DNA of 48,950 nucleotides from Candidatus Ligilactobacillus excrementigallinarum (lineage in GTDB: Bacteria; Bacillota; Bacilli; Lactobacillales; Lactobacillaceae), in assembly GCA_019114385.1 (NCBI GenBank), contig DXFP01000019.1:1-48950 (forward strand), in the 5' to 3' direction. Every line of letters begins with the position of its first letter. Within the stretch, counting starts at the first letter, position 1. The notes under the pieces are model-generated. The model saw only the letters and a list, made by a program, of their open reading frames with translations, was not told the origin of the DNA and searched no databases. Position numbers and translations under genes: made by a program. Positions 1 to 48,950 of the stretch are shown here, in pieces.

Positions 1-2
1 CA

Positions 3-1001
3 AACGGTAGTTATGTAAACTTAAACTTCCGTTATGCAGATAACTTGGACTTTAAGACATCACTGGTTACAGTTTATGTAAATAATAAGCCAATCGGCAG
101 CAAGCATTTAACTTCGGCGGATGCAAACGACGACCATTTCCGGGTTAAGATTCCAAACAATACGAGTTTGAATAATGCCTTAACGATTCGGGTTGCTTTT
201 GATTTAAACATGAAAGACGAAGATGATAATAGTCAAACACCATGGGCTTATGTCGAAAATGATTCAGACGTTTTTGTCAAATCAGCTGAAAAAGATACAA
301 TGCTGTTCAGCAACTATCCATCATGCTTCATCAGTGATAAGACCTTTAATGACATTGGTGTACAGTTGCCAGATAAAATGAATTCAACATACTACCAAGC
401 ATTATCAAATATTTTTAGTTTGATTGGAAATTATGCTGAAAGTAATGTTGGCCAAATCAAGTTCTATAAGCATGAAATGACAGATGCTCAAATGCAAAAT
501 CATAACATCATTGTTTTGGGAACCCCAGATGATACTTCATTAGTTAAGAAGTTGAATGATGACTTGTACTTCAAATTTAATAAGAAGTTCACCCGGTTTG
601 TTTCAAATGAAAAATTAAGTATTGAATCAACTTATGGAAAACAAATCGGAGCAGTTCAATTGCTGTTCAACCCATATAACAAGAACAATGCAGCATTGAT
701 TGTGACGGGAGCAACGCCTAAAGATGTTCAATTGGCTTCAACTCAAATTGATACGCAAGCTCATATTCAAACCTTGAAGGGCGATGGGGCAGTTATTGAT
801 AGCGATGGTCAACAATACGCCTTCCGCTTCAAGAAGAAAGCAAGTAATGAACAAAAAGTTTCAATGTTCAAGCGCTTGAAGTCTAATCCACACTTTACAA
901 AATACATGGTCTTAAGTGTAATTGTAATTGCATTGATTGCATTGACGATCTTCTTGTTCATTCGGAAAAATGGTCAAGGAAAGGGGAAGAACAATGGTTA
1001 G
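3..1001 (+). CDS. BcsB-like cellulose synthase regulatory subunit / polysaccharide biosynthesis membrane protein, 5' truncated by window edge
   Basis: Frame is open to the window start (NGSYVNLNFRYADNLDFKTSLVTVYVNNKPIGS...), resembling the BcsB fold, with a C-terminal TM segment. The listed ORF start at 45 is an internal TTG. Confidence 0.75.
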   Translation, partial: NGSYVNLNFRYADNLDFKTSLVTVYVNNKPIGSKHLTSADANDDHFRVKIPNNTSLNNALTIRVAFDLNMKDEDDNSQTPWAYVENDSDVFVKSAEKDTMLFSNYPSCFISDKTFNDIGVQLPDKMNSTYYQALSNIFSLIGNYAESNVGQIKFYKHEMTDAQMQNHNIIVLGTPDDTSLVKKLNDDLYFKFNKKFTRFVSNEKLSIESTYGKQIGAVQLLFNPYNKNNAALIVTGATPKDVQLASTQIDTQAHIQTLKGDGAVIDSDGQQYAFRFKKKASNEQKVSMFKRLKSNPHFTKYMVLSVIVIALIALTIFLFIRKNGQGKGKNNG

Positions 1002-1914
1002 CTTTAAACGGAAAAAATTAAAAAACGATGACGATTATAAAGAATCTAAGTATCGCGCTTCGATGCAAAGCGACTTAGCATTGATGGCTTTAATTGTCGA
1101 AGTAATGGTTATGGTTGTCTTCGATATGTTTGTTGACCGCAACGTGTTATCAAATTTAGGCTGTACTTTGATTGCATTATTTTTGATGATTTTGACATAC
1201 TTTGTCGGTTTGATTCCGGCTTTGGCAACGAACTTGATTTTCCTTTTCATCGTAGTTATCGGCATGGCATATGAATTTGTGCAAAAAGGATTATTCTTTA
1301 CAGGTTCGATTTTCTGGATTGTAATGCCGCCGTTGCTATGCATCACACTGTATTTCTTAACTGATCGAATTCGGAAATTGCAGGCGGAAAACGCCATGCT
1401 GAAAGAAAAAGTCAGCGAAGTAAGTACTTTGGATTCAGAAACGAATTTGAGAACGGTAAGTATCTTTCGGGATCACTTTGAAGTTTTCAGTACATTAGCT
1501 AAAGATTATGATTTTCCATTGTATTTATATGTATTCCGGGTGAAATACTGGAATGCAGTCAGTGGTATTTTGTCCAAAAAAGATCAGCGACGCTTAATCC
1601 GCATTGTGTCAGAAATCTTGGATGAGTACAAGACTGGACACGAATTTGTGTACAATATCGACCATATGCCTCCAACTTGGGGAATGTTATCAACCATGAG
1701 TATGGATGGCCAACGTAAGATTCGAGATGAGGTTAAGGATGAATTGGCTAACCGAATCAAAGATGATAAGCGGCTAGGCAGTGTCGATATTCAACTGGAA
1801 GCTTCCAAGGTTAAGTATAACGACAAAGAACATCCAACTGCGGCACTATTTTTGCAAGACGGGATTCACGAGTTGCAATATGATGTTTCTGTGGGCAGTG
1901 CAGATAACCGTTAA
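994..1914 (+). CDS. Membrane protein with degenerate GGDEF-like cytoplasmic domain (PssE-like, candidate c-di-GMP sensor)
   Basis: Several N-terminal TM helices, then LDSETNLRTVSIFRDHF...YLYVFRV (GGDEF-domain N-terminal pattern) with no intact GGDEF motif. Overlaps the end of the BcsB-like gene. RBS AAGGGGAAG supports ATG 994 over 970. Confidence 0.65.
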   Translation: MVSFKRKKLKNDDDYKESKYRASMQSDLALMALIVEVMVMVVFDMFVDRNVLSNLGCTLIALFLMILTYFVGLIPALATNLIFLFIVVIGMAYEFVQKGLFFTGSIFWIVMPPLLCITLYFLTDRIRKLQAENAMLKEKVSEVSTLDSETNLRTVSIFRDHFEVFSTLAKDYDFPLYLYVFRVKYWNAVSGILSKKDQRRLIRIVSEILDEYKTGHEFVYNIDHMPPTWGMLSTMSMDGQRKIRDEVKDELANRIKDDKRLGSVDIQLEASKVKYNDKEHPTAALFLQDGIHELQYDVSVGSADNR

Positions 1915-2014
1915 AGAAAACTTAAAAAATGTGAATAAAATCCGGGGGCTTGTACGTTAAAACTTTACTTTTTTGTAGCAGAGTCTTCACAAATTATTCA
2001 TAGGTTCACTTTAA

Positions 2015-2180
2015 TATAATAGACATAGTAATTCATAAATATTTTCTTGCTAGGTTCTATCCCTCTTGAGCCTAGCAAGAAATGAAATTACAATCCTAAA
2101 ATAATATCCTAAATATACTTCCTTTTCATAGAGTCTGGGAACGATAATAGAGATTATCGTTGACAGGCTCTATTTTTTTT
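2015..2180 (+). promoter_or_regulatory. Structured 5' leader of nhaC-like gene: TATAAT, long hairpin, then terminator-like hairpin plus T-run
   Basis: TATAAT at 2015. Stem CTTGCTAGGTTC (2046-2057) / GAGCCTAGCAAG (2068-2079), extended by GTAATTCAT / ATGAAATTAC. Second hairpin ATAGAGTCTG..AACGATAAT-agag-ATTATCGTT..CAGGCTCTAT followed by T8, 30 nt before the start codon. Confidence 0.6.
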
Positions 2181-2209
2181 ATCATCATAATTGATGGAGG
2201 AATTTTATC

Positions 2210-3514
2210 ATGGAACAAAAGCGTAAAAAAGGAAGTTTCTGGGGCTTAGTTCCTTTATTAACTTTCTTGGTTTTATATATAATTACTGGCATTTCAACAA
2301 AAGACTTTAACAGCATGCCGTTAATGATAGGAATTTTTATTGCCTCTGCGGTAGCCTTGGTAATGCATCGCAAGGGTGAATTAGAGCGGACAAGTTTTGC
2401 TGAAAAAGTCACAAAATATTGTGTCGGTGCTGGAGACGAGGGCCTGATTTTGATGGTAATCGTCTTTTTACTGGCGGGCGGCTTTTATGGTGTTTCCAAA
2501 GGAATGCATGCTGTGGATGCAGTAACCAACTTAGGTTTGGATATTTTGCCTGCTAAATTAATTTTGCCAGGATTATTCATTATTGGTTGTATCATCAGTT
2601 TTGCAATGGGAACTTCTATGGGAACGGTGGCAGCTTTAATGCCGATCGGAGTTGCGCTGGCCGTTAAAATGCATGGTAACATGGCGTTGTTTTGCGGAAC
2701 AGTGGTAGGCAGTGCGATGTTTGGTGATAATTTATCAATGATTTCGGCTTCTGTAATTGCAGCAACGAGAACTCAAGACATCGCAATGATGGATAAATTT
2801 AAAACCAATGTGGCAATGATTTTACCAGCGTTTGTGGTGAATTTAGTTTTGTTAGCGATGCAGCCAGTCGGACATGGCGTGCAGTTAGGCGGTCATCATC
2901 CATTTGATTGGCTTAATTTATTGCCGTATATTCTTGTCATTGTGTTGTCATTTACAGGAATGCATGTTATTTTAGTGCTAACTCTTGGAATTTTAACTGG
3001 AATTTTTATCGGAGTTTTGCACGGTGATTTTTCTTTGGTAAAATCAATGACAGTGGTTCATCAGGGAATGATGAGCATGGAAGATATGGCTTTGATTGCG
3101 ATTTTAGTTGGCGGGTTAGTTGCATTAATGGATTATCTTGGCGGCATTGATTGGATCATTAATGTATTGACGCGCAAAATTAGATCTGCAAAGGGCGGTG
3201 AATTTGCAATTGCAGGGTTGGTAAGTTTATTAGACATTATTACTACTAACAATACAGTTTCAATCATCACATCCGGTCCATTAGCTAAGGATATTGGTGA
3301 TCAATTTGGAATTGAACCAACTCATATCGCAAGTGATCTAGTAACCTTTTCGTGTGCGTTTAACGGGTTGATTCCATATGGCGGTCAGTTGCTGGTAGCA
3401 GCGGGCTTAGGCGGTATTTCGCCGATGTCAATTGTACCATACAGCTGGTATTGTTTGCTGATGCTGGTTTCAAGTGTAGGCTTTATCTTATTAAGTAAAA
3501 CAAAGAAAGCATAG
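2210..3514 (+). CDS. nhaC: NhaC-family Na+/H+ antiporter
   Basis: Polytopic; GTSMGTVAALMPIGVAL, GSAMFGDNLSMISASVIAATRTQ motifs typical of NhaC; RBS GGAGG upstream. Confidence 0.8.
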   Translation: MEQKRKKGSFWGLVPLLTFLVLYIITGISTKDFNSMPLMIGIFIASAVALVMHRKGELERTSFAEKVTKYCVGAGDEGLILMVIVFLLAGGFYGVSKGMHAVDAVTNLGLDILPAKLILPGLFIIGCIISFAMGTSMGTVAALMPIGVALAVKMHGNMALFCGTVVGSAMFGDNLSMISASVIAATRTQDIAMMDKFKTNVAMILPAFVVNLVLLAMQPVGHGVQLGGHHPFDWLNLLPYILVIVLSFTGMHVILVLTLGILTGIFIGVLHGDFSLVKSMTVVHQGMMSMEDMALIAILVGGLVALMDYLGGIDWIINVLTRKIRSAKGGEFAIAGLVSLLDIITTNNTVSIITSGPLAKDIGDQFGIEPTHIASDLVTFSCAFNGLIPYGGQLLVAAGLGGISPMSIVPYSWYCLLMLVSSVGFILLSKTKKA

Positions 3515-3524
3515 GTTTTGATAA

Positions 3525-5171
3525 GTGAAAAAGGAAGAAAAATTTGGGACAAAATTATTATTGTTATTGGTGATGCTTGCATTAAGCATTGTCTTTGTTG
3601 CACCGTTTGTAATGCATGGAATTCACATGGAAGATGATTTGAGCTTTCATATCGAAAGAATTCGGGAGCTAGCACAGAATATAGCTCATGGAAATTGGAA
3701 TCCGCACTACTATACATATGAATTTTGGAAAATGGGCTATCCCTTAGGAGTTTTTTATCCGCAAATCATGATGCTGCCATTTGCGGGAAGTGCATTAATG
3801 TTTAAGAGTGTGACAAGCGGGATTTACTTTGGAATTGGTTTTTACACGTTTAGCACTTTGTATGTGATGTACTTTGTGGTTAATCGAATTTTGCAGCAAA
3901 AAACAGCAGCTTTTTGGAGTGCAGTTTTGTACACATTTAGCTGTTATCGTATGCTTGATATTTTGGCACGCTTTGCGGTGGGCGAATTCATTGCGATGGT
4001 CTTTGTTCCTCTAGCATTTTATGGGTTATACGCAGTTTTTACTGATCAAAAGCGAAAATGGCTGTATTTACCAATTGGATTAGCTTTGGTTTTGCTATCG
4101 CATTTGTTAACGGCGTTGATGGTAATCTTGATAATGGCACTTTTAGTGGTGATTTTATTGCCATTTGTTCATCAAAGAAAGATTAAACTTGTGCATTTAT
4201 TTAAGTCAGGATTGCTGTTTAGCGGATGCAGTGCGACATTTTTGGTACCATTCATTCATGAAATGACGTATCAGGCAATTGTTACTCCTAAGGGAAATCC
4301 AATTGATCAACATATATTTACAATTAAAAATATTTTCTTTAGCACCTTAATCAATAGTAATCAGCGATTTGGTCAGGTTTCCAAGTGGAATTCTCAAGTT
4401 GCTGCATATTACACAATTGGTTTGGTATTATTGATAGTGGCACTTCTAGGGATTTTTTACTTTAAACGGTTGAAAATGGTTAGTAAAATTGCCTTAATTT
4501 GTGGTAGTGTGCTCTACTTTTCAACCTATTTTGGTTCTATTTGGACATTATTATTTGATACACCGTTGAGAATTGTGCAGTTCCCGTACCGATTTTTTAG
4601 TCTTGCTACGTTTGGATTAGCACTTGTGGGCGGCAACCTAGCTGAATTGATGATTAATTCAGTGACACGCAAATGGTTGGTACAAGCGGTGCTGGCAATT
4701 GTGATCGGCGGAACTTGGATGTGGGGCGCACACACCTATTATGCGACGGCGGGTCCGCAACAAGATTTTGCAACAATTGTTCCTAGTTGGCGAACAGATC
4801 AGTATACACCAAAGAAGGCCCAGCCTGTGATTGGACAAATTGTACATCATCAAGCTCGGGTTGATGGGCATTTAATTCAATTAAAATCAAATGAAATTCA
4901 AAGTGTTCCAGATGGTTTTGTTTTCAAGAATGCTGAATTTAAGGGTGCTAAGCGAGTGATTTTACCTATTTGCAACTATGCCGGATTAAAAGTTTACCAA
5001 AATGGGTATGAGATTCCTAAACTAGTTACGCAAAATGTTGAAGTTGAGATTCAAAAATCAAAATCAACAGAAATTAAAGTGCTTTACCGGACAACTTGGG
5101 GGACAATCCTTGGCAATCTAATAAGCATCATTACTTGGATTTTTTGTCTGGTGTTCCTTTTTCGACACTAA
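3525..5171 (+). CDS. Multi-pass membrane protein, 6-pyruvoyl-tetrahydropterin synthase-related/YfhO-like (GT-C-like)
   Basis: About 10 TM segments, N-terminal DDLSFHIERI loop, C-terminal soluble domain; family resemblance only. Confidence 0.6.
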   Translation: MKKEEKFGTKLLLLLVMLALSIVFVAPFVMHGIHMEDDLSFHIERIRELAQNIAHGNWNPHYYTYEFWKMGYPLGVFYPQIMMLPFAGSALMFKSVTSGIYFGIGFYTFSTLYVMYFVVNRILQQKTAAFWSAVLYTFSCYRMLDILARFAVGEFIAMVFVPLAFYGLYAVFTDQKRKWLYLPIGLALVLLSHLLTALMVILIMALLVVILLPFVHQRKIKLVHLFKSGLLFSGCSATFLVPFIHEMTYQAIVTPKGNPIDQHIFTIKNIFFSTLINSNQRFGQVSKWNSQVAAYYTIGLVLLIVALLGIFYFKRLKMVSKIALICGSVLYFSTYFGSIWTLLFDTPLRIVQFPYRFFSLATFGLALVGGNLAELMINSVTRKWLVQAVLAIVIGGTWMWGAHTYYATAGPQQDFATIVPSWRTDQYTPKKAQPVIGQIVHHQARVDGHLIQLKSNEIQSVPDGFVFKNAEFKGAKRVILPICNYAGLKVYQNGYEIPKLVTQNVEVEIQKSKSTEIKVLYRTTWGTILGNLISIITWIFCLVFLFRH

Positions 5172-5216
5172 TGTAGTAGAATTATCGATGATATAATTAA
5201 TTTTGAGGTTTAAACA

Positions 5217-6227
5217 ATGAAGAAAATGATGGCGACAATTAATGAAAGTTCGATAAATAATACAAACGCAGGCGCAAAAGCCAAAGACGATATTATCGAA
5301 ATTTCAAAAAAAGCTGGTTATCAGCAATTAATTTTGAATAATCCGAAGTCACATGCTGACAAGTTAAAGTTTCTATCCAAGTCATATACAAAAGGCTTGC
5401 AATCAATTTATGATGTGGATGCAGACATGATTGTTTTTCAATATGCTGGCTACTTTAACTTTACAACGGATGTTTCAATTCGCCAGTTTAGAAAATATAA
5501 TAAACGAACTGATTTATATTTATTGATTCATGACGTTTCATATTTACGTTCACAATTAGAAAAAGATTGGAAAAGGGAATTTAAACTATTCAACTCAGTA
5601 GACGGATTAATTGTGCATAATCAGCATATGAAACAGTGGCTGGCAGAGCATGGAGTAACAGTTCCAATGATTAATTTGGAAATTTTTGACTACTTAACTC
5701 CGCATCCAATTAACGATAATGATTTTAATCGCAAGGTTGTTTTTGCAGGAAATCTGGAAAAATCAACTTTCTTAAGTAAATTAAAATTGGATACACAAAT
5801 TGAATTATTTGGACCTAAACCACTAGATAATTATCCTGATAATGTAACTTACAAGGGAATTAAAAAGCCGGAAGAGTTAGCATTGTTCCTTGATCAAAGT
5901 TTTGGCTTGGTATGGGATGGCGACAGTATTCATGAATGCAGCGGCAAGTTAGGCAACTACGAACGGTATAATAATCCGCACAAAGTTTCATTATATTTAA
6001 GTGCCGGATTACCAGTGATTGTTTGGAAACAAGCTGCAATCAGCGACTTTATTGAAAAACATCAAGTAGGAATAACCATTGATGATTTAGGCAATTTAGA
6101 TAAGGTTATCGATCAAATTACGCCGGAACAATATCAAATGATGAAACACAATGTAGCTGAAGTTGCGCAACAATTGCGCAGCGGTCATTACACTTTAACT
6201 GCATTAGAAAAATTGGAAAAATTATAG
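5217..6227 (+). CDS. Gtf3-like glycosyltransferase
   Basis: GLIVHNQHMKQWL, INLEIFDY, VFAGNLEKSTFL, SFGLVWDGDSIHEC, YNNPHKVSLYLSAGLPVIVW; paralogue of 16832-17848. Confidence 0.75.
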   Translation: MKKMMATINESSINNTNAGAKAKDDIIEISKKAGYQQLILNNPKSHADKLKFLSKSYTKGLQSIYDVDADMIVFQYAGYFNFTTDVSIRQFRKYNKRTDLYLLIHDVSYLRSQLEKDWKREFKLFNSVDGLIVHNQHMKQWLAEHGVTVPMINLEIFDYLTPHPINDNDFNRKVVFAGNLEKSTFLSKLKLDTQIELFGPKPLDNYPDNVTYKGIKKPEELALFLDQSFGLVWDGDSIHECSGKLGNYERYNNPHKVSLYLSAGLPVIVWKQAAISDFIEKHQVGITIDDLGNLDKVIDQITPEQYQMMKHNVAEVAQQLRSGHYTLTALEKLEKL

Positions 6228-6231
6228 TAAA

Positions 6232-6338
6232 GATGTGAAGGCTGCCTTGAACTTGCATTTCATACTTATGCATAGCAAGTTAGGCCGAAACTCAACTAAT
6301 AAAGGATATGCAGAGCGTTAAGCCAAGCGTGATGTAAG
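6232..6338 (+). repeat. Dispersed intergenic repeat family 1, copy A
   Basis: CATACTTATGCATAGCAAGTTAGGCC...GGATATGCAGAGCGTTAAGCCAAGCGTGATGTAAG (6261-6338) matches the reverse complement of 36632-36709 with 3 mismatches in 78. Confidence 0.85.
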
Positions 6339-6410
6339 ATTGCGGAACTTGAACAAATGGCGTTAGCCAAATTTGGAGAGTTTTGTACTTACATTTAGCT
6401 TGGTAGCTCG

Positions 6411-6450
6411 GAATTCAACTAAGCAAGGATATGCAGAGCGTTAAGCCAGC
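6411..6450 (+). repeat. Dispersed repeat family 1, short copy B
   Basis: GAATTCAACTAAGCAAGGATATGCAGAGCGTTAAGCCAGC. Confidence 0.75.
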
Positions 6451-6463
6451 ATCAATAAAAAAA

Positions 6464-6496
6464 CGACTTCGTTAAACAACGAAGCCTTTTTTTTTA
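6464..6496. terminator. Rho-independent terminator
   Basis: GACTTCGTT-aaac-AACGAAGCC followed by T9. Confidence 0.8.
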
Positions 6497-6523
6497 TTCA
6501 CTACACACCATATCAACATAATC

Positions 6524-6633
6524 GGTTCCAAAACAAACAGGCATGTCTGTAAGTTCAAAAAACTCCGAATCAATCCTGCGTAATTTGTGTGTTTCTTTCT
6601 TACAACATGCCTGTTTGGGATGTTTTGTCACAG
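6524..6633 (+). repeat. Palindromic dispersed element family 2, copy 1 (~110 nt)
   Basis: Arms CAAACAGGCATGTCTGTAAG / CTTACAACATGCCTGTTTG around a ~45-nt centre; ends TGTTTTGTCACA. Near-identical reverse-complement copy at 11135-11242. Confidence 0.85.
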
Positions 6634-6717
6634 CTTATATAAGCTCTCATTGTTTTTGAATGACTATTGCGCATTCAAATGCAATGGATAAGCTTATACT
6701 TAACTAGACTCCCATCT

Positions 6718-7062
6718 TTACTTTTCATAAATATCATTAATTGGTTTCAAAATAATTGAATTGATATCATTTAATAATTGGTTCAATGATTGTTCAGCTT
6801 GCATCAGATTTGTGATAGCTTCCATATTGCCCATTTTTTGAGCTAATTCTTGTAGTTGTTTCATATCTTCTTCGGCAGGTTGTTGACCCGCAGCTTGTGC
6901 ATTTTGCAATTTTGATTGTAAACCAGTAAATTGTTCATAAAGATCAAAAGCTACGGCATCATTTTTCAATGCAGCGAAGGCATTTTGAACACCCATGAAT
7001 TCTTGTGTTTTTGGTAAGTCACTTGCGACTTGGTTAACTGAATCATAAATATTAACTGTCAT
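6718..7062 (-). CDS. UPF0342/YheA-like (YlbF/YmcA superfamily) protein
   Basis: Small helical protein MTVNIYDSVNQVASDLPKTQEFMGVQNAFAALKNDAVAFDLYEQF...LLNDINSIILKPINDIYEK; GGAGG RBS upstream. Confidence 0.8.
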   Translation of the reverse strand: MTVNIYDSVNQVASDLPKTQEFMGVQNAFAALKNDAVAFDLYEQFTGLQSKLQNAQAAGQQPAEEDMKQLQELAQKMGNMEAITNLMQAEQSLNQLLNDINSIILKPINDIYEK

Positions 7063-7130
7063 GATTAGTAAACCCTCCTTTGATTATTTATAAGATGATT
7101 TTAACATATTTGATTTAGAACTTGAAAAGA

Positions 7131-7159
7131 TTGACCAACCTTTAGAATCATGGTTTAAT
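7131..7159 (+). promoter_or_regulatory. Candidate sigma-A promoter of the tyrS T-box transcript
   Basis: TTGACC - 17 nt - TTTAAT. Confidence 0.5.
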
Positions 7160-7164
7160 AAAAG

Positions 7165-7375
7165 AGAAATATTAGCATCGGAAAATTCAGTAGGACTCAT
7201 CCAACGGTCAAGAAAGTTAGCGGTCGCTGCGAGCTAACCCGTGATGCAGTTTCGAATTACACTTTCGTTAAATGGTGCGACGCAGCTAGCGTTTTCTAGC
7301 TAAAGGCATTATGCGAAGTTGGGTGGTACCACGGAAGAATTCGTCCCTGAGATTTTTCAGGGCGTTTTTTTTATG
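7165..7375 (+). promoter_or_regulatory. T-box leader (tyrosine) of tyrS
   Basis: AGTAGGA-type element, AGTTGGGTGGTACCACGGAAGAATTCGTCCCT T-box consensus (UGGU compatible with discriminator A), terminator CCCTGagattttTCAGGGCG + T8; immediately precedes tyrS. Candidate specifier TAC in TTCGAATTACAC. Confidence 0.88.
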
Positions 7376-7407
7376 CTGAAACGGTGCAGATTATAGGAGG
7401 AATTGCA

Positions 7408-8661
7408 ATGGATATCATTGAAGATTTAAAATGGCGCGGCGCAATTAATCAGGAAACTGATGAAGAGGGGTTGCGCGAACTTTTAAAAGATAAGAAGATT
7501 TCCCTTTACTGCGGAACTGATCCAACTGGCGACAGTTTGCACATTGGACACTTAATTCCATTTATTGTGTTAAAACGGTTTGAAATGGCCGGTTATCATC
7601 CATACATTTTAATTGGCGGCGGAACTGGTTCAATCGGTGATCCAAGTGGTCGAAAAACCGAACGGCAATTGCAAACTAAGAAACAAGTCGAACATAATGT
7701 TAAGGCCTTAACTGACCAAGTAACACGTTTGTTTGGCGGCAGCGGCCACATTTCATTTGTTAACAACTATGATTGGTTATCAAAGATCAACTTGTTAGAT
7801 TTTTTGCGTGACTATGGTAAAGAATTCAGCGTAAATACAATGATTAAGAAAGACGTAGTTGCTAGCCGGTTGGAAAATGGAATTTCATTTACTGAATTTA
7901 CATACCAAATTTTACAATCTGTTGACTTCTTGAACTTATACAAGGAACATGACGTGCAATTACAAGTTGGTGGTGCAGATCAATGGGGCAATATTACTGC
8001 CGGAATTGACTTGATCCACAAAAAAGAAGGTCAAGATGCTAAGGTATTTGGATTGACAATTCCATTGATGTTGAAGGCTGATGGGACTAAATTCGGAAAG
8101 ACAGCTGGCGGCGCAGTTTGGCTTGATCCAGAAAAGACTTCTCCATATGAATTCTACCAATTCTGGCTGAACCAAGATGACCGTGATGTTGTTAAATACT
8201 TGAAGTACTTCACTTTCTTAAGCCATGAAGAAATCGATGAATTAGCTAAGAAAGTTGAAACAGAACCTGAAAAACGGGAAGCACAACGAGCATTGGCACG
8301 TGAAGTTACTAAGTTTGTTCACGGCGAAGAAGCAATGCAAGAAGCTGAAAAGATTTCTCAAATTTTATTCAGCGGAGATATCAAAGAATTAACTGCTAAG
8401 CAAGTTGAACAAGTCTTTGGTAAGATGCCTTCAGTTGAAGTTTCAAGCGAGAAGCAAAACTTGGTAATCTGGTTAGTAGATAATGGTATTGAACCATCAC
8501 GCCGTCAGGCACGTGAAGATGTGAAAAACGGAGCAATTCGCGTTAATGGCGAACGGATTCTCGACTTAGATTACGAATTAGATCCAACTGCAGCTTTTGA
8601 TGGCAAGTATGTTGTAATCCGTCGGGGTAAGAAAAAATATTTCTTAGCTAGGGTAAAATAA
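7408..8661 (+). CDS. tyrS: Tyrosyl-tRNA synthetase
   Basis: CGTDPTGDSLHIGHL (HIGH motif), KFGKT (KMSKS), C-terminal S4 domain; RBS AGGAGG before ATG 7408. Confidence 0.97.
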   Translation: MDIIEDLKWRGAINQETDEEGLRELLKDKKISLYCGTDPTGDSLHIGHLIPFIVLKRFEMAGYHPYILIGGGTGSIGDPSGRKTERQLQTKKQVEHNVKALTDQVTRLFGGSGHISFVNNYDWLSKINLLDFLRDYGKEFSVNTMIKKDVVASRLENGISFTEFTYQILQSVDFLNLYKEHDVQLQVGGADQWGNITAGIDLIHKKEGQDAKVFGLTIPLMLKADGTKFGKTAGGAVWLDPEKTSPYEFYQFWLNQDDRDVVKYLKYFTFLSHEEIDELAKKVETEPEKREAQRALAREVTKFVHGEEAMQEAEKISQILFSGDIKELTAKQVEQVFGKMPSVEVSSEKQNLVIWLVDNGIEPSRRQAREDVKNGAIRVNGERILDLDYELDPTAAFDGKYVVIRRGKKKYFLARVK

Positions 8662-8727
8662 CAACGAAATGGGACGAAAAGTCACGGAAATTTAAAAAGA
8701 GTTAAGTTTAAAATCTTTAACATTTTG

Positions 8728-8810
8728 AAAGCGGTTATGTTTTGTTACAAAATTGCTGAAATTTGAAATATAATTTTGCAATTTGAAAGCGGAACATAAT
8801 CGCTTTTTTG
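8728..8810 (+). terminator. Long-loop terminator-like inverted repeat after tyrS
   Basis: AAAGCGGTTATGTT (8728-8741) / AACATAATCGCTTT + T-run (8793-8810), one G-U pair. Confidence 0.55.
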
Positions 8811-8936
8811 CTTGTCATTATCATAATATTAAAATATTTAAATACAATTAAAATGTTTCGATGGGAGAAAAAATCACCAAAATTTGTAAACTGATAGTAA
8901 AATTATGAAAATTTTGCGTATGTTATACTTTGGAAT

Positions 8937-11060
8937 ATGAAAAAAATAGGAAAGGAAATATGTAAGCGAATGTTTGATAAGAAGACTCATTATAAGATGT
9001 ACAAAAGTGGCAAAAATTGGATGTTTGGTGCAATCACCACTGCCACATTTTTGTTTGGCTTAAGTTCAGCAACAACTACTTCTCACGCTGACCAAGTTAA
9101 GGCGAATGCATCATCCGTTTCAACTGAATCAAGCATTAATCAAGCAGTTGTAAGTTCACAACAGTCACAAGTAGTACTTAGAAGTGCAAAGGCAGCTCAA
9201 AGTTCAGCTAAAACAACTGCTTCATTAACTGTTTCAAGTTCAGCTGCTTCTTCAGTTGCTTCATCAATTTCAAGTAAGGCTGAAAGCAGTGCTGAAACTG
9301 CAGTGCACAGTGCACGTGCAGTTAATTTTGCAGTTAAAAATCCAGTAAAGGCTTCAACTGCAAGTTCACAATCTACTGCAATTCAAAAACAATCATCAAC
9401 TACCTCAAAATCACAAAATGCGGAGACTTCATCAACTTCAAAGGTGGAAAATCCTACTCAATCACCAAACTTGAAGCTGCAAGTTTCTCAAACAACTAAG
9501 AGTTCAGTAAAGAGCAGTACTCAAGCAACAAAACAAACATCAGCTGCACAAGTTAAAAACAATGATGTGAAGGCTGCTCCAGCTAAAACAACGAAGCCTG
9601 CTGCAACAACTCAAACTTCATCTTCAAAGAAAGAAGAAGCACATTCATTTGCAGCTAGTCATCCAGACGCTGTGCAAGTTAAGGAAAATGGTCACTGGTA
9701 TTTGCGTGAAGATGGCAAGAACTTAACTGGTTTCCAAAAGATTGAAAATGACAAAGAACACAAGATTGTCTACTATAACAATCAAGGTCAGATGCAATAT
9801 GGTCAACAAAAGATCAATAATAACTGGTACTTATTCGACAATACAACCGGCGCAATGAAATTTGGTTATCAATGGTTGGATAAGGAAAGAAAAGAAGTTT
9901 ATTATGATCCAAATAAAGGTAATATGGTATACGGCCAACAAAAAATCAACGGCCACTGGCAATACTTTAACCGTGTAACCGGTGCTCAAGCAAAGAGCCA
10001 ATATATTTGGATTGCTGATCAAAATAAAGAAGTATACTATGACTGTTTAGGAAACATGGTCTATGGTCAGCAAAAGATCAATGGTAAGTGGCAATATTTT
10101 GACAATGTGACTGGTGCTCAAGCTAAGAACAAATTTGTCAATATTAAGGACCAACATAAAACTGTTTTTTATGATAAGAACGGTAATATGTTATATGGCC
10201 AACAAAAATTAAACGGCAAGTGGTACTTATTCGACAAGACAACTGGTGCAATGAAGACTGGGTTCCAAAACCTGAAGTCATACGGTCAAAACAAGATTTG
10301 TTACTACAATCCAGCAAATGGCCAAATGATGTATGGTCAACAAAAGATTAACAATAACTGGTACTTATTTGATAAGACAACTGGCGCACGCTTAACAGGT
10401 TTCCACTATCTTGGTGCATATGGTCAAAATAAGGAATGCTATTACAACCAAGATGGAACAATGCACAAAGGCTGGTTAGTCACAGATCGTTACACATACT
10501 ACTTTGACACTACAACTGGTGCTCAAATTAAGAATGCTTCAAAGAATATCAACGGTCGCTGGTACAAATTTGATCGTGACGGTCACTGCTTAGACTTTAA
10601 TCAACGTGTAGTTAACTGGTTTGAAAGTCGGAAGGGTAAGTTAACTTACTCAATGTCCGGTTCACGGAACGGGGCAGATGGCACAGCTGATTGCTCAGGC
10701 TCAATGACGCAAGCAATTCGGGATGCTGGTGCAGGTGCATATTCATACTTGTATAACACTGAAACATTGCATGATTACTTACGTGCAAATGGCTACTACT
10801 TGGTAACAGCAAATGGCAGCTTTACTCCAAAACGTGGAGACGTAATTATCTGGGGCAAACGTGGACAAAGTGCGTGTGCTGGCGGTCACACGGTAGTAAT
10901 TTCACAAGGCGGTAAGGATGCACAATGTATCTCAACTTGCTACTACACTAATGGTCAACGCGGTACGGCGGTACAAGAATTGCCATACTGGTGGTACTGG
11001 AAATTGAATGGCAGTCCATACTACTATGTATATCGCCAACGTGATGAATTTAGAAATTAG
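8937..11060 (+). CDS. Secreted cell-wall hydrolase: KxYKxGKxW signal, Ser-rich linker, glucan-binding repeats, C-terminal phage-type peptidoglycan amidase (Amidase_5 / NlpC-P60-like)
   Basis: HYKMYKSGKNW signal; repeats YxxxNKEVYYDxxGNMVYGQQKINGKWQYFDxxTGAQ; C-terminal NGADGTADCSGSMTQAIRDAGA...ETLHDYL...RGDVIIWG...GGHTVVIS. Confidence 0.88.
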   Translation: MKKIGKEICKRMFDKKTHYKMYKSGKNWMFGAITTATFLFGLSSATTTSHADQVKANASSVSTESSINQAVVSSQQSQVVLRSAKAAQSSAKTTASLTVSSSAASSVASSISSKAESSAETAVHSARAVNFAVKNPVKASTASSQSTAIQKQSSTTSKSQNAETSSTSKVENPTQSPNLKLQVSQTTKSSVKSSTQATKQTSAAQVKNNDVKAAPAKTTKPAATTQTSSSKKEEAHSFAASHPDAVQVKENGHWYLREDGKNLTGFQKIENDKEHKIVYYNNQGQMQYGQQKINNNWYLFDNTTGAMKFGYQWLDKERKEVYYDPNKGNMVYGQQKINGHWQYFNRVTGAQAKSQYIWIADQNKEVYYDCLGNMVYGQQKINGKWQYFDNVTGAQAKNKFVNIKDQHKTVFYDKNGNMLYGQQKLNGKWYLFDKTTGAMKTGFQNLKSYGQNKICYYNPANGQMMYGQQKINNNWYLFDKTTGARLTGFHYLGAYGQNKECYYNQDGTMHKGWLVTDRYTYYFDTTTGAQIKNASKNINGRWYKFDRDGHCLDFNQRVVNWFESRKGKLTYSMSGSRNGADGTADCSGSMTQAIRDAGAGAYSYLYNTETLHDYLRANGYYLVTANGSFTPKRGDVIIWGKRGQSACAGGHTVVISQGGKDAQCISTCYYTNGQRGTAVQELPYWWYWKLNGSPYYYVYRQRDEFRN
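9654..10600 (+). repeat. Tandem glucan-binding repeats inside the amidase gene
   Basis: Repeated VYGQQKIN(N/G)xWYxFDxxTGA(M/Q) modules. Confidence 0.85.
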
Positions 11061-11134
11061 GAGAATCGAACACCAATATAGCTTGGTGGCTCGAAGCTTG
11101 ATTACGCAAAATCCTTAAAAATATTAAGAGAAGG

Positions 11135-11242
11135 TGTGACAAAACACCGCAAGCAGGCATGTTGTAATGAAAAAATCAAACGAATTACGTAGGATTGATT
11201 CGGAGGTTTTTGAATTTACAGGCATGCCTGTTTGTTTTGGAA
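11135..11242 (-). repeat. Palindromic dispersed element family 2, copy 2 (inverted relative to copy 1)
   Basis: Reverse complement reads CCAAAACAAACAGGCATGCCTGTAAATTCAAAAACCTCCGAATCAATCCTACGTAATTCGTTTG...TTACAACATGCCTGCTTGCGGTGTTTTGTCACA. Confidence 0.85.
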
Positions 11243-11600
11243 ATAAATTATGCGGATATAAGAATAGAGGCTGGACTTATGTTACACCTTTTTTGAAAAT
11301 AAATTGCAATCATTTTCAAAACTAATGAAAATTTACTAAAACTGTTTACTAAATCATCCGAAACAGGACTTAAGATTTTTTTATAGAATATAAATAATTA
11401 ATTTCTATTAAAAAGTTAAACGGCAATAATTATTGAAAACATAAGTGTTGAATTAAATTAATAAAGATTAAATTCTGTCAAAGTTTGAAGAAAATATGAA
11501 TAAAAAAGGATAAGATTTTGAATTGAGACTTTTATTTATTGGTAAAAAATGTTAAATTGTTTATGCAATTGAATGCAATTTTATTTAACAAAATCGGAAA

Positions 11601-14600
11601 ATGGAGATGAAGCTTTTGGGTAAAGAAGTCAAAAAACGTTACAAAATGTACAAAGCAGGCAAGCATTGGGTAACAGCTCCTATTGTATTCCTTGGCATGG
11701 CCATGGGAATCGAAATGAGCGGCTCACATGTTGCTGCGGATACTGTACAAACAAATAACAATAGTCAAGCAAGCGCAAATCAAAGCGTTTCGCAAGTAGC
11801 TCAACAAAGCTCAGTGAAGACAAGTAAGGAAGTCACTTTGAGTTCATCAACAGCTGCACAAAAGGCACCCCGGACAATGTTGGCTGCTCAACCACAAACA
11901 GCTGCAAAAAGCTCAAGTGTTTCTAGTTCTAGTTCACAAGCAGAAAAATCATCAAGTGCTGCAACTTCAAGTTCAAAACAATCAACTCAATTAGTTGCAA
12001 CATCTGAAGCTGCCAAGTCATCTTCTGCAAAGTCTAACTCAACAGCTTCATCAAAGGCAGATTCAAATAAATCAGTTTCAACTCAAACAGATAAGACATC
12101 TGCTTCAACAAGCTCAAAGAGTTCATCAACAGTTAGTTCAGCAAGTTCTGTTCGATTACAAAAAGCACAACAAGCTGAACAACATGATAATGCTATTCAA
12201 GTTAAGAAGAACGGTAAGTGGTACTTACAAAACAAAGAATCAAAGCAAAATTATACTGGATTCCAATTTATTAAAAATCAAAACAAGACAGTTTACTATA
12301 ATCCACAATCAGGTGCCATGGTCTATGGTCAACAAAAGATCAATAACAACTGGTACTACTTTGACAAAGTAACTGGTGCAATGAAGTTTGGTTACTACTG
12401 GATTAAGGAACAACAAAAAGAAGTTTATTATGATCCAAACAAGGGAAATATGGTCTATGGTCAACAAAAGATTGACGGCAAATGGCAATATTTCGACAAA
12501 AAGACCGGTAAGCAGATTAAGAGTTCTTACTACTGGATTAAGGAACAAAATAAAGAAGTATACTATGATCATTTAGGAAACATGGTTTATGGCCAACAAA
12601 AAATCAATGGTAAATGGCAATATTTTAACCGTGTAACCGGCGCTCAAGCAAAGAGTCAATATATTTGGATTGCTGACCAAAATAAAGAAGTATACTATGA
12701 CCGGCTAGGAAACATGGTTTATGGTCAACAAAAGATTGACGGTAAATGGCAATACTTTGACCCAATCACAGGCGCTCAAGCAAAGAACCAATTTGTAAAT
12801 ATTAAAGATCAAAACAAGACCGTTTACTATGATGACTTAGGAAACATGGTTTATGGACCACGGACAATCAACGGTGGTAACTACTTGTTTGATTTAGTAA
12901 CAGGTGCTTTGATTGCTTATAAAGGTAATGAATTGCCTGCATCACTTAACTCAGCTTCAATGAACCAAGTTGATGGTTATTTGACATGGGATGGCTGGTT
13001 CCGTCCAACTCAATACCACCAAAATGGTAAGACATGGGTTAACTCAGGTGTAACTGATTGGCGTCCATACTTGATGTATGCATGGCCTTCAAAAGATGTC
13101 GAAGCACAATATGTTCAATACTTTGTAAATAATGGTTATGCTGACTCATCATTAGGCTTAACAAAAGACAGTGTTAAGGCCTTATCAAAGGACACACCAA
13201 CACAAATTTTGAACAACTATGCTTCAAATTTGCGTGATTCAATTGAAAAAGAAATCTACAAGGATAACTACAGCACAGCAAAGCTTTCAAATACAATGAA
13301 AGCCTTCATGTTGACTATTCCTGATTTCTCATTAGATTCAGAATTACCAGTTGAAACTCATCAAGGTTACAAGCCAGAAGTTAGTGGAACAATCGATGAT
13401 GATCAAATTACATTTGTAAATAATGATTCACACAATCAAAAAGAAGGTAATACTGCTTATGCTGACAGTAATTATCGTTTAATGAACCACACAATTATTA
13501 ATCAATATGGTGGTCAAGATGTAAAGGAAATCTCACCTGAATTATTAGTTGGTACAGATATTGATAACTCAAATCCAATTGTACAAGCTGAAAACCTTAA
13601 CTGGGAATATTTCTTATTACACTACAGTACAATTCAAGGTCAAGGCGACGATGGTAACTTTGATGGTTTTCGTGTCGATGCTGCAGATAATATTGACGCT
13701 GACGTATTGATGCAAATGGGTCAATTAATGAATGATATGTATCATACTCGTGAAAACAATGCGAATGCTGATAATCACCTTGTATATAACGAAGGCTATC
13801 ACTCAACAGCTGCACAAATGTTGAACCAAAATGGTAACCAGCAATTGTATATGGATTCAGATTTATTCAACACATTCCGAAATGTATTGGCAAACCAAAC
13901 AAGTATGCGGAATAACATTGGTGATTTAGCTTCAAACAGTATCGTAAATCGTTGGAATGATACAACAGAAAACCAAGCTACACCAAACTGGTCATTTGTA
14001 AACAATCATGATCAAATCAAGAACATCATTAACCAAATTATCGTTGATGAACATCCTGGTCAAACAGATATCATGGCAAATGGCTACAAACCTGAATATG
14101 CAACTCAAGCATGGGAAGAATACTACAAGGATGAAGCACAAACTAACAAGAAGTATGCTTTATACAATGTTCCTGCCCAATATGCATTATTATTAACAAA
14201 CAAAGATACAGTGCCTCAAGTTTACTACGGAGATATGTTCAAGGAAACAGATCAATACATGCAAACTAAGGGTATGTACTATGATGCAATTGCAACCTTA
14301 TTGAAGGCTCGTAAGAAATATGTTGCTGGCGGTCAATCAATGACAGCCTTTGGTGACGATTTGATTGCTAGTGTTCGTTATGGTAAAGGCATTATGGATA
14401 AGAACCAAACAGGCAATGATGCAATCAGCAGAACAAGCGGAATTGCAGTAATTGTAGGTAACAACCAAAATATGGTTCAAAATACAATTACAGTATCAAT
14501 GGGTAAAGAACACGCAAACCAAAAATACAATTGCTTAATTGGTACAACAGATAATGGTTTATCATACAATGGTCAATCATTGTGGACAGATGGCAATGGC

Positions 14601-16433
14601 GATTTGCATATTACAGTTAAAGGTTACGCCAATCCGTATGTGAGCGGCTACTTAAGTGTTTGGGTTCCAGATGGTGTCGCAGCAGACCAAGATGCAACTA
14701 CTGCAGCTTCAACTGCTAAAAACACAAGCGGTAAGACATATCAATCAAATGCTGCATTAGATTCACACGTAATTTATGAAGACTTTAGTTTGTATCAACC
14801 ATATGCAGATTCACAAGAAACAACTGCTTATGTTCAAATTGCAAACCATGCACAAGATTTTAAAGATCTTGGAATTACAGACTTCTGGTTTGCTCCACCA
14901 TATCAATCATTTGATATGAGTCGTTACCACGAAGGATATGCGGTAACAGACCGTTATGACTTAGGTCATAGCAAGGCAACTAAGTATGGTACTGATACAC
15001 AAATGATTGCCGCAGTTAAAGCCTTGCACAAGGTAGGCATTAAGGCACAAGTTGATATTGTTTTGAATCAAATGCTTGGCTTATCAGGCAAAGAAGTTGT
15101 AACAGGTACACGTACTGACAACTATGGTAACCAAATGAGTGTGGATGGTCAGACATTCAAAGACAAACTTTACATGGGTTATGTTGATGGCGGCGGCCAA
15201 GGTCAGCAACAATATGGTGGTGCATTCTTAGATCAATTGAAACAAATGTATCCAGACTTGTTCACAACTAAGGCTGGTTCAACTGGAGTTGCTCCAGACC
15301 CATCAGTTAAGATTACTTCATGGCTTGCTAAGTATGAAAATGGTACTTCATTGCAAAGTTCAGGTATGGGAACAGTAGCTCAAAGAGAAGATGGCACATA
15401 CTACTATCTTAATGATGGCAAGACGGCAACTGCGTTCAACACAACAGTTCCTACTCAATTCACTCAAAGTGATTACTGGGTAGCCAATGCAGCTGCTCCA
15501 GGTTGGCAAACATACGGCAGCAACAAGTACTACATCTTGAAGGATGGTACAATGGCACTTGGTCACCAAAAGATTAATGGCAAGGACTATTACTTCAATC
15601 CAGAAGGCGGTCAATTAGTATCAATCGATGGTAAAATGGCTGACGGTCAACGGAAAGTCAATGGTAAATGGCAATATGTAAACCCTGTAACCGGCAAGCA
15701 AGCACGCAACTGCTATGTATGGTTAGCTTCACAAAACAAGGAAGTTTACTATGATAAGAACGGTAACATGGTCTATGGTCAACAAAAGATTGATGGTAAG
15801 TGGCAATACTTTGATAAGGTAACTGGTGCTCAATTGAAGGACAGTTACTTATGGATCAAGGAACAAAACAAGGAAATCTACTATGACAAAGATGGTAACA
15901 TGGTATACGGCCAACAATTGATCAACAACCACTGGCAATACTTTGATCCAGTAACAGGTGCCCAAGCTAAGAACCGTTACGTATGGATTAAAGATCAAAA
16001 CAAAGAAGTATACTATGATGGCTTAGGCAACATGGTATATGGTCAAAAGCAAATTAATGGCAAGTGGCAATACTTTGACACTACAACTGGTAAGCAAGCT
16101 AAGAACCAATACATCCACATTGCAAGCCAAAATAAGTGGGTATACTATGACAAAGACGGCAACATGGTATACGGCCAACAAAAGATTAATGGCAAGTGGC
16201 AATACTTTGATAAAGTAACTGGTGCACAAGTAAAACAACAATACTTATGGATTCCAGAACAAAACAAAGAAGTATACTACGATAAGGGCGGTAACATGGT
16301 GTATGGTTGGCAAGTAATTGATGGCCATACTCAATACTTTGACCCAATCACAGGTGCTCAAGTAAAGAATACAACAATTACAATTGACGGTAAGAGTTGC
16401 ACATTTGACGCTTATGGAAATCTTGTAGACTAA
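11601..16433 (+). CDS. GH70 glucansucrase/alpha-glucanotransferase (GtfB-type motifs), KxYKxGKxW signal, glucan-binding repeats on both sides
   Basis: RYKMYKAGKHW signal; circularly permuted GH70 motif order: II FDGFRVDAADNIDADVL, III NEGYHSTAAQ, IV FVNNHDQIKN, then I VDIVLNQMLGLSGKEVVTGTRTDNYGN. Confidence 0.92.
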   Translation: MEMKLLGKEVKKRYKMYKAGKHWVTAPIVFLGMAMGIEMSGSHVAADTVQTNNNSQASANQSVSQVAQQSSVKTSKEVTLSSSTAAQKAPRTMLAAQPQTAAKSSSVSSSSSQAEKSSSAATSSSKQSTQLVATSEAAKSSSAKSNSTASSKADSNKSVSTQTDKTSASTSSKSSSTVSSASSVRLQKAQQAEQHDNAIQVKKNGKWYLQNKESKQNYTGFQFIKNQNKTVYYNPQSGAMVYGQQKINNNWYYFDKVTGAMKFGYYWIKEQQKEVYYDPNKGNMVYGQQKIDGKWQYFDKKTGKQIKSSYYWIKEQNKEVYYDHLGNMVYGQQKINGKWQYFNRVTGAQAKSQYIWIADQNKEVYYDRLGNMVYGQQKIDGKWQYFDPITGAQAKNQFVNIKDQNKTVYYDDLGNMVYGPRTINGGNYLFDLVTGALIAYKGNELPASLNSASMNQVDGYLTWDGWFRPTQYHQNGKTWVNSGVTDWRPYLMYAWPSKDVEAQYVQYFVNNGYADSSLGLTKDSVKALSKDTPTQILNNYASNLRDSIEKEIYKDNYSTAKLSNTMKAFMLTIPDFSLDSELPVETHQGYKPEVSGTIDDDQITFVNNDSHNQKEGNTAYADSNYRLMNHTIINQYGGQDVKEISPELLVGTDIDNSNPIVQAENLNWEYFLLHYSTIQGQGDDGNFDGFRVDAADNIDADVLMQMGQLMNDMYHTRENNANADNHLVYNEGYHSTAAQMLNQNGNQQLYMDSDLFNTFRNVLANQTSMRNNIGDLASNSIVNRWNDTTENQATPNWSFVNNHDQIKNIINQIIVDEHPGQTDIMANGYKPEYATQAWEEYYKDEAQTNKKYALYNVPAQYALLLTNKDTVPQVYYGDMFKETDQYMQTKGMYYDAIATLLKARKKYVAGGQSMTAFGDDLIASVRYGKGIMDKNQTGNDAISRTSGIAVIVGNNQNMVQNTITVSMGKEHANQKYNCLIGTTDNGLSYNGQSLWTDGNGDLHITVKGYANPYVSGYLSVWVPDGVAADQDATTAASTAKNTSGKTYQSNAALDSHVIYEDFSLYQPYADSQETTAYVQIANHAQDFKDLGITDFWFAPPYQSFDMSRYHEGYAVTDRYDLGHSKATKYGTDTQMIAAVKALHKVGIKAQVDIVLNQMLGLSGKEVVTGTRTDNYGNQMSVDGQTFKDKLYMGYVDGGGQGQQQYGGAFLDQLKQMYPDLFTTKAGSTGVAPDPSVKITSWLAKYENGTSLQSSGMGTVAQREDGTYYYLNDGKTATAFNTTVPTQFTQSDYWVANAAAPGWQTYGSNKYYILKDGTMALGHQKINGKDYYFNPEGGQLVSIDGKMADGQRKVNGKWQYVNPVTGKQARNCYVWLASQNKEVYYDKNGNMVYGQQKIDGKWQYFDKVTGAQLKDSYLWIKEQNKEIYYDKDGNMVYGQQLINNHWQYFDPVTGAQAKNRYVWIKDQNKEVYYDGLGNMVYGQKQINGKWQYFDTTTGKQAKNQYIHIASQNKWVYYDKDGNMVYGQQKINGKWQYFDKVTGAQVKQQYLWIPEQNKEVYYDKGGNMVYGWQVIDGHTQYFDPITGAQVKNTTITIDGKSCTFDAYGNLVD
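12186..12915 (+). repeat. N-terminal glucan-binding repeats of GH70 gene
   Basis: About 44-aa (132-bp) units QYIWIADQNKEVYYDRLGNMVYGQQKIDGKWQYFDPITGAQAKN. Confidence 0.85.
15520..16430 (+). repeat. C-terminal glucan-binding repeats of GH70 gene
   Basis: Same ~132-bp units repeated to the stop codon. Confidence 0.85.
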
Positions 16434-16448
16434 TAGAAAATAATAAAA

Positions 16449-16484
16449 AATGCAGCTTCGCAATCGCGAGGCTGCATTTTTTTG
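16449..16484. terminator. Rho-independent terminator
   Basis: ATGCAGCTTCGC-aatc-GCGAGGCTGCAT + T7. Confidence 0.85.
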
Positions 16485-16751
16485 TTATTTAGTAATTGAA
16501 CGATATAATTCGAATGATAGGCGTTTTACATCATATTGAGCATCTGGGAGTATCTTTTCATGCATGATAAAATAACTACCAATTTGGTTAATAAAGATAC
16601 GCAGCAGTTCATAAAGGGATAAATCCTGGTTAAATTTATCAAATCGGCTTAATAATTCCAATAGCTTAGGACCAATCTCGGAAACACTTGTTTGTAAAAG
16701 AGAAACGAAGCGCTGCCGAATTTTATCATCAATGAGGATGCCGGTAATCAA
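16485..16751 (-). CDS. Small helical protein, possibly an orphan bacteriocin-immunity-like protein
   Basis: 88 aa, helical pattern (LLELLSRFDKFNQDLSLYELLRIFINQIGSYFIMHEKILPDAQYDVKRLSFELYRSITK). TTG start and no clear RBS; family guess only. Confidence 0.35.
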   Translation of the reverse strand: MITGILIDDKIRQRFVSLLQTSVSEIGPKLLELLSRFDKFNQDLSLYELLRIFINQIGSYFIMHEKILPDAQYDVKRLSFELYRSITK

Positions 16752-16831
16752 AATAATTTGTCAAATGTGATTGCCAAAAAATGGTTTGTTATAATAAATA
16801 TTGATTAACATAGCAGGAAGTAGCGAATAAT

Positions 16832-17848
16832 ATGAGTAAGTATCTGATAACGGGACTGGATTTGAGTAAAAATAATGCCGGTCCGAAAGCTCGCACAGAT
16901 ATTAATTATTTTTTGCGGCAAGTTGGATTCCGTGATTTGTGCAAATTTGACTTTAAACAAGCGTTTATCCATTGGAGAAAACATGAATATATGTGGCACC
17001 AGATTCCGCAAGCTTTGGAAAATTTAAAAGGGCAGGATTCAACTGTTGTATTTCAGTATCCAATTTATTCCAAACTATTGATGCAGCGAATTTTACGAGC
17101 AGCAAAGGAAAATGTACGGCGTTTTTATGTAATTGTCCATGATTTGGAATCATTGCGGATTTTTAAAAACCGGCCCGGATTTCAACAATTTGAAGTAAAT
17201 TTCTTCAATCAAACATCTGGATTGATTGTCCATAATGATCATATGAAACAGGCATTACGGGAAATGGGAGTAAAGGTGCCGATGGTGTCGTTAGAGATTT
17301 TTGATTATTATGATGATGCATCATTAATGACTACACGGCTTTTTAATCGGCAAGTAGCTTTTGCGGGTAATTTAGCTAAGGCAAACTTTTTAGAGAGGTG
17401 GAATTTAAAGCAATCTATTCATTTATATGGACCGCATAAGCATTTGCACTATCCTGAAAATGTTAAATATTGCGGCTTATATTCACCAGAGGAGTTACCA
17501 AATCATCTGCAAGAAAGTTTTGGCTTGATTTGGGATGGAAATCGTTTGGATGAATGTAATGGAATGTATGGGGATTATTTAAAATACAATAACCCGCATA
17601 AAACTTCATTGTATCTCAGTTCAGGGATGCCTGTGATTGTGTGGAATCAAAGTGCCATGGCTGATTTTGTTAAGCAGCAGCACGTTGGTATTGCGATTGC
17701 GGATTTGCATGACCTTGATCAGTTGCTACCAACCATGTCAGCAGCCGATTACGCTGAAATGCAGCATAATGCGGTTAAATTGGCAAAGAAGCTGCGGACG
17801 GGCTGGTATATTAAACGCGGAATCGAAAAATTGATGCAATTAAACTGA
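16832..17848 (+). CDS. Gtf3-like glycosyltransferase (paralogue of 5217-6227)
   Basis: GLIVHNDHMKQAL, VSLEIFDY, AFAGNLAKANFL, ESFGLIWDGNRLDEC, YNNPHKTSLYLSSGMPVIVW. Confidence 0.75.
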   Translation: MSKYLITGLDLSKNNAGPKARTDINYFLRQVGFRDLCKFDFKQAFIHWRKHEYMWHQIPQALENLKGQDSTVVFQYPIYSKLLMQRILRAAKENVRRFYVIVHDLESLRIFKNRPGFQQFEVNFFNQTSGLIVHNDHMKQALREMGVKVPMVSLEIFDYYDDASLMTTRLFNRQVAFAGNLAKANFLERWNLKQSIHLYGPHKHLHYPENVKYCGLYSPEELPNHLQESFGLIWDGNRLDECNGMYGDYLKYNNPHKTSLYLSSGMPVIVWNQSAMADFVKQQHVGIAIADLHDLDQLLPTMSAADYAEMQHNAVKLAKKLRTGWYIKRGIEKLMQLN

Positions 17849-17867
17849 AAATTTTACATACAAAAAA

Positions 17868-17897
17868 CCCATAGTTGAGGCATTTCTCAACTATGGG
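17868..17897. terminator. Bidirectional terminator between convergent genes
   Basis: CCCATAGTTGAG-gcattt-CTCAACTATGGG with flanking A and T tracts. Confidence 0.85.
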
Positions 17898-17915
17898 TCT
17901 TATTTTATCTTCAGA

Positions 17916-20900
17916 CTATTCTGCAGTCCAAGTCAATGTTGCTGTGACATTGACTGTGATTGGTGAACCATATTCAACGTTTTCGTTTGCTTTTGCAATA
18001 TCGAAACCTGGTTGGATATAGTACTTGTAGTAGTAATGGCCAGAACCATTTGGATATTCAACTGATTTTTGCAAGTTTGTACCGTCAACACCATTTTCAT
18101 TTGGAATAGCAGTGTAAATCTTGTTTATATCAGTTGTTGATACCTTGTCACCTTTTGTTCCAGTAAATGAACCAGGAACTGAACTTGGCATGTCCGTTAC
18201 AATGGTGCCAACTTTTTCAGGATTAGCTACTGTAATGTTATCCACGCCAGGGCCATTGTAAACTGCAACTACCTTATATTGTACTTGAGTAGTTGCTTGT
18301 TCTTGAGGATCAGTACCTGGCTTGTTATTACTGTTATCATTGTTGTCCGTATTTACAGGTGGAGTTGTAACTGTAGTTGTTATGTCTTTTAATGGTGCAT
18401 AGTTAATCTTATCTGGTGAAGTATAACCATGGAGCATGCCGTTAAAGACGTTCAATGATTGCAATGGGAAACCGTGGTCATCAAACATTGCCATGTTATC
18501 CCATGTTGTACCGCCCCAAGCAGGTTTGCCTTGGTAGTACATTACACTGTCTGGTGAGTATCCAACTGAGTGGCTGTTTGCCCAACCGGTACCAAAGACT
18601 TCTGACATTGCATCATTGTATTGCCAGTTTACCCAACCAGCTTTGTCTGGAATCCATGCTGGTTCCCAGTAGAAAGCACCTAAGCCGTTGCCTGCAACTA
18701 ATTGCTTGTACATGTCAACTATTTCGTCAACTTGTCCTTGTGGTCCAACAGGGTAAGCGTTAGTGTTTTGCCACTTAGTATTGCTGTCACCGATTGAGTT
18801 GCCTGTACCATCAGCATCTTGTGTTGTACTTGCCCAACTAGTTTCAAGTACAACAAATTGCTTGTGATACTTCTCAGCAACCATTTTTTCAACTGCTAAC
18901 AAGTTGTTTGGTGTGTTAGCCCCTGTACCTAATCCGTGGCCGTTGTTATCTGCACATGACCAGAATGGGTAGTATGATGATCCCAAGACGTCGTAGTCAA
19001 CATTGTGTTGTGCCAATGTATCCATGATAAATGTGTACTTATCAATATTTGGTGTTTCCAATTGGATAGTAATCTTTGTATCTGGTGCGACTGCACGCAC
19101 AGCCTTTGAACCTGCACTCAAATAGTTGCAGATGTTGAAGGCCTTCATTGTGTCGCCCCATGCACCTTGGTATGAGCCGCCGTGATCACGGTCTGTTGAT
19201 TGTCCAAGCATACCGTTTGTGATTTCGTTACCAATTTGAATCATGCCGACATCAACTCCGGCATTCTTGAAGTCTTGCAATGTCTTCCGTGTATATTGGT
19301 AAACTTCTTGTTCGATATCGCTGACACTTAAGTTCTTCCATGCCTTAGGAACGATTTGTTTACCAGGATCAGCCCAGAAATCTGAATATTGCAAGTCAAG
19401 CATAACCTTCATACCGTATTGTTTTGCTTCCTTGGCGATTGCCAATTCGCTGGCTACGTCACAGACACCACCACCGTAGTTTTCGTTATCTGCGTTGTAT
19501 GGGTCGTTCCATAAACGTAACCGGACGTAGTTAACGCCTGCATCGTGCAAGACTTTAACTAAGCTTGCTGGATTGCCGTTGAAGTCATAGAATTGAACGC
19601 CTGCATCTTCAAGTGACTTGTAACTTGAGATATCAACTCCGCGAATCATGTCTTCTGACATACCTTCGATTGGTTTAACGACAACTTTATCGTAACGTAA
19701 ACCAGTTTCTGTACCATTCTTGAATGCATCAGTTACTTCTTGGGCAGTCATTTCAGTAGATGGCTTAGTTGATTCGTCATTAGATGTTACGCTGGCTTTG
19801 CCGTATACCAATGTAGCATTGTAGTTCAATGTTACAGTATCGCCGAATTTCACATCTTTGTTATCGTTTGCAACTTCTTGTTGTTTACCGGCTTCTTGGT
19901 CACCATCCAACCAGTATTCATAATGGTATGGGTTACCAGCTTCATCGTAGTAAGTTGTTGTGCCGATAAATGCTTTTGTCATTCCGCCAACTGTATTAGC
20001 TAAGGCTTCCAAGTTTTCGCTTGAAATTGTGTTGCCTTGAATTCCAGTTAAGACTGCTTTAGCTGTGTCTGTTAAACCTGCGTTAACTAAGTCAGCGGGA
20101 TTCATTGAACCAGTTGTCAAACCGTCTTTAACTATGGCACTTACGCCAGGAGCATTGTAGACGTTTGTAATTTTGTATTGTACATTTGAAGTCTTCTTCA
20201 CAAAGTTGCTTTGCTTGTCTTTGTTGTAGAAGATGACAGTTGTATTCCAGTTCTTAGAATTATTAGCATCCTGGATTGTTGCTCCGACACCTAAAGCTTT
20301 CCAGTTTGAAGCATCGTTGCCTAACATTGAAACAATCTTTTGGGCAGCCTGTTGAGCGGCTTGTTCCTTGTTAGGAGCAGATACAGTTACTTGGTAAGCT
20401 TTAGCTGTACCATTCATTAATTGGTTGTTTTGCAAGTTGATTTCGATTGATTGTTCATCGTTCTTCAAATCGCCTTGAGCAACTAATTGAGCTGTATCAT
20501 GCAAACCAAATGCTTGATAGTTGTTTTGATTGCCTTTCCAGTCTGCATCCATTTGAGCTTTGCCTTGACTGTTTAAGATATGGTTGATTTGGCTGGCAAC
20601 GTCATCTCGATACTGTGCAACTTCTGAGTTTTGAGGTTCTAAGGCCCCAGTAACTGTGTTGAAGTAGTACTTTTGACCGTTAATTGTTTGCCAACCGTAA
20701 ACCATGTTACCTAAACCATCGTAGTAGCAAAGTTTGTGTTGGTCATCAATGTATTGGAAGTTATTCTTTACTTGAGCACCAGTTACTTTGTCAAAGTATT
20801 GCCATTTACCATTGATTTGTTGTTGACCATAAACCATATTACCGTCTTTGTCATAGTAAACTTCTTTGTTTTGTTCTTTGATCCAAACATACTTGTTCTT

Positions 20901-22688
20901 AGCCTGTGCTCCAGTTATCTTATCAAAGTATTGCCACTTGCCATAGAGTTTTTGTTGGCCATAAACCATATTACCCAAGCGATCGTAGTAAACTTCCTTC
21001 TTTTGGTCCGCAATCCAAATGTATTTGTTTTTAGCTTGCGCCCCAGTAACTTTGTCGAAGTATTGCCATTTACCATTGATTTTTTGTTGGCCATAAACCA
21101 TGTTGCCTAAACGATCATAGTAGACTTCTTTGTTTTGTTCTTTGATCCAGATATACTTGTTTTTAGCTTGTGCTCCAGTAGTTGTGTCAAAGAATTGCCA
21201 CTTGCCCTTAATCTTTTGTTGACCATAGACCATTTGAGCAGTATTAGGATTGTAGTAAACTTCCTTCTTTTGATTCTTGATCCAAACGTAACCTGTTATT
21301 GGGTTGCCGTTGCGGTCAAAGTTGTACCAGTGGCCGGCAATCTTTTGTTGGCCATGAAGTTTCAATGCTCCAGTAACTTTATCAAAGTTGTAAGTCTTAC
21401 CAGCAATCTTGTGCTTACCATATTGCATTTGGCCATTGTTATTGTAGTAAACCAGTTTGTGTTGACCTGGAATATATGTGATTCCACGACTCATTGCACC
21501 AGTTACCTTATCAAAGTTATACCAGTGACCTTTAATTTTTTGTTGACCATAGACCATGTTGCCTAGACGATCATAGTAAACCGTCTTGTTTTGATTTTTG
21601 ATGTTAACAAACTTGTTCTTAGCTTGTGCCCCAGTAACTTGGTCAAAGAATTGCCATTTACCTTTGATTTTTTGTTGACCATAGACCATGTTACCTGAGC
21701 CATCGTAGTAAACTTCTTTCTTTTGGTTAGCAATCCAGACATACTTAGCCTTAGCTTGCGCCCCAGTTACAGTATCGAAGTATTGCCAGTGGCCGTTAAT
21801 CTTTTGTTGGCCGTAAACCATGTTTCCTTTGTTAGGATCATAGTAAACTTCCTTCTTTTGTTCATTTAACCACTTGTAACCAAATTGCATTGCGCCGGTT
21901 ACTTTATCAAAGTAGTACCAGTTGTTCTTGATTTTTTGTTGACCGTAAACCATAGCACCTGATTCAGGGTTGTAGTAAACGGTCTTGTTTTGGTCTTTGA
22001 TGTATTGGAAACCAGTGTAGTTTTTCTTAGTTTCCTTGTTTTGTAAGTACCATTGACCATTTTGCTTAATTTGAACTGCATCGTCATGTTGTTGAGCTTG
22101 TTGAGCTTTGTTGATCTTTTGTGATGATGAAGCAGTTTGATTTGAAGCTGCAGCTTTTTGAGTATTATTAGTTTCAACTTTGTTGTCAGTAGTCTTAGCT
22201 TGAACTTGGTTATTGTCAACTGCCTTAGTGTTTGTCTTAGCAGCTGGAGTTGAACTCTTTGTATTCTTGACAGTATTGTTGTTTGTTGGAACAGCAGCTA
22301 ATTGAGTTTGTTTAGTTTGACTATTGTTCGAGTTGACAGAAGTGCTTGATTTTGCAGAACTGCTCTTAGCACTTGATGATGTTTTAGCAGTTGTATCTTG
22401 AGCAGCAGCTTTTGATTGTTGTGAAGTTGCCATCAAGTTTGTGTTAACACGTGTCTTAGCAGTATCTTGAGCAGAACTTTGACTGCTCTTCAAAGCAACT
22501 GTTTGTTGATTTGCCAACGAATCTGTTTTGGACTGTGTTGTTGTTTGACTGTCTGATGTGTTTGAAACACTGTCAGCTTTAACAGTATCGTGGGCAGTTA
22601 GACCAGCAGTTAAACCGAAGAACACGATTGGTGCAATTACCCAGTTTTTACCGGATTTATACATCTTAAAACGTTTCTTGCGTTCCAT
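17916..22688 (-). CDS. Secreted GH53 endo-beta-1,4-galactanase with KxYKxGKxW signal, Ser-rich linker, glucan-binding repeats and a duplicated beta-rich accessory domain
   Basis: RFKMYKSGKNW signal; GH53 core RGVDISSYKSLEDAGVQFYD...YVRLRLWNDP...MIQIGNEITNGML...VVLETSW; many repeats at 20636-22076. Confidence 0.9.
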   Translation of the reverse strand: MERKKRFKMYKSGKNWVIAPIVFFGLTAGLTAHDTVKADSVSNTSDSQTTTQSKTDSLANQQTVALKSSQSSAQDTAKTRVNTNLMATSQQSKAAAQDTTAKTSSSAKSSSAKSSTSVNSNNSQTKQTQLAAVPTNNNTVKNTKSSTPAAKTNTKAVDNNQVQAKTTDNKVETNNTQKAAASNQTASSSQKINKAQQAQQHDDAVQIKQNGQWYLQNKETKKNYTGFQYIKDQNKTVYYNPESGAMVYGQQKIKNNWYYFDKVTGAMQFGYKWLNEQKKEVYYDPNKGNMVYGQQKINGHWQYFDTVTGAQAKAKYVWIANQKKEVYYDGSGNMVYGQQKIKGKWQFFDQVTGAQAKNKFVNIKNQNKTVYYDRLGNMVYGQQKIKGHWYNFDKVTGAMSRGITYIPGQHKLVYYNNNGQMQYGKHKIAGKTYNFDKVTGALKLHGQQKIAGHWYNFDRNGNPITGYVWIKNQKKEVYYNPNTAQMVYGQQKIKGKWQFFDTTTGAQAKNKYIWIKEQNKEVYYDRLGNMVYGQQKINGKWQYFDKVTGAQAKNKYIWIADQKKEVYYDRLGNMVYGQQKLYGKWQYFDKITGAQAKNKYVWIKEQNKEVYYDKDGNMVYGQQQINGKWQYFDKVTGAQVKNNFQYIDDQHKLCYYDGLGNMVYGWQTINGQKYYFNTVTGALEPQNSEVAQYRDDVASQINHILNSQGKAQMDADWKGNQNNYQAFGLHDTAQLVAQGDLKNDEQSIEINLQNNQLMNGTAKAYQVTVSAPNKEQAAQQAAQKIVSMLGNDASNWKALGVGATIQDANNSKNWNTTVIFYNKDKQSNFVKKTSNVQYKITNVYNAPGVSAIVKDGLTTGSMNPADLVNAGLTDTAKAVLTGIQGNTISSENLEALANTVGGMTKAFIGTTTYYDEAGNPYHYEYWLDGDQEAGKQQEVANDNKDVKFGDTVTLNYNATLVYGKASVTSNDESTKPSTEMTAQEVTDAFKNGTETGLRYDKVVVKPIEGMSEDMIRGVDISSYKSLEDAGVQFYDFNGNPASLVKVLHDAGVNYVRLRLWNDPYNADNENYGGGVCDVASELAIAKEAKQYGMKVMLDLQYSDFWADPGKQIVPKAWKNLSVSDIEQEVYQYTRKTLQDFKNAGVDVGMIQIGNEITNGMLGQSTDRDHGGSYQGAWGDTMKAFNICNYLSAGSKAVRAVAPDTKITIQLETPNIDKYTFIMDTLAQHNVDYDVLGSSYYPFWSCADNNGHGLGTGANTPNNLLAVEKMVAEKYHKQFVVLETSWASTTQDADGTGNSIGDSNTKWQNTNAYPVGPQGQVDEIVDMYKQLVAGNGLGAFYWEPAWIPDKAGWVNWQYNDAMSEVFGTGWANSHSVGYSPDSVMYYQGKPAWGGTTWDNMAMFDDHGFPLQSLNVFNGMLHGYTSPDKINYAPLKDITTTVTTPPVNTDNNDNSNNKPGTDPQEQATTQVQYKVVAVYNGPGVDNITVANPEKVGTIVTDMPSSVPGSFTGTKGDKVSTTDINKIYTAIPNENGVDGTNLQKSVEYPNGSGHYYYKYYIQPGFDIAKANENVEYGSPITVNVTATLTWTAE
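20636..22076 (-). repeat. Glucan-binding repeat array of GH53 gene
   Basis: ~10 tandem units KYIWIADQKKEVYYDRLGNMVYGQQKLYGKWQYFDKITGAQAKN and variants. Confidence 0.85.
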
Positions 22689-22895
22689 TTTTTCACTCCC
22701 TAATTAAATGTTATATAATCCTCATACGTACGTCATTCTACCATCATTCAGGCGAAAAGTGCGGTGACTTAAGAATTTTGTAATAATCAGTTTATTGTTT
22801 ATTAATGTTTACTAGCTATCTGGGAAAGGATTTGACTAGGATTTTCAAGTCGGATACTATAGACATGTTTATAAAATTTGATGAGATGGAAGAAT

Positions 22896-24482
22896 ATGGA
22901 AAGCAGAACTAAACAATATCAGAAGAAAACACGTGATACACGAAATAATATATATCTATTTTTAAAAGCCGCAATTATTATCTTGGCATGTGTTGCCTTA
23001 ATTTTAATTGTGGCGGCCTCATTTACTAACCGAGAATTTATTGGGGCAATTTGGGAAAAACCAAATGTAAAAACTAACAGTCCAGGATTTATGATTGGTA
23101 CAATATGCGGAACGCTAGTCTTACTGGTGGGTGGCAAATTGTTGAAAAAAGTTGATCCGCGATTAGTTTTTAAAATTTTCACGATTTTATTTGCGATTGC
23201 GGGAATCTTTATGGTCTTTAATATGCCAGCGACAATGAACCCAGGAACTGACCAAGAGTTCATTTATCACATTGCAAATCAAATGAACCACGGAAACTTC
23301 CATGCATTACGTGCTAGTCAATATTTAGGCATTTATCCTTTCCAATTAGGATATGTTTCATTTATGCGATTGCTGGAATGTTTCAGTATGAATATTCGGT
23401 TCTACTATTTTGTTAACCTATTATTAGTAATTTTAATTAACTATCTTTTATGGAAAATTGTTAAATTAATGGCGCAAGAAAATAACGCGGCTCAAAACTT
23501 CACGATTATGTTGAGTTATGCCTTTTTGCCGCAATTGTTATATATCGTATTTGTTTACGGTAATGTTCCAGGATTGTGTGCAATGTTAGGTGCGGTTTAT
23601 TTCGGCTTGCGGACATTAATAGATGGAAAGAAGTATCGTTATTCATGGATAGGCTGCTTATTATTGTTTATTATTGCTTACCAATTAAAGAGCAACTATC
23701 AGATTGCAGCAGCAGCTTTAGGAATTGTATATATTTTGCAGGCAATTAAACAGAAACGTTATTGGTTAATTGCGATGCCATTTGTGATTTTTGCATTTTT
23801 CTTAGGGTCAAATCGTGCAATTAAGGCCGCATATGAAGCTGAATCAGGAATGAAAGTACAACAAGGCTTGCCAATGATTACCTATGTGACAATGGGAACT
23901 ACGAAAAATACCGAAAAGCGGGCACCTGGCTGGTTTGATGAGTATACAACTAAGTTATATACCAAACATGATTATGAGCCGGCTCCAACAACCAAGGCAG
24001 CTAAAAAAGATTTAAATAAACGGATGAAGTACTTTGCTAAACATCCGGATGAGATGCAAAAATTCTTCAATGATAAGTTTATTTCAACATGGGCAGATCC
24101 AACTTTCCAAGGAATCTGGGTTAGTCCATGGCACCATAAGCCAAAGACGGAAATTTTGCAATCTGTTTATTACCAAAATTATCATAAACAAGGAAAATAT
24201 GAAATTTCATGGTATAAGAAGTCAGGCAAGAAAATTGCAGCTTGGTGCAACTTCTTAGTGGTCGCAATCACTTTTTTGGCACTGCTTTACTTAGTAGTGA
24301 CGCGAACGAAGATTGATTGGTATTCGACATTTGCTATCTTATATTTGATGGGCGGAATGCTATTCCATTTGATTTGGGAGACAAAGAGCCAGTATGTATT
24401 CCAATACATTATTTGTTTGATTCCGGTGGCAGCAATGATGATTGGAAAGGATATGAAGAGCGTTAAGCCAAGCATAATTTAA
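22896..24482 (+). CDS. Integral membrane glycosyltransferase (GT39/ArnT-like, TIGR03766-like)
   Basis: Polytopic GT-C-like protein with a DQEF-type luminal loop (NPGTDQEFIYHIANQMNHGNF); start chosen at internal ATG. Confidence 0.65.
   Translation: MESRTKQYQKKTRDTRNNIYLFLKAAIIILACVALILIVAASFTNREFIGAIWEKPNVKTNSPGFMIGTICGTLVLLVGGKLLKKVDPRLVFKIFTILFAIAGIFMVFNMPATMNPGTDQEFIYHIANQMNHGNFHALRASQYLGIYPFQLGYVSFMRLLECFSMNIRFYYFVNLLLVILINYLLWKIVKLMAQENNAAQNFTIMLSYAFLPQLLYIVFVYGNVPGLCAMLGAVYFGLRTLIDGKKYRYSWIGCLLLFIIAYQLKSNYQIAAAALGIVYILQAIKQKRYWLIAMPFVIFAFFLGSNRAIKAAYEAESGMKVQQGLPMITYVTMGTTKNTEKRAPGWFDEYTTKLYTKHDYEPAPTTKAAKKDLNKRMKYFAKHPDEMQKFFNDKFISTWADPTFQGIWVSPWHHKPKTEILQSVYYQNYHKQGKYEISWYKKSGKKIAAWCNFLVVAITFLALLYLVVTRTKIDWYSTFAILYLMGGMLFHLIWETKSQYVFQYIICLIPVAAMMIGKDMKSVKPSII
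24447..24480 (+). repeat. Dispersed repeat family 1, copy D (overlaps 3' end of CDS)
   Basis: AAGGATATGAAGAGCGTTAAGCCAAGCATAATTT. Confidence 0.65.
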
Positions 24483-24488
24483 CCAAAA

Positions 24489-24528
24489 CAAAAATCGTTA
24501 CTCATTCAAGATTGAGTAACGATTTTGC
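24489..24528. terminator. Bidirectional terminator
   Basis: AAAATCGTTACTCA-ttcaagat-TGAGTAACGATTTT. Confidence 0.85.
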
Positions 24529-24577
24529 TTTAAACGAATCTAAAGGAAGTTGTATATGCAGTACATCTTTTTAAAAA

Positions 24578-25546
24578 TTAATCTTCCATTTTGTCAGTAT
24601 AGTCGTCTTCTTCAATGATAAAGCGAGGGCGTCGTTTAACTTCTTTGAAGATTTTGCCGATATATTCTCCAATCACACTGATACAGATTAGCTGAATTCC
24701 GCCTAATAACCAGATGGAAGCCATTAATGAAGACCAGCCAGGGACAGTGTGGCCCGTTAATTTTCGGATAATTGAGTAGCCGACAAAGATAACGCTGGCA
24801 AATACGATAACCAATCCTAAGAACATGATTAATCGAATTGGAGTTGTTGAGAAGGAAGTGATTCCGTCTGCAGCAAACTTAATCATTTTCTTCAATGGAT
24901 ATTTTGATTCGCCGGCAAAACGTTCTTTGCGAGCATAGTAAACTTTAGCTGATGGGAAGCCGACTAATGGTACCATACCGCGCAGGAAAAGATTTTCTTC
25001 CTTGAAATCGAGTAAATGTTCAACGGCACGTTTGCTCATTAATCGGTAGTCGGCAGAGTTAGGCACCATGTTAACGCCTAATTTTTGCATTAAACCATAA
25101 AACATCATGGCAGTTTTGCGCTTGAAGGCCGTGTCAGTGTCGCGATTATTGCGTACCCCGTACACTACATCGAAACCATCATGATATTTTTTGACCATCT
25201 TTGGAATTGCATGGATATCATCTTGCAAATCCGCATCAATGGTAACAATCATATCAGAATATTCAACAGCTGTAGTCATTCCAGCAATCAAGGCGTTTTG
25301 ATGACCAAAGTTTTTACTGAATTTAATGCCGGTAATGTAGTTGTATTGTTTTTCGAATTGTTGGATCAATTGCCAAGTTTTATCTTTGCTGCCGTCATCA
25401 ACGAACATAATCTTGCTTTGTTGACTGACTTCACCATGATCCATCATATTGACTAATACGCCGCCCAGCTCTTTCACCGTTTCAGGTAATACTTCTTCTT
25501 CGTTAAAACATGGGACAACGATGGTTAAAATATCGTTCTTTCTCAT
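24578..25546 (-). CDS. GT2 undecaprenyl-phosphate glycosyltransferase (GtrB/CsbB/DPM1-like)
   Basis: TIVVPCFNEEEVLPETV, FVDDGSKDKTW, TIDADLQDD, plus two C-terminal TM helices. Confidence 0.85.
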   Translation of the reverse strand: MRKNDILTIVVPCFNEEEVLPETVKELGGVLVNMMDHGEVSQQSKIMFVDDGSKDKTWQLIQQFEKQYNYITGIKFSKNFGHQNALIAGMTTAVEYSDMIVTIDADLQDDIHAIPKMVKKYHDGFDVVYGVRNNRDTDTAFKRKTAMMFYGLMQKLGVNMVPNSADYRLMSKRAVEHLLDFKEENLFLRGMVPLVGFPSAKVYYARKERFAGESKYPLKKMIKFAADGITSFSTTPIRLIMFLGLVIVFASVIFVGYSIIRKLTGHTVPGWSSLMASIWLLGGIQLICISVIGEYIGKIFKEVKRRPRFIIEEDDYTDKMED

Positions 25547-25704
25547 CGAACCGCTCCTATAAAAATGCTTATCTAACTAACCATTCTAATATATTTTACA
25601 AAGGAATGCTAAAACTGATTAGAAGAAATTAATAAAAAATAAATTATCATACGAAATAAGGTATAATGTATGAAGTGAGAATTTTAATTAAAGGAAGCTT
25701 AATC

Positions 25705-28380
25705 ATGCATAAAATCAAAAAACAACATGATTACGGGTATTGGCTCAGTTTTTTGATTCCATTGGGAGTAATGCTGGTGATTATGATGATTCAGCATGTT
25801 TTTCCATTTGGGAATGGGACAATTGCATCAGTCGACATGAAGAATCAATATTTGTCGATCATGACGTATTTTAAAAATAATTTGGCTCATCCACAGAATT
25901 TCTTGTATTCAAATCAGATTTCTTTGGGTGGAAACTTTTTTGCGGTATTGACATACTATTTAATGTCGCCGTTTAACTTGTTGTCGCTCTTTTTTCCAGC
26001 CAAATATATCACTGTATTTTACTTATTAAATACTTTGCTTGATATTGGGTTACTAGGACTGACAACCTATCTTTATTTCAAAAAATCAATTTACTTAAAT
26101 CGTGAATTACCAACTGATCATCTACGATACACAATGGCTTGGCGGGTATTTTTTGCTTCTGTCTTCCCATTGAGTGCCTTTTTCGCGAACTACTTAAACT
26201 GTGTAATGTGGTTAAATGCGATTATTTTGATGCCACTAGTAACATTAGGACTTGATCAGTTATTATATAAAAAACATCCGCACACATGGCTGTATTGGCT
26301 TTGCCTGTCATTGACATTGATTTGCAACTATTACATTGGGGTCATTGTATTAGTATTCATGTTCATTTTGACAGTCTTTTGGGTCATTGATCAGTTATGT
26401 CGTAAAAAATGGCAGACAATTGTTCCTCGCGGCTTGAAAGTTTTAATTTTAACAGTACTTTCAATTTTGGCTTCAGCTATCGTTATGTGGCCAAGTTATT
26501 TGGCACAACAAAATGTTGCACAGGCGCAGATGAATCCGAAGAATAATTTCTTACCAGTTTATAAATTCCGTAATTTCTGGGGTGCTTTATTTAATGGCCA
26601 AGTGGCACACCATCCAGGACCATTAATTTTTGCAGGGCTATTAAGTTTAATTTTGTTCTTGGCTTTTTTCTTCTCAGGCAAAATTAAATTGCGAGAAAAA
26701 ATTTTAACAGCGTTATTTACTACATTATTAATTTGTTCTAGCTACTATACATTCTTGTATATGATATGGCATTCATTATCGATGCCAAATGGTTATTTCC
26801 AACGTGAATCATTTATTTTGACATTTTTCATGCTAGGAATTGCTTACCGCGGATTGACGATCTTTGAAAATCGACATCCGTTCTATTTCCTTGTACCAAT
26901 TATGTTGGTGATGGCAATTGCAATGCTGGTTGTCCAAAATAATTGGGGCTTATTTGAACCAGTTGAAATTAATGGCAACATTATTTCCCTGGTTATATTA
27001 TTAGTGCTGCTTATTTTGGCAGTTGGCAAACCTAAGCTGGGCATGCCGCTGTTGATGGCAATTAGCTTATTAGGAGTTGCGAAATATAATAATCGAGTGC
27101 AAAGTTCAGCATTCCATGAAGTACCGCAAGATGCATACAGCAAATTTGTGACTGAGAATCAGCAGGTTTATGACAAATTAAAACAGTATGATTCGTCATT
27201 TTACCGGGTTGGGGCTACAGAACAGTTGAATCAAGGCGATCCAATGCTGTTCAACTATAACGGGATTGAATCATATTTGTCACAACAACCAACTTTGCAA
27301 ACTGATTTCTTATCGGCAATGGGTTATTTCCAAAAAATCGGCTGGGTACGCTGGAGCGAATTTAACAATGGCTCAACAGGTGCTTTGAATGATTTATTTG
27401 GGATTAAATATGTAGTTAAATCTGACCATGAGATGATGAAGGCTGCACAGCGAGTGGATGCAATGCCCACATATAATAATCAGTTGAATGTACCGCATTT
27501 GAAGCCGGTATTAAGAAGTGAACATACGATTGTTTACCAAAATCCAAATGCTTTCCCATTAGCTTTTGGAACCAAGGATGGTAAAGGAAATAGTTCAATT
27601 TTCAACGGGTTGTACTTCTATAATCCGGCTGCTAATCCATTTATCTTATACAACTGGATGTTTAAGCGGATTAGCGGCAAGACTTGGTTATATAACGTCC
27701 AAAACTTACAACGGGTATATAATAAGCACACCAAAACTATTACTGTGAAAGGAATTATTAATCGAACGGGCGATATTTACGGGTTCATTTCTCAAAATCG
27801 TTACAAGATGCCGGACTTGAATTGCGATTATATGCCAGTAATAGTTAATGGTAAAGAAGTTGCACGTTTTAGCGAAAAGAACGAATGGGGCGAAAACGGC
27901 ATAATGTATTTGGGTCACTTTGAAGCAGGTGAACCAATTACAATTAAAATTAAGAATGTCGCCAAAGAAATTAAAAATAGCAAAGTTTATGTTGCAAGTG
28001 AAAATCAAGCGATGTTGAAACAAATCAAGAAACAAGCAACTGCAGGTATCACAGGTGTGAAAGTGGATGCAGGCAATGTATCATTGAAGACAACTGCAGC
28101 CTTTAAGCATCATTTGCTTGTTTTGACCATTCCATATGATAAAGCTTGGAATGTGAAAGTGGACGGTAAAGAAGTTAAACACTATAAAGCTTTAGGAGAC
28201 TTAACAGCTTTGAAATTAACTCCTGGTGCCCATCAAATTGAGATGCATTATGTAGTGCCTGGATTACAAGTCGGAGCATGGATCAGTGTAATTACATTTG
28301 CATTATTAATTGTATATGAGGTCATCAAATTTAAGATGCAACGTAAGAAAACGAATTCAGGAAAAAAAGCTTTAAGGTAA
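25705..28380 (+). CDS. YfhO family membrane glycosyltransferase
   Basis: ~890 aa, multiple TM helices, GNGTIASVDMKNQYLSIMTYFKNNL and FSNQISLGGNFF-like YfhO signatures, C-terminal beta domain. Confidence 0.85.
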   Translation: MHKIKKQHDYGYWLSFLIPLGVMLVIMMIQHVFPFGNGTIASVDMKNQYLSIMTYFKNNLAHPQNFLYSNQISLGGNFFAVLTYYLMSPFNLLSLFFPAKYITVFYLLNTLLDIGLLGLTTYLYFKKSIYLNRELPTDHLRYTMAWRVFFASVFPLSAFFANYLNCVMWLNAIILMPLVTLGLDQLLYKKHPHTWLYWLCLSLTLICNYYIGVIVLVFMFILTVFWVIDQLCRKKWQTIVPRGLKVLILTVLSILASAIVMWPSYLAQQNVAQAQMNPKNNFLPVYKFRNFWGALFNGQVAHHPGPLIFAGLLSLILFLAFFFSGKIKLREKILTALFTTLLICSSYYTFLYMIWHSLSMPNGYFQRESFILTFFMLGIAYRGLTIFENRHPFYFLVPIMLVMAIAMLVVQNNWGLFEPVEINGNIISLVILLVLLILAVGKPKLGMPLLMAISLLGVAKYNNRVQSSAFHEVPQDAYSKFVTENQQVYDKLKQYDSSFYRVGATEQLNQGDPMLFNYNGIESYLSQQPTLQTDFLSAMGYFQKIGWVRWSEFNNGSTGALNDLFGIKYVVKSDHEMMKAAQRVDAMPTYNNQLNVPHLKPVLRSEHTIVYQNPNAFPLAFGTKDGKGNSSIFNGLYFYNPAANPFILYNWMFKRISGKTWLYNVQNLQRVYNKHTKTITVKGIINRTGDIYGFISQNRYKMPDLNCDYMPVIVNGKEVARFSEKNEWGENGIMYLGHFEAGEPITIKIKNVAKEIKNSKVYVASENQAMLKQIKKQATAGITGVKVDAGNVSLKTTAAFKHHLLVLTIPYDKAWNVKVDGKEVKHYKALGDLTALKLTPGAHQIEMHYVVPGLQVGAWISVITFALLIVYEVIKFKMQRKKTNSGKKALR

Positions 28381-28394
28381 TGCAAAGATTGACT

Positions 28395-28422
28395 AAAACC
28401 GGTGAACAATACCGGTTTTTTG
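28395..28422 (+). terminator. Rho-independent terminator
   Basis: AAAACCGG-tgaacaata-CCGGTTTTTT. Confidence 0.75.
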
Positions 28423-28489
28423 TATACAATAAAAGTGAGTGTTTTTTGTTAGGTATATCTGGGAACGAAAAATTTAGAGGAGATTGATT

Positions 28490-31114
28490 ATGGAAAGCAA
28501 AAAGAGATTTAAAATGTACAAAGCCGGTAAAAATTGGGTAGTTGCTCCCATCGTATTCTTGGGTTTAACTAGTTTAGGGGTAACTAAAGCCAATGCGGAT
28601 ACAGTCACACCAGCAACTAGCTCAAGTGTGACAAGTCAAGTGCAAGCTCAAACCAGCTCTCAAGACTTGCAAGCTAGTCAAGTAAGTTTAAAATCAACTA
28701 GTGCAGTTTCAAGCAGTGTAAGCAGCCGGAATGTCACAAGTCAAAGTAAGGTTGAAAGTTCTAACTCAAAGAGTGCAGTAAGCAGCACAACTCAGACTGC
28801 AAAAGCAAGTACAAACTCAAGCACAGTATCTGAAACTTCTGCAACAACTAAATCACAAGCTGCAGTTGAAAATCAATCTGAAACAGCAGCTCAAGCAAGT
28901 TCAGCTTCAGTTACTAGTTCATCAACTATTGAAAACAAGCAAGTTTCAAGCAGTGCTGTAAATGCAAAACAAGCAAGTCAATCAAGTAAGAGTGCACAAT
29001 CAAGACGCTTAGCAGCAATGCCTGCAGCTCAAACAACGAAGACAGACGATTCAAAACAAGCTGCTGCAACTGATGAAACAGTAAAGACAACACAAAATGA
29101 ACAAAAATCAGCATCTGCATTAATAAATCAAACTGCAACGCCAAATGATCAACAAACACAAAATAATAATCAAACTGCAACTAAAGTAGATAATCAAACT
29201 GTTTCAACTGTTACTGGGGCAACAGCTGTAAATGTAGATTCAAAGATTAATACGCAATTGAATCAAACTCAAGCTCAACAAACAGTTGCCAAGACGGCTA
29301 ATACACCGGTGACAACGGATGCAACAAAGAATAAAGAATCAGCAGTGAAAGCAACGACACAATTCCGTCCAGTTTCATTTGCGGCTTCAACAGCATATGT
29401 TGATATCAGTAAGAACCAAGGCTATGTAAAAGCTGATACAATTGATATTGCAAGTTATCAAGGAAATCTTTCAGTGGCTCAATTTAAGACATTGAAGAAA
29501 TATGGAATTCGCAACGTTATTATTAAAACTTCACAATATAGTAATTATGTAAATCCATATGCAAAGCAGCAAATTGCCAATGCAAAGGCTGCAGGATTAA
29601 ACGTGGCAGTTTACCACTATGCAGGTTTTGCAAATGCTGCTCAAGCCAGCGAAGAAGCTGACTATTGGGCAGGAGTATTAAATAACATGGGAATTTCTAA
29701 GGATACTGCAATTGTCTGTGATTTGGAATCAGATTATACCAAGAATAAGAATGTTGGTTCATCATTAAAGACTTTCTGGAATGAAATGGCAAAACATGGT
29801 TATAAAAATCATGTGCTATATGTTTATCAAGCATATGCATCCCAGTATTCTGAAGTACTAAATACGGTTTCTAAGAATAAAATTTGGATGGCTCAATATC
29901 CTTATAATCCAACAACAAATTGGAATACTCAATATGGTGCATGGCAATTTAGCGACAATGGCCACTGTCCTGGAATTAGCTCTACAATTGATTTAACACA
30001 CTGCTACAATGCATCAATCTTTAACAGCAGTAATGGTGGAAGTGTGTCATCAGAATCTAGCAATGAAGGACAAAAATATGTTAACGGTCATTGGCAATAT
30101 TTGAAAAATGGCAAGGCTGTTAAGAATCAATATGTCTGGATTGCTGACCAACATAAAGAAGTCTACTATGACGGCAACGGCAACATGGTCTATGGCCAAC
30201 AAAAAATCAACGGCCACTGGCAATACTTTGACAAGGTAACTGGTGCACAAGCTAAGAACAAGTATGTTTGGATTAAAGAACAAAACAAAGAAGTTTACTA
30301 TGATGACAATGGCAACATGGTCTATGGCCAACAAAAGATTAATGGCAAATGGCAATACTTTAACACAACTACTGGTGCGCAAGTTAAGAACCAATATGTG
30401 TGTATTGCTGATCAAAATAAAGAAGTTTATTATGATCGCTTGGGCAATATGGTATATGGTCAACAAAAGATCAATGGCAAGTGGCAATATTTCGATACAG
30501 TTACTGGTGCGCAAGCCAAGAATAAGTATGTCTGGATCAAGGAACAGAATAAAGAAGTTTACTATGATCGTTTAGGCAACATGGTCTATGGCCAACAAAA
30601 GATTAACGGTAAATGGCAATACTTTAACCGGGTAACTGGTGCACAAGCCAAGAACCAATACATCTGGATTGCTGACCAACATAAGGAAGTCTTTTATGAC
30701 CGCTCAGGCAATATGATTTATGGCCAACAAAAGATTAATGGCAAGTGGCAATACTTTGACAAGGTAACCGGCGCACAAGTAAAAGATAGTTACTTACAGA
30801 TTCCAGAACAAAATAAAGAAGTTTACTATGACAAGAATGGTGATATGGTTTATGGTCAACAAAAGATCAATGGCCACTGGCAATTCTTCGATAAGGTAAC
30901 TGGTGCGCAAGCTAAGAGCAAGTATGTCTGGATTGCCGATCAACAAAAAGAAGTTTACTATGATGAAAAAGGCGATATGGTATACGGCTGGCAAAAGATT
31001 GACGGCAAATGGCAATACTTCGATCCAATCACAGGTGCTCAAGTTAAGAGCAAGATGATTGAAATTGATGGCAAACGTTATAGTTTTGATCGGTTAGGAA
31101 ACTTAATTAAATAA
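28490..31114 (+). CDS. Secreted GH25 lysozyme-like muramidase with KxYKxGKxW signal, Ser-rich linker and C-terminal glucan-binding repeats
   Basis: RFKMYKAGKNW signal; TIDIASYQGNLSVAQFKTLKKYGIRNVIIKTSQ...AVYHYAGF...AIVCDLESDYT; repeats from ~30060 to end. Confidence 0.88.
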   Translation: MESKKRFKMYKAGKNWVVAPIVFLGLTSLGVTKANADTVTPATSSSVTSQVQAQTSSQDLQASQVSLKSTSAVSSSVSSRNVTSQSKVESSNSKSAVSSTTQTAKASTNSSTVSETSATTKSQAAVENQSETAAQASSASVTSSSTIENKQVSSSAVNAKQASQSSKSAQSRRLAAMPAAQTTKTDDSKQAAATDETVKTTQNEQKSASALINQTATPNDQQTQNNNQTATKVDNQTVSTVTGATAVNVDSKINTQLNQTQAQQTVAKTANTPVTTDATKNKESAVKATTQFRPVSFAASTAYVDISKNQGYVKADTIDIASYQGNLSVAQFKTLKKYGIRNVIIKTSQYSNYVNPYAKQQIANAKAAGLNVAVYHYAGFANAAQASEEADYWAGVLNNMGISKDTAIVCDLESDYTKNKNVGSSLKTFWNEMAKHGYKNHVLYVYQAYASQYSEVLNTVSKNKIWMAQYPYNPTTNWNTQYGAWQFSDNGHCPGISSTIDLTHCYNASIFNSSNGGSVSSESSNEGQKYVNGHWQYLKNGKAVKNQYVWIADQHKEVYYDGNGNMVYGQQKINGHWQYFDKVTGAQAKNKYVWIKEQNKEVYYDDNGNMVYGQQKINGKWQYFNTTTGAQVKNQYVCIADQNKEVYYDRLGNMVYGQQKINGKWQYFDTVTGAQAKNKYVWIKEQNKEVYYDRLGNMVYGQQKINGKWQYFNRVTGAQAKNQYIWIADQHKEVFYDRSGNMIYGQQKINGKWQYFDKVTGAQVKDSYLQIPEQNKEVYYDKNGDMVYGQQKINGHWQFFDKVTGAQAKSKYVWIADQQKEVYYDEKGDMVYGWQKIDGKWQYFDPITGAQVKSKMIEIDGKRYSFDRLGNLIK
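30060..31110 (+). repeat. Glucan-binding repeats of GH25 gene
   Basis: ~8 tandem 132-bp units YVWIKEQNKEVYYDRLGNMVYGQQKINGKWQYFDTVTGAQAKNK. Confidence 0.85.
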
Positions 31115-31122
31115 TTGAAATT

Positions 31123-31159
31123 AAAAAGCGACTTCGTTATTTGACGAAGTCGCTTTTTT
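31123..31159. terminator. Rho-independent terminator
   Basis: AAAAAGCGACTTCGT-tatttg-ACGAAGTCGCTTTTTT. Confidence 0.85.
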
Positions 31160-31164
31160 GTTAG

Positions 31165-31192
31165 TTTTGACTTAACGCTCTACATATCCTTT
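31165..31192 (-). repeat. Dispersed repeat family 1, short copy E
   Basis: Reverse complement AAAGGATATGTAGAGCGTTAAGTCAAAA. Confidence 0.6.
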
Positions 31193-32069
31193 AATTTTTA
31201 TATTTCTCATTCAATTTCGCCATCAACTCTGACGAATATTGCGGATCAAACTTTCGCGCAAACTGTGCATTCTTATCTGCAACAATTGCTTTATAGTCAC
31301 GCTCATCCAAGACAGCAGGAAAACTGTCGTGCTGCTTTTCCCACTTGATGAAACGATGGAAATCACCTGTGATGCGCGGCATGAACTTTGGATTGTTGCA
31401 CAAAATCGTTTGTACCCAAAATTCATCTGAAAAACATCCAGTCTGCAGCATCTTTACAAAGTTAGGGTGCTGATCCATGTAAGTGAGACAGTATTCAACG
31501 GCATCGCGGGGCAAGTCGCACCAGTTAGCGCCGTGATAAATTGTCTCGGTAATGCCTAGTTTTTTGAATTTATTGATATGTAATAAGCGTTGACCATAGA
31601 GCAGGGCGCGGTGATAAAATTTTCCAAAAACGCTGCGGCGGTTAACCGTGTCGTAGTTGAAATAATATTGTTGCCACCACAAAGTCATTTCGCCAGCTAA
31701 TTTTTTATCTGCTGCCTTCTCATATCGGCAATAAATTTTGTCATTGCCTTCATAAAAAGCATACATTTCATCTAAATTCATCACAGGCCAATCTTGTCCG
31801 GAAATTAAATGGACATGAGTAATTTCTGGATTTTCCATTGCCAATTCCATTAATCTGCGGGCGGCTTGTCCAATGCTCCAACTACCCCAGTGAACGTCAA
31901 TTTCTTGAATATAATGAATGTGATGTTCGTCTAGCCAAGCCTTTTCTGAAGCTGAAAGTTCCATCTTGGTATCGAAGTGGATATAAATTTCAAACTTGCG
32001 TTGCATGAGTTGCGCAAGACGTGCCACATGATCAAAATTTTTATGAGCTAAAATTAATACCGCTTGCAT
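31191..32069 (-). CDS. GT14 core-2/I-branching beta-1,6-N-acetylglucosaminyltransferase-like
   Basis: MQAVLILAHKNFDHVARLAQLM, YIHFDTK, HWGSWSIGQAARRLMELA, HVHLISGQDWPV. Confidence 0.85.
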   Translation of the reverse strand: MQAVLILAHKNFDHVARLAQLMQRKFEIYIHFDTKMELSASEKAWLDEHHIHYIQEIDVHWGSWSIGQAARRLMELAMENPEITHVHLISGQDWPVMNLDEMYAFYEGNDKIYCRYEKAADKKLAGEMTLWWQQYYFNYDTVNRRSVFGKFYHRALLYGQRLLHINKFKKLGITETIYHGANWCDLPRDAVEYCLTYMDQHPNFVKMLQTGCFSDEFWVQTILCNNPKFMPRITGDFHRFIKWEKQHDSFPAVLDERDYKAIVADKNAQFARKFDPQYSSELMAKLNEKYKN

Positions 32070-32242
32070 GTTTGTTCCTCTCATCTGTTGTTCTTACTTT
32101 CAATTGTACAACATTCATTCTAAAAGATACATGTTAGGCAAAAGTGGAATACAAATAAATTTTGCCTATATAATTAAAATTAAATTAGAAAATAATTAAA
32201 ATAGTGGTATAATTGAAACCAAATTAGAAAGGAAATGATCTT

Positions 32243-33775
32243 ATGGATGTCGATGGTCAGGCGACTGCCAAGAAGATTAAGTGCGGCAGTTTAGTTTTAA
32301 TGATTTTCTCAGCAATTTTTGGTTTTAGTAATTCAATTACGGCGTTTTATCAGATGGGGTACTCAAGTGTAATTTGGTATGTAATTGCGGCGTTGGCATT
32401 CTTTTTACCATCTGCCTTGATGTTTGCCGAATATGGAGCCTCATTTAAGGAAGCAAAGGGTGGAATCTATTCATGGTTGAAAGGTTCCACTAATGAAAAA
32501 GTGGCGTTCATCGGAACATTTATCTGGTTAGCGTCATGGATGGTTTGGTTAGTTTCATCTACACAATTCTTCATCGTTTCAGTCTCTACAATGATCTCGG
32601 GACATGATGAAACTCAAACGTGGCACTTTGCCGGTCTATCTTCAACTCAAGTGGTCGGCTTATTAGGTATCGGCTTCATTTTACTGGTGACACTGATTGC
32701 CAGTCATGGAATCGATAAAATTGCGAAGGTTGCAACTATTGGCGGGATTTTTGCCTTTGCAATTTCCATTCTCTTTAGTCTATTCAGTATGATTGTTTTG
32801 ATTGCTCATCATGGTGTTTTGGCACAGGGCATCACAGGTTTGCACAGCCTGACAGTCTCACCCAATTCAAATTTTGATAGTCCAATTGAAATTATTTCAT
32901 TTTTAGTTTATGCCATCTTCGCGTTTGCAGGTTTGGAAACTACTTCTGGGGTGATTGATTCGGTTGATCATGCAGAAAAAACTTTCCCTAAAGCATTAAT
33001 CATTGCAATGGTTTGCATGACTTTCTTATATATTTTCATGATTGTTATGTGCGGTTTTACAACTAACTGGAAAGCAATTCTCGGGAAAGAAAATGTTAAC
33101 TTGGCAAACTGCGAATATGTATTGATTAATAACTTAGGATTAGAAGTCGGCAAGGCGTTTGGTTTGTCTGGAGCAGCTGCAGCTGGTGTTGGTCGGTTAT
33201 TCTCACATTTTGCCGGACTAACAGATGTGTTGACTGGAATCGGAGCAGCCTTCGTCATGGTTTATTCACCAATTAAATCATTCATCTTAGGAAGCGACTC
33301 ACGCTTATTACCTAAGAAATTAACTAAGTTAAATGATAAGGGTATGCCAGCAAATGCAATGTGGTTACAAGCCATTGTCGTGAGTGTCATTATGTTATTC
33401 ATCGCGTTTGGCGGGGATGCAGCTAACCAATTTTATACTGTATTAATGGATATGATGAATGTTTCGTCAGCTGCACCATACCTGTTCTTAATCGGGGCAT
33501 TCCCATTCTTTAAGATGAAGCAGAATATTGATCGTCCATTTGTTTTCTATAAAAAGCAATCAACAACTTGGCTGGTCTCAATCATGGTTTGGATTGTGGT
33601 GGCAGTCGGGATTATCTTTACTTGCATCGAACCATTATTCACTCATGACTACTCAACTGCCTTTTGGACAGCATTTGGACCAGTATGCTTTGGCCTGGTT
33701 GGCTGGGGATTGTATGCAAAATCAGAAAAGAAATTACAGGTAACTGATTACGAAAATAGTTTGGATAATGATTAG
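32243..33775 (+). CDS. yjeM: APC-family amino-acid permease, YjeM-like
   Basis: 12-14 TM; LVLMIFSAIFGFSNSITAFYQMGYSSVIWY...EYGASFKEAKGGIYSWLKGS. Confidence 0.75.
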   Translation: MDVDGQATAKKIKCGSLVLMIFSAIFGFSNSITAFYQMGYSSVIWYVIAALAFFLPSALMFAEYGASFKEAKGGIYSWLKGSTNEKVAFIGTFIWLASWMVWLVSSTQFFIVSVSTMISGHDETQTWHFAGLSSTQVVGLLGIGFILLVTLIASHGIDKIAKVATIGGIFAFAISILFSLFSMIVLIAHHGVLAQGITGLHSLTVSPNSNFDSPIEIISFLVYAIFAFAGLETTSGVIDSVDHAEKTFPKALIIAMVCMTFLYIFMIVMCGFTTNWKAILGKENVNLANCEYVLINNLGLEVGKAFGLSGAAAAGVGRLFSHFAGLTDVLTGIGAAFVMVYSPIKSFILGSDSRLLPKKLTKLNDKGMPANAMWLQAIVVSVIMLFIAFGGDAANQFYTVLMDMMNVSSAAPYLFLIGAFPFFKMKQNIDRPFVFYKKQSTTWLVSIMVWIVVAVGIIFTCIEPLFTHDYSTAFWTAFGPVCFGLVGWGLYAKSEKKLQVTDYENSLDND

Positions 33776-33813
33776 TGGCAAATTAAAGTTCGTTTAATTC
33801 TCCGAAGGTAATC

Positions 33814-33842
33814 TTGACAATGAATTTTAACTGATAAATAAT
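33814..33842 (+). promoter_or_regulatory. Candidate promoter of glf operon
   Basis: TTGACA - 17 nt - AATAAT. Confidence 0.45.
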
Positions 33843-33899
33843 TATTAAAATGAGTTTTTAGTGGAAAAATTACCATTTTACATATTAAGGAGAACATAA

Positions 33900-35018
33900 A
33901 TGACAAAATATTTAGTTGTTGGTGCCGGTTTGTTCGGTGCTACATTTGCGCATGAAGCTGCAAAACGTGGTCATGAAGTTCATGTAATTGAAAAACGGGA
34001 CCACATTGCAGGTAACATTTATACAAAGGAAATTGACGGAATTCAAGTTCACCAATATGGTGCTCACATTTTCCATACATCAAAAAAGGAAATCTGGGAT
34101 TACGTCAACCAATTTGCAGAATTTAACCGCTATACAAACAGTCCAATTGCAAATTACCACGGTGAAATCTACAACATGCCATTTAACATGAATACGTTCA
34201 ACAAGTTATGGGGCGTAATTACACCGCAAGAAGCTGAAGACAAGATTAACGAACAACGAGCTGTTTTGAAAGGCAAGAAACCTGAAAACCTTGAAGAACA
34301 AGCAATTTCTTTAGTTGGTACAGATATCTACAAGAAATTAGTTAAGGAATATACAGAAAAGCAATGGGGACGTGATGCAACTGAATTGCCTCCATTTATC
34401 ATCAAGCGTTTACCAGTTCGGTTTACATATGATAACAACTACTTCAACGATACATACCAAGGAATTCCAATTGGTGGTTATACTCAAATCGTTGAAAAGA
34501 TGTTAGATGATGAACACATTACTGTAGAAGTGAATACTGATTTCTTTGACAAAAAAGATGAATACTTGAAGAACTATGATAAGGTAGTCTTTACTGGAAT
34601 GATCGATCAATTCTTCGATTACAAGTTGGGTGAATTGGAATACCGCAGTTTGCGTTTTGAAACTGAAGAATTAGATGTAGACAACTACCAAGGAAATGCC
34701 GTAGTGAACTACACAGATAAGGAAACACCTTATACTCGGATTATCGAACACAAACACTTCGAATTTGGTAAGGGTGACAAGAACAAGACAGTTATCACTC
34801 GCGAATACCCAGCAACATGGCATCGCGGTGATGAACCATACTACCCAATTAACGATGCCAAGAACAACTCATTGTACAAGCAATATGTTGAATTGGCTGA
34901 AAAAGAAGCTAAGAATGTCATCTTTGGCGGTCGTTTGGGTCAATACCGCTACTACAACATGGACCAAGTAATTGGTGCGGCTTTGATTACAGTAGATAAG
35001 GAATTTGGAACAAAGTAA
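33900..35018 (+). CDS. glf: UDP-galactopyranose mutase
   Basis: YLVVGAGLFGATFAHEAAKRGHEVHVIEKRDHIAGNIYT, QYGAHIFHTS, EKQWGRD. Confidence 0.96.
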   Translation: MTKYLVVGAGLFGATFAHEAAKRGHEVHVIEKRDHIAGNIYTKEIDGIQVHQYGAHIFHTSKKEIWDYVNQFAEFNRYTNSPIANYHGEIYNMPFNMNTFNKLWGVITPQEAEDKINEQRAVLKGKKPENLEEQAISLVGTDIYKKLVKEYTEKQWGRDATELPPFIIKRLPVRFTYDNNYFNDTYQGIPIGGYTQIVEKMLDDEHITVEVNTDFFDKKDEYLKNYDKVVFTGMIDQFFDYKLGELEYRSLRFETEELDVDNYQGNAVVNYTDKETPYTRIIEHKHFEFGKGDKNKTVITREYPATWHRGDEPYYPINDAKNNSLYKQYVELAEKEAKNVIFGGRLGQYRYYNMDQVIGAALITVDKEFGTK

Positions 35019-35048
35019 TTTCTGCTTCAGTAAATTAAATAAATTCAA

Positions 35049-35085
35049 TGGAGGCTAAGACAGTTTTTATGTCATGGCCTCCTTG
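35049..35085 (+). terminator. Imperfect terminator-like hairpin after glf
   Basis: GGAGGCTAAGACAG-ttttta-TGTCATGGCCTCC. Confidence 0.4.
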
Positions 35086-35132
35086 TGTTATGATTAAGTG
35101 GTATTTTGATTTAATTATTATGGTGGTAAATA

Positions 35133-36551
35133 ATGAAAGTTTTGAAAAACTACTTGTACAATGCCGGATATCAAATTTTGGCATTGATTGTACCGTTGAT
35201 TACCGCACCGTATATCAGTCGGGTGTTACATCCAGCTGGAGTCGGATATAATGCCTATACTAACTCGATTATTCAATATTTCGTGTTAGCGGCAGATTTA
35301 GGGATTGCGTTATACGGTCAGCGTGAAATTGCATATGTGCGTGAAAATCGCGAAAAGATGTCGCAAACGTTCTGGGAAATTCAGTGTTTGAAAATTTTCA
35401 CAACAGTTTGTTCATACTTCTTGTTTGTGATCTTTTTGAATGTATATAACCATTACACCATCTTTTTGTGGGTTCAATCATTAAACGTGATTGCAGCCGC
35501 TTTTGATGTTTCGTGGTTATACATGGGATTGGAAGATTTTAAGCGGACGGTTATTCGGAATACGTTCGTACGTTTGTTGTCATTAGCATTGATTTTCACA
35601 TTTGTTAAAAAACCAAGCGATGTTGCGTTATATATCTTCATCGTGGCGATTTCAAATGTAATCGGGAACTTGACATTGTGGCCCCATTTAAGAAAAATTT
35701 TGGTACCGGTCAAGTTTAAGAGTTTGCATATTTGGCAGCATTTACGGCCAACCATTGCATTGTTTATTCCAACGATTGCAACTTCAGTTTATTTGCAATT
35801 AAATAAAACAATGTTGGGGGCAATGATGGGAACTAAGTATTCTGGATTCTATCAAAACTCCGATAACTTAGTTAAAATGGTGCTGTCATTAGCTACTTCG
35901 CTTGGGACAGTTATGCTGCCTCATATGTCGGCGGCGTTTGCTAAAGGTGACAAAAAGGGCATGCAAAAGATGTTGTATAAATCTTTTGATATGCTGTCAC
36001 TATTATCAATTGCGATGATGTTCGGAGTCGCCGCAGTTTCAACAAATTTGGCACCATTCTTCTATGGAAAAGGTTTCGGTCCAGTTGGCCCAGCAATGAT
36101 GATTGAATCAATCGTAATTTTATTGATTGCCTGGAGTAATACAATTGGAAAACAGTTTTTAGTACCAACAGACCATGTTAAAGAATTTACGACTTCGGTT
36201 GTTGCTGGAGCGGTCTTTAATTTGTTTGCCAACTTCCTATTTATCCATTTGTGGGGCTTAAATGGTGCAATGTGGGCAACTGTTGCTTCAGAAGCAGTTG
36301 TTACCGGCTATCAATTATGGGTCGTTCGTAAAGAAGTAGAATTCCCAGAAATGTTCAGAAACTTCTTCAAATACATGATTGCTGGATTAGCAATGTTCAT
36401 CCCAGTTTACTTAATGAATATCAAGTTGCATACCAGCATCTTGACTCTTGGATTAGAAGTTGTCGTTGGGGTAGCAATCTTCATCATTATGATTTTTGTT
36501 TTGCGCCCAACTAGTTTAGAAACAATCATGGGATTGATTAAAAGAAAATAG
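35133..36551 (+). CDS. Wzx-type polysaccharide flippase
   Basis: MVF/MOP superfamily; APYISRVLHPAGVGYNAYTNSIIQYFVLAADLGIALYGQREIAYVRENREKMSQTFWEI. Confidence 0.85.
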   Translation: MKVLKNYLYNAGYQILALIVPLITAPYISRVLHPAGVGYNAYTNSIIQYFVLAADLGIALYGQREIAYVRENREKMSQTFWEIQCLKIFTTVCSYFLFVIFLNVYNHYTIFLWVQSLNVIAAAFDVSWLYMGLEDFKRTVIRNTFVRLLSLALIFTFVKKPSDVALYIFIVAISNVIGNLTLWPHLRKILVPVKFKSLHIWQHLRPTIALFIPTIATSVYLQLNKTMLGAMMGTKYSGFYQNSDNLVKMVLSLATSLGTVMLPHMSAAFAKGDKKGMQKMLYKSFDMLSLLSIAMMFGVAAVSTNLAPFFYGKGFGPVGPAMMIESIVILLIAWSNTIGKQFLVPTDHVKEFTTSVVAGAVFNLFANFLFIHLWGLNGAMWATVASEAVVTGYQLWVVRKEVEFPEMFRNFFKYMIAGLAMFIPVYLMNIKLHTSILTLGLEVVVGVAIFIIMIFVLRPTSLETIMGLIKRK

Positions 36552-36552
36552 G

Positions 36553-36588
36553 GTGAAAGCATCTTGGCGGATAGCTGGGATGCTTTTT
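36553..36588 (+). terminator. Terminator after wzx
   Basis: AAAGCATC...GGATGCTTTTTTG. Confidence 0.65.
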
Positions 36589-36602
36589 TGTGTTTGAGGG
36601 CT

Positions 36603-36900
36603 GTTGCTCGAGACGGTTTTCGCATCCTTTCCTTACATCACGCTTGGCTTAACGCTCTGCATATCCTTGTTTAGTTGAGTTCCGGCCTAACTTGCTATGC
36701 ATAAGTATGCAATGCTTCGAATACGCTGTGCTATTCGGGCGCACTGCAAAACTTATGCCACGCAAGTTCGAGACGGCCTTCACATCCTGTTTTTAGTTGA
36801 GTTCGCAAATATAAGTACGCAGCCCTCTGACCTGCATCCACAGATCATTCGGCCTGCTAGCTTATATTGACCGTTGCTCGAGACGGTTCTCGCATCCTTA
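36603..36900 (-). repeat. Mosaic intergenic repeat block containing repeat family 1 copy C (36632-36709)
   Basis: GTTGCTCGAGACGGTT(T/C)TCGCATCCTT at 36603 and 36874, related TTCGAGACGGCCTTCACATCCTG at 36767, plus the 78-nt copy C. Confidence 0.8.
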
Positions 36901-37038
36901 ATCTTAACCGCATTTTTACAATTTTGATGTCTCATTAATGGTAAAATGAAACTGTTACCCAAGGGGATGTTGCTATAAACGGAATTATGTATTAAAATAT
37001 CTTAGATATGACATTCTTTTTAGTTAGGAGCAATTCTT

Positions 37039-37815
37039 TTGAAATCAGAAATATATGTAGTAAGTCATAAAAAGGCTCGGATGCCAGAAGATAAGATGTA
37101 TATTCCCGTTCAAGTTGGGTTTAATCCTGAGAATTTCGAAGGATACATGCGTGACAACACGGGAGATAATATTTCTGACAAAAACGCTTCATATTGTGAA
37201 TTAACCGCACAATATTGGGGAGCAAAGAACCGTCAAGCAGATGTCAAAGGATTGGTTCATTATCGTCGTTTGTTCACTAATGGTCATTCAGACTTTTTCA
37301 AGAGTGTGGATGCTAAGTGGAAAGACGTGTTAACACATGAAACATTAGAAAAATTAATGAGTAAGTATGATATGGTATTGCCTAAGAAGCGGAACTACTA
37401 TATCGAAACTTTGTGGTCACACTATGAACATTCACATCATATTGAAGGCTTAGAAGTGACACGCGAAGTAATTAACGATCTTTTTCCAGAATATTTACCA
37501 GAATTTGATAAGCATATGCAAGAAAAGAAAGGCCATATGTTTAACATTTTGATTGCGAAGAGCAACTTATTTGATGAATATACAGATTGGTTGATGAAGG
37601 TCTTGAATGAAGTTGAAAATCGCATTGATATTTCAAATTACAGCAAGAGCGAACAACGGATTTTGGGGTATATCAGCGAGTTGTTGTTAGATGTATGGGT
37701 CGAACACAACCAAATTAATTACACTGAATTGCCGGTGATGTTTATGGGGAATCAACACTGGGTCAAGAAGATCGCAAACTTTTTGAAGCGAAAGGTAAAG
37801 GGAAGAGAAGAATAA
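37039..37815 (+). CDS. DUF4422 glycosyltransferase-like protein
   Basis: IYVVSHKKARMPEDKMYIPVQVG...GDNISDKNASYCELTAQYWGAKN...GLVHYRRLF. Confidence 0.85.
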   Translation: MKSEIYVVSHKKARMPEDKMYIPVQVGFNPENFEGYMRDNTGDNISDKNASYCELTAQYWGAKNRQADVKGLVHYRRLFTNGHSDFFKSVDAKWKDVLTHETLEKLMSKYDMVLPKKRNYYIETLWSHYEHSHHIEGLEVTREVINDLFPEYLPEFDKHMQEKKGHMFNILIAKSNLFDEYTDWLMKVLNEVENRIDISNYSKSEQRILGYISELLLDVWVEHNQINYTELPVMFMGNQHWVKKIANFLKRKVKGREE

Positions 37816-37845
37816 TTTACTATTCGAATTTTGAAGGTGCGCTAG

Positions 37846-38499
37846 ATGAATAAGAATGAAAAAATTATCCTTGATCGGAAGGAAATCAATAAACATCATG
37901 TATATCGAACTTGTAAGCGACTCTTTGATGTTGTTGCAAGTGCATGCGGTTTAGTTTTACTGAGTCCAGTATTTTTAGCAACTGCAATTGCGATTAAATT
38001 GGATGATGGCGGTCCGGTCTTTTATAACCAAGAACGGATTGGAAAAGACGGTAAGCCATTTAAGATGTATAAGTTCCGTTCAATGAAGGTTAATGCCGAT
38101 CAGGAAATTGAAAAATTACAAAAGCATAATGAAGTTGACGGAGCAATGTTCAAGATGAAAAATGATCCGCGAATTACTCGTGTTGGGAAGTTTATTCGCA
38201 AGACAAGTATCGATGAATTTCCTCAATTATTGAACGTGCTGCTCGGTCAAATGAGTATTGTAGGGCCGCGTCCGCCTTTGCCACGTGAAGTTGCAGAATA
38301 TACTGACTATGATAAACAACGCTTGTATGTTCGCCCAGGATGCACAGGCTTATGGCAAGTAACAGTGCGGAATAGTGTCGGCTTCCATGAAATGGTAAAT
38401 ATCGATTTGGATTATATCAAGCGTCGCAGTTTCCATTTGGATTTGGAAATTATGCTGAAGACCATTAAAGTCATTTTTGTACCGAATACCGCATACTAG
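37846..38499 (+). CDS. Priming sugar transferase (undecaprenyl-phosphate hexose-1-phosphate transferase), unit 1
   Basis: CKRLFDVVASACGLVLLSPVF...GPVFYNQERIGKDGKPFKMYKFRSMKVNADQ...KTSIDEFPQLLNVLLGQMSIVGPRPPLP. Confidence 0.9.
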   Translation: MNKNEKIILDRKEINKHHVYRTCKRLFDVVASACGLVLLSPVFLATAIAIKLDDGGPVFYNQERIGKDGKPFKMYKFRSMKVNADQEIEKLQKHNEVDGAMFKMKNDPRITRVGKFIRKTSIDEFPQLLNVLLGQMSIVGPRPPLPREVAEYTDYDKQRLYVRPGCTGLWQVTVRNSVGFHEMVNIDLDYIKRRSFHLDLEIMLKTIKVIFVPNTAY

Positions 38500-38509
38500 G
38501 AGGTGCATT

Positions 38510-39505
38510 ATGCCGAAATTAAGCATTATAGTTCCTGTATATAATTGTGAAAAACATTTGGAACGCTGTATTGGATCAGTATTAAAGCAAGATTTTAAGG
38601 ATTATGAGCTTTTGCTGGTTGATGATGGCTCAACCGATAATTCTGGTAAAATTGCCAATGATTATGCCGATGATAATCAGCAGATTCGCGTTATTCACCA
38701 AGCAAATCAAGGAGTTTCGAATGCTCGTAATACTGGGTTATTAGAGGCTAGTGGGGAATATGTGATGTTTGCGGATGCTGACGATTATTTGTTACCAGCA
38801 GTAAGCGACGTACTTGAAAATGAACAGTTATCAGATTTGACATGTTTAAGCTTTGAAGTCGGTAAGAATTTGAAGAAAATTACCGGTGATCATCGCTATC
38901 AAGGCGATACAAGCGAAGATGCAAAGGTAATGATGCTGGAAAATCCAACCCAATACATGACGGTTTGGAGCAAAATTTTCAAACGTGAAATCATTGAACA
39001 ACATAAGTTACGCTTCAATACAAGCTTAAGAGTGGCTGAAGATGGCGACTTCATGTTAAGATACTTGTTGAACATTGATTCGATTCAGTTTTTAATGCAG
39101 TTAGGTTATCATTATTCAAATGATGTAAAATCGGTAATGTCGACCTTTGATCATAAGAATAAAGATTATCTGAATGCGTTAATGGCTTCGCAACGAAGTT
39201 TAGGAAAGATATCATCTCGGATGCAAAAATCATTTGCAGTATATGTGTTAATGCACTTGAATATTATGATGGTACACGAAACCTTTGCTTCAGCTAATCC
39301 ATTGAAATATAGTGAACGAATCAATGAATTAAAACAGATTCTCAAAGAACCGATTTTTGAAGAATCCCTGACAGCAATTAAGGTGAGCGATTGTCATGGG
39401 GCAAGAATGTTGCCGATTATCTTTTTGAAGATGCATGCATATCGCTTAGCCTCAATTTTATTTATCCTGCGTGCAAAACAAAATGAAGGCCAAGTCAACG
39501 AATAG
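38510..39505 (+). CDS. GT2 family glycosyltransferase
   Basis: MPKLSIIVPVYNCEKHLERCIGSVLKQDFKDYELLLVDDGSTDNSG; RBS AGGAGG before ATG 38510. Confidence 0.88.
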   Translation: MPKLSIIVPVYNCEKHLERCIGSVLKQDFKDYELLLVDDGSTDNSGKIANDYADDNQQIRVIHQANQGVSNARNTGLLEASGEYVMFADADDYLLPAVSDVLENEQLSDLTCLSFEVGKNLKKITGDHRYQGDTSEDAKVMMLENPTQYMTVWSKIFKREIIEQHKLRFNTSLRVAEDGDFMLRYLLNIDSIQFLMQLGYHYSNDVKSVMSTFDHKNKDYLNALMASQRSLGKISSRMQKSFAVYVLMHLNIMMVHETFASANPLKYSERINELKQILKEPIFEESLTAIKVSDCHGARMLPIIFLKMHAYRLASILFILRAKQNEGQVNE

Positions 39506-39522
39506 TTGATTTTCCCTTACTG

Positions 39523-39556
39523 AAGGAAGTCGAAGATAAACGACTTCCTTTTTTTG
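39523..39556 (+). terminator. Rho-independent terminator
   Basis: GGAAGTCG-aagataaa-CGACTTCC + T7. Confidence 0.75.
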
Positions 39557-39634
39557 TTGTCTTTTTACTTTATTAAACACTAAAAAAACTGTAATATAAG
39601 TCCCCTTATCTCTATATCTGCATAATTGAATTCA

Positions 39635-39695
39635 AAAAAACAGACATGTTTGTAAGTTCTTTTCTTACAACATGCCTGTTTTAGTTTTTGTCACA
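39635..39695 (+). repeat. Palindromic dispersed element family 2, short copy 3
   Basis: AAAACAGACATGTTTGTAAG-ttctttt-CTTACAACATGCCTGTTTTagtttTTGTCACA; central ~40 nt absent. Confidence 0.75.
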
Positions 39696-39709
39696 TTTTT
39701 TTATATAAA

Positions 39710-40909
39710 TCATTCAATTTCCGGTTGTGCATCATTGAATGATTTCAAATTGGCAAATAAACTTAATAAGATAAAGTTAAATGAACTGTCCCAGAAGTGT
39801 TGGTCAATGGCACCACTTAAGATGAAGAGCATGAAGCAAATTTCAAGACAGAATGCTTTGGCACTTATCAAACGACGGTTCATAGCTAAAATTAAAATCA
39901 AAAGCATGATGAACACGACTAATCCATACATGAAGATTGTCCGGAAAAAGACAGAGTCAATGTAGTAGGCACCGCCGCCAGGCTGATTGATAAATTGACC
40001 AAACAGTTGAATGTTGTACTTTTGGAATGTTAACTGTTCATATGATAATCGACCAGAAAGTACGGTGTTTACGAATCCTAATAGTTTGCTTCCGGGATGG
40101 TAGCATAATCCCATCAAGAAGATAATCCCAATAAAAATATACATGCCTAATGTAATTAATTGGTTAGATGCTCGTTGTAAAAGTTTAGCTTCCTTGTTGT
40201 AGAAAATAATCAACAAGAATAAAAGCAGCATTAACATCATATCTAAACGTGTGTTGGTTAAGGTGTAGTACCAAATTGCAATCGCAGCGTACGAGATGTA
40301 TTCTGGTAAACTGAAGCGGAAGCGGCGCAATGCAGCGTAAGCCATCAAGACACAGAATCCGCGAGCAGCAAAGTCAGATGGATAAACAGCACCCATACCG
40401 TACCGTGTCATTGGTGAGTACAGTGAACGGATTCCTTCGTAGTTCCGAATGACGCCGCCCAATGCCAAGCCCATTGCGATTAAGATTCCAATGACATTCA
40501 CAGTGATAAAGACTTTCAAAACCAATCGATAGTCAACATCTTTAGCACCGTAAACAAATGGAATGAAGTAGAATAAACTGAAATCGCCGGCGTGATAGCC
40601 AATGTTATACAAGACACATTCCAACAAGGCGAAGACGGTCAGTTCCATTAACGAATGGTGATCGAACAGCGCAATCTTGAGAACGATAAAGACTGCAGGA
40701 ATGGCTAATAACAGGAAGATGACATGTTGTGTAATCAAATGACCTGCCATTGTAGTCCCTTTGATAAATGTTCCTGAAATATAAATTGCCAGGAAAAATA
40801 GATAGTATCCGGTAACAAAATGCGGATGTTTCTCATTTAGACGAGCAGTGAATTGTTCCCGCCATTTTAGCAAATTTGCTAATGTAATATTATTTAAAAA
40901 ATTAGTCAT
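39710..40909 (-). CDS. Wzy-like polysaccharide polymerase / O-antigen ligase-like membrane protein
   Basis: Polytopic with large loop (GYHAGDFSLFYFIPFVYGAKD...YTLTNTRLDMMLMLLLFLLIIF). Confidence 0.7.
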   Translation of the reverse strand: MTNFLNNITLANLLKWREQFTARLNEKHPHFVTGYYLFFLAIYISGTFIKGTTMAGHLITQHVIFLLLAIPAVFIVLKIALFDHHSLMELTVFALLECVLYNIGYHAGDFSLFYFIPFVYGAKDVDYRLVLKVFITVNVIGILIAMGLALGGVIRNYEGIRSLYSPMTRYGMGAVYPSDFAARGFCVLMAYAALRRFRFSLPEYISYAAIAIWYYTLTNTRLDMMLMLLLFLLIIFYNKEAKLLQRASNQLITLGMYIFIGIIFLMGLCYHPGSKLLGFVNTVLSGRLSYEQLTFQKYNIQLFGQFINQPGGGAYYIDSVFFRTIFMYGLVVFIMLLILILAMNRRLISAKAFCLEICFMLFILSGAIDQHFWDSSFNFILLSLFANLKSFNDAQPEIE

Positions 40910-41333
40910 GGTTTAAACCTCGAATTTTAAAGTAACTCATCTAAGTATAACATTTTCTGAAAAAATCCGCTTATTCATTTATAACCGAAAATTAAAACTA
41001 CAATTCAACGCAAATCTTTTCGAATAGAGAAGATAAATGCAACATCTTGATAAAAATCGGTACATTTTAAATTAATCTGTCAAAATGTTTAAAGCTTATT
41101 CAGATAAAAACGGATAATGAAAATTAAGTAAGTGTTAAATAATAGGAATGAATTCGATTTCGGTTTATGTTTTTTTAAAGGTCTTAAACTAACTGCGAAT
41201 GTCCGTGAAAATATGATAAAATTAAAAGAGTATAGTGTCTAAGTCTAGACAAAAGTTCCCATGAATGCTTTGGGGCAAAAAGTTTCTGGGAATCAATATG
41301 AATCAATCACTTAAAAGGGAAGTGAGACAAGTT

Positions 41334-42431
41334 ATGCCAAGCAAGAAAACGGTCGGTTGGGTAGTAGGAACCATTCTCGTTCTTGGCGGTGGCGGTTATG
41401 CACTTGCAAAATACAACACTAATAGTATGGCGCATGTCATGTATCAACGCATAACGCATACTGCAGACCATTCAATTCAATCCGCAAAATCGCAGCAAAC
41501 ACATTCAGATAAGCAAACGACATCAACTTCGTCTTCTACAGAAGTAGATACGGGTGCAGTTCGCAAATTGTTGACAGAAAAGAAGTTTGATGGAGCTTAC
41601 CTCGTGCTTGAAGATGGCAAAATGTCAAAAACGAAGTATGTAGGCAGCAATCAAGATCAACTTAAGGATAAGTATTTCCAAATTGCTGACTTGGAAAATG
41701 CAGTTACGGCAGCAGCTGTGCTGAAATTGGTTGATCAAGGCAAATTGAAGTTATCGACTCCAGTTAGTCACTACTACGACTCATTGGATGTTTCAAGTGA
41801 TGTTACAGTCGGTGATTTATTGAAGATGACTTCTGGATTAAGTAATAGTTCAATTCCAAATAATCAGCTATCCAATGTCTTGGAATGGAATGTAAACCAT
41901 ACCAATTCAGACAACAGCGACAACTATGATTATCAGGAAACAAACTATGTTTTATTAGAAGGCATTATTTCGCAAGTTACAAACGGTTCATATCAAGATT
42001 ACATTAACCAAGCAATCTTGAAACCTAATCACTTGAATCAAGTGAAGTTTGTACCAAGTATTAATGATAATCGCTTAGCCACACCATATAACGGCAAGGA
42101 AGAGGTTGATAATCCAACTTTGGCAAAAGCGATGAACGAACAAATGGGTAAAAATCAGCTGATGGCAACACCAGCAGGCATGATGAAACTCACCCAAGTC
42201 TTAGTGAAGGATTATGGCGACAACAAGAACTTTACTGCTAGCCGAAACTTTACGGGACAATTAATGAAGGATGAAAGTAAATATTACGGTTCAGGCGGCT
42301 TAGTCGGTTACCGGACATCAGTGGCAATCAGTAAGGACGGTAAGAAAGGAATCGTTTTGATGAGCAATCACTCAAACGGTAAAGACAACATGACTGGACT
42401 GGTTAAAGAAAGTTACGATAAATTGAATTAA
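41334..42431 (+). CDS. Serine-hydrolase / beta-lactamase-like (class C fold) membrane-anchored protein with degenerate active-site motifs
   Basis: N-terminal TM; fold-like YFQIADLENAVTAAAVLKLVDQGKLKLSTPVSHYYDSL..VGDLLKMTSGLSN..YQETNYVLLEGI. SxxK position reads D-L-E-N. Start at 41334 favoured over 41265. Confidence 0.75.
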   Translation: MPSKKTVGWVVGTILVLGGGGYALAKYNTNSMAHVMYQRITHTADHSIQSAKSQQTHSDKQTTSTSSSTEVDTGAVRKLLTEKKFDGAYLVLEDGKMSKTKYVGSNQDQLKDKYFQIADLENAVTAAAVLKLVDQGKLKLSTPVSHYYDSLDVSSDVTVGDLLKMTSGLSNSSIPNNQLSNVLEWNVNHTNSDNSDNYDYQETNYVLLEGIISQVTNGSYQDYINQAILKPNHLNQVKFVPSINDNRLATPYNGKEEVDNPTLAKAMNEQMGKNQLMATPAGMMKLTQVLVKDYGDNKNFTASRNFTGQLMKDESKYYGSGGLVGYRTSVAISKDGKKGIVLMSNHSNGKDNMTGLVKESYDKLN

Positions 42432-42447
42432 CTCTAGGAGGTAAATT

Positions 42448-43221
42448 ATGAACGAGGCCGAAAGCCAAGAAAAATCATCAAAATTTAGCGATATTGGTGA
42501 GATTTTAGGGATTTTGCGTAAGCGTAGAGGAATAATTATTTGGACAACCATTATTTGTGCTGTCTTAACCTTTTTCACATCTGTCTTTTTGATTTCACCA
42601 AAGTATAGTTCAAATACGGATATTTTGGTAAATCGTAAAGTAAATAATCAAGAAAATGCTCAAGCTCAAATTCAAGCTGATGTGCAAATGATTAATACAT
42701 ATAAGGATATTATAACTAGCCCAACAATTTTAAATACGGTTAGTGAAAAACTTGAGAATCAAGGATATAAAATAAATGCAAATGAGATAAAAGATTGTAT
42801 TACAATAAATAATCAACAGAATTCACAAGTTTTTACAGTTACAGTAAAAACAAAAGATCCTAATTTATCTGCTGCAGAAGCGAATACAATTGCAGATACG
42901 TTTAAAGAAAAAGTAAAAAAAATCATGAGCGTAAATAACGTTTCAATTTTGTCTAGAGCTGCTCCTAATCCGAATCCAGTTTCACCTAAAATATTGTTAA
43001 ATTGTATTGCGGGCATGTTTTTTGGGATTATTCTAGGATTAACTATCGCATTTATTTCAAATGGATTAGATAGAACAGTGAACAATGAAGAATTTATTAC
43101 TAAAACATTGAAATTGAATGACTTAGGAATTATTAATGAAATACCAACAAATAAAGTTAAAAAGATGTTAATGACGAGTCATTCAACTTCAAAAGGATCA
43201 AGAAGAAAACGGAGGGTTTAA
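42448..43221 (+). CDS. wzd: EPS chain-length / tyrosine-kinase modulator (Wzd/CpsC-like)
   Basis: Two TM flanking a coiled loop, Wzz-type (ILRKRRGIIIWTTIICAVLTFFTSVFLISPKYSSNTDILVNRK). Confidence 0.85.
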   Translation: MNEAESQEKSSKFSDIGEILGILRKRRGIIIWTTIICAVLTFFTSVFLISPKYSSNTDILVNRKVNNQENAQAQIQADVQMINTYKDIITSPTILNTVSEKLENQGYKINANEIKDCITINNQQNSQVFTVTVKTKDPNLSAAEANTIADTFKEKVKKIMSVNNVSILSRAAPNPNPVSPKILLNCIAGMFFGIILGLTIAFISNGLDRTVNNEEFITKTLKLNDLGIINEIPTNKVKKMLMTSHSTSKGSRRKRRV

Positions 43222-43224
43222 TCA

Positions 43225-44013
43225 ATGTCAATCTTTGATAAATTTACGCATCGTAAAAATAAATTAGACGAAGACAGTATGAAGTATGGGGTTGCATTGA
43301 TTACTAAAATAGACCCTCAATCAGGAATTTCAGAACAATACCGGACAATCCGGACAAACTTGAAATTCTCTTTCTTAGATTCAAATTTCAAGGTTTTAGC
43401 AATTATGTCAGCTTTGCCATCTGAGGGAAAATCAACAGTTAGTGCGAACTTGGCAATTTCATGGGCTGAAGAAAATAAGAAAGTGTTATTGATTGATGTT
43501 GATTTACGTCGACCAACAGTTCACCAATCATTTAAAGTTTCGAATCGATATGGGTTATCAAATATAATTACATCATCATCAAAAACAGTTAATATTTCTG
43601 AAATGATTGACCATTCAGGCGTAGAAAATCTCGATATACTGACTAGTGGTCCGATTCCACCAAATCCTGCTGAGTTATTGGGGTCAGAGCGTTTCAATCA
43701 ATTGTTGGAATTCTTGAAAGGTCAATATGACTTTATTATCTTGGATGCTCCTCCTGTTGATACTGTTACAGATGGACAAATTGTTGCAACAGAGGCAGAT
43801 GGAGTAGCCTTAGTTGTACCACAAGGTATTGCCAATAAGGATGCAGTAATTAGAGCAGTTAAACTGTTAAAACAAGTAAAAGCAAATATTTTAGGCGCTA
43901 TAATGAATCGTTTTACTGCCGCAGAAGCAGGTAGTTATTATGGTAGTTACTACGGTGGATATTACGGTGGTTATTATGGAACAGACGATAAGAAAGAAGC
44001 CAAGAGAAAGTGA
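43225..44013 (+). CDS. wze: Bacterial tyrosine kinase (Wze/CpsD-like)
   Basis: EQYRTIRTNLKFS, Walker A ALPSEGKSTVSANLA, Walker A' LLIDVDLRRPTVH, C-terminal Tyr cluster GSYYGSYYGGYYGGYYG. Confidence 0.93.
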   Translation: MSIFDKFTHRKNKLDEDSMKYGVALITKIDPQSGISEQYRTIRTNLKFSFLDSNFKVLAIMSALPSEGKSTVSANLAISWAEENKKVLLIDVDLRRPTVHQSFKVSNRYGLSNIITSSSKTVNISEMIDHSGVENLDILTSGPIPPNPAELLGSERFNQLLEFLKGQYDFIILDAPPVDTVTDGQIVATEADGVALVVPQGIANKDAVIRAVKLLKQVKANILGAIMNRFTAAEAGSYYGSYYGGYYGGYYGTDDKKEAKRK

Positions 44014-44804
44014 CATTAGTAGATTTACACGCCCATTTATTGCCTGGAGTTGATGACGGATCGCCTGATTTACAAACTTCCTTGCAGTTAGCACGTAAAT
44101 CAGTCGCAGATGGAGTCACCCATATGTTATTGACTCCGCATCACATGGATGGAACTTATGTAAACCATAAACAAGATGTAATTGCTAAAACGGAAATGTT
44201 TCAGAATGCATTAGATCAAGCTCAAATTCCATTGAAGGTTTTTCCAGGACAAGAAGTGCACTTAACGGATAAGCTATTAGATGCACTGGATCAGGATGAT
44301 ATCTTATTTGCGGATGCGAATGACCGCTATATGATGCTGGAACTACCGCACACGCATGTTCCAGAATATTTCTTGAAAAATATTTTACCGGAATTACAAA
44401 TGTGCGGGATTACCCCAGTGATTGTTCATCCGGAACGCAATCAAGGTATCCAACGTGATCACAGCTTGTTATACAGCCTAGTGGAAGCCGGTTGTTTAAC
44501 ACAATTGACGGCCAGCAGCTATGTTGATGTATTTGGAGAACAAATTACAGGTCTTACACAAAAAATCATTGATGCTAATTTAGGGACGACATTCTCATCT
44601 GATGCGCACGCCCTTAAAGGTCGGGGCAGCCGCATGGATGCAGCATATCGAAAGCTCAGTGATCAAAATGAAGATTGTGCAACACGTTATTGGCAAAATG
44701 CAAAGGCAATCTTAAACGGAGATGATGTGCCAATGGACGATCTTCACCAAATTAAAGAAAAACGCAATTTTTGGGAGAGACTCTTTAAGGGTAGACAGAA
44801 GTAA
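44010..44804 (+). CDS. wzb: PHP-type protein-tyrosine phosphatase (Wzb/CpsB-like)
   Basis: LVDLHAHLLPGVDDGSPD, LTPHHMDGTYVN, IVHPERN, SSDAHALKGRGSRM; GTG start overlapping upstream TGA. Confidence 0.92.
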   Translation: MTLVDLHAHLLPGVDDGSPDLQTSLQLARKSVADGVTHMLLTPHHMDGTYVNHKQDVIAKTEMFQNALDQAQIPLKVFPGQEVHLTDKLLDALDQDDILFADANDRYMMLELPHTHVPEYFLKNILPELQMCGITPVIVHPERNQGIQRDHSLLYSLVEAGCLTQLTASSYVDVFGEQITGLTQKIIDANLGTTFSSDAHALKGRGSRMDAAYRKLSDQNEDCATRYWQNAKAILNGDDVPMDDLHQIKEKRNFWERLFKGRQK

Positions 44805-44821
44805 ACGAAAGGAAGGTATAC

Positions 44822-45763
44822 ATGAGTAATGTATTGATTACGGGAGGAGCCGGTTTTGTAGGGAGTAATCTTGCCGACCGGTTAATCAGTCAAGGAGACC
44901 ACATCACAATTGTAGATGACTTATCGATGGGCTTAGTAGAGAACATTCCAGATTCTGACTTGGTTGATTTTTATGAAGAATCAATCACTAATAAGGAATT
45001 TATGGAAGATTTGCTCGTTAAGAATCAGTTTGACTATATCTACTTATTTGCGGGAGTAGCGAGTGTTGCCGATTCAGTTGGTCGTCCATATGAAACTCAT
45101 CAAATTAACCAAGAAGCAAATGTGTTCTTGATGGAAGTAATTCGTAAACATAAATTACCGGTGAAGAAGGTCTTGTTCGCTTCTTCAGCTGCAGTTTATG
45201 GTGATGAACCTACACTACCAAAGAAGGAAACGTCACGTATTAAACCGTTGACTCCATACGCAATTGATAAGTTTGCGTCAGAACGGTATGTCATTGACTA
45301 CGATCAGTTATATGGCATTCCAACTGTAGCAGTACGGTTCTTCAACATTTATGGACCAAAGCAAAACCCATCATCACCATACTCAGGAGTGATTTCAATT
45401 ATCACTGACTGTATTCGAGATAATAAGATTTTTAATTTATATGGCGATGGTAACCAAGTACGTGATTTCGTCTATATTGATGATGTAATCGATGCTTTAA
45501 TCTTGTTGACACGAGAAGATATTGCTACTCATGGCGTTTATAATGTGGCATCAGGATTACAAACCAGCATAAACGATATGATTCAAGCATATGAAAATCT
45601 TACAGGCAAAACACTGCAAATTGACTATCAAGCAGAACGTCAAGGGGATATTAAGTACTCATATGCTGATATTAGTAAGCTAAGTAAGTTAGGTTACCGT
45701 CCAGTTTACAACATTGAACAAGGACTTAAGAAGTATTGGGAATATATTAATCAAGGGATGTAA
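44822..45763 (+). CDS. NAD-dependent sugar epimerase/dehydratase (UDP-glucose 4-epimerase-like)
   Basis: VLITGGAGFVGSNLADRLISQGD, ASSAAVYGDEP, YAIDKFASERYV, VRFFNIYGPKQNP. Confidence 0.9.
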   Translation: MSNVLITGGAGFVGSNLADRLISQGDHITIVDDLSMGLVENIPDSDLVDFYEESITNKEFMEDLLVKNQFDYIYLFAGVASVADSVGRPYETHQINQEANVFLMEVIRKHKLPVKKVLFASSAAVYGDEPTLPKKETSRIKPLTPYAIDKFASERYVIDYDQLYGIPTVAVRFFNIYGPKQNPSSPYSGVISIITDCIRDNKIFNLYGDGNQVRDFVYIDDVIDALILLTREDIATHGVYNVASGLQTSINDMIQAYENLTGKTLQIDYQAERQGDIKYSYADISKLSKLGYRPVYNIEQGLKKYWEYINQGM

Positions 45764-45765
45764 AG

Positions 45766-46506
45766 ATGAAAACAAACAGCGTACCTAAGGCAATTTCAAA
45801 AGTAAAAAAAATTAGACGGAAGATGCGTCCGCTGCAACGGCAGGAATTGGTGAAGAAGCAAGAGCGAATTAAGCCAGTTCCTACAAACTACTCATATGAA
45901 GATAAGTTAAAGGAACCGGTAAAGAGCGATTATTTACCAATCAAGCGGTTATTTGACGTACTGAGTGCCAGCGGTTTGATGTTTGCAACGGCCCCAGTAG
46001 TGCTATTATTTGGAATTTTAGTGAAAATGGAAACTCCGGGAAAGATGTTCTATACCCAAGAGCGTGTCGGGTATATGGGCAAGCGGTTCAAGGTTACAAA
46101 ATTACGTTCAATGTACGATGGTGCAGAGAAAAAGAGCGGGGCAGTTTGGGCTTCTAAAGATGATGCACGGGTAACAAAGGTTGGTAAATTCATTCGTAAG
46201 ACACGGATTGATGAATTACCACAGTTATGGAACGTAATTAAGGGCGATATGAGTATGATTGGACCACGTCCAGAACGTCCTGAATTAACCGAAAAGTTCA
46301 GTAAGGAAGTCAAAGATTTTGAACAACGCTTACGTGTATTACCTGGATTAAGCGGTTATGCTCAAGTGCATGGCGGTTATGATGTGACTCCAGAAGAAAA
46401 GTACAAGATGGACAAGCATTACATGGATAACTTGAGCATGAAAGAAGATCTGAAGATTATCTTTGAAACGATTCGGGTAGTCTTAACCGGAGATGGAGCA
46501 AGATAA
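45766..46506 (+). CDS. Priming sugar transferase (EpsE-like), unit 2
   Basis: IKRLFDVLSASGLMFATAP...GKMFYTQERVGYMGKRFKVTKLRSMYDGAE...TRIDELPQLWNVIKGDMSMIGPRPERPEL. Confidence 0.92.
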   Translation: MKTNSVPKAISKVKKIRRKMRPLQRQELVKKQERIKPVPTNYSYEDKLKEPVKSDYLPIKRLFDVLSASGLMFATAPVVLLFGILVKMETPGKMFYTQERVGYMGKRFKVTKLRSMYDGAEKKSGAVWASKDDARVTKVGKFIRKTRIDELPQLWNVIKGDMSMIGPRPERPELTEKFSKEVKDFEQRLRVLPGLSGYAQVHGGYDVTPEEKYKMDKHYMDNLSMKEDLKIIFETIRVVLTGDGAR

Positions 46507-47327
46507 TGGAAAAAGTATCGGTTTTAATGTCTGTATATTGTAAAGAAAACCCAACATTTTTGAAAAAGTCAATTCAAAGTTTGTTGAAACAAACTTTGGT
46601 GCCGAATGAAATATTGATTATCAAGGATGGTCCATTAACTCCTGAACTGGATCAAGTATTGACAGACTTTGAACATAAATATCCAAAAATTTTTAATATC
46701 CATGCCTTGGAAGAAAATCATGGTTTGGCATATGCCTTAGCGTATGGGGTTAAGCATGCTAAATATGAATATATTGCACGTATGGATTCTGATGATATTG
46801 CAGCACCGGATCGTATTGAAGATCAATTAAAGCAAATGATCAAGAATTACTATGATATTTATGGTGGTCAGATTGCAGAGTTTGAAAATTCAATCAAAGA
46901 AATTATTGCAAAACGAGAAGTGCCAACTGACTTATATACTATTAAGGAGTTTGCACATCGGCGTAATCCGATGAATCACATGACAGTGATGTTCAAGCGC
47001 AGCACTATTCTGGAGATTGGTAACTATCATCAAGTTGCTGGTTTTGAAGATTATGATTTGTGGATTAGGGCCATTCAGGCTGGATGCAAGTTGGGTAACA
47101 GCGAAGAAATCTACGTGTATGTTCGAGCTGGGCATGATATGATGAAACGTCGTGGAGGTTGGGATTATATCAAGGCGAACTTTAATGCCCGCAAAATCTT
47201 TGCGAAAGAAGACGACTTCTATAATGCCAAGGACTTCTTGATTACGACATTAGGAATCACGGTAACAAGTATGATTCCAGATAAGTTAAGGTATTTTATT
47301 TACTATAAAATTCTAAGGAAACATTAG
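46506..47327 (+). CDS. GT2 family glycosyltransferase
   Basis: VSVLMSVYCKENPTFLKKSIQSLLKQTLVPNEILIIKDGPLTPEL..YIARMDSDDIAAPDRIEDQL. Confidence 0.9.
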   Translation: MEKVSVLMSVYCKENPTFLKKSIQSLLKQTLVPNEILIIKDGPLTPELDQVLTDFEHKYPKIFNIHALEENHGLAYALAYGVKHAKYEYIARMDSDDIAAPDRIEDQLKQMIKNYYDIYGGQIAEFENSIKEIIAKREVPTDLYTIKEFAHRRNPMNHMTVMFKRSTILEIGNYHQVAGFEDYDLWIRAIQAGCKLGNSEEIYVYVRAGHDMMKRRGGWDYIKANFNARKIFAKEDDFYNAKDFLITTLGITVTSMIPDKLRYFIYYKILRKH

Positions 47328-47339
47328 GGAGTTAATTTA

Positions 47340-48572
47340 ATGAAAAAAAATGTTATTTCACTTAGAAATATTTTATTATATTTATTAACTTTTATTTTTA
47401 TAGTATTTTCAATTTCTTCTTATACTGAATATGGTAGTGAAATGAAAATATTGAAAAATATATGTCAAATCTTGATAATAATAATTGCCCTTTTTAAAGT
47501 AAAATTAAAAAAATTTAAATGGACGATACCAATTATTTTAGTTTTAATTGTATACCCTTTAATTTTAATTACATTTGGAATATATAAATTTTATCCATTA
47601 CAGGTATTAATGTATTTGGGCATGGTATTAATAAATATATTGTTTTACATTGTACTATCTGATTTTTATTTTGATAAATTTGATACATTTATATATATAT
47701 GGCAATTATCTTCTTTAGTTACATTATTGGTTTTATTAATTATTTATAGAGGAATTAGTTTAAATATTCCATATATGTTAAAAGCAGTAATAACTAATGA
47801 GCGGTATGGAAGTAGTTTAATTGTTCAACGATATGGAATGGGATTTAATAATGTAAATCAATTAGCGTTATTTTCATCAATATTAATGGTTTGTTCAATT
47901 TACTTTATTTATAAAAAAAAGAGAATTATTTTTTCAATAGTATGTTCTATTTTAAGTTTTATCTTTATTTGTAATTCAGAAAGTAGAGCTCCTTTTGTTG
48001 CCTTAGGATTATCAATAATTGTATTAATAATAATTAATATGAAATCAATAAAATTAAAAAAGATATTGTTAAATACTATTTATTTAAGTATCCTACTGTT
48101 TTCTATATATTTTGCTTATTATGCTTTTAATGGAGCAACACTTTCTTCAGCGTATCAAAATTTAAATAATATATCTAGTATGAGACTATATTTTTCTTCA
48201 CAAGCACTATCATTTGCTAGATCAATAGGTACAAAATGGTTTGGCGTAGGGCCAATGAGCACATCTTTTGTGACTCATGAAGTATTTGGAAGTACGTTAA
48301 CACTGGATAGTTCATTAGGTTATAGTTTATTTTCTTATGGAATAATAGGAACGATTATTATTTCAATACTTCTAATTTATTTTGTTAAATCTATTCATAA
48401 TAATGATGCAAATTATTTTATAATCTATTTTATTACATATGCAATATTTGAAAATGCGTTATTTATTCCAAGTTCATTATTATCTTGTTTTGGATGTGTA
48501 ATTATTTTTATTTTTATGAGGATAAAAAATGAAAAAAAATGTATTAGTAACTGTATTAACAACAACATATAA
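47340..48572 (+). CDS. Wzy-like EPS polymerase
   Basis: Very AT-rich, ~10 TM, O-antigen-polymerase-like topology (YGMGFNNVNQLALFSSILMVCS...SESRAPFVALGLS). Confidence 0.75.
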   Translation: MKKNVISLRNILLYLLTFIFIVFSISSYTEYGSEMKILKNICQILIIIIALFKVKLKKFKWTIPIILVLIVYPLILITFGIYKFYPLQVLMYLGMVLINILFYIVLSDFYFDKFDTFIYIWQLSSLVTLLVLLIIYRGISLNIPYMLKAVITNERYGSSLIVQRYGMGFNNVNQLALFSSILMVCSIYFIYKKKRIIFSIVCSILSFIFICNSESRAPFVALGLSIIVLIIINMKSIKLKKILLNTIYLSILLFSIYFAYYAFNGATLSSAYQNLNNISSMRLYFSSQALSFARSIGTKWFGVGPMSTSFVTHEVFGSTLTLDSSLGYSLFSYGIIGTIIISILLIYFVKSIHNNDANYFIIYFITYAIFENALFIPSSLLSCFGCVIIFIFMRIKNEKKCISNCINNNI

Positions 48573-48950
48573 TCGCTCAAATAATTTATTTGATTTGTAT
48601 AATTCTTTAAATAAGCAATCATCATATAATTTTAAATGGATTGTTGTTGATGATGGGAGTACAGATGATACAACAAGTAGTATAAATAAATTGATAAATA
48701 AAACTCACAAATTTGAAATTGAGTATTTTAAATTAAAAAATGGTGGAAAACATAGAGCTTTAAATTATATTTTTAGTAAGCTGGATACTGATTTAACCGT
48801 AATAGTTGATAGTGATGACCAATTAGTAAGTGATGCAATAGAAAAAATAGAAAAAAATTGGAATAAATATAAAAATAGTGAAATATGTACAATGACGTTT
48901 GAACATATTTATGAAGATGGAACGCCGATGGTAGAAATAAAGAAAACAGT
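48529..48950 (+). CDS. GT2 family glycosyltransferase, 3' truncated by window end
   Basis: Manual translation MKKNVLVTVLTTTYNRSNNLFDLYNSLNKQSSYNFKWIVVDDGSTDDTTSS...VIVDSDDQLVSDA; overlaps the wzy 3' end; absent from the ORF track because it is open at the window end. Confidence 0.88.
   Translation, partial: MKKNVLVTVLTTTYNRSNNLFDLYNSLNKQSSYNFKWIVVDDGSTDDTTSSINKLINKTHKFEIEYFKLKNGGKHRALNYIFSKLDTDLTVIVDSDDQLVSDAIEKIEKNWNKYKNSEICTMTFEHIYEDGTPMVEIKKT

Follow-up and report, generated by a model that had tools for sequence, protein, structure and literature searches.

The first gene of an EPS operon in the window, that is, the whole 48,950-nucleotide stretch of Ligilactobacillus DNA analysed here, raises the question of what its product does. 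Automatic annotation would name it "serine hydrolase" or "beta-lactamase family", although the usual mechanism of such enzymes is impossible for most members of the group to which it belongs. The reading favoured here, to which we would give a probability of roughly 0.6, is that the conserved protein has no catalytic function and serves Wzz-Wze-type EPS assembly as a membrane-tethered accessory, either scaffold or regulator, with a presumed partner and ligand.

The open reading frame is intact from ATG to stop. The frame itself opens at 41265, but the start was set at 41334 because orthologues begin with MxxKK and a ribosome-site-like stretch, GGGAAGTGAG, precedes this position. The product has an N-terminal membrane helix and, next to it, a short juxtamembrane segment, which a low-complexity linker connects to a PF00144 domain; both its membrane anchoring and its topology are predicted. 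The features of the gene and of its immediate neighbours are listed in Table 1.

Table 1. Coordinates in the window of the pseudoenzyme gene, its parts, and the genes that follow it
Feature	Position	Strand	Basis or remarks
Pseudo-serine-hydrolase gene, PF00144/DltE-like fold, 365 aa, EPS operon gene 1	41334..42431	+	ORF; Pfam; AlphaFold; Foldseek
N-terminal membrane helix, residues 7-27	41352..41414	+	AlphaFold helix, low confidence; hydrophobic stretch after KK in homologues
Juxtamembrane motif N30-S-M-A-H34, EPS-head group hallmark	41421..41435	+	24/24 EPS-head members vs 0/42 paralogues
Degenerate SxxK site D119-L-E-N122	41688..41699	+	Aligned with DltE SIQK; D, E, N invariant in orthologues
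Motif 2 Y200-Q-E202, Tyr kept, third residue Glu	41931..41939	+	DltE alignment; orthologues
Degenerate motif 3 region Y318-G-S-G-G-L323	42285..42302	+	DltE His347 -> Ser320; Gly348 kept as Gly321
wzz/CpsC-type chain-length determinant, next gene	42448..43221	+	PF02706 and PF13807
wze/CpsD-type tyrosine autokinase	43225..44013	+	PF13614 AAA_31; Tyr-rich C-terminus
wzb/CpsB-type phosphatase	44010..44804	+	PF19567

The fold can be assigned by homology and by a predicted model. The protein scores 96 bits against the PF00144 profile (gathering cut-off 27), the AlphaFold model is confident over this domain (most blocks above 90 pLDDT), and a Foldseek search with the model returned DltE as the top solved structure, followed by FmtA and Flp. 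A sequence-only reading of the gene had recognised the class C beta-lactamase/DD-peptidase scaffold, which these matches bear out. In place of PBP4*/EstB, its structural reference, the teichoic-acid D-Ala esterases DltE and FmtA proved to be the nearest relatives of known function.

Active PF00144 members carry a catalytic SxxK (nucleophile Ser and general-base Lys), a Tyr in motif 2, and K/H-x-G in motif 3. In the alignment with DltE (8agr), SIQK (Ser128-Lys131) falls on D119-L-E-N122 and Tyr213 on Y200, and the AlphaFold helix that takes the place of the nucleophile helix (residues 118-134) opens with D119-N122, so that neither Ser nor Lys is present at the site. Other S-x-x-K strings start only at residues 98, 347, and 360, none of which begins the nucleophile helix, and a displaced SxxK or motif 3 in the rest of the protein was rejected for want of a fitting candidate. 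Motif 2 retains its Tyr with Glu as third residue, while two sister clades have Phe or Asp in place of this Tyr. A string search of the whole protein found neither [KH][ST]G nor HxG, and motif 3 keeps its Gly alone. The replacement of Ser by Asp and of Lys by Asn, the Y-Q-E site, and the missing HxG/KTG box were all as read from the sequence, and the intact SxxK elsewhere that was to refute that reading did not turn up. DltE, an active LTA D-Ala esterase, itself retains only the motif 2 Tyr and the motif 3 Gly (PMC10241514). Since an active enzyme also departs at motifs 2 and 3, the loss of YxN and HxG weighs little alone, and it is the loss of Ser and Lys that carries the argument. A non-catalytic status of the protein at the head of the EPS operon is strongly supported by these comparisons.

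Six genomes of the same genus and a single genome from a different one encode orthologues at 47-58% identity, in all of which the two sites read D-[LT]-E-N and Y-[QE]-E. D119, E121, N122, Y200, and E202 are invariant across the window protein and six orthologues in this identity range, which argues that the degenerate sites are not due to chance and answers the proposal that their conservation be checked. Homologues before wzz in further genera have other decayed sites, namely [ATDS]-L-Q-N with Phe for Tyr, [KR]-[IV]-Q-D with Asp for Tyr, and S-A-Q-D with Tyr and HG kept. The last of these, seen in L097/L098, combines Ser, Tyr, and HxG with Asp in place of Lys and is possibly a stage before full decay. 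These two members, together with L096, which retains Ser, could speak for a residual hydrolase with another nucleophile arrangement and hence for no true pseudoenzyme. Such an activity is nonetheless highly improbable for the window protein, which lacks both residues and has no substitute SxxK.

A group profile run over 401 genomes of the family gave 25 loci at 402-489 bits, one relative at 267 bits (L200), and DltE-like proteins at no more than 248 bits; in a sample of the order's other families, no comparable member was found (best 215 bits). L200 has R-T-Q-T at the SxxK site and the motif NSLAH, and its contig ends right after the gene. Together with L200 and a split copy (L106, in genome G016), the profile loci make up 27 loci, window included, in 25 of which wzz adjoins the gene or is separated from it by one gene; L200 and L095 depart from this. 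In L095 (7582-10192), the pseudoenzyme gene is followed by wzb, no wzz/wze ORF is recognisable in the 650-base gap, and the other wze of the same genome lies on a different contig (L170). The proposed EPS-head pseudo-DltE group is characterised by the absence of the SxxK Lys, by [ND]S[LMY]A[HT] after the anchor, and by a place next to wzz, all of which the window protein shows.

Nearly identical pseudoenzyme heads were seen in genomes assigned to different genera (L088, L089, L090, L093, L094, L095), followed by differing glycosyltransferase sets, a pattern that may reflect either contaminated assemblies or a recent transfer in which the cargo was exchanged. The near-identical copies from the genera coded g3 and g36, as well as the related G016 copy, lie on short contigs and resemble the g50 copies; they may represent horizontal transfer or contamination and are not to be counted as independent. 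Plasmid-borne spread was rejected, as no close plasmid relative was found.

The contrast with relatives from other loci is sharp. The SxxK Lys is found in none of the 24 aligned EPS-head members, in which Ser persists in three (lost in 21) and Tyr in nine (lost in 15), whereas all 42 relatives from elsewhere have Ser, Lys, and Tyr. Three EPS-head members outside the alignment have also lost the Lys. The corresponding Fisher value of 1.6e-18 ignores kinship, and a single loss may underlie the whole group; the proper statement is therefore one to a few losses of catalytic residues followed by long retention. In a tree built after removal of the motif columns and the N-terminal part, the EPS-head group splits from the paralogues with a support of 90/95 and in 200/200 bootstrap trees; with a far outgroup added, the analysis no longer discriminated for or against a single origin of the group (AU p=0.30). 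The juxtamembrane [ND]S[LMY]A[HT] occurs in 24/24 EPS-head members and 0/42 relatives, in a search with the pattern [NDGS][SN][LMY][AV][HTN], which was chosen on these same sequences; L200, found later, also has the motif. A33 of the motif is invariant in 18/18.

The domain dN/dS ranges from 0.05 to 0.19 in all pairs with estimable dS (0.05-0.16 leaving out one saturated pair), and the EPS-head group is under purifying selection. This range, the full length of the other members, and the conserved core and motif make it most improbable, more so than any other reading weighed here, that the gene is a dying, pseudogene-like passenger of the EPS operon, even though catalytic residues were lost in different ways and two defective copies exist: the split copy (G016, L106) and a frame-broken second copy beside transposase-like ORFs (G076:C83, L100). 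The latter (1660-2374) lies in a genome that also has an intact copy, L099.

A rival reading is that the old pocket has been retooled, with D119, E121, N122, Y200, and E202 running a new reaction on EPS, such as an acid-base or lyase step. These residues are invariant in the window's clade, in which roughly one domain position in three is invariant, and the old site is lined by carboxylates. Across clades, however, the pocket residues differ (DxEN, [ATDS]LQN, [KR]xQD, SAQD) despite a constant operon position and juxtamembrane motif, so there is no shared catalytic set, and D119 may merely cap the helix. A retooled enzyme is thus rather unlikely, although the conservation of the family could serve an unrecognised activity. 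Because the fold, the anchor, the membrane-exit motif, and the neighbour are fixed while the active site drifts, the protein would instead act through contacts and not through chemistry.

The placement at the head of the EPS operon, also proposed from the sequence, was confirmed. The pseudoenzyme gene opens a series of + strand genes and directly precedes wzz-wze-wzb, with 16 bases between it and wzz; an epimerase gene (44822), a priming glycosyltransferase gene (45766), and further EPS genes follow. A wzy-like gene lies upstream in the opposite, divergent orientation, and no + strand match to the sigma-70 consensus was found before the pseudoenzyme gene, a negative result that is uninformative. 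Directly upstream of the operon lies a second EPS block (33900-40909; glf, wzx, glycosyltransferases, another priming transferase, and a reversed wzy-like gene), so that the EPS region contains a pair of priming transferases and a pair of wzy-like genes. Beside this region, very large secreted-looking proteins with a common N-terminal K-x-Y-K-[AS]-G-K-x-W signal (8937-11057, 11601-16430, 17919-22688, 28484-31111) form an adhesin-like island.

The slot before wzz was surveyed in 97 wzz loci, 80 of them selected by wze similarity with the neighbour unseen and 17 picked for a known member. The 80 loci yielded six more EPS-head members; in 38 of them, the slot or a position one gene off was occupied by an LCP-like protein, and the rest had other genes; over all 97, a pseudoenzyme homologue is present in 23 (plus the window) and LCP in 38. 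LCP-like proteins, which belong to a family of ligases, were recognised in this survey by sequence pattern, with one example confirmed as PF03816. No intact SxxK was found among the class C homologues of the surveyed loci. The pseudoenzyme label changes five times on the wzz tree, and the gene is therefore associated with wzz lineages that are clearly distinct from one another. L104 and L105 show that the operon head is modular: their gene order is LCP, priming transferase, pseudoenzyme, glycosyltransferase, wzz. A plain replacement of LCP by the pseudoenzyme is weakened, given that both occur in one cluster in L104/L105 and that the window's genome encodes three LCP genes elsewhere.

With regard to mechanism, the ancestor may have been a membrane-anchored serine esterase-like protein of the DltE/FmtA type. 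The EPS-linked line would have shed the general-base Lys and usually also Ser and Tyr, while retaining the fold, the anchor, the juxtamembrane motif, and the place before wzz. The anchor and the NSMAH-type motif might keep the protein close to a membrane component of the EPS machinery, Wzz being the most likely partner judging from adjacency, and the ectodomain, placed where the polymer leaves the machine, might organise or regulate polymerisation or polymer hand-over, with a putative effect on chain length or attachment. The non-catalytic part of the sequence-only reading thus stands and extends to the whole family; the role of sensor or scaffold that it gave the protein, and the wall linkage of the EPS, are putative, and most of the ligand contacts of DltE have been lost.

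A wider proposal is offered tentatively, as somewhat less probable than not to hold in full: that Lactobacillaceae have an undescribed, dedicated subunit of Wzz-Wze EPS machines, an esterase-fold pseudoenzyme serving as extracytoplasmic scaffold or regulator and perhaps feeding the Wze kinase/Wzb phosphatase cycle through Wzz, in which the pocket diverged freely after catalysis was lost and the membrane-exit motif stayed fixed. No earlier description of the pseudoenzyme gene in EPS clusters was found in full-text searches of open-access papers. If the protein is a standing part of the EPS machine, a subunit has been overlooked in the EPS operons of gut and food lactobacilli, and strains amenable to genetics would allow a test of what links the phosphorylation cycle of Wzz-Wze to the outer face.

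Several known systems resemble the window protein in part. The superfamily fold is common to class C beta-lactamase, DD-peptidase R61, EstB, and LACTB, from which it differs in having no catalytic SxxK or K/HxG and YxE in place of YxN. FmtA and Flp of Staphylococcus aureus (5ZH8, 4GDN), the former annotated as a teichoic-acid D-Ala esterase, are the next-best fold matches at only 19-21% identity, and they too differ from the window protein in the SxxK that it lacks.

DltE of Lactiplantibacillus plantarum (8AGR/8AIK/8AJI/8AKH; PMC10241514) is closest in fold (Foldseek E ~1e-20, TM ~0.78 on target, ~24% identity) and likewise has an N-terminal anchor and an extracellular domain. The window gene precedes wzz instead of lying in a dlt operon, and its product carries the NSMAH motif; the DltE-like relatives L077/L078/L079 adjoin a dltA-like ORF, as judged by eye. 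That the closest solved folds are DltE and FmtA, and that the genome encodes DltD (on another contig), would suit a protein that reads D-alanylated teichoic acid or peptidoglycan without catalysis and ties EPS output to wall state. Yet the window protein does not have the DltE set of Ser128/Lys131/Tyr213 and ligand contacts (Y338, R345, H347, and others): only 3 of the 12 published active-site or ligand-contact residues (PMC10241514) are kept, as equivalents of Y211, Y213, and G348, those of Y338, R345, H347, Y351, E290, and Q381 being lost, and the [KR]xQD clade keeps 0-1. Binding of LTA in the manner of DltE is therefore unlikely, DltE-like LTA reading was not supported when the contacts were compared, and a wall reader in the broader sense is unlikely as well, if slightly less so than a retooled enzyme.

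The accessory role favoured here finds its nearest positional counterpart in LCP proteins (LytR-CpsA-Psr; CpsA/EpsA) at the head of wzz-wze-wzb operons. The LCP domain, PF03816, is unrelated to that of the window protein, which gave no PF03816 match in the Pfam search, but the two have in common the slot, the N-terminal anchor, and an extracytoplasmic domain.
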